From Hellea sp. (GTDB lineage: Bacteria > Pseudomonadota > Alphaproteobacteria > Caulobacterales > Maricaulaceae): a DNA stretch of 64,000 nt. The number at the start of each line of letters is the position of its first letter. Position 1 is the stretch's first letter. The position numbers and the translations under genes were made by a program. Below are positions 1 to 64,000 of this stretch, in pieces. The notes below the pieces were generated by a model that ran no database searches, was not told where the DNA came from, and worked only from the letters and a program-made list of their open reading frames with translations. The stretch is from positions 62,001-126,000 of the forward strand of contig JABDKG010000053.1 of the NCBI GenBank assembly GCA_013002305.1, written 5' to 3'.

Positions 1-353
1 TGGGTTCCATTCTCAACGTCGATAGGCGACGCAAATGCAAAACATGCCTCAGCAATAGCGTTTCGCTCATCTACCTCAAAACCCACATATCTAAGCGGTC
101 GTTCTCGACCCGCTTGTGATCTACTCCCATTTTCGGGTTCCGTTTCAGTCTCACGTATCGTTCCTGTTTGAGGTCCTTCATTGGAACTGCTTTCAGCCGT
201 TCGCTGAGGCGTCGGTTTCACCGTCACATCCGTTTGAGTGAGGCTGTCGCTCACGGTTGATGAGTGACTCGGCCCTTTAGTTTGATATCCGATCCACCAC
301 GCGCCGATGAAGAGGATTGGAATAGCGATTGCCAAGAGCCAGGATTTTTTCAT
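1..353 (-). CDS. N-terminal part of a membrane-anchored/secreted protein, possibly alpha-2-macroglobulin family (cut by left window edge)
   Basis: Manual reverse-strand translation from ATG at 353: MKKSWLLAIAIPILFIGAWWIGYQTKGPSHSS...RPLRYVGFEVDERNAIAEACFAFASPIDVENGT, open to the edge; signal/TM segment then Ser/Thr-rich linker; not in ORF track because no stop is inside the window. A2M assignment is tentative. Confidence 0.45.
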   Translation of the reverse strand, partial: MKKSWLLAIAIPILFIGAWWIGYQTKGPSHSSTVSDSLTQTDVTVKPTPQRTAESSSNEGPQTGTIRETETEPENGSRSQAGRERPLRYVGFEVDERNAIAEACFAFASPIDVENGT

Positions 354-486
354 GAGTGATTCCCTAATTGAGGATGTCACCCATTATGACATAAAGCTTA
401 AGTCGAAACTATGCCGCGATTTAGGTTAGATTATGGCGGGCTAGACAATCTTAGTTCGTTACAATATTTGAAATGGAGGATTTCCA

Positions 487-1176
487 GTGGGCGGCGAAAT
501 AAATATACCAAATCATAATCTTAAGAATGTTACGCTCGTACTAGTCGGATCATTTGTATTGACTTGCGCGCTCTTATTATTCTCAATCGTAGTTCAGTAT
601 TACATCCTCACCGGGTTAGAAAAAGGAACAATTTATGGATTAGATGGCATGGCCAAAGCTATGAGAAGTGATGCTCGCCATAATACAATCGGTAAAATCA
701 ATTGGTATCTAATGCTATCATGTTATTTGGTTGTTTCGATATGGATCTATAAAACTAGCAAAATTAATGAAGGCTATTCGGATACACCGTTGGAATATGG
801 CCCAAAACTGGCTGTCGGGGTCTATGCGATCCCTTTTGTAAATTGGATACTTCCTTATTTTTCAATGCGCGAGACATATCGAGCGGCTAATGAAAGCTCG
901 AATATAGAGAACATTGGAGTTGCCATGCTGCTTGGTTTTTGGTGGTTTTTTTGGATACTTTTTTCAATATCGCGCGTTGCTGTCGCAATTATGGAGAAAG
1001 AGGTGATGGGATACCCAACGCCAGAAATCTCGTTTATTAAAAATTATGTAGCTGTCCAAGGCCTAGCTGTTATTGCTGGAGTTGCGTCCGCACTCGCTCT
1101 ATTGAAAATCATTCTCAATATCCATGCAATGCAGAGCGATAGAGCTGATAGTCTTGAAACTATTCCCACTCAATAG
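487..1176 (+). CDS. DUF4328-like multi-TM membrane protein
   Basis: 229 aa with TM segments and [19 protein letters not shown] motif typical of DUF4328 proteins. Confidence 0.6.
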
Positions 1177-2713
1177 TGCCCGGCGGCTTCGATGTTACAT
1201 CATAAACCACACGATTGACCCCGCGGCACTCATTGATAATGCGGGTCGCTGTTTCAGATAGAAACTCGTGGCTGTATGGATAGTAATCCGCCGTCATACC
1301 ATCGGTTGAGGTTACCGCTCTCAATGCAAGTACGTAATCATATGTACGCCCGTCGCCCATGACGCCGACTGTTTGCACCGGAAGCAAGACTGCGAAAGCC
1401 TGCCATATTTTATTGTAGAGGCCGTGTTTCTTGATTTGATCAAGATAGACAGCGTCGGCATCGCGGAGAATATCCAGCCGATCTTTCGAGATGGCGCCAG
1501 GACAACGGATTGCGAGGCCCGGACCCGGGAATGGGTGACGCTGTACAAAATCTTCATGGAGGCCGAGCTCTCGGCCAAGCGCGCGGACTTCGTCTTTGAA
1601 CAGCTCTCGAAGCGGTTCAACAAGTTCCATATCCATCCGCTCCGGCAGGCCGCCAACATTATGGTGGGATTTGATCGTCACAGACGGGCCGCCATCAAAG
1701 GAGACGCTCTCAATCACATCCGGATAAAGCGTACCTTGAGCCAAATACTTCGCGCCGCCAATCTTTTTAGCTTCTCGCTCAAAGATATCGATAAAGGTTC
1801 CGCCGATAATTTTTCGCTTACGTTCTGGATCGGTAATGCCCTCGAGCAGATTGAGAAACTCATCCTCAGCGTCAACGTGGATCAGGCTGATATTATAATG
1901 TTCCCGAAAAAGGGATACGACCTGATCGGACTCGCCTTTGCGCATCATGCCGGTATCGACATAGACACAGGTGAGTTGGTCCCGGATCGCTTCATGAATC
2001 AGCACGGCAGCTACTGAACTATCAACACCGCCGGAAAGTCCGCAAATAACTTTGCCGTCGCCGACCTGTTCGCGAATGGCAGCAATGGATTCGTCTTTGA
2101 AGGCGGCCATCGTCCAGTCGCCTTTAAAATTAGCGATATTATGGGTGAAATTCTTAAGCATTACTGCGCCGTTGACCGTGTGCATGACTTCCGGATGGAA
2201 CTGAACGCCGTAAAATTGGCGAACAGCATCTTCGATCGCGGCATAGGGCGCATTTGGGGATTTACCTATGACTTCAAACCCTTTAGGTATTTTACTGACG
2301 CGGTCACCATGGCTCATCCAGACACGTTCAGTCTTACCTGCGGCTGCCATACCGGCGAAGAGCTGGCTCGGCGCGGTGATTTCAAGATCGGCACGGCCGA
2401 ACTCTTTATCATCGGATTGCTCGACGCCGCCGCCGAGCTGCAGACACATGGTCTGCTGGCCGTAACAAATGCCCAAAACCGGCACGCCCATCTCAAATAC
2501 ATAGCCATCAGCGCGCGGACTTTTCGCGCCCGTAACGCTGTCCGGCCCGCCTGATAGAATAATCGCTTTGGGATTAAAGGACATAAGAAAAGCCTCATCG
2601 ACTTTGTTAAAAGGGTGGATTTCAGAATAGACGCCGCTTTCCCGAACCCGGCGTGCGATCAACTTGGTGACCTGCGACCCAAAATCAATGATAAGGAGCT
2701 GTTCGTGCTGCAT
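1160..2713 (-). CDS. guaA: GMP synthase (glutamine-hydrolysing)
   Basis: GATase (GICYGQQ, GVQFHPE) and PP-loop ([10 protein letters not shown]) motifs, C-term KPPGTIEWE; start at internal [14 protein letters not shown]. Confidence 0.97.
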
Positions 2714-2714
2714 G

Positions 2715-4013
2715 TCAGCCTTTCTGCTTTTCCATGACGGCAAAGAAAAATCCGTCTGTATTTGTGCTCTCTGGCGTCAAGGTCACCGTCAGCCCGTCTT
2801 CTGACCAAGGTTTCGGTCCATCAGTGCCAAATTTTTCCTCCCAAACCTCGCCGGCTGAAAGGAGATTAAAGCTCTTGTGGTTTTCGAGGAACTGATAAAC
2901 TTGTGCCTCGTTTTCTTCGGCGAGCATGGAACATGTCACATAAAATAAAAGTCCGCCGGGTCTCAAATATTGGTGGGCGGTTGCGAGAATTTTTGATTGC
3001 TCATTATTACGGCGCTCTAGGGCTTCTTCGCTGACCCGCCATTTGGCATCCGGTTTTCGCCGCCAAGTCCCAACACCTGTACAGGGCGCATCAATTAAAA
3101 GCTTGTCAATCGTGCCTTTGAGATCCTTGAGAGATTCAACCGGCGGATTGCGAACATCGATGATATCAGCCCCTGCCCGCATCGCCCGTTGATAGAGCGG
3201 AGATAGGCGGCGCTTATCAATATCAAAGGCATGAATCATGCCGTCATTGGCCATTTCGGCTGCCATGGCCAGCGACTTGCCGCCTCCGCCCGCACAATAA
3301 TCTAAAATTTTATCGCCGGGCTGGGCGTTAACGAGCGCGCTAACAAGCTGTGATCCTTCATCTTGAATTTCTATTCCGCCCGTTTGGAAAATCTCTTCGA
3401 TCTGAATATTCGGAAGGCGACCTTCAAGAGTATCGGCGCGCATGCGATAGCCGACAGTTGAAAGATCGCAAGGCGTTGCGCCAAATCCGGTCAATACATT
3501 CCCAGCTTTCTTTATATCAGCTCGCAATAGGTTGATCCGGACATCCAGCGGTGGGCGCTTGGTCAGCGCCTGTGCTTCCGCCAAAGCCTCTTCGCCGAAA
3601 TTATTCTCAAATGCAGGCCATAGCCATTCCGGCACATCGCCTTGGACCCAGAGCGGTGCATCGGACAGATCAATTGCACCACCAATCATGCGCTTTTCTT
3701 TATCGGACAGCGGCGACGGGGCAAACTTGTCACCATCGAAATGTTCTTGGATTTTCTTTGCCGTATAGTCCCAATTAAACGCCAAAGTTCCTAGCGTAAG
3801 CGCGCGGGCACTATCATCATCCATCCGGTAACCGATTGATGATTTCTGGCGAAGTGCGTCATGGACAATATTGCCAACAAAGCTTCGGTCTTTGGAGCCC
3901 GCATACCGGTTAGATTTCCCCCAATCGCGTAGCGCCATGGTCGCAGGCGTACGTTTGGATAAAATATCTTCCAAAACCTCAATCGAGGCCTGTATGCGTC
4001 CGGCAAATTTCAA
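2715..4013 (-). CDS. RsmB/NOP family rRNA cytosine-C5 methyltransferase
   Basis: [35 protein letters not shown] motifs; probable TTG start ([18 protein letters not shown]) just after guaB stop. Confidence 0.88.
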
Positions 4014-4017
4014 AGTT

Positions 4018-5484
<1,467 letters not shown>

Positions 5485-5604
5485 CTATCGCTTTTGCAGG
5501 CGGGCAATATCGTAATTGATATAACTATGCAAAGAAAAAACGGAATTTCACTAAAACCCGAGACCAATGGATATTTTAGGCTATTAAAACCTTCAAACCG
5601 AAGA

Positions 5605-6225
5605 TTATTTCGCAATGGCAATGCCGGAGCGCCAAGAGCGGTACCATTGATAAAGGCCGACCGATGCCATGCACAAAAACACCAAATAAAGCGCCGATGT
5701 CGGCTGCAATCCCTTAACCCAGTATATGCCTATTGCCAGAACATCGACCAATATCCAAACCACCCAGTTTTCAAGCAAGCGCCGCGCCATAAAATACATC
5801 GCAATGATGCTACCGACCGAAGTGGCCGCATCCCAAAACGGAAGTGCGGCATCTGTAAATCGGGACATTGCCGTACCAACAGCTATCACGCCAATCACAG
5901 CTATGCCGATCCAGGCAAAAGCCTCTCGAGTAGAAATACGTGCAACAGCCACTTTGCCGTCCCCAGCCGGTTTGCTTAACCACCAATACCAGCCGAATAG
6001 CTGCATTACGAAAAAATAAGGCTGAAGAAGCATGTCGCTATAGAGTCGCGCATCTTTAAAGATGAAAAAATACAAAGTGACCATGACCAGGCCAAACGGG
6101 TAATTCCAAATATTACGACGCACAATCAGGATTATATTTATCAGACCGCACAAAGTGGCAATGATTTCGATCTTCCGGGTGCCGATCATGCCTGAAAGGA
6201 ATTCCAAAATTGAACTATCCGCCAT
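5605..6225 (-). CDS. pnuC: Nicotinamide mononucleotide/riboside transporter PnuC
   Basis: Multi-TM, NIWNYPFGLVMVTLYFFIFKDARLYSDMLLQ and GWYWW motifs. Confidence 0.88.
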   Translation of the reverse strand: MADSSILEFLSGMIGTRKIEIIATLCGLINIILIVRRNIWNYPFGLVMVTLYFFIFKDARLYSDMLLQPYFFVMQLFGWYWWLSKPAGDGKVAVARISTREAFAWIGIAVIGVIAVGTAMSRFTDAALPFWDAATSVGSIIAMYFMARRLLENWVVWILVDVLAIGIYWVKGLQPTSALYLVFLCMASVGLYQWYRSWRSGIAIAK

Positions 6226-6233
6226 GATTCGTG

Positions 6234-6980
6234 TTAGCCTTTTTTTCGGCCTTTGAAATTCTTGGCGACAAGATAAATCTCCGGACTGCCTTTGCGCGAT
6301 GAATCCGGTTTGGCATGACGGACATATTCGAAATTATCCTTCAGGCGCTGCAAGAGCTTGCCTTCTGTGCCGCCTTGGAAAACTTTCGTCACGAAATGAC
6401 CGCCCGGTTTTAAAACATCCATGGCGAATTCTGCCGCTGCCTCGACGAGCGCAACGGTTTTAAGATGGTCCGTATTACGATGACCTGTTGTGTTGGCTGC
6501 TAGATCCGACAGGACAAGGTCTGGGTCCTCGCCGAGCATTTTCTTGAGGACGCTTGGCGCTTTTTCGTCCATGAAATCCATTTTGATAATATCGGCTCCG
6601 GCGACATGCTCGACTGGCAATATGTCTATGCCAATGACTTTGCGCGCGCCGCGTTTGAGCGCGATCTGTACCCATCCGCCCGGTGCCGCGCCGAGATCAA
6701 AAATCAAAGAGTCCCTCTTAATCAGCTTATACTTGTCATCCAGCTCGATTAGTTTGAAAGCTGCTCGCGATCGATAGCCTTTGATTCTGGCTTCTTTGAC
6801 ATAGGGATCGTTGAGTTGACGCTCAAGCCATAGCTTGGACCCGATCTTACGGCCTCGCGCCGTCTTGACCTTATGGTGCATCATGCGGGTTGCATTGGCT
6901 TTGTCTTCCTTGGGCGTTTTACGGCTGCGGCGGACCTCTGTCGGCTTGCCGCCAGACATTTTTTTTGGGCGATCATTCAT
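6234..6980 (-). CDS. rlmE: 23S rRNA (uridine-2'-O)-methyltransferase RlmE
   Basis: RSRAAFKLIELDDKY, DLGAAPGGWVQ, DLVLSDLAANTTGHRNTDH motifs. Confidence 0.93.
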   Translation of the reverse strand: MNDRPKKMSGGKPTEVRRSRKTPKEDKANATRMMHHKVKTARGRKIGSKLWLERQLNDPYVKEARIKGYRSRAAFKLIELDDKYKLIKRDSLIFDLGAAPGGWVQIALKRGARKVIGIDILPVEHVAGADIIKMDFMDEKAPSVLKKMLGEDPDLVLSDLAANTTGHRNTDHLKTVALVEAAAEFAMDVLKPGGHFVTKVFQGGTEGKLLQRLKDNFEYVRHAKPDSSRKGSPEIYLVAKNFKGRKKG

Positions 6981-8079
6981 TCTCGGCCCCATTTAAATCA
7001 AGTTTCTGGGTACGTTGCATCAGCCCCATCAGAATGCCTTCGCGTAGTCCTCGATCAGCAACGCGGATTTCTTGACTGGGCCACATTTCACAAATGACAT
7101 CGGTAATGGCGCAGCCTGCGACCAACAATTTGGCGCGATCTTCGCCAATACACGGCTCTTTGGCCCGTTCCTGAAAAGACAGCCCGGCCATATGACGACA
7201 AATTTCGACCGCGTTCTTTGATGGCATCCATGAGGCATCCACCTTATCCCTCTGATAATAAGGAAGATTTTGGTAAATCCCGGCGAGAGAGGTGATGGTA
7301 CCAGACGTTCCAATTAAATGCCCGTTTCCGGCTTTGAATACATTTGTGAATCGCGTGTGGGCATTTTTCTCAACTAGCGTATCCCGAACGACCTGTTTGA
7401 GATCTTCATACCATGCCTTACGATTTTCATGCTCTGGAACGCGTTCAGACAAGGATACAACACCGATTGGAAGCGATGTCCAGGCGCTGATTGGCGGCCG
7501 GAAAGCGCTAAATACACCTTTTTGCTCGCGGAGCTTCCGTACATCCACCCAACTGAGCTCCGTCGAACCCCCACCGGTATCAATCACAAGGGCGACATCT
7601 TTGGACGTATCGATCAGATTAATGCAGCCCATAACAGATAGACGTGCCTCAACACGAGGCGAAATAATTTCGAGCGTGATACCTGTCTCATCTTTGACAC
7701 GTGACATGAATTCATCACAATTATCAGCGGTCCTACAGGCTTGCGTCGCGACGCAGCGCCATCTTTGGACAGATTTCGACTTCATTTTATTGGCGCAAAC
7801 ACCTATGGCATTAACTGCGGCCGCCATGCTTTCATCGGATAATCTACCTGTTTTTTGGAGGCCAGTTCCAAGCTTAACGGCTTTGGAATATGAATCGACA
7901 ACGCGAAAGCCTCCATCTGTCGGACAGGCAATTAGTAATCGACAATTATTTGTACCTAGATCAAGCGCCGCATAAGTTTTCGCGCGGCTCCGCCTTTTGC
8001 GTCTTCGGGGCCGTCTATGCGCTGGCGAAGACGGTGTCCCATCTGCCATTCCAGCGCCGGGAAGAGTTTCTTCCGGCAT
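6973..8079 (-). CDS. Ppx/GppA family exopolyphosphatase
   Basis: YAALDLGTNNCRLLIA, VIDTGGGSTELSW, GTSGTITSLAGI; probable start at MPEETLPGAG. Confidence 0.9.
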   Translation of the reverse strand: MPEETLPGAGMADGTPSSPAHRRPRRRKRRSRAKTYAALDLGTNNCRLLIACPTDGGFRVVDSYSKAVKLGTGLQKTGRLSDESMAAAVNAIGVCANKMKSKSVQRWRCVATQACRTADNCDEFMSRVKDETGITLEIISPRVEARLSVMGCINLIDTSKDVALVIDTGGGSTELSWVDVRKLREQKGVFSAFRPPISAWTSLPIGVVSLSERVPEHENRKAWYEDLKQVVRDTLVEKNAHTRFTNVFKAGNGHLIGTSGTITSLAGIYQNLPYYQRDKVDASWMPSKNAVEICRHMAGLSFQERAKEPCIGEDRAKLLVAGCAITDVICEMWPSQEIRVADRGLREGILMGLMQRTQKLDLNGAENE

Positions 8080-8183
8080 AATACACTCGTTTATCCATGG
8101 CGAGGCTCGCCATAGCGGCGCGCTCAATCGCATTACTTGCGACAGACATACCATAAATTCCTGATTTTAAAAGGGATAATAGG

Positions 8184-9974
8184 TTAATGAATGTCGACGT
8201 GATCAGAGAATTGGCTCCAATCAGGATCCGGCTCAAGCTCTTCCATTGCCTCTTGTTGAGTGAAGAAAATCTGACCGGTTAAATTATTCACGAGATCAGA
8301 GCGATTTAAGCGGTCTTTGACCGTGGTATGGAGTTCAGAGAAGTGAAGGCGAATATTAGCGCTTTTCAGTCGATTATTGATGGTTTCTAGACTGGCCACA
8401 GCGCTGGCATCTATCCGGTTCACCGCCGCGCACATCAAAATTAAATCAGTCATTCTTGGACTCTCACGGACAATTCTCGCAACTTTATCCTCCAAATAAC
8501 GAGCGTTTGCATAGTAGAGACTCTCGTCAATCCGCAGAGTTTTGACTTCATCAAATGTCTCAACATTAAATCGGCTTGCGTCGCGGTAATGTTCTGTACC
8601 CGCAAATCGCCCAACCAAAGCTACATTTGGCCTCAAAGTTTTTTGGATATGCAGTGTCATGGCTAGGATTACGCCGATTAGAACGCCCCATTGAACCCCA
8701 AAAACCAAGACGGATAGAAAGGTTGCCAGCGCGGTTACACCGTCACCACGGCTATATTTAAACGTTTGCCACATAGACTTGAAATCAAACAAAGAAAAGC
8801 AGGCGACCATTATCAAAGCCGCCAAAGTCGACTTGGGTAGATATTTGAGGTAAGGCGTTAAAAACATAGCTGCAAGCGCAAGCAAAAGGGCCGTTAACAG
8901 GCTGACCACTGGTGTTTTGCCGCCTGCGGAATATCCGACCGTCGATCGCGACATACTCCCATTGACCGGGTATCCACCCGATAATCCTGCAATAAAATTG
9001 GAAGCGCCCAGACCTAAGAGTTCGCGATCTGCATCTATCCGGCTCCTCGTTCGGGCCGCTAAAGTCTGCGCGGTCGACATTCCATCTACAAAAGCAACCG
9101 TTCCCAAAATTAAAGCCGGCAACCAGAGGAGTTTCACCAGTTCAAGACTCATTGGCGGAAAAGTCAAAAGAGGTAGGCCTTTTGGAATTTCGCCAACTAT
9201 GTTGAGTCCGTGTTTTTGCGATAACCCCAGAAAGTAAGTCACTGCTATACTTCCGATAATCGCCAAAATTGGCGATAATCGCGCCAGCAATCGTGCCCAT
9301 TTCGACTTCATCCCCAATTTAAAAAATATAAAGGCGAAATATTTGTTGGCTGCCCAGAAATATAAAAAACAAATGGCTCCGACCAAAATTGTAACCGGAT
9401 TAATATTTGAGAGGTCTTTTGTAAGATTACTTATAATTTCTAGCGCGGTGGTTCCATCGGCCTGAATGCCTAAAATATGTTTTATCTGGCTTATGATAAT
9501 CAGAAATGCCGCGCCGGTAATGTAGGCGGTGACCACTGATCGCGAAACGAAATTCATGACAAACCCGCCGCGAAGCAACCCCATAACCATTACCATTACG
9601 CCTGTGAGAAGTGCTAATATGGCTGCGCCCGCAATACGGGTTCCCTCCGGGAGCACGGCAATTGCCGCCGCCGTCATCAAGGAAATGACGGCTGTCGGTC
9701 CAACCTGCAAATGTTGAGAAGACCCAAATAATGCGTAGGCGACCATTGGGAAAACCGAAGCGTAAATCCCCACCACCGGCGGTAACCCTGCAAGCAGTGC
9801 ATAGGCCAGACATTGCGGAACCACCAAAACTGTAACGATGATAGCTGCGATAAAGTCATCGGTGAATACCGATCCAGAATAGCCGGATAGCCACGGCCAC
9901 TGGGTGAGAATCTTGGAGCTCTTTTTGGACTCAGCCATTAGTACTTTTATGACTGAATCCGGCGGAAGGAGCAA
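8184..9974 (-). CDS. SulP family inorganic anion transporter with C-terminal STAS domain
   Basis: Multi-TM, LPPVVGIYASVFPMVAYALFGSSQHLQVGPTAV; C-terminal STAS-like segment. Confidence 0.93.
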   Translation of the reverse strand: MLLPPDSVIKVLMAESKKSSKILTQWPWLSGYSGSVFTDDFIAAIIVTVLVVPQCLAYALLAGLPPVVGIYASVFPMVAYALFGSSQHLQVGPTAVISLMTAAAIAVLPEGTRIAGAAILALLTGVMVMVMGLLRGGFVMNFVSRSVVTAYITGAAFLIIISQIKHILGIQADGTTALEIISNLTKDLSNINPVTILVGAICFLYFWAANKYFAFIFFKLGMKSKWARLLARLSPILAIIGSIAVTYFLGLSQKHGLNIVGEIPKGLPLLTFPPMSLELVKLLWLPALILGTVAFVDGMSTAQTLAARTRSRIDADRELLGLGASNFIAGLSGGYPVNGSMSRSTVGYSAGGKTPVVSLLTALLLALAAMFLTPYLKYLPKSTLAALIMVACFSLFDFKSMWQTFKYSRGDGVTALATFLSVLVFGVQWGVLIGVILAMTLHIQKTLRPNVALVGRFAGTEHYRDASRFNVETFDEVKTLRIDESLYYANARYLEDKVARIVRESPRMTDLILMCAAVNRIDASAVASLETINNRLKSANIRLHFSELHTTVKDRLNRSDLVNNLTGQIFFTQQEAMEELEPDPDWSQFSDHVDIH

Positions 9975-9979
9975 GCGGC

Positions 9980-11980
9980 CTATTTACGGAGCATTTCCTT
10001 GGCTTTTGTTACAACCGCGTCGGTTGTTATTCCGAAATGTTTAAACAGATCTGCGCCTGGCGCGGATGCCCCAAAACTATTCATACCGATGAACCCGCCA
10101 TCACGACCGATCAGCCCGTCCCAACTTTGACGAATACCGGCTTCTACGGCGATCTTCGGAAGGTCTTTGCCTGCAACCGAGCGAATATAATTCTCGTCTT
10201 GTTCAAGAAATAAATCCATACAGGGCACGGACACAACACGCGCGGAAATATTGGACTTTCCTAATATTTCCTGAGCTTCCATGGCCAAATGAACTTCGGA
10301 GCCGGAGGCCATCAGAACAATATCATCGGCTCCGGGTCCGGGCGACAGGACATAGCCTCCGCGATCTGACCAGTTTTTGACCGCATCGCCGCGAACCGCG
10401 GGCACGCCTTGGCGTGTTAATGCGATAAGGGCCGGACCATCTTTGCGCTGAACCGCAAGTTCCCAGCACTCGGCTGTCTCGATGGCGTCGGCCGGGCGAT
10501 AGACATGAAGCCCCGGAATAGCACGCAGAGACGCCAGGTGCTCGACTGGCTGGTGTGTCGGGCCGTCCTCGCCGACACCAATACTGTCATGGGTCATGAC
10601 GTAAATGACCCGCTGGTTCATCAGAGCAGACAAGCGAATAGATGGGCGGCAATAATCCGCAAACACCAAGAAAGTCCCGGAATAAGGGATGATGCCGCCG
10701 TGCAGCGCCATACCATTCATGGCTGCAGCCATACCGTGTTCCCTAATGCCGTAATTGATGTAGCGGCCATCATAATCGCCGGCCTGAATATCTTCGGTCG
10801 ACGGTGTGCGTGTTTTGTTAGAGCCCTCGAGATCGGCTGAGCCCGAGACCATATCAGTCAAAGACGCGGTCAAGACTTTAAGCGCATTTCCGGATGCGGC
10901 GCGCGTTGCCAGCTTTGGTTTTTCGTCGGCTAGGATATTTTTATAGTCCTGCATCGCCTTCTGCCAACCATCATTCAGATCACCGTTCATGGCGCGAGTA
11001 AAATCGGCCGCCTTTTCACAATCTTTAAGGCGGGTTTTCCATTTGCCATTGGCACTGCGGCCTCGGCGCCCGGCCCGTGACCAAATTTTATAGACATCTT
11101 CCGGCACTTCAAAAGGCTCATGCGGCCAGTCAATTGCGGCGCGGACACCTCGGATTTCCTCAGGGCCCAACGGAGAACCGTGAGCTTTGGATGTACCTGC
11201 CTTGGTCGGCGCATGATTCGCAATAATGGTTTTACAAGCGATCATTGTCGGCTTGTCGGACTTATGCGCTTTGCGGATGGCGGCGGCGATTTTTTTGGCG
11301 TCATGCCCATTGACGGACACCACATTCCATTTTGACGCTTTGAAACGCGCGACCTGGTCAGTGCTGTCAGAAATGTCGACGGAACCATCAATCGTGATGC
11401 TATTGTCATCCCAAAACACGACAAGTTTATTCAGTGCCAGGTGCCCCGCCAGGCTAATCGCTTCTTGCGAAATACCCTCCATAAGGCAACCATCGCCTGC
11501 GACCACATAGGTATGGTGATTAACAAGCTCATCACCATAGCGTGCATTCATTTGACGCTCGGCTATTGCAAATCCTACGGCATTGGCAATGCCCTGGCCG
11601 AGCGGGCCTGTTGTCGTCTCAACGCCGGGCGTGTGGCCATATTCCGGGTGACCGGCTGTAATAGATCCAAGCTGCCGAAAGTTGCGGATTTGATCCATAG
11701 TCATGTCTTTATAGCCGGTCAGATGCAGCAGGCTGTAAATAAGCATGGAGCCGTGACCCGCCGACAGAATGAAACGATCACGGTCTGGCCAATGCGGGTC
11801 TTTATTGTCAAATTTCAGAAATTTGGAAAACAGAACGGTCGCCACATCCGCCATGCCCATCGGCATACCGGGGTGCCCGGAATTGGCTTGCTGCACGGCA
11901 TCCATAGAAAGCGCAATGATAGCGCTGGACATCAATTTATGTTCGCGTTCCGCTTTAGAAAGGCCAGCCATTTTCACCAC
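9980..11980 (-). CDS. tkt: Transketolase
   Basis: 666 aa; SGHPGMPMGMAD, GDGCLMEGISQEA, HDSIGVGEDGPTHQPVEH motifs. Confidence 0.96.
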   Translation of the reverse strand: MVKMAGLSKAEREHKLMSSAIIALSMDAVQQANSGHPGMPMGMADVATVLFSKFLKFDNKDPHWPDRDRFILSAGHGSMLIYSLLHLTGYKDMTMDQIRNFRQLGSITAGHPEYGHTPGVETTTGPLGQGIANAVGFAIAERQMNARYGDELVNHHTYVVAGDGCLMEGISQEAISLAGHLALNKLVVFWDDNSITIDGSVDISDSTDQVARFKASKWNVVSVNGHDAKKIAAAIRKAHKSDKPTMIACKTIIANHAPTKAGTSKAHGSPLGPEEIRGVRAAIDWPHEPFEVPEDVYKIWSRAGRRGRSANGKWKTRLKDCEKAADFTRAMNGDLNDGWQKAMQDYKNILADEKPKLATRAASGNALKVLTASLTDMVSGSADLEGSNKTRTPSTEDIQAGDYDGRYINYGIREHGMAAAMNGMALHGGIIPYSGTFLVFADYCRPSIRLSALMNQRVIYVMTHDSIGVGEDGPTHQPVEHLASLRAIPGLHVYRPADAIETAECWELAVQRKDGPALIALTRQGVPAVRGDAVKNWSDRGGYVLSPGPGADDIVLMASGSEVHLAMEAQEILGKSNISARVVSVPCMDLFLEQDENYIRSVAGKDLPKIAVEAGIRQSWDGLIGRDGGFIGMNSFGASAPGADLFKHFGITTDAVVTKAKEMLRK

Positions 11981-12006
11981 CCAATGATTCGTTTTTTAGA
12001 TTGGTA

Positions 12007-13851
12007 TTAGAGGCCAGAAGCCAATGCAATGTGATAGGTGATGCCAGCGGCCAAATAAGCGAGGATAAATAGGTAGGTAAATGCAAATATCGGCCATTTC
12101 CAGCTATTAGTCTCTTTACGCATAATCGCCAGTGTGGACAAACATTGCGGCGCAAACACAAACCAAGCCAGAAAAGCAAGTCCTGTTGCAACGCTCCATT
12201 TATTGACCACAATGCTCGCCAGAGCCTCACTCGATATTTCCGGATCAAGAGCATAGATGGTACCTAGTGTGCTGACGGCGACTTCGCGAGCAGCCATAGC
12301 CGGTACCAAAGCTACGATCATTTCAAGCGTAAAACCGATTGGCACAAAAATGGGCTCCAAGACCTTTCCCATCATGCCGGCAAAAGTTCCTTCTAAGCCA
12401 TGTTCCTTGGTTGGATAGCTAGCCAAAAACCACACGATGATTGACGCCGGCAAAATTATGCGGCCAGCGCGGCTTACAAATATCATCGCCCGGTCCCAAA
12501 GACCGCGCAGATAGTCTTTAAAAACGGGGGCTTTATAGCTCGGAAGTTCCAGTAACAACGAAGACTGACCTCCCTTGACGAGCGTCCGCTTCAACACAAA
12601 TGCAGCTATTAGGGCAAATAAGATTCCGGTCAAAATCAAACCGAACGCAACTAGGCCCTGCAAATTAAATAAACCGACTTTTTGATTGGGTATGAATGCG
12701 CCGATTATAAGAAAATAGACGGGCCATCGAGCTGAGCAGGTCATGAGCGGCGCGATTAAAATAGTGGTTAGCCTATCGCGCTCACTTTCAATCGAACGCG
12801 CCGCCATGATCCCGGGAATTGCGCAGGCAAAACTCGACAATAGCGGAATAAAAGCGCGGCCGTTCAATCCTACTTTCGCCATTAGTGAATCCACGAGAAA
12901 CGCCGCCCGCGCCATATATCCTGAAGCTTCGAGCAAAAGAATGAAGGCAAACAATATGACAATTTGCGGGATGAAAACAAGTACCGCGCCGACGCCGGCA
13001 ATTGCGCCGTCTGTCAATAGCGATTGTAACCACCCATCCGGAACGACCGCGGCAACCCCTGCCGAGGCTTTGCCAAACACATATTCAATCGCGTCCATGA
13101 AAGGGCCGGACCATGAATAGACCGCTTGAAACATAAAAAACAAAATCAGGGCCAGTATAATAGGCCCAATAATTGGATGAAGCACCCAGCGATCTATGGC
13201 GTCTGAGGCCGTTTGGCCCTGCTGCGCTCTCACAACAGCAATACTCGATATCTCGCGTGCTTTTTTCTGTAGTTCTTTTAGGTTTCCAGCTTCTGCACTG
13301 GGGGTTTCTGCAGTACCGTCTGCGAGTTGCGGTAGCCATCTGTCGAGGTGATCTAACAAAAATGCCCGGCCAGAAGAACGTACAGCGACGCAGCTAACGA
13401 CCGGGATACCGAGCGCGGCCTCCAAAACGGCCATATCAATCTCGATACCGTCACGAGCCGCCATGTCCATCATATTTAGGACCAACATAATCGGCAATCC
13501 ATAATTTTTGGCAAGCAATACATTGTGCAACTGTGTTGTCACATTGGCTGCGTCTAAAACAAAAACAATGCCGTCAGGGGCTGTTTCGCCCTCTATGTTT
13601 CCGCGGATAGCGTCGATGGCGACCCGTTCATCCATACTGTGACCACAATTGCCATAGACGCCAGGCAAATCGAGCAATTCGCAATCGGAATTGCTTTCCA
13701 GGCTCATCATTCCTTTTCGGTATTCGACCGTCACACCCGGATAATTGGCGACTTTAGCGCGTCCGCCCGTGAGCGCATTGAACAAAGAGGTTTTGCCGCA
13801 ATTCGGCGCGCCCAATAAGGCCAACCTTGCAGTCTTTACTTGAACGTTCAT
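12007..13851 (-). CDS. feoB: Ferrous iron transporter FeoB
   Basis: GTPase G1 GAPNCGKTSLFNAL, DLPGVYG, C-terminal gate TM domains. Confidence 0.95.
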   Translation of the reverse strand: MNVQVKTARLALLGAPNCGKTSLFNALTGGRAKVANYPGVTVEYRKGMMSLESNSDCELLDLPGVYGNCGHSMDERVAIDAIRGNIEGETAPDGIVFVLDAANVTTQLHNVLLAKNYGLPIMLVLNMMDMAARDGIEIDMAVLEAALGIPVVSCVAVRSSGRAFLLDHLDRWLPQLADGTAETPSAEAGNLKELQKKAREISSIAVVRAQQGQTASDAIDRWVLHPIIGPIILALILFFMFQAVYSWSGPFMDAIEYVFGKASAGVAAVVPDGWLQSLLTDGAIAGVGAVLVFIPQIVILFAFILLLEASGYMARAAFLVDSLMAKVGLNGRAFIPLLSSFACAIPGIMAARSIESERDRLTTILIAPLMTCSARWPVYFLIIGAFIPNQKVGLFNLQGLVAFGLILTGILFALIAAFVLKRTLVKGGQSSLLLELPSYKAPVFKDYLRGLWDRAMIFVSRAGRIILPASIIVWFLASYPTKEHGLEGTFAGMMGKVLEPIFVPIGFTLEMIVALVPAMAAREVAVSTLGTIYALDPEISSEALASIVVNKWSVATGLAFLAWFVFAPQCLSTLAIMRKETNSWKWPIFAFTYLFILAYLAAGITYHIALASGL

Positions 13852-14084
13852 GTGATGGGGTTTTCAATAATAACAACGCCTGCTTCGTTTTTCCGCATCG
13901 CTATCAAAGCGCCATTAAGTTTAACCGTAATCGGGTTTTGCCCAAAAAGGCCGACATGCATCAATTCTACCTCATCACCTTCGGCAAAACCTATTTCGCG
14001 GAGCCGTGTTTCCAGCTCGTCATCGTCGTAATGAAATCCGGTGACGCGTGCCGTGCAGCCTTTTTGCAAATCTCTTAGTGTCAT
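13848..14084 (-). CDS. feoA: FeoA family protein
   Basis: C-terminal part of ORF 13848..14366; ATG at 14084 gives MTLRDLQKGCTARVTGFHYDDDELETRLREIGFAEGDEVELMH; 4-nt overlap with feoB. Confidence 0.88.
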   Translation of the reverse strand: MTLRDLQKGCTARVTGFHYDDDELETRLREIGFAEGDEVELMHVGLFGQNPITVKLNGALIAMRKNEAGVVIIENPIT

Positions 14085-14254
14085 AAAGTGACATTTAATG
14101 CGAACGGTTCTTAATTGCAAAAGAAAAGCTAATAGCCTACTGCGACAAATGGACGATAATAAGAATGTAATTTTGGCTTGAATAAGCCGTTTACAGCACC
14201 AATTCTTTTCCCTATAACGCGCCGCTCCGAGAGGTGCTTCGTGCATGTTTCCGG

Positions 14255-14330
<76 letters not shown>

Positions 14331-14397
14331 TTTTTCCAGAATATCCCTTGTTTGATTCAGTATCACTCAATATGCGGTCAGCATTATAGGTGAGCAC

Positions 14398-15987
14398 ATG
14401 CACGAATTCGATTATATTATTGTTGGCGCTGGGTCCGCCGGATGCATTTTAGCAAATCGCCTTAGCGAGAACGGACGATTTTCTGTTGCGCTTCTTGAAG
14501 CCGGCGGGAGTGATAAATCTATCTTTGTGGCGATGCCCACGGCTCTTGCTATTCCTATGAGCCGAAAGCGTTTTAATTGGGGGTTTGAGAGCCAACCAGA
14601 GCCGCATTTGGGCGGGCGCGTTATCCCATGTTATCGCGGAAGAGGCCTCGGCGGGTCATCCTCCATCAATGGCATGGTCTATGTGCGCGGCAATCCGGCC
14701 GATATTGACGAATGGGAACGAAGCGGCGCGCGCGGCTGGAATTACGAGAACTGCCTGCCCTATTATAAAAAGCTCGAAAGCTGGCACGGCGGCGAAGATG
14801 AATATAGGGGCGGCGACGGGCCCGTATCGGTGACCAATGGCAATAATATGAAATTATCGCCTCTCTATCAGGCCTTTATCGATGCTGGCATCGAAGCCGG
14901 GTATAAACGCTGCCTTGATTATAATGGCAAGGACCAAGAAGGATTCGGCCCGATGCAAATGAATGTCGATAAGGGCCGCCGCGCGTCAACATCCAGAGCT
15001 TATCTTCGCCCAGCTAAAGGGCGAATAAATTTAAGTGTTTTCAAAAACTTATTGGTAAGTAATATTAGATTTGAGGGGCTAAAAGCAACCGGTGTCAATA
15101 GCAATAAGGGTGTGTTTAAAGCCCGAAAAGAAGTTATCCTTTCAACGGGGGCAATCGGGTCGCCTCACCTTTTGCAAGTTTCTGGAATTGGCCCTAAATC
15201 GGTGCTTAATAATATCGGTGTTGATCCGGTGTTGATAAAATCCGGTGTTGGGACAAATCTAACCGATCATCTTGAAGTTTTCTTCCAATATCAGTGTAAG
15301 GAACCCATAACGCTTAACGGGACATTAGATCCATGGAGCAAGTTTAAAATCGGACTTCGCTGGATTTTATTCAAAGACGGGCTGGGCGCCTCCAATCATT
15401 TTGAAAGCTGCGGCTTTATTAAATCATCCGATCAGAAAGCTTGGCCCGATATTCAATATCATTTCCTGCCGGGCGCGATCAGTTATGACGGAAATTCGGC
15501 TGTCAAAGGCCATGGTTATCAAGTCCATGTCGGCCCCAATAAACCGGCGAGCCGCGGACATGTAATCGCCAAGTCATCTAACATTCAAGACCATCCGGAA
15601 ATCTTGTTCAATTACCTTGAGGACGAACGTGATATGAAGGATTGGATCAACACGATCCGCATAACTCGTCATATATTACAACAATCTGCGCTTAGTCCTT
15701 ATCGCGGCAAAGAAATACAACCCGGGCAGGATGTGGCTTCCGATGATGCCATTGAAACATGGGTGCGGGCAAATGTTGAGAGCGCCTATCACCCGACATC
15801 AACCTGTAAAATGGGTGCGAATAATGACCAAAGCGCGGTCGTTGATGAAAATTGCCGCGTGATTGGAATCGAAAATCTTCGAGTCGTGGACTCATCGATC
15901 TTCCCGACCATACCCAACGGCAATCTCAATGCGCCGACGATGATGGTGGCCGAGCGTGCCGCCGATATTATTCTTGGGAATGTTTAG
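14398..15987 (+). CDS. GMC family oxidoreductase, choline dehydrogenase-like
   Basis: [65 protein letters not shown]. Confidence 0.88.
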
Positions 15988-16325
15988 TGCATTTTTCCGC
16001 CGTTGGGCACTTTAATACCGGGCATTGCGAGCACGATATCACCATTTTTGTCACTAAATCCGAGCACTAAACATTCAGACATAAACCGCCCGATTTGCTT
16101 AACCGGGAAATTGACGACGGCCATCACCTGCTTGTTAATCAACGTCTCTTTCTTATAATGTTTTGTGATTTGAGCAGATGATTTTAACGTGCCAATTTCA
16201 GGCCCAAAATTGACCCAAAGCTTGAGTGCAGGCTTGCGGGCCTCGTGGAACATCTCCACCTCCACGACTGTTCCACGCCGAATATCGACATTCAAAAAGT
16301 CCGAATATGTGATTTTGTCGGTCAT
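15984..16325 (-). CDS. csaA: CsaA-like tRNA-binding domain protein
   Basis: 113 aa; [45 protein letters not shown]. Confidence 0.85.
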
Positions 16326-16453
16326 AATAATTACTCAAATTGGATGATTTATCTATCCATTAGAAATCGTCATAGCACGCGAAAACGCCAAATAAGCGGT
16401 GACTTTGAAATTGGTTATTCTAAAAGGATTGCAAATCAGACTTTGAGGATCAT

Positions 16454-17341
16454 ATGCCTGCGAAAAAAATAGACGGAAAGGCTTATGCAGCCGGATTAAG
16501 AGATCGCATCGCGATCGCCGTAAAAAACCTGCCCGATCAACCTACATTAGCGGTTGTGCTCGTCGGCGAGGACCCGGCTTCTAAAGTCTATGTCAAAAAC
16601 AAAATTAAATTCACGATCGAAACCGGCATGCGTTCGGTTGAGCACAAACTTGATGAAGATGTCAGCGAAGAGGAAGTCATCCGCATTGTTAAAGAGCTTA
16701 ATGCTGATGATAGCGTCGATGGCATTTTGGTTCAGCTCCCACTGCCAAAGCACATTAGCGAAAATCGGGTGATTGAAGAAATTCATCCAGACAAAGATGT
16801 TGATGGTTTGACCGAAACTTCGGCTGGGCGCCTATCGCTCGGTAAGCCAGGTCTACGTCCTTGTACGCCAACCGGATCAGTTATGCTGGCCAAAGACGCG
16901 CTCGGAGAGCTGAGCGGGAAAAATTGCGTTATTCTGGGCCGGTCGATTTTGGTCGGTAAACCAGCCGCCATGTTGTTTCTGGAACAAAATTGTACGGTCA
17001 CAATTGCTCATTCGCGGACTCAGGACTTGCAAGGCGTCGTTGGCGGCGCAGATATTTTGGTTGCCGCTGTTGGCCGGCCTCAAATGGTCAAGGCCGATTG
17101 GCTCAAGAAAGGCGCATGCGTGATTGATGTTGGAATTAACCGGGTGCCGCATCCGGAAAAGCCTGGAAAAACCTATCTGGTTGGCGATGTCGATTACAAA
17201 CCGTCTCTTGAAACAGCTGGATCGATTACGCCAGTTCCGGGCGGTGTTGGGCCGATGACAATTGCTTGCTTGCTAAGAAATACAGTTCTGGCAGCCTGCA
17301 TGCGCCGCGGATGGGACGAACCGGATAATCTAAGTTTCTAA
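16454..17341 (+). CDS. folD: Bifunctional methylene-THF dehydrogenase / methenyl-THF cyclohydrolase
   Basis: [64 protein letters not shown]. Confidence 0.96.
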
Positions 17342-18351
17342 GCCCGCCTTCGGCCGCCGCGCCTTGCTCTAGCGGCTGCTCGGGTCTCAGCCGTAGCGCG
17401 CGGCGCGACCAACGGGCCAATTTTTTCAATAATCTCAGGCAATGTCGGGCGCTGACCCGCATTATATTCGTCCATTGACTTGCGCATAGCTGCAATATGT
17501 TCGGGCTTGGTACCGCAGCACCCGCCGATAATTCGAACGCCGGCGTCTCCGGCTAACTTGACATAATCCCCCATAAGCTGGGGCGTGCCCGTATAAACGG
17601 TTTCTTTGCCTTTCACGACCGGAATGCCGCAATTGGCTTTACCGACGATCACCGCATCCGTATTTTTGGCCGTCATATCGAGCATAGAGGCCATCAAATC
17701 TGAGGCGCCGACGCCGCAATTTGCGCCATAAGCAACCGGCGGCGGCGATAATCCGCTTGCAATATCGTCAAGTCCGTTAGGCGCAATTCCCATCATTGTC
17801 ATGCCTGCCGTATCGAAACTTGCGGTAAAAACATAAGGCATGCCGAGCTCAATTGCGGCATTGGCTGCCGCTTCAATTTCTTCGCGGGCTGACATGGTTT
17901 CAATCCAAACAACATCCGCGCCGCCATCTTTGAGACCCCGAATTTGCTCAAGGAAAAAGGCTTTACAGGTCTCGGGGGTTAAGGCGCCCATGGGCTCAAA
18001 TAGTTCGCCTGTTGGACCGACAGATCCGCCGACGATTACGGGTCTATCCGCCTTTTCAGCGACCCTGCCCGCAACTTCAGCGCCGGCCTTATTAATGGCG
18101 TAAGTGTCATCAGCTGCGTCATGGAGCTTTAACCGAGGTGCGTTGGCGCCAAATGTATTGGTCAAAATAATATCCGACCCGGCATCGACAAACATCTGAT
18201 GCAGCGCTTCAGGCTTCTCGGGATGGGATATATTCCAAAGATCGGGCGGAAACCCCGGTTCAAGCCCCATATTCATGAAATTCGTTCCGGTCGCGCCATC
18301 GGCGAGCAAAAGCAGATTTTGATCCAGGAGTTTTTGTAACGACATACGCAT
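17338..18351 (-). CDS. Betaine--homocysteine S-methyltransferase-like protein with Arg-rich C-terminal tail
   Basis: Homocysteine S-methyltransferase fold: [41 protein letters not shown]; tail [14 protein letters not shown]. Confidence 0.85.
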
Positions 18352-18471
18352 GAGCGGCTTCTAAACAGACTTCGCTCAGATATAAAGCTTTTTTTATATG
18401 TATTCAGATCTTATAATTGCCGAATATGTCGGCGCGCATCATAGATAGGTTTTTTGGCCACAACATACCTC

Positions 18472-20037
18472 CTACATATACAAGCCTTTTAAAGGTCTTT
18501 TCCCAGGTGGTTTTTTCACATCCCCAAAATCTCGTTTTAATTGCCGATTGAGCGACCAACACATCAACACAATAATTGGCAAAATCGGCAACGACCCGAT
18601 CACAGTTATGTCCATCACGATCTTTAAATTATCTGTTAGCACTGTCCCGACTGTCATCAGAAACAAAATGCCGATCCAAGTAAATCTAAGCGCCAAGGAC
18701 GGATCTTGTTTGACATCAAATTCTTCCGAGGAAACGCCTGCGGCGATATAGGCGGCTGAATCCATCGTTGTCGCGTAAAACACGGTGCAAAGAACCATAA
18801 AGAATATCAGGCTTACTTTGCCAAACGGCATATTTGCAGCGATTTTTGCGGTCATGACCGAGAGGCCATTAGGCTCATTCGCCGCCATGATTTCAGTAAG
18901 CGGTAATATTTCTTCAAACTGGAGATGAAGTGCATAGCCTCCAGCGATTGCCAGATAGCTAAGGGTGCCGAGCGAGCCCCAAATTATTGTCCCCAGACAA
19001 ACTTGCCGAATTGTACGGCCGCGCGAAATACGGGCGATGAATAGTCCGACAAATGCTGCAAATGCCAACCACCATGCCCAGTAAAAAATGGTCCAATCCC
19101 GGGGAAATGTCGATTGATCGATAGGATCGGTCCATAAAACAATTCGGAAGAAATCATTCAGCATGATTCCCAAGCTATTTGTTGTCATGTTGAGAATGAA
19201 AAGCGTTGGACCAATCACCAGCAATATCGCCATTAAGAAGCCTGCGAGGATCATATTTAAATCAGCGAGTTTCTGGATGCCGCGTTTAAGTCCCCGGACG
19301 GTACTCGTTCCGAAAATTAGAACCCAGACAATTAGAACCGACATTTTGATCAAAAAGCTATCTTCTATTCCCGTAAGCTCCGCGATGAGGGCTGAGAGCA
19401 GCGGTACACCAATTCCCAATGACGTGGTCGTGCCCGCAATTATGCCCATAATAATCAGCACATCGATTGCGTTTTTAAAGAACGGCTTTCCGGTCTCTGG
19501 GAGAACCTCCTCGCAAGACTCGCTAATTCTTAAAAACGGCCTTTTGACAATGTAGAGCGAATAGGCGATCGGAACGGCCGCTACCGCGTAAAACGCCCAC
19601 GGCACAAATCCCCAATGGATAAACGGATAGAGATGCGCCCATTCATATGCCGTTGTCGACATCGGTTCTATCCCAAAAGGCGGAGATTGAATATAATAGA
19701 TCGGCTCGCCAAAAGCCCAGGTCACAAGCCCGGCCCCAATGCCGGCTGTAAACATCATGGCAACCCAGTGCGGCGTCGAAAATTCGGGGCGTTCATTCGG
19801 CTCCCCCAACCTGACGGAACCATATTTTCCGAATGACAGCCACACCGCATAGAAAAATGCCGCAACGCCAAAGATCAAATAGAGCCAACCCGTCTTGGTT
19901 TTAATCCAGCTACTGGCAGTCTCGGTAGCGGTCGACATCTTACCCGGAAAAGCGACAAAACAGATCCCTAGAAACAAGGCGAATATCAAAGACGGATATA
20001 GGACGGCTTTTTTTGGCATTTGAAGGATTTGGCTCAT
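18472..20037 (-). CDS. BCCT family (betaine/carnitine/choline) transporter
   Basis: About 12 TM; GAGLVTWAFGEPIYY, HWGFVPWAFYAV, FYWAWWLAFAAFVGLFIARISRGRTIR. Confidence 0.93.
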   Translation of the reverse strand: MSQILQMPKKAVLYPSLIFALFLGICFVAFPGKMSTATETASSWIKTKTGWLYLIFGVAAFFYAVWLSFGKYGSVRLGEPNERPEFSTPHWVAMMFTAGIGAGLVTWAFGEPIYYIQSPPFGIEPMSTTAYEWAHLYPFIHWGFVPWAFYAVAAVPIAYSLYIVKRPFLRISESCEEVLPETGKPFFKNAIDVLIIMGIIAGTTTSLGIGVPLLSALIAELTGIEDSFLIKMSVLIVWVLIFGTSTVRGLKRGIQKLADLNMILAGFLMAILLVIGPTLFILNMTTNSLGIMLNDFFRIVLWTDPIDQSTFPRDWTIFYWAWWLAFAAFVGLFIARISRGRTIRQVCLGTIIWGSLGTLSYLAIAGGYALHLQFEEILPLTEIMAANEPNGLSVMTAKIAANMPFGKVSLIFFMVLCTVFYATTMDSAAYIAAGVSSEEFDVKQDPSLALRFTWIGILFLMTVGTVLTDNLKIVMDITVIGSLPILPIIVLMCWSLNRQLKRDFGDVKKPPGKRPLKGLYM

Positions 20038-20202
20038 TGCGCGAAGCTTAAAGAACTCAATCCATCATCGTCAAACATTGTTTGACCCATTACCGAACAT
20101 AGAGGCGTGCAAATAAATTCTCCTAATTTAGTATTTTTGAATGCTGGATATCGGTATTTGGTGTAAAAGAAAGCTAGGAGACACGCGTATATGGGAGGCC
20201 GT

Positions 20203-21336
20203 ATGACCGCAATTTCAGGCAAGGTTTCGACAGATTCCGCAAGCGGCGGAATCCGTTTAGGAGGTAAAGTCCTGCATCCGCTTTGGCTGCGCGAACGTGT
20301 CACGGAAGCCCACGCTCTCGACTCTATTAGCCATCAACGATTGTACCAAACAGCCGAACTTGATCCCGATTTAATGGTGGAAAACGTGCTCATTAGCGAA
20401 AATCGGAAACAATTGTCATTGCAGTTTTCTGATGGGTATCAAGCCGAGTTAAACCTAGCCGAAATCGCGATAGAACTCGGACTTGCTCAAAATCCAGAGA
20501 GTATCCCTCTTCCAAAGAGCTGGCAATCATCTCTAGAGTTTAAGCGCTTTAGCTGGAACGACCTTGATGACCCCAATGAAATGAAGGCGTTGCTGACGGC
20601 CTATTTTGAAAACGCTTTTTGTATCATGGACGGCACGCCGACTGACCAAGATAGTTTGAAACAACATGCCCGCAGGTTTGGTTTTCTTCGAGCCACAAAT
20701 TTTGGCGAATTATTCAATGTTGAAACCAAGCCAGCGGCGACGGATCTCGCCTACACCGATGCTGCCTTAGCTTCTCACACGGATAACCCCTATCGTTGGC
20801 CAGTTCCGTCCATCCAATATCTCCATTGCATAGCCAATGGCGTCGAAGGTGGGTTATCAACACTTGTCGATGGCATGGCTGTCGCCAATACAATCGCGGA
20901 AGAGAATCAGGATTGGGCCGACATATTGGAATCCACACCTGTTAGATTTCGCTATGACGGCCCAACGGGAATTTATGAAGATACAGCCCCGCTAATTGCG
21001 CGGGACTATCGCGGCTATGTCAATCATATTCGGTTCAGCCCAAGGCTTGATTTTGTCCCTGCCCTTGATCCTGAGACTCTCACAATTTTTTACGCCGCAC
21101 GCCGCCGCATGCATGAGCTTGCCAATGATTTGGCCTTTCAGATCCAATTCCCGTTTAAACCTGGTACGCTATTAATGATGAATAATTATAGACTCTTTCA
21201 CGGCCGCACCGCCTTTAATGGCAAACAAGGCTATCGCCATCTTCAAGGCTGTTATATCGATCATGACGGCCCGCAATGTCTTTACAGAATGCTGGCAATC
21301 GGCAACACAGACACACATGTTCGGCGAGAAACTTAA
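20203..21336 (+). CDS. TauD/gamma-butyrobetaine-hydroxylase superfamily Fe(II)/2OG dioxygenase, TmpA-like candidate
   Basis: HTDNPYRWPVPSIQYLHC and NNYRLFHGRTAF Fe ligand motifs; N-terminal DUF971-like domain (LHPLWLRERVTEAHALD) without Cys cluster; followed directly by HD-domain gene. Confidence 0.8.
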   Translation: MTAISGKVSTDSASGGIRLGGKVLHPLWLRERVTEAHALDSISHQRLYQTAELDPDLMVENVLISENRKQLSLQFSDGYQAELNLAEIAIELGLAQNPESIPLPKSWQSSLEFKRFSWNDLDDPNEMKALLTAYFENAFCIMDGTPTDQDSLKQHARRFGFLRATNFGELFNVETKPAATDLAYTDAALASHTDNPYRWPVPSIQYLHCIANGVEGGLSTLVDGMAVANTIAEENQDWADILESTPVRFRYDGPTGIYEDTAPLIARDYRGYVNHIRFSPRLDFVPALDPETLTIFYAARRRMHELANDLAFQIQFPFKPGTLLMMNNYRLFHGRTAFNGKQGYRHLQGCYIDHDGPQCLYRMLAIGNTDTHVRRET

Positions 21337-21894
21337 ATGAAAACAGTCTCATTTACAAAAATGTCCGATGGCACGGCGGAAGATTATAAATTTCTTGCAG
21401 ATCATGAAGCCGAATATGCCAAAGAACTCCCCAACCGGATCATGGACGCTCTCGCAGGTCTGAAAAACTCGCTCGCGGGCTATAAAGTTGATCGGCTAGA
21501 ACACAGCCTGCAAACGGCGACCCGCGCTGAGCGCGACGGCGCCGATATCGATTGGATCGTCAGCGCGCTCGTCCACGACATTGGCGATGATCTGGCGCCG
21601 TTTAACCATGACAGTCTCGCCTCAAATATCCTTAAACCCTATGTGCGCGATGAGTGCAGTTGGACAGTGCAGCATCACGGCATTTTCCAGTATAAATATT
21701 TTGCCGATAAAGTTGGCCTTGACGCAGAAGCCCGGCAAAAATTTGCTGACCATGAGCATTTTGATGCGGCCGTACGATTTTGTGAGTGCTGGGATCAAAC
21801 CTCATTTGATCCGGAATATGAAACATTTGATCTCGAACATTTTCGGCCCATGGTCGAACAGGTCTTTACCAGAGAGGCTTGGGCAACGACCTAA
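21337..21894 (+). CDS. HD-domain protein of the PhnZ/TmpB-like diiron oxygenase type (candidate)
   Basis: LEHSLQTATRAERDGADIDWIVSALVHDIGDDLAPFNHDSLASNILKPYVRDECSWTVQHHGIFQ; abuts upstream dioxygenase stop. Confidence 0.72.
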   Translation: MKTVSFTKMSDGTAEDYKFLADHEAEYAKELPNRIMDALAGLKNSLAGYKVDRLEHSLQTATRAERDGADIDWIVSALVHDIGDDLAPFNHDSLASNILKPYVRDECSWTVQHHGIFQYKYFADKVGLDAEARQKFADHEHFDAAVRFCECWDQTSFDPEYETFDLEHFRPMVEQVFTREAWATT

Positions 21895-21967
21895 TAATAT
21901 ATCTTGATGGTCGCCATAAATTGCATAAAGTTTAAAGAGAAAATAGACTTTGGGAGGCGCGATCATA

Positions 21968-22417
21968 ATGCAGAAAATTTTAATCGGGAAATTCGGACTA
22001 ACACTTTTTTTAATATTGGGGGCTTCCCAGTTTACAATAGCACAGACCTTACCTTGTTCATCCCATAACCAAAAATTCAAAGTTTATTTTGAATCGGATA
22101 AAGCTGCGCCGACTAAATCCGGTTTAGCGATATTGGATCAGGCCATGACCAATATTGAATATGCCGGTCATTGTGTGATCTCGAATGTCACTATTTCCGG
22201 CCACCAAGACACAAAGGGGTCTGATTATTACAATTCAACGCTCAGCTTTGCGATGGCATTTGCGATTTCAGATGCCTTGATAGCGCGCGGTATCAGCGAA
22301 GACATTATGATGGTTGACGGCAAAGGCGAAAGTGAATTGGATAAAAATACGCCCGACGAAGTGCGAGAGCCCCTCAACCGAAGGGTGGACGTCACCATTA
22401 CCTTAGCCGAGCGTTAG
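21968..22417 (+). CDS. Small secreted OmpA-like domain protein
   Basis: Signal peptide MQKILIGKFGLTLFLILGASQFTIAQ; OmpA-like pattern VTISGHQDTKGSDYYN..LNRRVDVTI. Confidence 0.65.
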   Translation: MQKILIGKFGLTLFLILGASQFTIAQTLPCSSHNQKFKVYFESDKAAPTKSGLAILDQAMTNIEYAGHCVISNVTISGHQDTKGSDYYNSTLSFAMAFAISDALIARGISEDIMMVDGKGESELDKNTPDEVREPLNRRVDVTITLAER

Positions 22418-23157
22418 ACGCGGCCAGCCACAATATTGAGCGGAAGTTTCACATTTCGTGTCTTTGGCCCTAATCTTAGCAATCCTCGTTGTCTTATCGC
22501 TTCAAGTTCTGCCGCATGCCCATCTTCGCGCGCTCTAAGATGAGCCGACCAGGACGTAAGCAGGTCTGCAAAATTCTCGGCATTCCAATCAAGTTCACAA
22601 GCAAATGGCGGAAATTCGATCACCTCAAAAGGCATCATAATTTCCTCAGGATCATAACCCCGCCAGCTCAGCCGATTGCCCTCAGACCAATAAGGTTCAA
22701 TTATTTCCAGCACCGGATCAAGTAGCTCCGCTTTCATGTCAGGGTCAACAATAGCTCTATGATAGGTCCAAGCGCAAAATAATGCCCCTGATTTAGCTGT
22801 TCGCTGCACCTCTGGCCAGAAAAGGTCAAAATCAAACCAATGAAGGGCCGTGGCTACGGTTATTGCGTCTGCTGAATTGTCGGAAAGTCCCGAAACATGC
22901 GCGGGAGATTGCATGAAATTGATATTTGGATGGGCTTTTGAATTCTTTATTTGAAAAGCGTCTAAATCAGTGGCGTGAACCTTGGCAAAATAACTTGAAA
23001 GTGACTGCGCAGCCTGCCCCGATCCGGTGCCGACATCCCAAACGAGGTTATGATTTTGGCACAGACTAGCGATCCACTGATACAAGTCTTCTGGATATCC
23101 AGGCCGGCTAGCCGCATAGGTTTCGGCTTGAGCGCCAAATGTCGTCGCATTTTCCAT
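22414..23157 (-). CDS. Class I SAM-dependent methyltransferase
   Basis: VWDVGTGSGQAAQSLSSYFAKVHATDLD, ADAITVATALHWFDFDLFWPEVQR. Confidence 0.85.
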   Translation of the reverse strand: MENATTFGAQAETYAASRPGYPEDLYQWIASLCQNHNLVWDVGTGSGQAAQSLSSYFAKVHATDLDAFQIKNSKAHPNINFMQSPAHVSGLSDNSADAITVATALHWFDFDLFWPEVQRTAKSGALFCAWTYHRAIVDPDMKAELLDPVLEIIEPYWSEGNRLSWRGYDPEEIMMPFEVIEFPPFACELDWNAENFADLLTSWSAHLRAREDGHAAELEAIRQRGLLRLGPKTRNVKLPLNIVAGRV

Positions 23158-23159
23158 AG

Positions 23160-24050
23160 CTAGCTCGCCACATCCGCGCGCATCATCTCCGCAATATCGC
23201 GAATCCCTTTGCGGGCGTCGGAGCTTGGAAACATAATAAAATCATGAGCATAGGCCGAAAATTTCTTGTGAATTAGCGACTCGCCTATCTCATTTAATCG
23301 TTTTTCCAGAGCGATCGACTCCTCATAGAGCATGTCCTTACCACCAGAGACAATTCGAACTGGCGGTAGGTCATTTAGAGACCCAAATAATGGGCTTATA
23401 CGCGCATCATTTGACGCGATATCGCCCCGAAACCTGTCAATGGCGCCGCCTATTACGCAGGCTTCGAGTAAGACTTCTTCTTTGTTGTGAGGATAATCGC
23501 TTTCGGTGCGGGACAAATCCAGCCAGCCAAACATGATATATAGCCCTACAATGTTGGCGATCGCTGGGTCGCGATCCTCTTCGGACAGTTGCTGCGCCAA
23601 TCTAAGCGCCATATGCGCGCCTGCACTATCCCCGGCTATAATGAATTTCGAATTTGGAAAGGCGGCCTGCGTGGCCTTAAAATGAGCTTTGATCCACGCC
23701 TGCATACCGATGGCGTCGGTTTCTGTCGGCATAGGATAGTCCGGAGCAATAGCAGGAAACTCCAATTCCTTTTGTAGATTGCCGATCATATCAAAATAGG
23801 GCTCGATCATACCAATTAGAAAGCCGCCGCCATGGCAGAAATAAAGAATTGGCTCGCCGTCTTTGGGCACTCCGTAACTATGCACGCGGAAATCCTGAAA
23901 CTTATCCGTGGCGATTTTGTATTTCTTTTGCTGTTTTTCTTTGGGATGCTGACGAATGACCCGACCATTCTCTAGCGCCATTTTCATCGGATTAGGTACC
24001 AAGCCTGTTCGATAAACGGCTAGAATGAATTTATGAATAAGTGAGGGCAT
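23160..24050 (-). CDS. Alpha/beta hydrolase (HSL-like esterase)
   Basis: HGGGFLIG oxyanion motif, GDSAGAHMAL nucleophile elbow, YAHDFIMFP. Confidence 0.87.
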   Translation of the reverse strand: MPSLIHKFILAVYRTGLVPNPMKMALENGRVIRQHPKEKQQKKYKIATDKFQDFRVHSYGVPKDGEPILYFCHGGGFLIGMIEPYFDMIGNLQKELEFPAIAPDYPMPTETDAIGMQAWIKAHFKATQAAFPNSKFIIAGDSAGAHMALRLAQQLSEEDRDPAIANIVGLYIMFGWLDLSRTESDYPHNKEEVLLEACVIGGAIDRFRGDIASNDARISPLFGSLNDLPPVRIVSGGKDMLYEESIALEKRLNEIGESLIHKKFSAYAHDFIMFPSSDARKGIRDIAEMMRADVAS

Positions 24051-24054
24051 TGAC

Positions 24055-25677
24055 CTAACGTAAGCTTTTTGCCTGCTCTCTCAATTGTTTTTTCTGAATT
24101 TTACCGGTGGCGGTTTTTGGCAGCTCTCCAAACACTACTTTTTTAGGACGTTTGAACCGCGCCATATTGTCTTTACAAAACTCAATCACCTCGGCTTCGT
24201 TCGTGTCGGCGCCCGGTGCAAGCTCAACAAATGCACATGGGACTTCGCCCCATTTTTCATCGGGCATGGCGACGACCGCCGCCATATCAACGGCAGGATG
24301 TTTGTAGAGCGTATTTTCGACCTCGACTGATGAGATGTTTTCTCCGCCGGATATAATGATATCTTTGGCCCGATCCTTCAGTTGAATATAGCCGTCCGGA
24401 TAAATGACGCCGAGGTCTCCGGATTGAAACCAGCCATCTTTGAAAGCTTCTTCGGTCGCTTTGTCGTCCTTAAGATAGCCCTTCATCAGCACATTACCGC
24501 GCATTACGATCTCGCCCATAGACTCGCCGTCATGAGGCACCGGATTGCCGTCCTCGCCGACAACTTTGGCCGCCTCAAGATTGGTAAATATAACGCCTTG
24601 GCGCGCATTGAGATCGGCTTGATCGGAAATGGATTTATTTTTCCATTCCTCCTGCGCGCAGGCTTGCAGCACATGGCCGTAGGTTTCAGTCAGGCCGTAA
24701 ACATGCATGATTTCGTAGTCCATATGGGCCATGGCTTCGAGCACGCTGGCGGGCGGCGGCGCGCCTGCCGTCATGGCTTTAACTGTATGTGTAAATCTGG
24801 GTTTCATATCCTCGGGCGCACTGGCGAGCATATTCATAATAATCGGCGCCCCGCCAAAATGCGTAATATTGTGCTTACCGGCCTGCTCGAAAAACTTCTC
24901 GGGAGAGAAGCTACGCAGACAAACAATCGTGCCGGCCATCAAGGTCATGGTCCAAGCGTGGCCCCAGCCATTACAATGAAACATCGGCACTGTATAAAGA
25001 TATCGCGGATGCATCGGCAGAGCCCAGCTCGCTACCGTCCCCATAGCCATCAAATAGGCGCCCCGGTGGTGATAGACTACGCCTTTGGGACGGCCTGTAG
25101 TGCCCGATGTGTAGTTTAGCGCCATAGCCTGCCATTCATCGGCAATCGGCTCGGGCTTATAATCGGGGCTCTGATCGCCAATAAATTCTTCGTAAGTCGT
25201 CGCGCTGCTCGGCATATCCGGCCTGGTATCCGCAGACGCGTCATCAACAATGATCACTTCCGGTTGGAGCTTACTGGTTTTCAGCGCTTCAACGACAACC
25301 GGATAGAGCTCCCGATCAGCAATGAAGAGCTGACTCTCACTATGATCGATGATGTAGGCGACGGTATCAGCATCGAGGCGCGTATTGATCGAGTTTAGCA
25401 CGCACCCCGACATTGGAACGCCAAACTGACATTCAAACATCTCGGGCGTGTTATGGAGTAGCACAGAAATTGTATCATTGCGCCCAAGACCGCGCGCATT
25501 AAGCGCTGACGCTAGCTGCAAACATCTGCCTCTCGATTCTGACCATGTATAGGAACGATCTTCATAAACCACGGCCTGCCGCTTCGGATAAATCGCGGCG
25601 GTGCGATCGAGAAAGCTCCCGACGGTAAGAGGTGCATAATTGGCAGCATTTTGGCCAAGCTGATCGTAGGCGTCCAT
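24055..25677 (-). CDS. AMP-dependent acyl-CoA synthetase (long-chain / DmdB-like clade not resolved)
   Basis: YTSGTTGRPKGVVYHHRG, GWFQSGDLGVIYPDGYIQLKDRAKDIIISGGENIS, KTATGKIQK. Confidence 0.9.
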   Translation of the reverse strand: MDAYDQLGQNAANYAPLTVGSFLDRTAAIYPKRQAVVYEDRSYTWSESRGRCLQLASALNARGLGRNDTISVLLHNTPEMFECQFGVPMSGCVLNSINTRLDADTVAYIIDHSESQLFIADRELYPVVVEALKTSKLQPEVIIVDDASADTRPDMPSSATTYEEFIGDQSPDYKPEPIADEWQAMALNYTSGTTGRPKGVVYHHRGAYLMAMGTVASWALPMHPRYLYTVPMFHCNGWGHAWTMTLMAGTIVCLRSFSPEKFFEQAGKHNITHFGGAPIIMNMLASAPEDMKPRFTHTVKAMTAGAPPPASVLEAMAHMDYEIMHVYGLTETYGHVLQACAQEEWKNKSISDQADLNARQGVIFTNLEAAKVVGEDGNPVPHDGESMGEIVMRGNVLMKGYLKDDKATEEAFKDGWFQSGDLGVIYPDGYIQLKDRAKDIIISGGENISSVEVENTLYKHPAVDMAAVVAMPDEKWGEVPCAFVELAPGADTNEAEVIEFCKDNMARFKRPKKVVFGELPKTATGKIQKKQLREQAKSLR

Positions 25678-25806
25678 TCATATATCCTTTTTCCATCGTT
25701 TCTGACAGGCCCGGGGAAATTAGGCAATATCGGGATCGGTAATTCACCGCTCTTAATAACTCTAATTGGTCTATCGAATGGTAGTGTTTCTGACTATGTC
25801 CGGCCC

Positions 25807-27057
25807 ATGCGATATAATGCGCTGCAGATTCTCAAACAGGGCCTGACAGGTCATAAAGGCTGGAAACCGGCTTGGCGTAAGGCCGAGCCTAAGTTTGACT
25901 ATGATATTATTATCGTGGGCGGCGGCGGTCATGGTCTAGCGACTGCCTATTACCTAGCCGAAAAATTTGAACAAAAACGGATCGCAGTCCTTGAAAAGGG
26001 CTGGATTGGCGGCGGTAATGTTGGCCGCAATACGACGATTATCCGCTCCAACTATATGCTCCACGAGAATGAAGGGTTTTATGAATTTTCGCTTCGCCTT
26101 TGGGAGAAGCAAGAAAAGGACCTGAATTATAACACCATGGTCTCGCAGCGCGGCGTGCTCAACCTCGCCCACACAGATCCGCAGCGCGATGCCTATGCCC
26201 GGCGCGGCAATGCCATGATCTTAAACGGCGCGGACGCAAAACTGCTGGATGTCGAAGGCGTACGTAAATTGTGCCCGTTCCTCAACTTTGACAATGCGCG
26301 GTTCCCGATACGCGGCGGTCTCTGGCAAAAGCGCGGCGGGACCGTTCGACATGACGCGGTAGCATGGGGCTATGCCCGTGCCGCTGATATGCGAGGTGTT
26401 GATATTATCGAAAACTGCGAAGTTACCGGGTTTGCTATCCAAAGCGGCATCTGCACTGGCGTTCAAACAACTCGCGGGCAAATCAAAGCTAAAAAAATAG
26501 GCGTAGCCGTCGCTGGATCGTCCTCCAAAGTTTTGACGATGGCGGGCATGCGTCTGCCGATGGAAAGCCACGTCCTTCAAGCTTTTGTCTCCGAAGGCCT
26601 GAAACCCACATTACAGGGCGTAATCACTTACGGTGCCGGGCATTTTTATGTCAGCCAGTCCGATAAAGGCGGGCTCGTCTTTGGCGGTGATATTGACGGC
26701 TATAATAGCTACGCCCAGCGCGGAAATCTCCCTGTTGTCGAAGATGTCTGCGAGGGCGGCGTTTCGCTTATGCCCATGATTGGCAAAGCGCGGCTCCTGC
26801 GGATGTGGGGCGGAAATGTTGACATGTCGATGGACGGGTCTCCTATTATCGACAAAACCCATATTGACGGACTCTATTTCAATGGCGGCTGGTGTTATGG
26901 CGGTTTTAAAGCAACCCCGGCTTCCGGCTATTGCTTTGCCGAGCTCATTGCGACAGATTCGCCTAACGACACCGCCAAAAATTTCCGAATGGATCGTTTC
27001 TCTCGCGGCCTGATGATCGATGAAAAAGGACAGGGCTGTCAGCCCAATCTCCACTAA
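25807..27057 (+). CDS. soxB: Sarcosine oxidase subunit beta
   Basis: DYDIIIVGGGGHGLATAYYLAE, GWIGGGNVGRNTTIIRSNY; start at MRYNALQILKQGL; followed by soxD, soxA, soxG. Confidence 0.95.
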   Translation: MRYNALQILKQGLTGHKGWKPAWRKAEPKFDYDIIIVGGGGHGLATAYYLAEKFEQKRIAVLEKGWIGGGNVGRNTTIIRSNYMLHENEGFYEFSLRLWEKQEKDLNYNTMVSQRGVLNLAHTDPQRDAYARRGNAMILNGADAKLLDVEGVRKLCPFLNFDNARFPIRGGLWQKRGGTVRHDAVAWGYARAADMRGVDIIENCEVTGFAIQSGICTGVQTTRGQIKAKKIGVAVAGSSSKVLTMAGMRLPMESHVLQAFVSEGLKPTLQGVITYGAGHFYVSQSDKGGLVFGGDIDGYNSYAQRGNLPVVEDVCEGGVSLMPMIGKARLLRMWGGNVDMSMDGSPIIDKTHIDGLYFNGGWCYGGFKATPASGYCFAELIATDSPNDTAKNFRMDRFSRGLMIDEKGQGCQPNLH

Positions 27058-27320
27058 TGATCATCAATCACCCACTCTTTGGCCCTCGGGACGCTGCAGA
27101 ATTTGTCTATCTCGGCGATGCGTCTTTGATGAACCGTCCCGACCCGAAAGCCGAAGACGCAATTCAGCAGTTTTACGAATACATGTATCTACGGGACAAT
27201 CCGGCGGGCGAGCATCGGGAACTTTGGTTTCATGAGCAAGGCGACCGGTCATGGTTGATAGTCACACGTAACACATTTACCCATGAAATCACCAAGGTCG
27301 AGCTTGCGAGGCAATCCTAA
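27057..27320 (+). CDS. soxD: Sarcosine oxidase subunit delta
   Basis: 87 aa; MIINHPLFGPRDAAEFVYLGDA..EYMYLRDNPAGEHRELWFHEQGDRSWLIVTRNT. Confidence 0.94.
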   Translation: MIINHPLFGPRDAAEFVYLGDASLMNRPDPKAEDAIQQFYEYMYLRDNPAGEHRELWFHEQGDRSWLIVTRNTFTHEITKVELARQS

Positions 27321-30148
27321 TGAGCCTTGTCGATAATTCCAAACCGCTCAATTTTTCCTTTGATGGCAAGTCCTTTAAAGGCTTTGAAGGCGACACGCTC
27401 GCCTCTGCATTACTTCGTAATAATGTCAGGCTTGTTGGTCGGTCCTTTAAATATCACCGGCCTCGCGGAATCATAGGCGCGGGCAGTGAAGAGCCAAATG
27501 CGCTCGCCGAAATTCATCAAGACGGCGTGATCGAGCCCAATCGCCGCGCGACTATGATAAAGCTATTCGATGGTTTGGCGGTCAAAAGCCAAAATGGCTC
27601 TCCAAGTCTGAACTTCGATATTCTGGCGATCAATGATCTTGTTTCCCCGTTCCTTTCCGCCGGGTTTTACTACAAAACCTTTATGTGGCCGAGGGTTTTT
27701 TGGGAGAAGGTTTACGAGCCTGCCATCCGCCGAGCTGCGGGGCTTGGACGTTTATCAACCAATCCAGATCCAGATAGTTATGACAAAGGCTTCCTCCACT
27801 GCGATACGCTGATCATCGGCGCGGGCGCGGCGGGGTTGCAGGCGGCGTTGATCGCTGGACGTGCCGGCGCGCGCGTTATTCTCGCCGATGAAGATTTTCA
27901 GATGGGAGGGCGACTGCTTTCCGACCCCCAATTAATTGATGGAATCTGCGGCCAGGGATGGGCCGAGCAAACTATTGCCGAGCTACATACCCTGCCCAAT
28001 GTAAGGCTTTTACCGCGCACAACGGTTTATGGACAATATGACCATGGCATTTACGGGGCACTGGAAACCAGAACCGATAAAATCGGCGCACCGGGAGCTC
28101 GGCAGGTTCTTTGGCGGATCTATAGCCAAAACGCCATTCTGGCAGCAGGCGCAATCGAACGACCGATCGCGTTTGCCAATAATGACCGGCCCGGCATTAT
28201 GCTGGCCAGCGCCATGCGAACCTATGAAAACCGCTTTGGCATTGATTTCGGCGACTATCCGGTCCTGACCAATAACAACAGCACGAAGCGCAATCACGCT
28301 GCCTCCCGCATTGATACGCGCGACGCCCAATGGGTCAGCGATACGCGGGGACGCAAAGGTCTCAATTCTGTTTCCCTGAATTCCGGACAAAACATTGAAA
28401 CCGATTGGCTCGGCGTTAGCGGCGGGTGGAACCCCAATTTGCACCTGACGTGCCACAAGCGCAGCCGCCCCAAATGGGATGAAACCAAAGCCTGTTTTGT
28501 GCCAGATATCAATACGTTACCAGAAAATATGCAAGTAATCGGAGCGGCCAATGGTGAGTTTTCGACATATGAAGCCTTTGCGTCAGCTAAGTCAGCTTGC
28601 GCGTCCCTTGGGCACAAATCCGGCAAACCACCAAAAGCCGAAGACACGCCGCTCTCGATCAATGCATTCTGGCATGTGAAGGGTAAGAAACGAGCTTGGG
28701 TAGACTTCCAAAACGATGTCACGTCGAAAGACATCACCCTCGCCCATCAAGAAGGTTTTTCTTCGGTTGAACACGTCAAGCGCTACACCACTCTCGGCAT
28801 GGCGACGGATCAGGGCCGGACATCTAATGTTGTCGGTCTGGCTATTCTCGCGGACGCGCGCGGGCAGAGCATTCCGGAAACCGGCACAACGATATTTCGT
28901 CCGCCCTATGCGCCCGTTCCCATCGGTGCTTTTGCGGGACCACACAAAGGACAGCATTTCAAACAGACCCGTTTGACGCCAAGCCACAAATACGCCGCTG
29001 AACAAGGTGCGGCCTTTGTTGAAACCGGCTATTGGAAACGAGCGCAGTGGTTTGCCAGAAACGGCGAGCAAGGATGGCGGGATAGTGTCGATCGTGAAGT
29101 CATCACGACGCGCAGCTCAGTCGGCATTTGCGACGTCTCAACGCTCGGTAAAATAGATGTTCAAGGCAGAGATGCGGGCGCCTTCCTCAACAAGGTCTAT
29201 GTCAATTCGTTTAAGCTACTTAAGCCGGGTAAGTGCCGCTATGGCCTGATGCTGCGTGAAGATGGTATTGCCATGGATGACGGGACGTCAGCCCGGTTCT
29301 CTGACACACATTATGTTATGACAACAACGACCGCGAATGCGGGCCTGGTTTATCGCCATCTCGAATTTGCGCGGCAATGCCTTTTCCCGGATATGGATGT
29401 GCACCTTATCTCGACAACGGAGCAATGGGCACAATACTCCGTCGCTGGCCCCAATGCCCGCAAGCTCCTTCAAAAAATAGTCGATCAAGAATATGACATA
29501 TCTAACGAAGCCTTCCCCTATATGGCTTGCGGTAAAGTCACAGTCTGCGGCGGCACGCGGGCGCGGTTGTTTCGTCTCTCTTTCTCCGGTGAATTGGCCT
29601 ACGAAATTGCAGTCCCGACCCGTTACGGCGATGCGCTCATCCGCGCCATCTTGGAAGCGGGCGAGGAATTTGGCGCCTGCATGTATGGCACAGAAGCGCT
29701 CGGCGTTATGCGGATCGAAAAAGGTCACGCGGCGGGCAATGAGCTGAACGGCACGACCACCGCGCTTCATCTTGGACTTGGAGGCTTTGTGTCCAAGAAG
29801 AAAGACTGTATCGGCAAGGTTTTGTCACAACGCGAAGGCCTGGTCGCTGAAGATGGATTGCGCCTCGTCGGTTTCATCGCTGTTGACTCCAAAGACCAGA
29901 TCACTAACGGCGCGCATTTCATCAATATAGGTGATCCCAAAGACGCCGCTCATGATCAGGGCTATATGAGCTCCGTCGCCTATTCACCAGAACTTGGCCA
30001 TTATGTTGGGTTAGGCTTCATCAAGGGAGGCGATAAGCGTAAGGGCGAAGAGGTCATGGCCGTTGATTTTGTCCGCGACAACCATATCAATGTCCGTATC
30101 GTCAGCCCGCATTTCGTAGACCCAGATGGAGATCGCCTCCGTGTCTAA
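27320..30148 (+). CDS. soxA: Sarcosine oxidase subunit alpha
   Basis: 942 aa; N-term 2Fe-2S-like fold FEGDTLASALLRNNVRLVGRSFKYHRPRGI, FAD GAGAAGLQAAL, C-term GcvT domain (IEKGHAAGNELNGTTT). Confidence 0.95.
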   Translation: MSLVDNSKPLNFSFDGKSFKGFEGDTLASALLRNNVRLVGRSFKYHRPRGIIGAGSEEPNALAEIHQDGVIEPNRRATMIKLFDGLAVKSQNGSPSLNFDILAINDLVSPFLSAGFYYKTFMWPRVFWEKVYEPAIRRAAGLGRLSTNPDPDSYDKGFLHCDTLIIGAGAAGLQAALIAGRAGARVILADEDFQMGGRLLSDPQLIDGICGQGWAEQTIAELHTLPNVRLLPRTTVYGQYDHGIYGALETRTDKIGAPGARQVLWRIYSQNAILAAGAIERPIAFANNDRPGIMLASAMRTYENRFGIDFGDYPVLTNNNSTKRNHAASRIDTRDAQWVSDTRGRKGLNSVSLNSGQNIETDWLGVSGGWNPNLHLTCHKRSRPKWDETKACFVPDINTLPENMQVIGAANGEFSTYEAFASAKSACASLGHKSGKPPKAEDTPLSINAFWHVKGKKRAWVDFQNDVTSKDITLAHQEGFSSVEHVKRYTTLGMATDQGRTSNVVGLAILADARGQSIPETGTTIFRPPYAPVPIGAFAGPHKGQHFKQTRLTPSHKYAAEQGAAFVETGYWKRAQWFARNGEQGWRDSVDREVITTRSSVGICDVSTLGKIDVQGRDAGAFLNKVYVNSFKLLKPGKCRYGLMLREDGIAMDDGTSARFSDTHYVMTTTTANAGLVYRHLEFARQCLFPDMDVHLISTTEQWAQYSVAGPNARKLLQKIVDQEYDISNEAFPYMACGKVTVCGGTRARLFRLSFSGELAYEIAVPTRYGDALIRAILEAGEEFGACMYGTEALGVMRIEKGHAAGNELNGTTTALHLGLGGFVSKKKDCIGKVLSQREGLVAEDGLRLVGFIAVDSKDQITNGAHFINIGDPKDAAHDQGYMSSVAYSPELGHYVGLGFIKGGDKRKGEEVMAVDFVRDNHINVRIVSPHFVDPDGDRLRV

Positions 30149-30692
30149 GCTAAAACCCAATACGCCCTTTGACGGCTATGCTCGTGAGTTCGATGGCCTA
30201 AACATCAGCCATCCATCCGGCTTCGAAATCGCCTCATTGGCTGTTGCCAATGGCGAATATAAGGCGTTCGCAAAATCGTTCAAAAAAACCTACGGAAATA
30301 CCCTGCCCGAACCCGGAACATGGAACGAACTCAAAAACGGCAAAACCCTGTGGACCGGACAAAATCAATACTTTCTCTTGCAATACGTCGAAGATGATCG
30401 GCTCGACGAAACGCTAGCGGGCAAATTTGACGGCGAAGCTTATGCCACTCTACAAACGGACGGATGGGCCGCGTTAGATGTCTCCGGCGAGCGAGTTCAC
30501 GAAGTCCTGGAGCGGTTTGTTCCTCTTGATTTGCGCAGCAAGGAGGTTGGGTTCGGGGCGAGAACCACCGCTCACCACATGAGCGTGATTGTATTAAAAA
30601 CTGACAATGACGCCTATCATCTTTTCACACCCGCCAGTTCTTCGGCTGGGTTTCTAGACGCCTTTGAACATGTTATTGGCAATATATTATGA
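30126..30692 (+). CDS. soxG: Sarcosine oxidase subunit gamma
   Basis: Position after soxBDA; pattern TDGWAALDVSGERVHEVLERFVPLDL; start may be internal (GTG, SKLKPN). Confidence 0.83.
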   Translation: MEIASVSKLKPNTPFDGYAREFDGLNISHPSGFEIASLAVANGEYKAFAKSFKKTYGNTLPEPGTWNELKNGKTLWTGQNQYFLLQYVEDDRLDETLAGKFDGEAYATLQTDGWAALDVSGERVHEVLERFVPLDLRSKEVGFGARTTAHHMSVIVLKTDNDAYHLFTPASSSAGFLDAFEHVIGNIL

Positions 30693-31063
30693 GCCGCAAA
30701 GTCCTCTACGTCATTGGCGCCATTGCTGTCTTGACCGGTATTTTCATTTTTGTCCGGCCACATCATTTCTACGACATGGTTCCTGGCCTGGATTTGATGG
30801 GACCGTTTAGCATTCACTTCATCCGGGATGTCGGCCTCGCCTATATCGCCAGCGGCGCCGTGATGGTCTGGGGCGCGCATCATTATAGTCGGCCTGCCGC
30901 AATTTCAGGCGCCCTATGGCCGTTTTTACATGCGCTATTCCACGTTCAAATTTGGGCGTACCGCGGATTTCCATTTGATGAGATATTCTTCGTCAATTTG
31001 ATTGGGGTTATTCTGGTAGCGTTTGTCGGGCTTTGGGCGGCGTTGAGATTACGGGCGGCATAA
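30689..31063 (+). CDS. Small 4-TM hypothetical membrane protein, co-directional with soxBDAG
   Basis: 124 aa hydrophobic; start overlaps soxG stop by 4 nt. Confidence 0.65.
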   Translation: MSRKVLYVIGAIAVLTGIFIFVRPHHFYDMVPGLDLMGPFSIHFIRDVGLAYIASGAVMVWGAHHYSRPAAISGALWPFLHALFHVQIWAYRGFPFDEIFFVNLIGVILVAFVGLWAALRLRAA

Positions 31064-31094
31064 TCAGTGAATTCTAAAACGATCAAAAAGCTCT

Positions 31095-31198
31095 GTCATC
31101 CCGTGCTTGACTCGGGACCTCGCCGATGAGGCATAAAGGCAGGCACGCCGAATTCAAAAACCAAGTTATGAGAGGTCCCGGGTCAAGCCCGGGATGAC
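31095..31198. repeat. Imperfect inverted repeat in convergent intergenic region (alphaproteobacterial palindromic-unit type)
   Basis: Arms GTCATCCCGTGCTTGACTCGGGACCT (31095-31120) and AGGTCCCGGGTCAAGCCCGGGATGAC (31173-31198), 52-nt spacer. Confidence 0.88.
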
Positions 31199-31206
31199 AA
31201 AAGGGT

Positions 31207-33504
31207 TTAATTCCGAATTGACTTACCGTGATCCAACAGCCCAACAATCCGTTCCTGCGTGGCGGCAGTTTTGGCCAATGTCAAAAACGCCCGACGTTCG
31301 GCTTCCAACAAATCTTGCTCTGTCCGCTTAGTACCCGGTTCAATTTCACCACCGGTCAATATCCGCGCAAACTCCGTCGAAACAACGGCATCATGCGGGA
31401 AGAGCTTGCCCTTGGCGACCATCTCATTGGCCCATTTGACCATTTTTTCGAACATGGGTTTTCCGGACATTTCGAGCGGTGGACGATCAAATTCTACCTG
31501 TTCTGACCCATCTTTGACCGCTGCCATCGCTTCCGTGAACAGGCGGTCGCGGTTGTTGACGTAGCGGTCATTGGGGCGAAGCATGGCCATATCGCGCGCG
31601 AGTACGGGTGAGCTGGCGGTTTTACCGTAACCGAGCGCCATAAAGGCTTCCCAAGCGGCCGCTTCCATGTCGCACTCTTTGGCCGTAAGCCAACGATAAA
31701 GCGTTTCTTTACAGCCGCCCCCGCCGGGTATTAGGCCAACGCCGGATTCAACCAATCCCATACTGGAATTGGCGTGGCAAATGACTTGTTTTGCATGCAG
31801 CACGACCTCAAAACCGCCGCCGAGCGACAGACCGACCGGCGCAGCGACAACCCGGAACTTTGCGTTTGCCATTTTAAGGCCTGTTTGCTGGAAATGATCA
31901 AGGAATTTGTCCATCCCGTCCCAATCTTCGGCTTCAAAGAATGAGCGCACTTCGCGCAGGTCGGCTCCGCAGGAGAAATGCTGCGCGTCATTGTGGACAA
32001 TTAACCCTTCAAGGCCTGTGTCAGCGACATGATCCAAGGCGCGGTCGAGGATCTGCATAGATTGAGACCCAAGCGCGTTGGCCTTGGAGTGGAACTCGAC
32101 CAGAGCGACGCCGTCGACTTCATAAGCGCTAGCAGCATCGTTTTCAAAAATCGGCGTCAGAGTTTTCTTGCGATCATTAAACCGAATCGTTCCGTCTGGC
32201 CGCTTGATCGGCGCGGTATTGCCGCCAAAAACCAAAGAAGACAGCTCACCATCGGTTTGGTAAAAACTTTTTCCTGCGGCCTGGCGCAAATAGTCTGGAA
32301 TATCACGCTGCTCTTTTTCGAGACGCTCGATCAAGTAATCCACCCCAATATCGTCCATCAACTCGAACGGACCTTTGATCCAGTTATAGCCCATTTTCAT
32401 GGCTTCATCGACGGCAACCGGTGTCTTGCCGACTTCAGGGATGAGCCCAGCAGCATAGACCAGAACACGCGACATGACTTGCCAAGCATAGTCACCATAG
32501 CGGCCATCATCTTCAAGGATATGGATGATGCCGTCTTTCTCAGCTTTGTTGGCGGGCGCGTGACTAAAGGCGTTGACGGATTCGTAATCGCCCGTTTTTA
32601 GGTTGATAACCTGCTTTTCACCGTCCTTGGTTCGGTAGAACCCCTGCCCGGATTTGCGGCCACGCTGACCGTTCTCGATCATCTCGGCCATGAGAGGCAG
32701 TTTGGTGCGAAAGGTATGAAAGTCATCACCTTCAGGCAGAATGCTGACGAGGCTGGCCGCGACGTCTGACATGAGGTCGATCCCGATCAGATCATAAAGT
32801 CCGAATACACCTGTTTTGGGGATGCCCATCGGGCGACCAAAAATTCCGTCGGCCTCAACCGGCGACAGGCCCATATCATTCGCAACATGAAGCGCAGTTT
32901 GGATGGCATAACAGCCAACGCGGTTGCCGAGAAATCCGGGTGTGTCTTTACAGGGCACGACGCCCTTCCCGAGTTCGCGGTCACAAAATTCATGAAGCTG
33001 CGCCATAATAGCCGGGTCGGTATCTTCACCCGCAACCAATTCCAGCAATGGCATAAACCGTACCGGATTAAAGAAATGTGTGATCGCAAAGTGCTTGCGA
33101 AATGCGAGCGGCATATCTTCGACGAGCAGTTTGATCGGGATAGTCGACGTATTGGAGCTGATAATTGCCTTGTCATGGCAAACATCGTCCAGTTTTTTGT
33201 AAAGGTCTTTCTTCAGATCGAGGCGCTCGAGGATAGCTTCTGCAATCCAATCGCATTCCGCTAACTTGTCAAAATCATCCCGAATATTCCCAACTGTGAT
33301 TAACTCGCCCGCTTCTGGACTTAGAACGCCCGGATTATTGGGGTTAGTCACACGGTCCTTGCCGCGCTGCGCTAACGCATTGACGTCATCGCCCTCGCGC
33401 GGCAGGTCAAGCAAGAGAACTTCAATACCAGCATTAGCGACCTGTCCGGCAATACCCGCGCCCATGGTCCCTGCGCCGATAACGGCGGCTTTCTTAATGG
33501 TCAT
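31207..33504 (-). CDS. Bifunctional 3-hydroxyacyl-CoA dehydrogenase / enoyl-CoA hydratase (FadB/FadJ-like)
   Basis: N-term AAVIGAGTMGAGIAGQVANAG, SSNTSTIPI, HFFNPVRFMPLLELV; C-term crotonase-like segment with SLGGGFEVVLHA, GLIPGGGGCKETL. Confidence 0.92.
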   Translation of the reverse strand: MTIKKAAVIGAGTMGAGIAGQVANAGIEVLLLDLPREGDDVNALAQRGKDRVTNPNNPGVLSPEAGELITVGNIRDDFDKLAECDWIAEAILERLDLKKDLYKKLDDVCHDKAIISSNTSTIPIKLLVEDMPLAFRKHFAITHFFNPVRFMPLLELVAGEDTDPAIMAQLHEFCDRELGKGVVPCKDTPGFLGNRVGCYAIQTALHVANDMGLSPVEADGIFGRPMGIPKTGVFGLYDLIGIDLMSDVAASLVSILPEGDDFHTFRTKLPLMAEMIENGQRGRKSGQGFYRTKDGEKQVINLKTGDYESVNAFSHAPANKAEKDGIIHILEDDGRYGDYAWQVMSRVLVYAAGLIPEVGKTPVAVDEAMKMGYNWIKGPFELMDDIGVDYLIERLEKEQRDIPDYLRQAAGKSFYQTDGELSSLVFGGNTAPIKRPDGTIRFNDRKKTLTPIFENDAASAYEVDGVALVEFHSKANALGSQSMQILDRALDHVADTGLEGLIVHNDAQHFSCGADLREVRSFFEAEDWDGMDKFLDHFQQTGLKMANAKFRVVAAPVGLSLGGGFEVVLHAKQVICHANSSMGLVESGVGLIPGGGGCKETLYRWLTAKECDMEAAAWEAFMALGYGKTASSPVLARDMAMLRPNDRYVNNRDRLFTEAMAAVKDGSEQVEFDRPPLEMSGKPMFEKMVKWANEMVAKGKLFPHDAVVSTEFARILTGGEIEPGTKRTEQDLLEAERRAFLTLAKTAATQERIVGLLDHGKSIRN

Positions 33505-33513
33505 GGCAATCTC

Positions 33514-34320
33514 CTAGGCGGCAGCTTGGGACTGCACGGCAGAAACGAAATTTCGAAGGGCATCAAGCGTCTGTCTCGGCGCTTCAATAGGCAACATATG
33601 ACCGTAACCCTTTAATATTATTGGCTTAACGCCCATAGAGTCAGCGAGCTTTAACCCAGCTTTCAGGGGCGTCATCTTATCTTTATCGGCCAAAATACAG
33701 CATCCCGGTATATTGCCAAGCGAACTAACAGCCGCGTCTCCGCTGGTGTAATCGGCACAGGCCTGTAGGTCGGCGGCGAGAGGATTACGGCTCATAATAG
33801 CGCGGCCAATGGCGATGGGCTGCATGCCCGGCACGGCGCTAATGCCATTATGAGCACCCGGACCAAATCCCCAATTGACCATCATGTGCGCAGCTTTGGC
33901 CGAGCTGGCTTTGGCCGTATCGATTAAAGCCTGGTTCACTGGAATAGCCGCAGCGGTGCCAATCGCCGTTAAAGACAAGGCCCGTTCAGGATTCTTCTTG
34001 GCAAATTCTATAGCCGTCAAAAACCCTTGAGAATGACCAACCAAATGGGCGGACTTTACGCCGGCTGCGTCCAAAAAGTCTGAAAACCAAGAGGCACTGT
34101 CCTCGATAGATGCGCAGGCGTTTCCAGCTGAAAGGCTGTGCCCCGGTAAATCTGGCGCGAGCACCGAATAGCCGTGATAGGCAAACCACCGCGTTTGCAG
34201 CGCAAAGCTGCGATGATCCAGTCCGCTCCCGTGCAGGAAGACGACTGTTGGCAAGCCAGTGTCGAATTCTTTGCCACCAGTCGCTGCAAAGACTTCATGT
34301 CCATTGACATCTAATCTCAT
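33514..34320 (-). CDS. Alpha/beta hydrolase
   Basis: VVFLHGSGLDHRSFALQTRWFAYHGYSVLAPDLPGHSLS, VGHSQGFLTA, GYGHMLPIEAP. Confidence 0.88.
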   Translation of the reverse strand: MRLDVNGHEVFAATGGKEFDTGLPTVVFLHGSGLDHRSFALQTRWFAYHGYSVLAPDLPGHSLSAGNACASIEDSASWFSDFLDAAGVKSAHLVGHSQGFLTAIEFAKKNPERALSLTAIGTAAAIPVNQALIDTAKASSAKAAHMMVNWGFGPGAHNGISAVPGMQPIAIGRAIMSRNPLAADLQACADYTSGDAAVSSLGNIPGCCILADKDKMTPLKAGLKLADSMGVKPIILKGYGHMLPIEAPRQTLDALRNFVSAVQSQAAA

Positions 34321-35627
34321 TTTGAAGCCTTCCCAGTAACGCGTGACGCAGCTTTTAAGCCCTTGGCAAAATCACTCGTGATATCTTTGATATCCTCGAG
34401 GCCAACAGACACGCGGATGAGATCTTCGCTAATACCGGAGGCTTCCAGCGCCTCTTTGGTCAAGCGTGAATGGGTTGTGCTGCCCGGATGTAAAACAAGC
34501 GTGCGGCTATCACCGACATTGGCAAGGTGGCTCGCGAGCTGGACGGAGTTGATAAAGGCAATTCCGCCTTCTCGCCCGCCAGTGACACCGAAGCATAACA
34601 TCGCTCCTGCGCCGTTAGGGAATAGCGATTTCGCGACATCAGAACTTTCATTACTATCAAGTTCAGGATGATTGACCCATGTGACCGCGTCTTGCTCGAG
34701 AAGCCAGTCCCTTAAGGATATGGTATTTTTGACATGTTTTTGCATACGCAGCGACAAGGTCTCAACGCCTTGTAGGATGAGAAAGGCGTTTTGCGGCGAG
34801 AGAGCCGCGCCGAGATCTCGCATGGCCTCACTGCGAACCTTCATAACAAAACAATTCGGGCCAAACTCTTCCCAAAACCGCATGCCGTGATAAGGCGCGA
34901 AGGGCTCGGTCATTTCCGGAAAACGGCCATTGCCCCAATCAAAATTTCCGCCGTCAACAATCACGCCGCCAATCGCCGCGCCGTGTCCGCCAATCCATTT
35001 CGTGATCGAATGAACAACTATGTTTGCGCCATGCTCAATCGGGCGGCAAAGGGAGGGCGTCGCAAAGGTCGCATCCACAACCACCGGCACGCCCATTTCA
35101 TTGGCGATTTTGGCAATCTCCGGCAGGTTCGATGTCTCCATGCCGGGGTTTGAAATGCTTTCACAAAAGACCAGTTTCGTATTGGGCTTGATCGCCGCTC
35201 GTAGTGCTTCGGGATCATTAATCGAGACAAAATCAGTATTGATATCAAAGCGCGGCAAAGTATGGCGCAGCAAGGTCGCTGTTGAACCATAAATTTGTTC
35301 GGACGAAACGATATGATCGCCCGCCGAACAAAGCGTTGTGAAAGTTGCATAAAGCGCCGACATCCCCGAAGCTGTACAAATCGCGCCGCTGCCGCCTTCG
35401 AGCGCCGCCAGTCTTTGCTCTAAAACCGCGACGGTCGGATTGGATATACGCGAGTAAATATGTCCGCCGCGCTCAACATTGAACAAGGATTTAGCGTCCG
35501 ACACGTCATCAAATGCATAGGAGGTAGTTTGGTAGATAGGCACTGCCCGAGATCCGAATTGCAGTTCTGGTGAATAACCCGTGTGCAGGGCGATTGTTGA
35601 AGGTTTATAAAAAGATGAATTGCTCAT
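34317..35627 (-). CDS. O-acetylhomoserine sulfhydrylase-like PLP enzyme (Cys/Met metabolism family)
   Basis: YSRISNPTVAVLEQRLAALEGG, VVVHSITKWIGGHGAAIGGVIVD; start at MSNSSFYKPSTIALHTGYSPE. Confidence 0.88.
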   Translation of the reverse strand: MSNSSFYKPSTIALHTGYSPELQFGSRAVPIYQTTSYAFDDVSDAKSLFNVERGGHIYSRISNPTVAVLEQRLAALEGGSGAICTASGMSALYATFTTLCSAGDHIVSSEQIYGSTATLLRHTLPRFDINTDFVSINDPEALRAAIKPNTKLVFCESISNPGMETSNLPEIAKIANEMGVPVVVDATFATPSLCRPIEHGANIVVHSITKWIGGHGAAIGGVIVDGGNFDWGNGRFPEMTEPFAPYHGMRFWEEFGPNCFVMKVRSEAMRDLGAALSPQNAFLILQGVETLSLRMQKHVKNTISLRDWLLEQDAVTWVNHPELDSNESSDVAKSLFPNGAGAMLCFGVTGGREGGIAFINSVQLASHLANVGDSRTLVLHPGSTTHSRLTKEALEASGISEDLIRVSVGLEDIKDITSDFAKGLKAASRVTGKASK

Positions 35628-35709
35628 GTAAATCTTTCGAATATTCTTACGCGCTTGATAAATCCACGCTGGCCATTTGTCGAGAAAAACCCCTAACCCA
35701 CTTCGCTCT

Positions 35710-35727
35710 CCCCGCCTTAGCGCGGGG
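35710..35727. terminator. Short GC hairpin, possible terminator or repeat remnant
   Basis: CCCCGC-CTTAGC-GCGGGG; upstream of the PLP-enzyme start. Confidence 0.35.
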
Positions 35728-35772
35728 TCCATGGTTACCAACCTATTTTCAAAGTTACACTTAAATTCGACA

Positions 35773-35806
35773 TCGCTTGGGTCCCGCCCTACGGCGGGAT
35801 AAGCGA
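35773..35806 (-). terminator. Hairpin just downstream of the mttB-like stop, possible operon terminator
   Basis: TCGCTT..CCCGCC-CTAC-GGCGGG..AAGCGA two-segment stem; no strong U tract. Confidence 0.45.
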
Positions 35807-35813
35807 GTTCAGA

Positions 35814-37346
35814 TTAGCTAATATTACTATCCTCAAAGCTGGCCTTTTTGTCGGCCATGTATTTTAGCAAGCGTGCATCAATGTCTGGATCAAGTTCCGG
35901 TGGTTGATAATCCGCCAGCATAGTCTTGTAGATTTTTTCGGCGCGGTCTTCGGCTGATAATGACCCATCTTCGACCCATTGCTCATAGCTGTTATTGTCA
36001 GCCACTTCAGATGTATAGAATGCGGTTTTAAAGTTTTTCTGGGTATGTTCACAGCCAAGGAAATGTTGTCCCGGGCCAACTTCTGCGAGAGCATCTAAGG
36101 CCTGACCATTTTCGCTCATATCAACGCCTTTGGCATAAACCGCCATCATGCCAGCTTGATCGCAGTCCATGATAAACTTCTCGTATCCCATGGAGAGACC
36201 GCCTTCTTGCCAGCCTGCTGTGTGGAGCATGAAATTCACGCCAGCCAGTAATCCGTTTTGCAGCGTGTTAGCGGCTTCGTAAGCTGCCTGTGCATCCGGG
36301 AGTTTAGAGGCGTTAAACCCGCCGGCTGAGCGGAAAGGTACGCCGAGCCGCCGCGCAAGCGCCGCGCCCATATTGATGATAAGCGAAGCTTCAGGCGTTC
36401 CGAATGTCGGTGCGCCGGATTGCATCGACATGGACGACACGAAGTTACCGTAAATCACAGGTGCACCGGGACGAACCAATTGCGCCAATGCCATCCCAAC
36501 CATGCCTTCCGCGAGGCTCTGCGCTGCAACGGCGGCAGAGGTCACGGGCGACATTGCGCCTGCCACCACAAATGGACTTGGGATAACAGCTTGGTTATGC
36601 CGAGCATAGTTCTTGAGCGAGCCGAGCATGACCCGGTCAAATGTCATCGGTGAATTTGCGTTGATCAAGCTGACCAACACGCAGTTCTCTTCGACAAAGT
36701 CATCGCCAAAAACAATCTTAGCCATATCGACCGTATCAAGCGCGCGACGCGGCGCGGTGACAGAACCCATGAAGGGCTTGTCGGAATATTTGATATGGGA
36801 GTAGACCATATCGTAATGGCGCTTGTTGACCGGCAGATCGACAGGCTCACAAACCGTCCCGCCGCTGTGATGCAGATGCGGTGACATATAAGCGAGTTTT
36901 ACGAAATTGCGGAAATCCTCAATCGTAGCGTAACGGCGGCCGCCCTCTTTTGAATAGACGAACGGCGGGCCGTAAGCCGGAACTAAAACCGTGTTAACGC
37001 CGCCGATTTCGATGTTGTTTGCGGAATTACGCGCATATTGCGTAAACTGAGCCGGTGCTGATATTTGAATGATCTCACGCAGCATACCCCGCGGAAAACG
37101 AACGCGCTCACCATCTGCTGATGCGCCTGCCGCAACGAACAAGTCAATAGTCTCTTTGTCGTCTTGGATATCAATCCCTATTTCCTCAAGAATTGTATCA
37201 GCATTGTATTCGAGGATTCCTAGATCAGTATCGCCTAAAACCGAATAGGGCGGAATTTTCCGCACGATAAACGGGTCTCTAGGAGCCTTCGCGGCTGCAT
37301 TTGCTGCGGCGCGACCTGCGCGGCCACCTCTTGCTCGTCTTGCCAT
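35814..37346 (-). CDS. MttB superfamily (COG5598) methyltransferase without pyrrolysine; candidate glycine-betaine/quaternary-amine:corrinoid methyltransferase
   Basis: 510 aa continuous ORF, no in-frame UAG; ADTILEEIGIDIQDD, FMGSVTAPRRALDTVDMAKI, TFGTPEASLIINMGAALARRLGVPFRSAGG; Arg-rich N-term MARRARGGRAGRAAANAAAK. Confidence 0.88.
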   Translation of the reverse strand: MARRARGGRAGRAAANAAAKAPRDPFIVRKIPPYSVLGDTDLGILEYNADTILEEIGIDIQDDKETIDLFVAAGASADGERVRFPRGMLREIIQISAPAQFTQYARNSANNIEIGGVNTVLVPAYGPPFVYSKEGGRRYATIEDFRNFVKLAYMSPHLHHSGGTVCEPVDLPVNKRHYDMVYSHIKYSDKPFMGSVTAPRRALDTVDMAKIVFGDDFVEENCVLVSLINANSPMTFDRVMLGSLKNYARHNQAVIPSPFVVAGAMSPVTSAAVAAQSLAEGMVGMALAQLVRPGAPVIYGNFVSSMSMQSGAPTFGTPEASLIINMGAALARRLGVPFRSAGGFNASKLPDAQAAYEAANTLQNGLLAGVNFMLHTAGWQEGGLSMGYEKFIMDCDQAGMMAVYAKGVDMSENGQALDALAEVGPGQHFLGCEHTQKNFKTAFYTSEVADNNSYEQWVEDGSLSAEDRAEKIYKTMLADYQPPELDPDIDARLLKYMADKKASFEDSNIS

Positions 37347-37358
37347 AATATGTCCTCT

Positions 37359-39302
37359 TTATGACCTGCGCCGTTTGCGGCGTCTTTGTTGGTTGTTTTC
37401 ACTTTGTGCTGGCGCCGTCGGAAACTTCATCGAGCCGACGAAATAATCCTGAAATTTTGGCTCCAGCGCGGTTTCCATTTTTTCGATATGTTTGACCGCT
37501 TCAATAATTTTGGCTCGGTGACCTCGATCAAGAAGGGCCATCGCGGCACCCATGCCCGCTGCATTACCGACAGAACGGATGATATCCGCAGGCGCATTGG
37601 GGATGATACCAATGTCTGACACATATTTGGGATCGAGATGCGTCCCAAAAGCCCCTGCCAATAAAACTTCGTCAAACTGTTCACAGCCAAGAGATTCGGC
37701 GAGCAACTGCGCGCCAGCATAAAGCGCAGCCTTAGCGAGCTGCACAGCACGAATATCTGTCTGTTTGATGTAAAGCGGGTTTACTGCTCTATCCAACAGA
37801 AGATATTTTTGACTTTTGCCTTCATTGTCCGGCAGCATGCGTCCCGATGTATCTCCATTCACAAATAGACCACCTCGATCCACCAGCTCAGCGTTTGCAA
37901 GTTCAACCATGACTTCGAAAATGCCGGAGCCGCAAATACCTGTAATTTTATGGTTAGAAAGATCATCTTCATCGGACAACCATTCATCATGGCCGATAAT
38001 TTTAACGCTCGCCTTCTTGGTGATCGGGTCAATCCGCACGCGTTCAATCGCGCCAAGGCTGGCGCGAACGCCGCAGCTTATTTCTGCGCCTTCCAGCGCC
38101 GGACCTGTTGGCGAAGAGGCTGCCGTAACCTTGCCATTGTGGGAAAGAACGAGCTCAGCATTTGTGCCAATATCTACTAGTAAGACTGAACGATTTTCCA
38201 TGATTGCAATCTGCGTGAGATATGCCGCCGTTGTGTCTGCCCCGACATGGCCGCCAATGAGCGGAAACAGCGACACCTGCGCCGTGTCGGATAATCCGAG
38301 GTCCAGTCGCCCAGCTGGAATATCAAGCCAGTCTTTAATGGCGAGCGTAAAGGGCGCGACGCCAAGCTCGACCGGATTTGCCCCGATGACCAGATGATGC
38401 ATGATCGGATTACCGACGCAGATGACATCCAGAAGTTGGTTAGGCCCAAGCGCTAGCTTTTCAACCGCTTCGGCGAGCATAGATTTAATCTGACCGCGAA
38501 TAGCGGCGGTTAGCTTAATTTCGCCGCCTTTATTTATCATAATGTATGAGACTCGGCTCATCAGATCTTCGCCGTAGCGAATTTGAGGGTTCATGGCGGC
38601 CTTTTCATAGACCGGCTGACCCGATGCCAGATTAAACACATACATCGCAACAGACGTCGAGCCGACATCAATGGCCGCGCCGTAAAGATCAAACGGAGAT
38701 GGCGGCCAGACATCAATGATTGTATCATCGTTTCGAACCACCGAAATGACCGTGCGATCATGCTTGCGCAAAATGTCCTGCAACTTGATCAGCATGCGGT
38801 GAGTTGGACGAACGCACAATCCATGGTGTTCGTTTAGGGCTGCAACCAATGCCTCCCCGTCACTTGGGTTTGCTTCGAGCGTAGGTACGGGCAATTGCAC
38901 CATATACAGACGAATTGCCGGGTTCAGGGGCACATCAATCGGCGTACTTTTTTTATGTATGGAGCTTTCGGCTTCGCGGCTATCGCTCGGGACTTCTACG
39001 ACGAGATCTCCGCGTATTTTAGCGCGGCAGGCCAGGCGCCGCGTGTCTGACAGCTCTCCATCATGAATGGCTTTCTTCTCGGTTGGGGTCAGCTTGCCGA
39101 TATTTTCAACGGTAACATCCAGATTAAACTTGGCGTGTTTACCAGTGTCGATCTCGCACTGGCAGCGCTTGCACAGACCCATACCGCCGCAAATGGATTG
39201 GATATCAACACCCGCGTTAAGCGCTACGTCATAGACGGTTTGGCCATCCTGTGCCTCAGTCCGAATACCGGACGGTGTGAATATGACAGTGTGCTTGCCC
39301 AT
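37359..39302 (-). CDS. RACo-like reductive activator of corrinoid proteins (N-term 2Fe-2S ferredoxin + ASKHA domain)
   Basis: N-term CGGMGLCKRCQC..CRAKIRGDLVVEVP; YGAAIDVGSTSVAMYVFNLASG, VDIGTNAELVLSHNGKVTAASSPTGPALEGAEISCG, LAGAFGTHLD. Confidence 0.9.
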   Translation of the reverse strand: MGKHTVIFTPSGIRTEAQDGQTVYDVALNAGVDIQSICGGMGLCKRCQCEIDTGKHAKFNLDVTVENIGKLTPTEKKAIHDGELSDTRRLACRAKIRGDLVVEVPSDSREAESSIHKKSTPIDVPLNPAIRLYMVQLPVPTLEANPSDGEALVAALNEHHGLCVRPTHRMLIKLQDILRKHDRTVISVVRNDDTIIDVWPPSPFDLYGAAIDVGSTSVAMYVFNLASGQPVYEKAAMNPQIRYGEDLMSRVSYIMINKGGEIKLTAAIRGQIKSMLAEAVEKLALGPNQLLDVICVGNPIMHHLVIGANPVELGVAPFTLAIKDWLDIPAGRLDLGLSDTAQVSLFPLIGGHVGADTTAAYLTQIAIMENRSVLLVDIGTNAELVLSHNGKVTAASSPTGPALEGAEISCGVRASLGAIERVRIDPITKKASVKIIGHDEWLSDEDDLSNHKITGICGSGIFEVMVELANAELVDRGGLFVNGDTSGRMLPDNEGKSQKYLLLDRAVNPLYIKQTDIRAVQLAKAALYAGAQLLAESLGCEQFDEVLLAGAFGTHLDPKYVSDIGIIPNAPADIIRSVGNAAGMGAAMALLDRGHRAKIIEAVKHIEKMETALEPKFQDYFVGSMKFPTAPAQSENNQQRRRKRRRS

Positions 39303-39709
39303 TAGTTCGCGCGAACACCTTCTATTGGATAGCCTTCATATTGCGGTAGACCATCAGTAATATCGTAATGGGCTGGCTTTTCTTCGACGTAAATATGGCC
39401 CTTTACCTTGAGGCCTGATGTATCGTCGATACAACCCGTTAATACGCTCATGGTCGGCTTTTCGTGCATGGACCAGAACATATAGCATCCGCAATTCGGA
39501 CAATGACCGGATTCTGATCTATCAGAGACCGGCAACCAATTGACTTCGCCTTTAATTGTGATGTTTTCGCGCGGCGCGCCAGCGGCCGAAATATACAATC
39601 CTGTCAACTTTTGACATTGCTTGCAGTGGCAATACCAAATGTCGGACAGCCCAGCCGCCTCAAAGGTGACCGAGCCGCACAAACAGGAGCCTTTATAGAT
39701 TTTTACCAC
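39302..39709 (-). CDS. GFA/CENP-V domain protein (glutathione-dependent formaldehyde-activating enzyme family)
   Basis: GSCLCGSVTFEA, HCKQCQKLTG, HCPNCGCYMFW; GTG start overlaps upstream stop by 1 nt. Confidence 0.83.
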   Translation of the reverse strand: MVKIYKGSCLCGSVTFEAAGLSDIWYCHCKQCQKLTGLYISAAGAPRENITIKGEVNWLPVSDRSESGHCPNCGCYMFWSMHEKPTMSVLTGCIDDTSGLKVKGHIYVEEKPAHYDITDGLPQYEGYPIEGVRAN

Positions 39710-40617
39710 TAAGCGCTCCGGCGACGGCGTCGTGCGCCTCTTGCGCCGCGTCCGCCCTCTTCGCCAGCTGCAGGTACTGGACGGTAATATTTGATCCAAT
39801 TACCGCAATTCGCGTCATTATTATTAAGAACGTCTGCGGCCCGAACGGCTGGCACCAAACCCTCATGGAGTGGATTGACAATCGCAGACGTCATACCGGC
39901 GCAGGCCAGCATGGGAAGGAAGGCGTTGTTGATCGCATGCCGATTAGGAAGACCGAAAGCGACGTTTGACGCGCCGCAGGTCGTATTGACACCTAGTTCA
40001 TTTCTAAGGCGCCCGACAAGTTTGAAAACGTCAGTACCCGCCGAGCCGATCGCGCCAATAGGCATAACAAGCGGATCAACGACGATGTCTTCGGGCTTAA
40101 TGCCGTAGTCAGAGGCCCGGTTGACGATGCGCTTAGCGACTTCGAAACGGACGTTTGGATCTTCTGAAATGCCGGTATCATCGTTTGAAATGGCAACAAC
40201 TGCGCAATCATATTTTGCCACTAACGGCAGAACCCGTTCCATGACTTCTTCTTCAGCAGTCGTCGAATTCACGAGTGGACGGCCCTTATAAACCGATAGG
40301 CCAGATTCAAGCGCTTCGATAATCGAACTATCAATACACAATGGAACGTCTGTAAGGTTTTGAATTAAGGGAATTACTTCGGCCATTATGGCAGGTTCAT
40401 CCGCAAGTGGGACACCGACATTGACGTCGAGTATCTGAGCGCCGGCCTCAACTTGGGCCAGAGCTTCTTTTTTGACGCGCCAGTAATTGCGCTCTTTGAG
40501 TTCCTTGGAAAAGAGCTTGCGGCCGGTTGGATTGATCCGCTCGCCAATCATGGCGAAAGGTTGGTCAAAGCCGATAACGACTTCTTTGCTTGCTGAGGTT
40601 AAAACTGTTCGGGCCAT
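39709..40617 (-). CDS. Methyltetrahydrofolate:corrinoid methyltransferase-like (pterin-binding/DHPS fold) with Arg-rich C-terminus
   Basis: MIGERINPTGRKLFSKEL, VEAGAQILDVNVGVPLADE, PLCIDSS, STTAEEEVMERVLPL, GASNVAFGLPNRHAINNAFL; tail GGRGARGARRRRRSA. Confidence 0.9.
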   Translation of the reverse strand: MARTVLTSASKEVVIGFDQPFAMIGERINPTGRKLFSKELKERNYWRVKKEALAQVEAGAQILDVNVGVPLADEPAIMAEVIPLIQNLTDVPLCIDSSIIEALESGLSVYKGRPLVNSTTAEEEVMERVLPLVAKYDCAVVAISNDDTGISEDPNVRFEVAKRIVNRASDYGIKPEDIVVDPLVMPIGAIGSAGTDVFKLVGRLRNELGVNTTCGASNVAFGLPNRHAINNAFLPMLACAGMTSAIVNPLHEGLVPAVRAADVLNNNDANCGNWIKYYRPVPAAGEEGGRGARGARRRRRSA

Positions 40618-40626
40618 AAAATTTTC

Positions 40627-41685
40627 CTATGTAATGGCTGCTATATTTGCAAATGACTGTTCGGGCGCCCAGGGTTTACGGTCGCCGAGCACACCGGAGC
40701 ACTTGACGACATCACCGACCCATTTTTCCTGACGGTAAGCCATGACATGGACTCCGGCGACTCCGTCAATTTCTTTGACCTGTTGCATAATCTCGGCGCA
40801 TATTTTGCGGCCTTCAAGTTTGGGCTTTTCGGATTGCTCGAGACGCCTCACAAGCTCATCCGGAATATGGACGCCCGGCACATTGCTGCGCATCCATGTG
40901 GCGGTTTTAGCTGAGGGCAACACGCCTGCCCCGATAATGATATAGGCTTTTTCCGTTAGGCCGAGATCACGAGCTTTAGCCATAAAGTCCTTGAGCATCG
41001 GAATATCAAAACAATATTGAGACTGAATAAATTCTGCACCTGAATCGATTTTTTTGGCGAGTTGATCAGCACGATTGGCAATAGGCGGCACAAACGGATT
41101 AATCGATGACCCGATCATCATACGCGGGGCGAGATCGAGTTTGCGACCTGAGAGAAATTGGCTGTCATCCCGCATGATTTTAATGGTTTGAGCCAGAGAT
41201 ATTGAATCCAGATCAAAAACGGGTTTAGCTTCCGGATGATCCCCGGCCCCTACGTCATCTCCGGAAAGACACAGAACGCTACAAACGCCTAGCGCAGCTG
41301 CGCCAAGCGTATCGCCCTGGATAGAAATCCTGTTTCGGTCTCGGCAGGAAACCTGCAAAATCGGAGAATATCCAGCGCGGGTCAGGATCGCGCAAACGGC
41401 AAGGCTCGACATATGGCAATGGGCGCCCGATCCGTCTGTGGCGTTAATCGCGTCGACATATCCGTCAAATAAAGACGCACGCCTTAGAACCTCTGTGGGA
41501 TCAGCTGAATCCGGAGGCGCTATCTCTGTGGTGACGGCGAATTGCCCGGCCCGCAATACTTGCTCGAACCGCCCATGAGAGACATGTCCTTCAAGACGGG
41601 GAAGTGGATCGCCCGGGTTGGTGCCGACTTTTGCCGGATTGCGCGGTACTTCAATGTCTATCACTGACCTTCTCCGCAATTTCAC
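40627..41685 (-). CDS. metF: Methylenetetrahydrofolate reductase
   Basis: FAVTTEIAPPDSADPTEVLRRA, AINATDGSGAHCHMSSLAVCAILTRAG, GAEFIQSQYCFD. Confidence 0.88.
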   Translation of the reverse strand: MKLRRRSVIDIEVPRNPAKVGTNPGDPLPRLEGHVSHGRFEQVLRAGQFAVTTEIAPPDSADPTEVLRRASLFDGYVDAINATDGSGAHCHMSSLAVCAILTRAGYSPILQVSCRDRNRISIQGDTLGAAALGVCSVLCLSGDDVGAGDHPEAKPVFDLDSISLAQTIKIMRDDSQFLSGRKLDLAPRMMIGSSINPFVPPIANRADQLAKKIDSGAEFIQSQYCFDIPMLKDFMAKARDLGLTEKAYIIIGAGVLPSAKTATWMRSNVPGVHIPDELVRRLEQSEKPKLEGRKICAEIMQQVKEIDGVAGVHVMAYRQEKWVGDVVKCSGVLGDRKPWAPEQSFANIAAIT

Positions 41686-42121
41686 CGCGCGCTATGCGGA
41701 GCCAGGTTGATTTCCCTTGATCGCGATGATCAATGGCAAACTCAATATCTTTGATATCGTCCCCGAATTTCATTCGTGCCGCGCCGTCCCAGGCCTGCAC
41801 CCAAACACATTTCATTTCCGGTTTAACTTCACACATACCGTCGGCACGTACGCCTCCACAGGGGCCGTTTCGGATGGTCTTAGGGCAATTCATTGGGCAG
41901 CTCATACCGGTCTTGGACAAGGCACAATTCCCGCACATTTTGCAATCAAACAGAAATCCTTTTAGACCAGATTCCATGGCTGTAATTGGCCGATCAAGTT
42001 TTTTCCCAAACACCTTATTGACGCCTCTCAGCGTACCAACAATCGCTGGATTAACGGAATGGTAGAGCCGCTCGAAAAAGCGCGAATGCTTCACGGCGAA
42101 GAGGCGAACTCTATAAGACAT
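41651..42121 (-). CDS. MTHFR C-terminal-domain protein (PF12225, MetV-like)
   Basis: Cys-rich KMCGNCALSKTGMSCPMNCPKTIRNGPCGGVRADGMCEVKPEMKCVWVQAW; overlaps metF start. Confidence 0.87.
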   Translation of the reverse strand: MSYRVRLFAVKHSRFFERLYHSVNPAIVGTLRGVNKVFGKKLDRPITAMESGLKGFLFDCKMCGNCALSKTGMSCPMNCPKTIRNGPCGGVRADGMCEVKPEMKCVWVQAWDGAARMKFGDDIKDIEFAIDHRDQGKSTWLRIARGEIAEKVSDRH

Positions 42122-42734
42122 GGGTTAGCCCCTCACCTTTTTCGACAGAGTCTATTGCGCCCGCCATAAGACCATATCCAACCTGACGTTCTTCATATTC
42201 AAGTTCCAGAAAATCGGCGACTTCGCGGGCTTGTAGTGTCAGTCCCAATTCTGGATCTTGCACCAGATAAATCAGCCGCTTGTAATGCTCGAAATACATT
42301 TCTTTGAGATTGGGATAGCGATCAATGCCGAAGCCTTTGACGATCAGCGTTTGGAAGTGCCGGACGAGATAATCGGTTAAAAAGAAACTGCCGAGCTCTT
42401 CTTCCATCATGGCGTCAAAGTTTTCGAGACCGGCAAAAAATGCATAGCAATGAGCACCGGGCAAACGGCGCGCTTTCGGATAGCGCTTTAAAAAGCGATC
42501 CATACCACCGCCGGTTCCGCAGTCCCCATACCCGATCAGGATCTCATCATAATTATCATAAATGCCAGCGAGCTCCTTTTCGAGCCCGGGCACAATTTTA
42601 TTTGGAAAATTATGATAGCTGGCTGGCAGGCATTGCAAATCGAAATCTGCGCCGACTTGCTTTTGAAGCACGAGAATTTCTTTGGCAAGCGCTCCGCAAG
42701 CCAGGACTAAGGTCTTATGCGACGTAGCCCCCAT
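42111..42734 (-). CDS. DUF1638 domain-containing protein
   Basis: LVLACGALAKEILVLQKQ, LPASYHNFPNKIVPGLEKEL, ILIGYGDCGTGGGMDRFLKR; location between metV-like and corrinoid protein. Confidence 0.82.
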   Translation of the reverse strand: MGATSHKTLVLACGALAKEILVLQKQVGADFDLQCLPASYHNFPNKIVPGLEKELAGIYDNYDEILIGYGDCGTGGGMDRFLKRYPKARRLPGAHCYAFFAGLENFDAMMEEELGSFFLTDYLVRHFQTLIVKGFGIDRYPNLKEMYFEHYKRLIYLVQDPELGLTLQAREVADFLELEYEERQVGYGLMAGAIDSVEKGEGLTHVL

Positions 42735-42738
42735 ATCA

Positions 42739-43428
42739 CTACCGATTCTTTCCCATAATGGCTTTCGCCAGTTCCGAGCTCATCGCCGCATCGCGTCCAT
42801 AAGTATGGGCGTTGATCGCATCGGCAAATTCTTGATTAAGCGGCGCGCCGCCAACCATAACCGGGAGCTCTTTGAGGATGTTTCGCTTATCAAGCTCTTC
42901 GATCACGACGCCCATATATGGCATGGTTGTTGTCAGCAGCGCAGACATACCCATAATATCAGGCTTGTGCGTATCAATTGCTTCGAGGAATTCATCAACA
43001 GAGGTATTGATCCCAAGATCGAAGACTTCAAACCCTGCACCCTCAAGCATCATACCGACAAGGTTTTTCCCTATATCGTGAATATCGCCTTTCACTGTAC
43101 CAATAACAAACTTTCCGGTGCTGGCGCTGTTTTCGCTCTGGGCGAGGATTGGCCGCAACAGCCCCATTCCGCCTTTCATAGCGTTAGCAGATTGGAGCAC
43201 TTCCGGGACAAAAAGAATACCGTCGCGGAAATCAATACCTACGATCCGCATACCTTCGACAAGCGCATCATTCAAAACCATATTGGCATCCCAACCCCGA
43301 TCGAGGAGGATTTGAGTGCCTTCCGTGACTTCTTCAATCAAACCATCGTAAAGGTCGTCTTGCATCTGCTCGACGAGCTCATTGTCGTTAAGATCTTTTA
43401 GAATGATTTCTTCTTCTTGATCACTCAT
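42739..43428 (-). CDS. Methyltransferase-associated corrinoid (B12-binding) protein
   Basis: GTVKGDIHDIGKNLVGMMLEGAGFEVFDLGINTSVDEFLEA (DxHxxG), MSALLTTTMPYMGVVIEEL. Confidence 0.95.
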   Translation of the reverse strand: MSDQEEEIILKDLNDNELVEQMQDDLYDGLIEEVTEGTQILLDRGWDANMVLNDALVEGMRIVGIDFRDGILFVPEVLQSANAMKGGMGLLRPILAQSENSASTGKFVIGTVKGDIHDIGKNLVGMMLEGAGFEVFDLGINTSVDEFLEAIDTHKPDIMGMSALLTTTMPYMGVVIEELDKRNILKELPVMVGGAPLNQEFADAINAHTYGRDAAMSSELAKAIMGKNR

Positions 43429-43449
43429 AACTAACTCCTGATCTATTGC

Positions 43450-45150
43450 CTACGCCAATCCGACGATTTGGCCATCTTCGTCAAGCCCGATATCAAGGGC
43501 CGCTGGGTGCCTCGGCAAGCCCGGCATACGCATAATAGTTCCGCAGATCGCGACTACAAATCCCGCGCCGGCATTGAGCGTCGCTTCGCGTACTTCGACC
43601 GTATGACCTGAGGTCGCGCCCAGTTTTTTTGGGTCCGTCGAGAAGCTAGATTGTGTTTTCGCTATACAAATTGGCAAATGGCCAAAGCCCATTTTTTCGA
43701 TCTTCTTGATCGCGCTAGAGGCCTCACCCGTAAATACAATATTTTCGGCTCGGTATATCTCAGTGGCAACTGCCTCAACCTTACTCTTAAGTGACATGTC
43801 GTCGGAATACATCAAAGTCACTTTAGGCTTTTTACCATCCAATATGGCCTTAACAGAAACGGCCAGACCTTTCGCGCCCTCGCCGCCCTCTGCCCAGTGC
43901 TTGGATAAACACATTTCAACTCCTTCGGCATCACAGATTCTTTGAATTTCTTCCACTTCGTCAACAGTGTCATGAATGAAATGGTTAAGTGCCACAATTG
44001 GCTGAAGACCAAACTTTTTCAAATTCTCTATATGACGCTGCAAGTTTACACCGCCGTCACGAACAGCTTTAGGGTTGGGAGCGCCTAAATCAGATTTAGC
44101 AATACCGCCCTGCATTTTCATAGCGCGTACTGTTGCAACGAGAACAACCACGTCTGGCCGCAAACCAGACTGTCGACATTTGATATCCAGGAATTTTTCA
44201 GCGCCAAGATCAGCCCCAAAACCGGCTTCGGTCACGACAACATCCGCCATTTTAAGTGCTGTCTGCGTTGCAACGACTGAGTTGCAGCCATGAGCAATAT
44301 TCGCAAATGGTCCACCATGGATAAATGCCATATTATGCTCGATGGACTGGACGAGGTTGGGCTGGAATGCGTCTTTCAACAAAACGGTTACAGCACCCTC
44401 AGCACCAATATCACGGACAGTTACCGGTTTTTTGCTATAAGTTTGGCCGAGTATTATGTCGCCAATGCGTTTTTGCAGATCTTTTAGGTCTGTTGCTAGG
44501 CAGAAAATCGCCATAATTTCAGAGGCAACCGTAATGTCAAATCCATCTTCTCGGACGACACCCTGAGTTGGGCCGCCCATACCGATCACAATATTTCGCA
44601 AAACACGGTCATTCATGTCGACGACGCGGCGCCATGTGATGCGTCGAGGATCAATATCAAGCGCATTTCCCCATTGAATATGATTATCGAGCATTGCTGA
44701 AATCAGAGAATGTGCGGACGTGATGGCGTGGAAATCGCCATTGAAATGAAGGTTAATGTCTTCCATCGGAATAACTTGAGCACGACCGCCGCCAGCTGCT
44801 CCGCCCTTCATCCCAAAGCAAGGACCCAAAGACGGTTCTCTCAGGCAAACCATGGATTTTACACCGATCATGTTTAGACCATCGTTCAGCCCAACACTTG
44901 TTGTGGTTTTGCCCTCACCGGCCGGAGTCGGAGTTACGGCCGTAACGAGGACGAGCTTGCCATTGGGTTTGTCGGCCAACGAATTGATATATTCAAGGGA
45001 AAGCTTGGCTTTATAATGCCCAAACGGAACCAAAGCTTCTGCCGGGATTCCTAGTTTTTCTTCAGCGAGCGGCAAAAGTGGCTTCATGGTTGCTGCACGG
45101 GCAATTTCAATGTCAGGCGCGCCAGGTGCTGGAAGATCTTGTTGAGTCAC
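43450..45150 (-). CDS. fhs: Formate--tetrahydrofolate ligase
   Basis: [60 protein letters not shown]. Confidence 0.97.
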
Positions 45151-45208
45151 TTTTTTCCCTTAATTTTACAGACGTTGCTAGGCAAATTAGCTCTTATGTT
45201 CTACAATA

Positions 45209-45237
45209 AATACGACGCATTTTAGCACTAATACGAC
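45209..45237. promoter_or_regulatory. Direct repeat AATACGAC x2, 21-bp period, in the divergent fhs/DddP-like intergenic region
   Basis: AATACGAC at 45209-45216 and 45230-45237; possible activator half-sites. Confidence 0.35.
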
Positions 45238-45386
45238 ATCACGTTCTTAGTCAGAATAGCATGAATATTGAGAATTTCTCTCATTTTGCCCTAATGGATA
45301 GGATAATTTATAGCCATAATCTCAAAACCAATAGAGACGATCGACAAAAATCATGCCAGCAAGTCACTATATTGGACGCAAAAGTC

Positions 45387-46676
45387 ATGACCAAAATTAC
45401 TCCGCTTAGCCGCCAAGGCGATCACATTAGTCATTATGACCCTAATGAGGTGTTTGTGACGCCAGTTATGACAAGCCGGCTTCTGGACTTAGGCTATGTG
45501 CTTCCCAATTTAGAGAACATTCGGTGCTACAGACGGGCTCGGATATTGGCTGAGATGGAGAAACGGAAAGTCGATGCGCTGCTCCTATTTGATCCCCTCA
45601 ATATCCGATATGCTACTGACAGCTCCAATATGCAGCTATGGACGTCACATAATCTAGCGCGCGCCGTGCTGGTGACTATTGACGGCCATGTGATCTTTTG
45701 GGATTTCGCAAAATGCCAACACATGGCTGAGCATCTCCACCGGATCAATGAAGTCAGAACAGTAGCAGGTTCATTCTATTTTGAATTTGGTGATTCATCA
45801 GAAAAGCAGGCCAAATCATTCTGTCAGGAAGTTCGAGACGCTCTTTTGCAGCGCAATATTTCGGGGCCTATTGGAATAGACCGTATGGATACAGATATAG
45901 CAAAAGCGTTCTTTGAGACAGGCCTCAAAATCGTCGCTGGGCAAACGGTGATGGAACATGCCCGCGTCATAAAATCTGCTGATGAAATCCTTGCCATGCG
46001 CTGTGCTGTAGCCGGATGCAAAATGGCCATGGCGGAAATGGAAAAAGTCATGCAGCCGGGCATGGCCGAGGTAGAGCTCTGGTCTGTACTTCACAAAGAA
46101 AACATTGCTCAGGGCGGCGAATGGATCGAAACCCGTCTTCTATCCTCTGGTCCGCGAACCAATCCATGGATGAGAGAGGCCAGCGGCCGGATAATGAAGG
46201 CGGGTGAAATCATGGCATTCGATACGGACTTAATCGGTCTTTTTGGAATATGCGTTGATACATCACGCACTTGGTTGGTAGGCGATATTGATGCAAATGC
46301 CGCGCAAATCGAGATGTACCAAATTGCGCACGAACACATAGAGACCAATCAATCGCTGCTTGCACCTGGAGTGCCAATGCGTGACCTGACATTTAAAGGC
46401 CATGTCCTGCCCGGTGCTTACCAGGCCAAGAAATATTGCGTGAAAATGCACGGCGTTGGCTTATGCGACGAGTTTCCGAGTATTTATTACCCGGACAATT
46501 ACATTGAGGGTGCTTTTGACTACCACCTCGAGCCTGGCATGGTTCTATGCGTCGAGGCCTATGTCGGAAAAGATGACGGTATTGAGGGCATAAAACTTGA
46601 AAATCAGGTGCTGGTAACAGATACGGGCTTTGAAAATCTCACAACCTACCCATATGATGAACGACTTTTAGGTTAA
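45387..46676 (+). CDS. M24 (creatinase/prolidase-fold) protein, DddP-like (putative DMSP lyase family)
   Basis: LLFDPLNIRYATDSSNMQLW, GGEWIETRLLSSGPRTNPW, FDTDLIGLFGICVDTSRTW, MHGVGLCDEFP, CVEAYVG, KLENQVLVTDTGFENLTTYP; start MTKITPLSRQG preferred over 45261. Confidence 0.78.
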   Translation: MTKITPLSRQGDHISHYDPNEVFVTPVMTSRLLDLGYVLPNLENIRCYRRARILAEMEKRKVDALLLFDPLNIRYATDSSNMQLWTSHNLARAVLVTIDGHVIFWDFAKCQHMAEHLHRINEVRTVAGSFYFEFGDSSEKQAKSFCQEVRDALLQRNISGPIGIDRMDTDIAKAFFETGLKIVAGQTVMEHARVIKSADEILAMRCAVAGCKMAMAEMEKVMQPGMAEVELWSVLHKENIAQGGEWIETRLLSSGPRTNPWMREASGRIMKAGEIMAFDTDLIGLFGICVDTSRTWLVGDIDANAAQIEMYQIAHEHIETNQSLLAPGVPMRDLTFKGHVLPGAYQAKKYCVKMHGVGLCDEFPSIYYPDNYIEGAFDYHLEPGMVLCVEAYVGKDDGIEGIKLENQVLVTDTGFENLTTYPYDERLLG

Positions 46677-46681
46677 ACGAC

Positions 46682-46951
46682 ATGAAAAAAGAAGATTTAG
46701 ACCTATCCAATTTTGAACCGATGGACAGTCCATGTCAGTTGATCTGTTCGGTTGAGAAAGAAAGCAATCGCTGCTTTGGTTGTGGTCGTTCGCGCGATGA
46801 AATTGCACGCTGGACGCTGTACTCTAAAGAAGATCGCGACGAGATTTTGGCGCAATTGCCAGAGCGTATGCCGCCGCTGCGGGCGATTCTCGAGCAACGA
46901 CGAAAGAAACGCCGGGTCAACAAAAGAAAACGAAGCTCGGCCTCCGATTAG
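46682..46951 (+). CDS. DUF1289 domain-containing protein
   Basis: DSPCQLICSVEKESNRCFGCGRSRDEIARWTLYSKEDRDEILAQLPERM. Confidence 0.85.
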   Translation: MKKEDLDLSNFEPMDSPCQLICSVEKESNRCFGCGRSRDEIARWTLYSKEDRDEILAQLPERMPPLRAILEQRRKKRRVNKRKRSSASD

Positions 46952-47917
46952 ATGTTTGGCCGCCAGCCAATAGTTAAAACCCAGACCGTCGGGTTTTTAC
47001 TCACACCGCAATTTTCTATGATCGCTTTCACTGCGGCTATTGAGCCGCTACGGTTGGTTAATAGAATAGAACGGCGCGACGTTTTCAGATGGCAGCTTTA
47101 CTCAATCAACGGCGCTCAGGTTAAGGCCAGCAGTGACGTTGAATTTTCCGTAAACGCAAAACTTACGGAACGATGCGAACTTGATACTCTGTTCGTCTGT
47201 TCCGGCATTCGCACCTATGATCATCTCAATAAAGAAACATCGAATGTTCTACGGGCGCTCGCAAGGCGTGGTGTCCCGCTTGGGAGTATTTGCACCGGAA
47301 CCATTAATCTTGCCGAAGCGGGTGTTCTGAATGGATTTAAGTGCACGATCCACTGGGAAAGCATTGAGAGCCTGGCGGAGCGATACCCAAAACTCGATAT
47401 AACCTCATCATTGTTTGAGGTTGACCGCAATCGCTATACTTGCTCCGGCGGGTTGGCGGCAACCGATATGATGCTGCACTCCATCAAGCTGGACTATGGC
47501 AGAAAACTTGCCATGCGGGTGGCGGATCAGCTTCTTTACGTAGCGGGCCGAGAACCGGGTGAATTACAGCGTATGGAAATCGCAAAACGGATTGGCGTGA
47601 CACATCCAAAACTCCTCGCAGCTATTGGCCATATGGAGTTCAATCTTGAAGCGCCTTTATCGATTACGTCATTGGGTAAAGAAATCGGACTTTCACCGCG
47701 CCAATTAGAGCGACTGTTTAGCTCCGAATTATCGATTACACCGTCCCGATATTACGTCAATCTAAGGCTGGATCGTGCCCGCAATTTCTTAAGACAAACA
47801 CCGCTCAGCATCCAAGAAATAGCTGTCGCAACCGGATTTGGCTCCATGTCTTATTTTTCCAAATGCTACAAAATCCGATTTGGCCACGCCCCCAAACAAG
47901 AACGGCAAATTGCTTAA
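46952..47917 (+). CDS. GlxA/GbdR-type transcriptional regulator (DJ-1/PfpI-like N-term + AraC HTH)
   Basis: TVGFLLTPQFSMIAFTAAIEPLRLVNRIERRDVFRW; SPRQLERLFSSELSITPSRYYVNLRLDRARNFLRQTPLSIQEIAVATGFGSMSYFSKCYKIRFGHAP. Confidence 0.9.
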   Translation: MFGRQPIVKTQTVGFLLTPQFSMIAFTAAIEPLRLVNRIERRDVFRWQLYSINGAQVKASSDVEFSVNAKLTERCELDTLFVCSGIRTYDHLNKETSNVLRALARRGVPLGSICTGTINLAEAGVLNGFKCTIHWESIESLAERYPKLDITSSLFEVDRNRYTCSGGLAATDMMLHSIKLDYGRKLAMRVADQLLYVAGREPGELQRMEIAKRIGVTHPKLLAAIGHMEFNLEAPLSITSLGKEIGLSPRQLERLFSSELSITPSRYYVNLRLDRARNFLRQTPLSIQEIAVATGFGSMSYFSKCYKIRFGHAPKQERQIA

Positions 47918-49158
47918 ATTTTACGCTTGGCTTTTAGCTTGGCACGCGGATCCATGCGCCGAACAATGGCCAAGGATCTTGGACGTGGAATGGAAATATA
48001 GGATATATTGTTGACGGTTCCGCTCTTTCGGAAATATCGATAAAACGCGTAAGCCGCTAATCCGGCGTGGACACACCCCGTATAGGCAAACAAATAGGTC
48101 GGCCCCAAGCGTGTCATCGTTTGCGCTCCGGCCACCGGTCCAATAATTGAACCCACGCCATAGATCAGTAGTAATCCGCCGCTAATAGCGACAAATTCAT
48201 CAGTCTCGGCCCGGTCATTTGCATGCGCCGCACAAAGTCCAAATATTTGCATTGCAAACACACCGTAAAGGATACCGCCCGTCAACATAAATCTATCACT
48301 TTCTCCGGCCAATAAACATAGAAATGCCCCCGCGCCTGCCCCGCCCAGCGAGATCAGGAGAATGATAATTCGGCGGCCAAATCTGTCCGAAAGCCATCCG
48401 ACAGGCCATTGCATCATTGCGCCTGCGAAAATGACCACACTCATAAAGGTCGAAACCATCAGAACTGGATGGCCTAGATCGGTAACAAATATCGGTGCAA
48501 CACCCCAAAAGGCTCCATTTGTTAGGCCAACGGCAAAACAACCAAACGCTGCCAAAGGCGAAACGTTTACGAGTTTTTTAAGGTTCAGAGATGTCGAAGT
48601 ACTAGGCTTAGGCTCGCCGGCTGTAGAAAGCGAAATTGGAAATATTGCCAAACACACACAAATAGCGACCACAGAAAAGAGCACAAATCCCTGCGGATCC
48701 GGGATGTTTAGCAGAAACTGCCCGACCGTCACAGCCGCTAGGTCGACCATGCGATAAATCGATAGCACTTGCCCGCGCTGTTTATTCGGAGCGGCCTCAT
48801 TTATCCAACTTTCTATCAGGACATAGAGCCCGGCAAAGCTAAATCCGATGATCCCGCGAAGTACCACCCAGACCGGAATATTTATGGCAAGTACGTGGAA
48901 AAGTGCACCAGCCGCCGTCAGTGCGGACAAGGCCGCAAATACTCGGACATGGCCTACACGCTTGACCAAATGCGGCGTATAAAAACAGCCAGCGATAAAG
49001 CCTGCATAATAAGCCGATGTCATGAACCCAATGGCCGTTAGCGGAAAGCCTTCCGCCTGCGCGCGAATTGCAATTAATGTGCTGAGCAGCCCGCCGCCGG
49101 CCAGCAGGATAGCCGCCGATACCAATAATGCTCCAACAGACCCGAGAATGCCCCGCAT
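47914..49158 (-). CDS. MFS transporter
   Basis: About 12 TM; GWLSDRFGRRIIIL; FSFAGLYVLIESWINEAAPNKQRGQVLSIYRMVDL. Confidence 0.88.
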   Translation of the reverse strand: MRGILGSVGALLVSAAILLAGGGLLSTLIAIRAQAEGFPLTAIGFMTSAYYAGFIAGCFYTPHLVKRVGHVRVFAALSALTAAGALFHVLAINIPVWVVLRGIIGFSFAGLYVLIESWINEAAPNKQRGQVLSIYRMVDLAAVTVGQFLLNIPDPQGFVLFSVVAICVCLAIFPISLSTAGEPKPSTSTSLNLKKLVNVSPLAAFGCFAVGLTNGAFWGVAPIFVTDLGHPVLMVSTFMSVVIFAGAMMQWPVGWLSDRFGRRIIILLISLGGAGAGAFLCLLAGESDRFMLTGGILYGVFAMQIFGLCAAHANDRAETDEFVAISGGLLLIYGVGSIIGPVAGAQTMTRLGPTYLFAYTGCVHAGLAAYAFYRYFRKSGTVNNISYISIPRPRSLAIVRRMDPRAKLKAKRKI

Positions 49159-49170
49159 GACATTAAACCT

Positions 49171-49965
49171 TTAAAGCAGACGAACAGGGCCCGTCGCTGA
49201 TTGCGAATAAATCGCCATATTGGCCTCTGTCGCTTTGCGCAAGGCAAAAGCGGTCGGTGCGGACAAAGAAACTAGGGCTTTGACGCCTTGGCGCGCAGCT
49301 TTTTCGACAATTTCGTAGGAACAACGGCTCGACATCACGACAAACCCTGCCGCCACGTCGGTTTTATCCATGGCCATAGCACCAAGAAGTTTATCTAGAG
49401 CATTGTGACGCCCAACATCCTCGCGCACGGTTTTAATCTCTCCGTTTTGATCGGCCCAGGCCGCTGCGTGGACCGTTCGGGTCAGGCGGTTGAGCGGTTG
49501 ATGTTTATTTAATACTTCCAGTGCTGAAGCCAGGACATTCAGATCAAGGTCCACAGGCTTTTTACTTACCGGGTCGAGTTTTTGGAACAAAACATCCGCA
49601 TTTTCCAAGCCGCATAAACCGCAACTGGCGCTGCCTACCATATTCCGTCTACGATGAATTATATCTATTTTTTCAAGGGCTTCTTTAGTTATTTTAAAGC
49701 GTAAATCCGCCCCTTCAACAGTTTGGAAGATGTCGAGCGAAATAATATCCCACGGTTCGCTTATGATTTTTTCCGTCAAGGAAAACCCAATCGCGAAATC
49801 GGCCAAATCATCGGGCGTTGCCATCATCACAGAATAATTCCTGCGGTTATAAACAAAGGCAACTGGAACCTCTTCAGGGACGTGCCAACGACCCTCTTCA
49901 CGGCCTCTTTTAATGTCGAACTCACGGGACGACGGAAGGTCATCGCCGTGAAACGTAATTTTCAC
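49171..49965 (-). CDS. fdhD: Formate dehydrogenase accessory sulfurtransferase FdhD
   Basis: GSASCGLCG, TVREDVGRHNALDKLLGA, SSRCSYEIVEKAARQG. Confidence 0.92.
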   Translation of the reverse strand: MKITFHGDDLPSSREFDIKRGREEGRWHVPEEVPVAFVYNRRNYSVMMATPDDLADFAIGFSLTEKIISEPWDIISLDIFQTVEGADLRFKITKEALEKIDIIHRRRNMVGSASCGLCGLENADVLFQKLDPVSKKPVDLDLNVLASALEVLNKHQPLNRLTRTVHAAAWADQNGEIKTVREDVGRHNALDKLLGAMAMDKTDVAAGFVVMSSRCSYEIVEKAARQGVKALVSLSAPTAFALRKATEANMAIYSQSATGPVRLL

Positions 49966-49968
49966 CTG

Positions 49969-52803
49969 TTACTCCGCTGGCTCAAGCGCGATTTGGCGAT
50001 AGGCATCAAGCTCATCAGAATAAGTTTTTTGCCAATCGGATTTATGATTGGCGGGTGCAACAGCAACTGCCGTAACTTTATATTCCGGGCAACTTGTCGC
50101 CCAATCAGCATTTTCGGTGGTCACGACATTGGCGCCTGTATCAGGATGATGAAACGTTGTGTAAACGACGCCCGGCTGCATTCGGCTTGAAAGACGCGCG
50201 CGTAGCGTGATCTCGCCTTTGCGGGACTTTAGCGATGCCCACTGCCCGTCCTGAATGCCTTGTGCCTCAGCATCTGATGGATGTATTTCCAGCACATCTT
50301 CTTCATGCCAGTCCGAGTTTTCAGTCCGCCGGGTTTGCGCGCCGACATTATATTGCGACAGAATTCGCCCTGTGGTCAGGAGCAACGGGAACTTTCGGTT
50401 GGTTTTCTCGGTTGTCGGCACATATTCCGTAGGAATAAATTTCCCGAGTCCTCGGACGAATTCGCCGACGTGCATGACTTCTGTACCGTCTGGATTGTCT
50501 TCATTAACCGGCCATTGCAGTGAGCCTTTCTCGTCCAATAATTCAAAAGTTACATCGCGGAAGGTTGGGGTCAGCGCCGCAATTTCGTCCATGATTTGTG
50601 ACGAGTTTTCAAACCCCATATCAAATCCGAGGGCTTTCCCAAGGTCCTGGGTGACTTCCCATTCGTGCTTACCAGTAGCCGGTTTCATCACAGGACGCAC
50701 GCGGTTAATCCGGCGTTCAGCATTGATAAAGGTTCCGTCTTTTTCAAGGAATGAAGTTCCTGGTAAGAAGACATGTGCAAAACGCGCGGTTTCGTTGAGA
50801 AACAGATCTTGCACGATGAGAATATCAAGGGCTTTGAGAGCGGCTTCTACGTGATGTGTATTTGGATCACTTTGGGCGACATCTTCACCCTGAATATACA
50901 TGCCTTTGTAGGTGCCGTTTACAGCCTCATCAAACATATTGGGGATACGGTAGCCAGGGACGCCGTCAAGCTTGGCATTCCATTTCGATTCGAACATAGT
51001 CCGCGTGGCATCATCAGAGACAGGTCGGTAGCCAGAGAATTCGTGCGGGAAAGATCCCATATCACAGGAACCTTGAACATTATTCTGGCCGCGCATTGGG
51101 TTCACGCCCACGCCAGGACGACCAATATTGCCGGTTGCCATAGCGAGATTGGCCATGCCCATCACCATGGTTGAGCCTTGCGAATGCTCTGTGACGCCGA
51201 GGCCATAGTAGATCGCCGAATTATTGTTGGTCGCGTACATGCGGGCAGCCGCGATCAAGTCATCTTTCGGGACGCCTGTTATTTCAGACACGTTTTCGGG
51301 CGAGTTGGCCGCGTTCAGTATCGTATTTTTCCAGTCCTTGAAATTTTCAGTCCGAGCTTTGATGAAATCTTCGTCGATCAGGCCTTCTTTGACAGCGACA
51401 TAGGCAAAACCATTGATCAAAGCGACATTTGTGCCGGGCCGTAGCGGCAAATGGTAATCTGCCTTAATATGTGGTGTCCGTACGAGCTCAATCGCGCGCG
51501 GATCCGCTATAATCAGTTTGGCCCCCTGACGTAGACGGCGTTTCATTTGTGACCCAAAAACCGGATGGGCATCTGTCGGGTTAGACCCAATAATGACGAT
51601 ACAGTCGGCTTCCATAACGCTATCAAAATTTTGCGTGCCGGCAGATTCCCCATAGGTTTGTTTGAGGCCATAGCCGGTCGGCGAATGACAAACACGGGCA
51701 CAGGTATCGACATTATTATTGCCAAAGCCCTGACGCACGAGGCGCTGAACGAGCCAAACTTCTTCATTGGTACAGCGGCTGGACGTGATACCGCCAACCG
51801 CTTTGACGCCGTATTTAGCCTGCGCGGCTTTGAGCTTATCGGCCGAAAACTTAAACGCCTCTTCCCAGCTGACTTCCTGCCAGGGATCGGTAATATTTTC
51901 GCGTATCATCGGCTTGGTGATACGGTCCTGGTGGGTGGCGTAACCAAAAGCAAAACGGCCCTTTACGCAGCTATGTCCATGATTAGCCTTGCCGTCTTTT
52001 TGCGGCACCATGCGGATGACTTTATCGCCTTTCATTTCGGCTTTAAACGAACAGCCAACGCCGCAATAAGCGCAGGTCGTTAGTACTGTCCGGTCTGGCA
52101 CGCCGTGATCCACAACCGATTTCTCTTGGAGCGTTGCGGTGGGGCAGGCCTGTACACAAGCACCGCAAGACACGCATTCGCTCTCCATAAAGCTTTCGCC
52201 CATGGATGCTGCTACTTTGGACTTAAAGCCTCGCCCTTCAATGGTCAGGGCCAAAGTTCCCTGCACTTCATCACAAGCCCGCACGCAGCGCGAACAGGCA
52301 ATACATTTACTGGCTTCAAACTGAAAATAAGGATTGGACGTATCGGTAGGCGCGTCAAAATGATTGGCGCCGTCATAGCCATAACGGACTTCGCGCAGGC
52401 CAACCTGTCCGGCGACATCCTGAAGTTCACAATCACCATTATCCGAGCAGGTCAAGCAATCCAGTGGGTGATCGGAAATATAAAGTTCCATCACACCTTT
52501 GCGAATTTTAGCGATATCGTCGTCTTGCGTTGTAACTTTCATGCCCTCTGAAACGGGTATTGTACAACTCGCCGGTGTGCCTTTTCGGCCATCGACCTTG
52601 CAAACACACATACGGCAGGACCCAAACGCATCGAGACTATCGGTGGCGCAAAGTTTTGGGATGGGAATACCGGCCTCTGCGGCGGCCCGCATAACCGATG
52701 TGCCTTCAGCAACTGTCACGTCGTGACCATCGATCTCGAGTGTCACTTCTTTGTCGGATTTGACCGCCGGCGTTCCGTAATCTTTTTCGACTAGTAAGGT
52801 CAT
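49969..52803 (-). CDS. fdsA: Formate dehydrogenase subunit alpha (molybdopterin, NAD-linked type)
   Basis: N-term 2Fe-2S/4Fe-4S domains, CAYCGVGCSFKAEM, VDTCARVCHSPTGYGL (Cys-type), RGQNNVQGSCDMG. Confidence 0.93.
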   Translation of the reverse strand: MTLLVEKDYGTPAVKSDKEVTLEIDGHDVTVAEGTSVMRAAAEAGIPIPKLCATDSLDAFGSCRMCVCKVDGRKGTPASCTIPVSEGMKVTTQDDDIAKIRKGVMELYISDHPLDCLTCSDNGDCELQDVAGQVGLREVRYGYDGANHFDAPTDTSNPYFQFEASKCIACSRCVRACDEVQGTLALTIEGRGFKSKVAASMGESFMESECVSCGACVQACPTATLQEKSVVDHGVPDRTVLTTCAYCGVGCSFKAEMKGDKVIRMVPQKDGKANHGHSCVKGRFAFGYATHQDRITKPMIRENITDPWQEVSWEEAFKFSADKLKAAQAKYGVKAVGGITSSRCTNEEVWLVQRLVRQGFGNNNVDTCARVCHSPTGYGLKQTYGESAGTQNFDSVMEADCIVIIGSNPTDAHPVFGSQMKRRLRQGAKLIIADPRAIELVRTPHIKADYHLPLRPGTNVALINGFAYVAVKEGLIDEDFIKARTENFKDWKNTILNAANSPENVSEITGVPKDDLIAAARMYATNNNSAIYYGLGVTEHSQGSTMVMGMANLAMATGNIGRPGVGVNPMRGQNNVQGSCDMGSFPHEFSGYRPVSDDATRTMFESKWNAKLDGVPGYRIPNMFDEAVNGTYKGMYIQGEDVAQSDPNTHHVEAALKALDILIVQDLFLNETARFAHVFLPGTSFLEKDGTFINAERRINRVRPVMKPATGKHEWEVTQDLGKALGFDMGFENSSQIMDEIAALTPTFRDVTFELLDEKGSLQWPVNEDNPDGTEVMHVGEFVRGLGKFIPTEYVPTTEKTNRKFPLLLTTGRILSQYNVGAQTRRTENSDWHEEDVLEIHPSDAEAQGIQDGQWASLKSRKGEITLRARLSSRMQPGVVYTTFHHPDTGANVVTTENADWATSCPEYKVTAVAVAPANHKSDWQKTYSDELDAYRQIALEPAE

Positions 52804-52806
52804 AAT

Positions 52807-54345
52807 CTACTCCGCCGCCGCTTTGGCCGTTCCCATAAAGTCTGCCGGGAATTGTTTTAGTGCTGATCGTACTGGCATGGGGGTCAAGCCGCCCATAGCG
52901 CATAAAGAGGCTGTCTCCATAAGATCGCACAAATCTTCTAAAACTTCCACATTTTTACTCTGTTCCTCGCCGCGCATGATTTTCTCGATGGTTTCCTTGC
53001 CGCGCACGGCGCCGATCCGGCACGGCGTACACTTGCCGCAACTTTCTATTTCGCAGAACTCCATGGCGTAACGCGCCATCTCGCCCATATTGGTTGCGTC
53101 ATTAAACACAACGAGACCACCATGCCCCATCATCGCGCCGCGCTGGGCCATACTTTCATAGCCCATATCCATATCGAATTCCGACGCGGCCACAAATGAC
53201 CCAAGAGGTCCGCCCGCCTGCACGGCCTTAATATCCCGACCAGATCGCGTTCCGCCGCCAAAGTCATAGAGCAGTTCATACATGGAAACGCCAAAGGCTT
53301 TTTCGACCAGTCCGCCGCAGGCAATATCACCGGCGAGCTGAAATGGCTGTGTTCCGAGTGAGCGCCCCTGCCCGAAATCAGCATAGGCTTTTGCGCCTTC
53401 AGACAGAATGTACGGCACAGCCGCTAATGTCAGGACATTATTGACGATAGTGGGTTTGTCGAACAGGCCTGATATCGCTGGGATCGGTGGCTTAACCTTC
53501 ACCTCCCCCCGCTTGCCCTCAAGGCTTTCAAGCATTGAGCTTTCTTCGCCGCATATATAGGCCCCTGCGCCCATACGGAGGTGAAGCTTAAACCGTGGAG
53601 AGCCGTCATCATTCCAGCCAAAAAACCCGGCATCTTCCCAATTCTTGATCGCCTGGCGCAGTGTGGTCGCTGCATGCGGATACTCAGAACGCAGATAGAT
53701 ATATCCAATGCTCGCCCCAATGGCGAGGCTGGCAATAACCATACCCTCGATAAGCGCATAAGGGTCACCTTCCATCAACATCCGGTCGGCAAAAGTTCCG
53801 CTATCGCCCTCATCGGCGTTGCAACAGAGATATTTTTGATCCGCCTCTTGCGCCAAAGCCGTATGCCATTTGATGCCGGTCGGGAAGCCCGCTCCCCCGC
53901 GGCCTCGTAGTCCCGACTCTTTGACCTGATCGACAATCGCCTGAGCATCCATTTTGAGCGCTTTTCCCAGACCAACCAATCCGCCATTAGCCTCATAGGC
54001 TTTAAGGCAAAGCGGATCGGTTACACCAACCCGCGCAAACGTCAGACGTTCCTGATTGGCCAGATATGGCATTTCCTCAGTCGGGCCATGACATAACGGT
54101 AAATCTTTGCCTTCCAGCATCCCTCCACCAACTAACCCTTGAACATCGCCAGCGGTCACTGGACCATAAGCCACGCGGCCTTTATCTGTTTCGACCTCAA
54201 CCAACGGCTCAAGCCACAACATGCCTCGTGATCCATTGCGGATGATGGTCGCGTCCGGCGCAGCTTTTGCTATGGCGTTAGCAACATCGTTCGCGCCCAT
54301 TGACAAGGCGGCTGCATCGCAAGGTACATAAATCGTTACGCTCAT
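52807..54345 (-). CDS. fdsB: Formate dehydrogenase subunit beta (NuoF-like FMN/NADH-binding)
   Basis: GLRGRGGAGFPTGIKWHTAL, NADEGDSGTFADRMLMEGDPYALIEGM, CGKCTPCRIG. Confidence 0.92.
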   Translation of the reverse strand: MSVTIYVPCDAAALSMGANDVANAIAKAAPDATIIRNGSRGMLWLEPLVEVETDKGRVAYGPVTAGDVQGLVGGGMLEGKDLPLCHGPTEEMPYLANQERLTFARVGVTDPLCLKAYEANGGLVGLGKALKMDAQAIVDQVKESGLRGRGGAGFPTGIKWHTALAQEADQKYLCCNADEGDSGTFADRMLMEGDPYALIEGMVIASLAIGASIGYIYLRSEYPHAATTLRQAIKNWEDAGFFGWNDDGSPRFKLHLRMGAGAYICGEESSMLESLEGKRGEVKVKPPIPAISGLFDKPTIVNNVLTLAAVPYILSEGAKAYADFGQGRSLGTQPFQLAGDIACGGLVEKAFGVSMYELLYDFGGGTRSGRDIKAVQAGGPLGSFVAASEFDMDMGYESMAQRGAMMGHGGLVVFNDATNMGEMARYAMEFCEIESCGKCTPCRIGAVRGKETIEKIMRGEEQSKNVEVLEDLCDLMETASLCAMGGLTPMPVRSALKQFPADFMGTAKAAAE

Positions 54346-54821
54346 GAGGATTGCTCCTTATGCGCCGCTGAAATGGCTTTTAAGCGGTCCAGATCAACCC
54401 GGCCGTAGAGGTCTTCATCAATCATGATTGCAGGGCCTAGCGCGCAATTACCTAAGCAATAAGTAGCCTCGAGTTTAACAGCGACAGACTTCTCATCTAA
54501 TTTGGTTTTGAAATGGCGTTCAGCACCCGCAATCAGATCATTTGCACCCACGGCCTGACAGGCTTCGGCTCGGCAGATTTTGATCGTCTGCATGGCGCCT
54601 TTTTCACGTTTATAGTCATGGTAGAACGAGACGACGCCGTGGATTTCCGCGCGTGAGATATTGAGTGAATAGGCAATGGTCCTAAGCGCGGCGTCTGTCA
54701 GATGGCCATGGGCGGCCTGAACGCCGTGAAGAATCTCCAATAGCTCTTGTGGGCGATCTCCATGATCGCGACAAATCTCACGTGCCTGTGCATCTTCAAT
54801 TGTATTCAATAAAGTCGCCAT
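54342..54821 (-). CDS. fdsG: Formate dehydrogenase subunit gamma (NuoE-like 2Fe-2S)
   Basis: KICRAEACQAVGA, ATYCLGNCALGPAIMIDEDLYGRVDLDRL. Confidence 0.9.
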   Translation of the reverse strand: MATLLNTIEDAQAREICRDHGDRPQELLEILHGVQAAHGHLTDAALRTIAYSLNISRAEIHGVVSFYHDYKREKGAMQTIKICRAEACQAVGANDLIAGAERHFKTKLDEKSVAVKLEATYCLGNCALGPAIMIDEDLYGRVDLDRLKAISAAHKEQSS

Positions 54822-54936
54822 CGACTCTCCCCAAGGCGTCCGTTCTCAAGCGGCATTAAAGGCCTTGTTTAAGTAGGTTCAAGTAATATCACATTGTATT
54901 AGTGTTCGCTATACTGAGCAAAAGTGATTGATATAG

Positions 54937-56064
54937 CTACGCCGTAAGTTGACGGGCTACCCAATGATGAAATTTGTGGGTTGGGCCGTCCATTACTGGT
55001 GAAAACTTACCTCCGTCAAACTGGATGCCGTGCCGTCCTTTTTGCATACCTTCGACGACGCCAATATCTTCTGCAAATACGCCCTGCCAGATACGGGCAT
55101 TTTCTTTGAGCATGTCTTGATTTTGAGGGCTATCAATATCCTCAGTGGCATAAAACAAGGCGACGCGCTCCAGAGTTTTCTCCGGACCTTGGGGCATCAA
55201 CAGCATGGCAAATGCATGGTCGCGATGGACACCGAATAAAACATTCGGGAAGTAGGAAATATATTCCGACTGCGAATTCCATATGTCAGAAAGGTTCTCG
55301 AAGTCTTTGAATTGTTTTCCTTTTTCATTCGTAAGTTGGCGATAATTTTCACTTCCTTGTCCAGCGTAACTGGCATGTTCGATAGGATAGTGAGCATCAA
55401 TCGGCGAGATTTCATTGAGCTCCGGATGGATCCACGGCAGATGATAGGACTCGCAGTAATTTTCGACCGCTAGTTTCCAGTTTGTTTTAAGCAACATATC
55501 GAACTGACTTGCCTCCCCGCCCAAATGGTAGGGTTGATCAAACTCGGCCCAGCGTTTTACGAGATGTTCATGAGCTATCTCAAATGCAGGCGCGTCGCCC
55601 GATATATTGACAAAGACAACGCCTTGCCAAACATGAGCCCGAACCTCAAATAGGCCTAATTCATCGGGACAAATATTTTTATGATCGTCAACGCCAATGC
55701 CTCCGACAGAGGGGGTTCGAACGAGATTACCGTCGTAATCGTAACTCCAGCTGTGATACGGGCAGCGGATCGGGCCGCGAAGATGACATGGCTCATCGAC
55801 TAGAATCATTCCGCGGTGCCGACAGGTATTTTGAAAAACCCTTAGTTCGCTTGCCTTATTGCACACTAATAATAAAGGCATGCCAAGGAACTCGACCGGA
55901 CAAACATCTCCCGGCTCGGCAACATCACTGATAAATCCAACTCCTGCCCAATTCGGGAAGAAAACCTTGTCCCGTTCGATTTTGAAATGATCCTGAGAAA
56001 TATAACAGTCATTCGGAAGACCACGCGCATCTTCAATAGGCTTTAAGACCGATTGTAAATCCAC
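54937..56064 (-). CDS. Rieske non-heme iron oxygenase alpha subunit (choline/betaine/carnitine monooxygenase-like)
   Basis: CRHRGMILVDEPCHLRGPIRCPYHSWSYDYDGNL Rieske motif; NWKLAVENYCESYHLPWIHPEL mononuclear Fe site. Confidence 0.83.
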   Translation of the reverse strand: MDLQSVLKPIEDARGLPNDCYISQDHFKIERDKVFFPNWAGVGFISDVAEPGDVCPVEFLGMPLLLVCNKASELRVFQNTCRHRGMILVDEPCHLRGPIRCPYHSWSYDYDGNLVRTPSVGGIGVDDHKNICPDELGLFEVRAHVWQGVVFVNISGDAPAFEIAHEHLVKRWAEFDQPYHLGGEASQFDMLLKTNWKLAVENYCESYHLPWIHPELNEISPIDAHYPIEHASYAGQGSENYRQLTNEKGKQFKDFENLSDIWNSQSEYISYFPNVLFGVHRDHAFAMLLMPQGPEKTLERVALFYATEDIDSPQNQDMLKENARIWQGVFAEDIGVVEGMQKGRHGIQFDGGKFSPVMDGPTHKFHHWVARQLTA

Positions 56065-56175
56065 GCTAGTCCTCCTTTTTCACTTTGCATAAATTAGCAA
56101 TGCAGGAAAATGCAAATAGCAAAATCGCTCATAAGCGTATGTTTTAAGGCAAGATAAGGCGGGTTTATCCTGTCC

Positions 56176-57150
56176 CTAAATCTCTTCGTCGTCCCATTTG
56201 AACATATCTTCGATCCACGGCACCTTATCGTAAAGCACCGGAACGCATTCTTCGCGCAAAATCCGCCGCGATTCTGCTGCGAGCTCTTTTGGGATTTCTC
56301 CCAGCGACCCTTCGCGCGCTAATAAATCAAATTGACGGCTGAAGCTGCCGCGCGTGATCGGCCGGATTTGTATCTGATCGAGCACATCGGGTTTTTCCAG
56401 CAAACATAGCGGTGTCGTAACTCCCCACCCGGCACCTCTGGCGACTGCGGTAGCTTGTGCCGGAGCGCGGTCAAATTCAGCGACATCGGGGAATTTAACG
56501 CGAAGGCGATTTAGCTGACGCTCAATTCGCAGTCCCATAGCAGACCGCAGAGATATCCGCAGAAAAGAAAGGTCTTCTTTGACACCCGTATGAAGATCCG
56601 TATCGCCTTTATAGTCTTTTGGGAAAATCAGGACATAGGGTTCTTGGAAAACGCGGTGACGCTCTATGCCCGCAATGTCTTCCATGACATTACTGCTTGA
56701 GAAAACAACATCAATATTATGGGCTAGAAAATCGGCACGATGAAACGGCGATAGACCGCTCCAAAATCGCCAATATCCGGACAAATCGTTGAGTTTTACG
56801 TATAATAATGGGCCCAGAGCCGCGGATAAACTATCTGACATGGCTACCGTTAATGAAGCCAAGCGCCGGCGTTCTTGAGTTTGAGTTTCACGCAGCGCTT
56901 CTTTGGTATCTTTAAGAATCTGCCGTACGCGCTCGAGTAATATGCGCCCAGCGGTGGTTAATACAATCGGCCGAACCGATCGATCAAACAGCTTCACACC
57001 GATTCCATCCTCAAGACCGGCGATGATTTGCGAGACAGCCGACTGAGTCATACGCAGGACTTTTGCGCTCTGCGTCATGCCGCTTTGTTCAGCAGTTACA
57101 ACGAAAACCTCTAACGATCGAAGATCGAAATGATTAGGAATTTTGTTCAT
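56176..57150 (-). CDS. LysR family transcriptional regulator
   Basis: LRSLEVFVVTAEQSGMTQSAKVLRMTQSAVSQIIAGLEDGIGVKLFDRSVRPIVLTTAGRILLER; start MNKIPNHFD. Confidence 0.9.
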   Translation of the reverse strand: MNKIPNHFDLRSLEVFVVTAEQSGMTQSAKVLRMTQSAVSQIIAGLEDGIGVKLFDRSVRPIVLTTAGRILLERVRQILKDTKEALRETQTQERRRLASLTVAMSDSLSAALGPLLYVKLNDLSGYWRFWSGLSPFHRADFLAHNIDVVFSSSNVMEDIAGIERHRVFQEPYVLIFPKDYKGDTDLHTGVKEDLSFLRISLRSAMGLRIERQLNRLRVKFPDVAEFDRAPAQATAVARGAGWGVTTPLCLLEKPDVLDQIQIRPITRGSFSRQFDLLAREGSLGEIPKELAAESRRILREECVPVLYDKVPWIEDMFKWDDEEI

Positions 57151-57290
57151 CGGGGGCACTCGGTGACGAATATTATTAGGACAGCTTATCATAACGGTTT
57201 GACATTGAAAACCATATGAATCGCGATACACCATTAAAATCTACAATAATATAAGCTACAGCGACGTCAGCATTAGTATAACTGGAGTCG

Positions 57291-58646
57291 TTGAGCATGG
57301 CTTTTCCGACAGACTGTAAATATGTGATTATTGGCGCTGGAATTCATGGTCTTTCGACGGCATACCATCTCGCTTTAGAACTTAAATCCTCCGGTAAGGG
57401 CTGCGGTGACGACATCATTGTCCTTGATAAGGGCGGAATCGCTTCCGGTGCTAGCGGTATAGCCTGCGGCGTAGTTCGCAATAATTATTACCAGCCCGCG
57501 ATGCGCGAATTGATGGCGCACTCCGTCAATGTCTGGGAAAGCGATCCGGAAAGCTATTCCTATCACCCCGTTGGATATATGCAGATTTCCTGCGAGAGCA
57601 TGCATGAAGATGTCTCTTCAATCTACCAGCAACAGCAAGCGATCGGCTATGACAGCGCGTTTATCGACGGCGAGGCTGATTGCAAGAGCTACATGAGGGC
57701 ACTTTTTTCCGACTGGCAAGCCGGTAACATCACTTCCGTTTTGCACGAGAAAAAAGGCGGCTATGCCAATAATACCAAATCCATCTACGGCCTCGCCGGA
57801 AAAGCCGAAGCCGAAGGCGTTCGCATCATTACAGGCGTCGAGGTAAAGGGCTTTAACCGCGTCAATGGTTCGTCCTCTGCCGTTCGAAGCGTCGAAACTA
57901 ATCGCGGCACGCTCGGATGTGACTATGTCATCGCCGGCGTCGGGCCTTGGGTCCGCGATGTTTGGAATATGCTGGAACTTCCCAAGCAAATTTCTGTCAA
58001 AAGCACTGACGGCATCGTCCACGACAATGTAGATATGTGGAAATATTGGCAGCTTGAAGAAGGCGTTCTTAATGTCGAGCCCGGCGAGTTTCTCACGAAT
58101 GATGGACGGCAGCCTCCGGTCATGCATGTCGACACAGATGCCCCGCTGTTATCGACGGTCGACGGATCCGTAATCGAAGATGGCGACATTTGGGGGCTTT
58201 ATTACAAGCCGGATTTTCATTTCGGAGGCATTCAGGGCGGGGCTATGCCCTACCCGGTTGAAACCCCGGTCGAAGAACTTCAGCTTGATCCCTATGGCCC
58301 AGCTAGCCCGGAATGGATTTCCTCGCCGGAATTTGCCCATATGTGGGTCTCAGCGTTGGCACATTGCCACAAGCGCTTTGAAGGCACGATGGGAAAATAC
58401 CACAAAGAACCGTCTGGCGGCGTCGGTTGCTTCACGCCTGATAGCTTTCCGGTCTTCGATGAGTTTTGCGAAAATGTTTATATTATCGCTGACTCTAATC
58501 ATGGTTATAAGATGCTAGGCGTTGGCAAATTAGTTGCCGAGCATATTATGGGCGAAACGTCGGCTTTTCTAAAGCCTTTTCGATTCTCAAGATATGCGGA
58601 AGGCGATTTGCACCCGACATCTAACAGTCCCTTCCCCTGGAGCTAA
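57291..58646 (+). CDS. FAD-dependent (DAO family) oxidoreductase, sarcosine/dimethylglycine-oxidase-like
   Basis: KYVIIGAGIHGLSTAYHLALE, VLDKGGIASGASGIACGVVRNNYYQPAM, GVGCFTPDSFPVFDEFCENVYIIADSNHGYKMLGVG. Confidence 0.87.
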   Translation: MSMAFPTDCKYVIIGAGIHGLSTAYHLALELKSSGKGCGDDIIVLDKGGIASGASGIACGVVRNNYYQPAMRELMAHSVNVWESDPESYSYHPVGYMQISCESMHEDVSSIYQQQQAIGYDSAFIDGEADCKSYMRALFSDWQAGNITSVLHEKKGGYANNTKSIYGLAGKAEAEGVRIITGVEVKGFNRVNGSSSAVRSVETNRGTLGCDYVIAGVGPWVRDVWNMLELPKQISVKSTDGIVHDNVDMWKYWQLEEGVLNVEPGEFLTNDGRQPPVMHVDTDAPLLSTVDGSVIEDGDIWGLYYKPDFHFGGIQGGAMPYPVETPVEELQLDPYGPASPEWISSPEFAHMWVSALAHCHKRFEGTMGKYHKEPSGGVGCFTPDSFPVFDEFCENVYIIADSNHGYKMLGVGKLVAEHIMGETSAFLKPFRFSRYAEGDLHPTSNSPFPWS

Positions 58647-58671
58647 CATCCAAGGAAAATCCGGAGCCAAT

Positions 58672-59787
58672 ATGAGCCAGACTCCCATCCTATCTGCCTC
58701 GCGCAGAATCCGCTCAACACCGTTTACGCGCCGCGTTACAGAACATGGTGTCAAAGGCTATACGGTCTATAACCGAATGCTCTTGCCGACTTTATTTGAA
58801 AGCGCGGAAGCGGATTATCACCACCTCAAGAAACATGTTCAGGTCTGGGATGTCGCGTGTGAGCGCCAGGTCGAAGTCAACGGACCGGACGCGCAGTCTC
58901 TGATGCAATCGATAACGCCGCGCAATCTTGGCAAAATGAAAGATGATCAATGCTATTATATCCCGGTCGTCGATGACAAAGGCGGCATGCTCAATGACCC
59001 TGTTGCGGTCAAACACGCGGATAATCGTTGGTGGATTTCGATTGCGGATTCTGATTTGCTTTACTGGATTAAAGGGCTTGCTTTGGGAAAAGGCCTCAAT
59101 GTCGATATTTTTGAGCCGGATGTATCGCCGCTTGGTGTACAAGGTCCAAAGTCCGAGGATCTAATGGCTAGAGTCGTTGGCGAAGACATTCGCAATCTCA
59201 GTTTCTTCCGGCATAGGACCTATCGATTTGGCGATCAGAATTTCCTGGTTGCGCGCTCGGGATATTCAAAACAAGGCGGATTTGAAATTTATGTCGACGG
59301 GTCAGAGCATGGCGAGATGATTTGGGATATGTTGTTCGAAGCTGGAGAAGAGTTTCAAGTTCGAGCCGGGTGCCCCAATTTAATTGAACGAATTGAAGGC
59401 GGGCTTATATCTTATGGTAACGATATGACCCGAGAGAATTCTCCGATCGAATGCGGGCTTGTCAAGTTTTGCCATACAAGCGCCATGGCCGACTGTATCG
59501 GCGGCGACGTGTTGATGGCCGAAAAGAAAAACGGTCCAAAACAGATCATCCGCGGCATCAAAATCGAGGGGGACGCGGTGCCGTCTTGCCACGGCCCGTG
59601 GCCGATCATTGACGCGTCCGGCGCCAAGATTGGGCAAGTCACCTCTGCGGCCTGGTCTCCGGATTTCGGTACAAATGTCGCCATAGGAATGGTCGACAGG
59701 GATCATTGGGATATAGGCAACCAAGTGTCGGTGCAGGCACCTGATCGCAACCGAAATGCGACGATTACATTTCTCCCGTTTGAGTAA
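58672..59787 (+). CDS. GcvT-fold protein, DmdA-like (putative DMSP demethylase / THF methyltransferase)
   Basis: GVKGYTVYNRMLLPTLFESAEADYHHLKKHVQVWDVACERQVEVNGPDAQSLMQSITPRNLGKM, ARSGYSKQGGFEIY, GCPNLIERIEGGLISYGNDMTRENSPIECGL, GQVTSAAWSPDFGTNVAIGMV; start MSQTPILSAS. Confidence 0.82.
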   Translation: MSQTPILSASRRIRSTPFTRRVTEHGVKGYTVYNRMLLPTLFESAEADYHHLKKHVQVWDVACERQVEVNGPDAQSLMQSITPRNLGKMKDDQCYYIPVVDDKGGMLNDPVAVKHADNRWWISIADSDLLYWIKGLALGKGLNVDIFEPDVSPLGVQGPKSEDLMARVVGEDIRNLSFFRHRTYRFGDQNFLVARSGYSKQGGFEIYVDGSEHGEMIWDMLFEAGEEFQVRAGCPNLIERIEGGLISYGNDMTRENSPIECGLVKFCHTSAMADCIGGDVLMAEKKNGPKQIIRGIKIEGDAVPSCHGPWPIIDASGAKIGQVTSAAWSPDFGTNVAIGMVDRDHWDIGNQVSVQAPDRNRNATITFLPFE

Positions 59788-60678
59788 TCATTTGTCAGAG
59801 CTGTAAGATTCGCCATAGTGCATCGGGGCGCGGATTTCGTAGTCGATCACCGGACAATTATAAGCGTCAGAGCGCGCACAATAGGGATTATAGGCGTAAT
59901 TAAAGTCTATGGTAACACTCTCGGGCGGAAAGCTCTCAAATCCCTGGACATCGACATAGCGCCCTACCCCGTAAGATTCATATCCGGTCGTTTCATCTAA
60001 AAATCCAGAGAATAAATAATTAATGTCTTCGGCATTATTGGTGCTGTTATAGAACGGCATTTTATATTTTTCGTCGTCGATTTGAAACTTTGCATGCCCC
60101 AACCTGTAATAGGCTTTGGTCAAGCCACGCTCTGTATCCAAAATTATTTTCGGCATTTCGGGATCAACTTCAAATGCGGCATTAATTACGCCTGTGGCGT
60201 CATAGTTAAAAAAGGAAAGGCCATCGAAGGTGTTGAGCGCTGCGGCATTGTCATCATACAATATCACCCGGGCGCGCTTTTCGTCATGAGTGATATTTTC
60301 AAGATTTATCCGCAACCTTTGGGTTTCGGATAACGCCATTGGCGGCGTTGGCAATTCCATTATTTGTGTCGGGGCTGTTTCATTTGTTGAGATAGTAACC
60401 GACCCGTTGATGAAAGAAATAATCTGTTCACTTTGACCGCTGTCATTAATATTGAGACCAAAACCGTCGGCTGATCTACTGACAAATATCTGGGACCGAT
60501 CCGGAATATATCGATAATCGACAGCTTTAAGAACGGCAAGATCGCTCTTGGAATAATTGTCATTGCCTGATATTTTCCAATTGATCCATTCCTCGGGTGG
60601 AGACTCGGATTCGGGCGCGTCGCTAGACTGACAACCTGTCACCATAATGCCTATCAAAAGAAGAGAAAATCTGGTCAT
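59788..60678 (-). CDS. Hypothetical lipoprotein
   Basis: Signal/lipobox MTRFSLLLIGIMVTGCQSSDAP; no family recognised. Confidence 0.6.
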   Translation of the reverse strand: MTRFSLLLIGIMVTGCQSSDAPESESPPEEWINWKISGNDNYSKSDLAVLKAVDYRYIPDRSQIFVSRSADGFGLNINDSGQSEQIISFINGSVTISTNETAPTQIMELPTPPMALSETQRLRINLENITHDEKRARVILYDDNAAALNTFDGLSFFNYDATGVINAAFEVDPEMPKIILDTERGLTKAYYRLGHAKFQIDDEKYKMPFYNSTNNAEDINYLFSGFLDETTGYESYGVGRYVDVQGFESFPPESVTIDFNYAYNPYCARSDAYNCPVIDYEIRAPMHYGESYSSDK

Positions 60679-60728
60679 TGCGCTCTCTAACTACTGGATT
60701 TAGTCGCGAATAGGTATTGTTTTTTCAA

Positions 60729-60787
60729 TATTATGAGAAATCTGCCCCGATTTCACGCCGGTATTATGAGAAATTCCAGAATTTCAC
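60729..60787. promoter_or_regulatory. Tandem operator-like inverted repeats upstream of radical-SAM/UdgX pair
   Basis: TATTATGAGAAAT-CTGCCCCG-ATTTCAC then TATTATGAGAAAT-TCCAGA-ATTTCAC; second TATTATGAGAAAT starts 33 bp after the first. Confidence 0.5.
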
Positions 60788-60916
60788 ACTGAAACAAAAT
60801 TAGCAGCCGTAATGAAAGTGTGATGATTTTAAGCTGCGGTTTTTGCAGCCAAAGTGTTGACTGATTTCCACAATGTTATAGACAGATGTTCACTTATTGT
60901 TCTCTGTTATACTTCC

Positions 60917-62167
60917 ATGGCCAAACATACCTTAATCGACAAGTTAGCAATCTTAGCGGACGCCGCAAAATATGATGCCTCTTGCGCTTCTTCCGGCACG
61001 ACCCAGCGCAATTCTCTGGGATCTTCGGGACTGGGGTCGACGGAAGGCATGGGAATTTGCCATGCCTACGCACCTGACGGACGTTGCATCTCTTTGCTCA
61101 AAGTTTTGCTGACAAATTTTTGTATTTTTGACTGCCGCTATTGTATCAACCGATCAAGTTCGAATGTAGAGCGTGCGCGCTTTACGCCTTCTGAACTCGT
61201 CAAACTGACGCTGGATTTTTATAAAAGAAATTATATTGAGGGACTATTTTTATCATCAGGTATTATCCGCTCACCGGATTATACGATGGAGCAAATGGTT
61301 GAGGTGGCGCGCATGCTGCGCGAAGACCACGGCTTTCGGGGCTACATCCATTTAAAGACCATCGCCGAGGCCGATCCGATGCTGATCGAGCAGGCAGGGC
61401 TCTACGCAGATCGCCTCTCCGTCAATATCGAGCTTCCCACAGAAACCGGACTATCATCATTTGCGCCGGAAAAAAGCGGGCACACGATACGAAAAGCCAT
61501 GGCGGATGTGAAGCTGCGCATCGACGAAGATAAAGCGGAACAGACATCTAAAATTATCAAACCCGGAAACATGGCGCCCCGGTTTGCGCCCGGGGGACAA
61601 TCCACCCAAATGATCGTCGGCGCAGATACCTCATCCGATGCCGAGATCATCAAGACATCCGAATGTCTGTATTCAGGTTACAAGATGAGACGGGTCTATT
61701 ATTCGGCGTATAGCCCTATTCCCGACGCATCGAGTGACTTGCCGCCTATTGCTCCGCCTTTGATGCGGGAGCACCGTCTCTATCAGGCCGATTGGCTTTT
61801 CCGCTTCTACGGTTTCAAGACCGATGAAATATTGTCGTCCTCTTCTGGCGGTATGCTGGATCTAGATATCGACCCAAAATTGGCATGGGCGCTCAAACAC
61901 CGCGACTGGTTCCCGGTAAATGTCAACAAAGCACCACGTCATTTATTGATGCGCGTCCCGGGCTTGGGTTCTATCGGCGTAAAGCGCGTTTTATCGGCGC
62001 GTCGACTGACCGCGCTTCGCCTTGATGATATGGCCAAATTGACGCAATCTGTGAAGAAAGTCCTCCCGTTTATAGAAACGCTGGACTGGAGCCCCGGCAA
62101 GCTAACTGACATGGCCAATTTAAGAGCCCGGTTCGCACCTCCGCCGGAACAATTATCTTTGATATGA
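60917..62167 (+). CDS. Putative DNA modification/repair radical SAM protein
   Basis: CIFDCRYCINRSSSNVERARFTPSELVKLTLDFYKRNYIEGLFLSSGI (CxxxCxxC), helix-hairpin-helix-like LMRVPGLGSIGVKRVLSARR; adjacent to UdgX. Confidence 0.88.
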   Translation: MAKHTLIDKLAILADAAKYDASCASSGTTQRNSLGSSGLGSTEGMGICHAYAPDGRCISLLKVLLTNFCIFDCRYCINRSSSNVERARFTPSELVKLTLDFYKRNYIEGLFLSSGIIRSPDYTMEQMVEVARMLREDHGFRGYIHLKTIAEADPMLIEQAGLYADRLSVNIELPTETGLSSFAPEKSGHTIRKAMADVKLRIDEDKAEQTSKIIKPGNMAPRFAPGGQSTQMIVGADTSSDAEIIKTSECLYSGYKMRRVYYSAYSPIPDASSDLPPIAPPLMREHRLYQADWLFRFYGFKTDEILSSSSGGMLDLDIDPKLAWALKHRDWFPVNVNKAPRHLLMRVPGLGSIGVKRVLSARRLTALRLDDMAKLTQSVKKVLPFIETLDWSPGKLTDMANLRARFAPPPEQLSLI

Positions 62168-63621
62168 TTACCGCAAAAATAGAGGCTCAAGCCGATTTCG
62201 ACGCCTGGCGAACCACGGCTAGATTGCTTCTGCAAAACGAAATCGCGCCCGAGAACGTCGATTGGGAAATTCCGGGATCTGAAGGATCATTGTTTTCAGA
62301 TTTAGCTGACCCGATATCTCGGTTGAAGGCAGTCAGGAGCGAGATCAAATGCCCCAAAGCTTTTGTCGAAATTGGAAAGCGCGTGATTTGCTTTCGCGAT
62401 CCCGGCCGCTTTGCGCGCCTGTACACCATTCTGTGGCGCCTTCAGTCAGACCGCACTTTGCTGAAAAACACGGTTGATCCGGACGTCATATGGCTAACGC
62501 AATGTGACAAAGCTGTGCGCCGTGACCGTCACAAGATGCACGCCTTTGTCAGATTTCGCATAGTCGGACTGGGCCAATTTCGACGAGAGCAATTTGCTGC
62601 CTGGTTCGAACCTACGCATTACATAACTGAACTTGCCGCTCCGTTTTTCAAACGTCGATTTCCGAATATGGACTGGGTCATCGTTACGCCAGACTGCACC
62701 GCGATTTGGAACGGCACTGATCTGCATTTCACACCAGGAGGTCAAAAATCCGAGGTGCCGGAAGAGGACGCAATTGAAGATCACTGGAAGACTTATTTCA
62801 ATTCTATATTTAATCCGGCACGCCTGAAGGTCGGGGCTATGATCGCCGAGATGCCGAAGAAATATTGGAAAAACATGCCCGAGGCTATTGATATCCCCGA
62901 TATGATCCAATCTGCCCGGGCCCGCGAAAACGCGATGCGGGAACACGGGGTGACGACTGCCAACCCGATGGCAGAAACTTTGAAATCACGCATGGCGCTT
63001 CAGGCAGCGCACGATCAAAAATTTAAGACGCTGGCAGATGCCAAAAATGCAGTCCAGAGCTGCCGACGTTGCCCGTTACATTGTCATGCTTCTCAAGCGG
63101 TTTTTGGTGAAGGTCCTAAAAATGCCAGACTAATGATTGTTGGAGAACAGCCCGGTGATCAAGAAGACATTGCAGGTCGTCCTTTCGTCGGGCCGGCCGG
63201 CGGCGTCTTGAACGCTGCGCTATGCGAGGCCGGCATTGATCGGGACGCGGCGTATGTGACTAATGCGGTTAAACATTTTAAATTTAAGGTACGCGGCAAA
63301 CGCCGGATTCACGAGCGCCCGAGCGCTGGCGAGATAGACCATTGCCGCTGGTGGCTGGAAACAGAAAAACGTCTGGTTAAGCCGGATATCGTCTTGACGC
63401 TCGGCGCCAGCGCAGTCCGCGCGATTCTCGGAAAAAATGTTCGGATTTCCGATATGCGAGGTGAGGCGCACATTCTTTCAGACGGCACCAAATTATTTGC
63501 CACAGTGCATCCTGCTTTTCTACTCCGCCTGACGGATGTTAGGCGTCGCGAGGAAGAGTTAAAGTCTTTTGTAAACGACTTACGTCAAGCACGCAGAGTG
63601 TTGGATCGATTGGAGACTTAA
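62164..63621 (+). CDS. UdgX family uracil-DNA-binding protein fused to N-terminal DUF4130-like domain
   Basis: MIVGEQPGDQEDIAGRPFVGPAGGVLN, KHFKFKVRGKRRIHERPSAGEIDHCRWWL (UdgX R-loop with His), TVHPAFLLRL; DUF4130-type N-term. Confidence 0.9.
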   Translation: MITAKIEAQADFDAWRTTARLLLQNEIAPENVDWEIPGSEGSLFSDLADPISRLKAVRSEIKCPKAFVEIGKRVICFRDPGRFARLYTILWRLQSDRTLLKNTVDPDVIWLTQCDKAVRRDRHKMHAFVRFRIVGLGQFRREQFAAWFEPTHYITELAAPFFKRRFPNMDWVIVTPDCTAIWNGTDLHFTPGGQKSEVPEEDAIEDHWKTYFNSIFNPARLKVGAMIAEMPKKYWKNMPEAIDIPDMIQSARARENAMREHGVTTANPMAETLKSRMALQAAHDQKFKTLADAKNAVQSCRRCPLHCHASQAVFGEGPKNARLMIVGEQPGDQEDIAGRPFVGPAGGVLNAALCEAGIDRDAAYVTNAVKHFKFKVRGKRRIHERPSAGEIDHCRWWLETEKRLVKPDIVLTLGASAVRAILGKNVRISDMRGEAHILSDGTKLFATVHPAFLLRLTDVRRREEELKSFVNDLRQARRVLDRLET

Positions 63622-63998
63622 GTAGATGCCGCGCCGCTCCTATGCGCCGCCATCAAGCCGACCACATAAGGCGCGAAAGAGCGCCAACATTCGACGGTGA
63701 AGCTATCCTCTGCACGCCGGTACAGCAAAATTGGCACCGCTTCATACACAGATCTAGTACAACTACCGACTGGGAATGCTGCTAGGCGCAGATCTAGCGG
63801 GCAGCCGACATTGATCATGTCTGCGGCGCCTTCGCCCGTGACGGTTATGCCGATATTTCGGAACGAAACATCCGTTACGCTCATATCATATTTTGACGCT
63901 AGCTTGAGGGCTTTGCCATAGAGTTTACCGCCTTTGTCTTGATCCGCAATAACAATCCATTCGTCAGGGCCGAGGCAGGCGCAGGTAATGCCGACTTT
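63618..63998 (-). CDS. soxG: Sarcosine oxidase subunit gamma, second copy, truncated by right window edge
   Basis: Reverse-strand frame stays open to 63998: KVGITCACLGPDEWIVIADQDKGGKLYGKALKLASKYDMSVTDVSFRNIGITVTGEGAADMINVGCPLDLRLAAFPVGSCTRSVYEAVPILLYRRAEDSFTVECWRSFAPYVVGLM. Confidence 0.8.
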   Translation of the reverse strand, partial: KVGITCACLGPDEWIVIADQDKGGKLYGKALKLASKYDMSVTDVSFRNIGITVTGEGAADMINVGCPLDLRLAAFPVGSCTRSVYEAVPILLYRRAEDSFTVECWRSFAPYVVGLMAAHRSGAAST

Positions 63999-64000
63999 TG

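Follow-up and report, generated by a model that had tools for sequence, protein, structure and literature searches.

The window analysed here is the whole stretch of 64,000 nucleotides from Hellea sp. (contig JABDKG010000053.1), and all positions refer to it. It contains a dioxygenase gene followed by an HD-domain gene, with genes related to betaine transport, oxidation and demethylation on both sides. The features are as follows.

14398..15987, + strand: choline dehydrogenase BetA-like GMC oxidoreductase (TIGR01810 score 740, cut-off 732)
17338..18351, - strand: betaine-homocysteine methyltransferase-like protein (PRK07534; NCBIfam score 467, cut-off 338)
18472..20037, - strand: BCCT-family transporter of the betaine/carnitine/choline type, divergent from the pair (Pfam BCCT, 3e-140)
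20203..21336, + strand: TauD/GBBH-fold 2-oxoglutarate/Fe(II) dioxygenase (P0001), member of the "Asp clade" (Pfam TauD, 1e-40)
21337..21894, + strand: HD-domain protein (P0002), candidate diiron oxygenase (Pfam HD, 3.4e-05)
25651..30148, + strand: sarcosine oxidase-like SoxB, with an ORF beginning 5' of the domain, and SoxA (TIGR01373 and TIGR01372, over cut-off)
35814..37346, - strand: MttB-superfamily methyltransferase, MtgB-like (PF06253, 2e-215)
37359..43428, - strand: corrinoid system, whole set (Pfam)
37359-39302, - strand: RACo-type activator (Pfam)
39709-40617, - strand: pterin-binding methyltransferase (Pfam)
42739-43428, - strand: B12-binding corrinoid protein (Pfam)

The dioxygenase stop codon TAA ends at 21336 and the ATG of the HD gene is at 21337, on the same strand and with zero gap. 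The dioxygenase comprises 377 aa when read from 20203 and 381 aa from an in-frame alternative ATG at 20191. The start at 20203 is likelier, because GGGAGG lies immediately 5' of this ATG and the alignments of several orthologues begin at about residue 4-5. The HD protein has 185 aa. A 2OG dioxygenase with an HD gene directly after it had been described in a sequence-only reading of this DNA, and both ORFs were found with all the motifs quoted there (HTDNPYRWPVP, FHGRTAF, EHSLQTATRAERDGAD, LVHDIGDDL and HHGIFQ). The pairing is not due to chance, since homologues of the two genes are also neighbours in Hellea and its relatives, in Rhodospirillaceae, in Dongia, in small-genome Alphaproteobacteria and in Gammaproteobacteria; one gammaproteobacterial case is on a Pseudomonas aeruginosa plasmid. 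In one genome (G281, locus L198) a TauD dioxygenase gene at 7481-8767 is followed by a broken HD gene at about 8777-9105.

On the upstream side of the pair, beyond the BCCT gene, are located the BHMT/MtgE-like gene, FolD and the BetA-like GMC dehydrogenase. The BCCT transporter scored 363 bits with the CaiT model and 355 bits with the glycine betaine BCCT model, both under cut-off. The BHMT-type protein may be the methionine-synthase module MtgE, a reading argued for S. meliloti-type homologues (PMC12478193). Downstream of the pair are located SoxB/SoxA and the MttB-RACo-pterin-B12 set. This set resembles MtgBCD, which performs glycine betaine demethylation in marine bacteria (PMC12478193), and the glycine-betaine demethylation system that had been proposed for the window is indeed there. 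No PF12974 phosphonate-binding transport protein and no BKACE was found in the window's genome (97% complete), nor any second GBBH-type gene in the same genome. With BKACE not found, we rejected BKACE-type carnitine catabolism for this genome.

By sequence, the best PDB match of the dioxygenase was TmpA (6npb, 1.7e-50), followed by GBBH (9e-29). Its predicted model (pLDDT 92) also gave TmpA as the top Foldseek match (3e-36). TmpA and TmpB of Leisingera convert 2-(trimethylamino)ethylphosphonate to glycine betaine and phosphate. The score with the TmpA model NF049936 was 289.2, under NCBI's curated equivalog cut-off of 400; the scores with the GBBH model TIGR02409 (222.9, cut-off 414.75) and the TMLH/TMLD model TIGR02410 (145.2, cut-off 268.3) were also under their cut-offs. 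A tree with TmpA, proposed as a check in the sequence-only reading, placed the window dioxygenase outside TmpA, in a separate "Asp clade", and this split was supported at 100/99.

The Fe triad (H196, D198 and H337) and the 2OG-binding Arg (R349) are retained, as are the aromatic-cage positions F171, F175, Y188 and Y355; the cage remains aromatic throughout the Asp clade proper. In BBOX, two Asn residues bind the substrate carboxylate (PMC4736438). The counterpart of BBOX Asn191 in trimethyllysine hydroxylase is Asp231, thought to bind the alpha-ammonium group (PMC7764450). Both Asn positions are changed in the window dioxygenase:

20743..20745, + strand: codon of Asp185 (numbering from the ATG at 20191), at the position of BBOX Asn191 and TMLH Asp231 (alignment with BBOX/TmpA and relatives)
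21037..21039, + strand: codon of Ser283, at the position of BBOX Asn292, the second acid-binding Asn (alignment)

In the Asp clade together with its sister clade, the BBOX-191 position is Asp in 38/38 proteins and the BBOX-292 position is Ser in 36/38, whereas TmpA-type proteins have Asn at both (10/10). With the thresholds used, the Asp clade is told apart from TmpA by only five alignment positions, including both of these acid-binding Asn sites. The sister clade consists of L100, L101 and L195a (the first TauD of L195); there the Asp is kept and the cage residues are lost (W, A/E, M/L). Two sister-clade members lie within or beside carnitine-type gene clusters. The first 90 residues of the window dioxygenase contain no Cys, against five in human GBBH, confirming that the GBBH Cys cluster is missing as had been noted; TmpA has none either. 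A GBBH identity was ruled out by the cut-off, the Cys cluster and the acid-binding Asn positions.

The HD protein matched PhnZ and TmpB by sequence mainly over residues 47-92 (profile 2e-11). Its predicted model (pLDDT 95) was compared with the PDB by Foldseek, which gave PhnZ and TmpB at E ~1e-7, MIOX at 0.026 and the first hydrolase at 0.13. By predicted structure, the HD protein therefore falls among the oxygenases of the HD fold. Its scores were 37.6 with the TmpB model NF049941 (curated cut-off 300), 39.6 with the Phn-HD model TIGR03276 (cut-off 214.6) and 19.7 bits with MIOX PF05153 (Pfam gathering score 25), all under the thresholds. The TmpA, TmpB and Phn-HD cut-offs do work, since control relatives pass them: L107 scored 537.9 for TmpA and 364.7 for TmpB, and L105 scored 215.0 for Phn-HD.

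Six diiron ligands (H56, H80, D81, H91, H114 and D153) are invariant in 110 relatives, at positions common to TmpB/PhnZ-type proteins. The sequence-only reading had made its HD assignment depend on the diiron oxygenase residues, and all six are retained in the HD protein. With the ligands complete and the predicted fold nearest to PhnZ/TmpB, the protein is likely an oxygenase and not a phosphohydrolase, as that reading had proposed. Public annotations of the family include "HD domain-containing protein", "phosphohydrolase" and "inositol oxygenase family protein".

The metal site is as in MIOX, PhnZ and TmpB, but the pocket is different and strictly conserved in the HD family. The YxxE loop (Y24/E27 and Y30/E33 in TmpB and PhnZ, defined in PMC8177086) is absent from the HD protein, which has LxxY. 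The AKRY after the last His ligand is replaced by FQxx, with F and Q in 110/110 HD relatives; A and K occupy these positions in 7/7 TmpB/PhnZ-type control proteins. The residue after HDIG is Asp in all 110 relatives. The codons concerned are:

21481..21483, + strand: Tyr49, where the YxxE loop of PhnZ/TmpB has its Glu; Leu46 takes the place of the loop Tyr
21685..21690, + strand: Phe117-Gln118, in place of the AK of the AKRYL motif in PhnZ/TmpB

In PhnZ, the Lys and Arg probably hold the phosphonate; the roles of individual PhnZ Lys/Arg residues are not treated in PMC6581173 or PMC9381506. From the alignments, both the dioxygenase and the HD protein appear to be altered at the part that would meet the phosphonate or carboxylate. 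Because the residues that would hold a phosphonate are replaced, the pair probably acts on a different compound.

The HD family, whose signatures are HDIGD and HGxFQ, is common in marine and soil Alphaproteobacteria; it spans well over a hundred species of this class and is also present in some gammaproteobacteria. Of the 385 alphaproteobacterial genomes sampled, about 107 encode it (E ~1e-24 or better), and 199 stretches in the species-level collection encode a relative. Directly upstream of HD, some loci have a gene for an Asp-clade TauD, others one for a PhyH-type 2OG-oxygenase, and the rest neither; a TauD or PhyH oxygenase gene is present there at about 45 of 110 loci. Since more than half of the loci have no 2OG-oxygenase directly upstream, HD may have a separate function. 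HD and GBBH-type dioxygenases co-occur in 51 of 65 genomes against 18 expected, and HD is present in 16 of 17 Asp-clade genomes, in counts that ignore relatedness. The HD tree contains about 20 changes of partner type; with these and the many solitary HD genes, a strict one-to-one partnership was rejected.

A PhyH-type 2OG-oxygenase gene is directly 5' of HD in many Rhodobacteraceae (L020, L026, L052, L113, L132 and others), and the closest solved relative of this partner by sequence is 6zyk (4e-35). The window's own genome encodes a second HD paralogue, 47% identical (L002:1429-2082, contig C37). It follows hisF/hisE-like genes and precedes an enoyl-CoA hydratase-like gene, and no dioxygenase adjoins it. 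Three genomes (G263, G340 and G338) contain an Asp-clade dioxygenase and, separately, an Asn/Asn dioxygenase whose HD neighbour has YxxE/AKRYL. Because both coexist there, the Asp-clade and phosphonate-type systems are not interchangeable.

Gene calls in high-GC loci were made by a simple script and several neighbour names were assigned by eye. On the P. aeruginosa plasmid pF045_1, the gene order is TauD-HD-choline-binding protein-GMC-ALDH. Its choline-binding protein is over the cut-off, the GMC belongs to the choline dehydrogenase subfamily but is under the BetA equivalog cut-off, and the ALDH is well under the BADH cut-off. Genome G356 has GMC and ALDH homologues, HD-TauD, LysR and a Rieske oxygenase. 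Genome G663, with names given by eye from sequence, has TauD-HD-ABC binding protein beside a GlxA-type regulator, with BKACE-like, carnitine dehydrogenase-like and second TauD genes as further neighbours. In Mesorhizobium (L032, L035, L036, L040 and L048), HD is located between BKACE (Pfam) and a carnitine dehydrogenase-like gene. Hellea loci contain MttB (in nine), SoxBA and BCCT. No phosphonate genes were noticed around any of these loci.

Thus the assignment as a TmpA/TmpB-like pair stood at the level of superfamilies, with TmpA the closest solved dioxygenase and PhnZ and TmpB the closest HD proteins, and failed at the level of membership, with scores far under the cut-offs. The substrate named with it, 2-(trimethylamino)ethylphosphonate, was not upheld: the scores are well under the cut-offs, Asn is changed to Asp and Ser, and YxxE and AKRY are lost. 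A phosphonate origin of the glycine betaine, also proposed, found no backing in a genome without PF12974 and in relatives placed in choline/carnitine gene sets.

Our preferred explanation, held with modest confidence, is a two-step reaction on a non-phosphonate trimethylammonium compound, namely hydroxylation followed by diiron cleavage. The pair probably takes apart a choline- or carnitine-like compound. The aromatic cage of the dioxygenase would hold the trimethylammonium group, and Asp185 and Ser283 would recognise the far end of the substrate, replacing the acid-holding Asn pair of GBBH that is conserved in TmpA; an amino or hydroxyl group at that end may be what they bind. Hydroxylation by the iron-oxo species would then take place at a carbon further along the chain. 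The HD protein would act as a PhnZ/TmpB/MIOX-like diiron oxygenase with a conserved pocket of its own and cleave the bond adjoining the new hydroxyl. This would leave a shorter betaine; glycine betaine is the most plausible one, and it may be demethylated by the window's corrinoid and sarcosine-oxidase genes. What makes it the likeliest product is the repeated presence nearby of unrelated demethylation genes (MttB, Sox, Rieske and GcvT-like); judged from this gene context, the pair probably supplies it for corrinoid demethylation in the window. Against this explanation, the HD family extends beyond the pair and possibly has its own function, and the YxxE of PhnZ and TmpB is missing, though MIOX lacks it too. 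We found no biochemistry of the Asp clade in the literature.

Candidate substrates are trimethyllysine, a homologue of choline, or some other quaternary amine with an amino or hydroxyl end. The first two are our leading guesses, each of them unlikely taken singly, and confidence in them overlaps with that in the two-step explanation because they are special cases of it. If the substrate were a choline homologue (3-hydroxypropyl-trimethylammonium, for example), a vicinal diol would be formed by the dioxygenase, and HD cleavage in the style of MIOX would give glycine betaine and formaldehyde. The MIOX reaction is a diol cleavage. The pF045_1 operon, with its choline-binding protein, choline-dehydrogenase-like GMC and betaine-aldehyde-dehydrogenase-like ALDH, points this way, as does a GMC near the pair in the window, L143, L153 and L157, and Asp and Ser would suit a hydroxyl group. 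However, this compound is not evidenced in the habitat and the carnitine-cluster contexts are left unexplained; we regard this substrate as improbable.

An HD protein acting as a hydrolase (phospho- or thioesterase), merely near to dioxygenases and sharing no two-step cleavage with them, is likewise unlikely. The frequent lack of an adjoining dioxygenase and the public "phosphohydrolase" annotation agree with it, and so does the Mesorhizobium position between BKACE and the carnitine dehydrogenase-like gene, where no thioesterase was seen although L158 has one. But only oxygenases came before E 0.1 in the fold search, the six-ligand diiron set is complete, and the family pairs with two unrelated 2OG-oxygenase families.

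The trimethyllysine hydroxylase case, in which the HD protein would cleave 3-hydroxy-trimethyllysine to gamma-butyrobetaine and so feed carnitine/betaine catabolism, we hold to be quite unlikely. Asp185 at the position of TMLH Asp231, the putative ammonium-binding residue, and relatives whose carnitine clusters include a second TauD dioxygenase are in its favour; the TMLD score (145 against 268), Ser at the BBOX Asn292 position, and a genome with neither BKACE nor a second GBBH-type gene are against it. A diverged TmpA/TmpB still turning 2-(trimethylamino)ethylphosphonate into glycine betaine and phosphate has the best solved relative, the close HD relationship to TmpB, the retained cage and the nearby glycine-betaine genes on its side, but the phosphonate reading was ruled out as very improbable by the cut-offs (289 against 400 and 37.6 against 300), by Asp and Ser at the Asn191 and Asn292 positions, by the loss of YxxE and AKRY from the entire HD family, by gene context, the genome having no PF12974 protein although the BCCT carrier could import the phosphonate, and by the genuine phosphonate-type pairs that coexist with the Asp clade in other genomes.

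The HD family, if an oxygenase, would add an extra reaction to quaternary-amine turnover. Such genes should not be tallied as phosphonate genes in metagenomes.

Only three HD-domain oxygenases, MIOX, PhnZ and TmpB, are listed in PMC8177086, and no description of the Asp clade or the HD branch was found in the open-access literature. Members of the HD branch are candidates for a fourth group. More tentatively, we might speculate that this fourth diiron group cleaves a C-C bond in a hydroxylated quaternary amine and is fed by two unrelated 2OG-oxygenase families. Oxygenases would then lead to glycine betaine from a so far unrecognised compound derived from choline or lysine.

Compared with known systems, the pair is most similar to TmpA/TmpB of Leisingera caerulea (6npb, 6npa), an adjacent TauD-fold dioxygenase and HD protein with the same folds, Fe triad, aromatic cage and six diiron ligands; it differs in D185, S283, the missing YxxE/AKRY and the below-cut-off scores, and window-type pairs have no phosphonate genes noticed in their context. 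PhnY/PhnZ (2-aminoethylphosphonate; 4mlm) has the same logic of a 2OG-oxygenase and an HD diiron oxygenase, and PhnZ is the best HD fold match, but the HD pocket differs, with no YxxE/AKRY and about 20% identity over the fold. The dioxygenase shares the fold, Fe triad and trimethylammonium cage with BBOX (4bg1), but has no Cys cluster, Asp/Ser at Asn191/Asn292 and a score of 223 against a cut-off of 415. With TMLH it shares the Asp at the BBOX Asn191 position (Asp231, here Asp185), whereas the second acid-binding position is Ser and the score is 145 against 268. MIOX (2huo) is likewise a diiron HD oxygenase without YxxE and the next fold match after PhnZ/TmpB; it is a larger protein and matches weakly by sequence (19.7 bits, cut-off 25). 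Like MtgBCD (PMC12478193), the window has an MttB-family protein, a corrinoid protein, a pterin methyltransferase and an activator, and this system, distinct from the dioxygenase-HD pair, is the likely downstream consumer.
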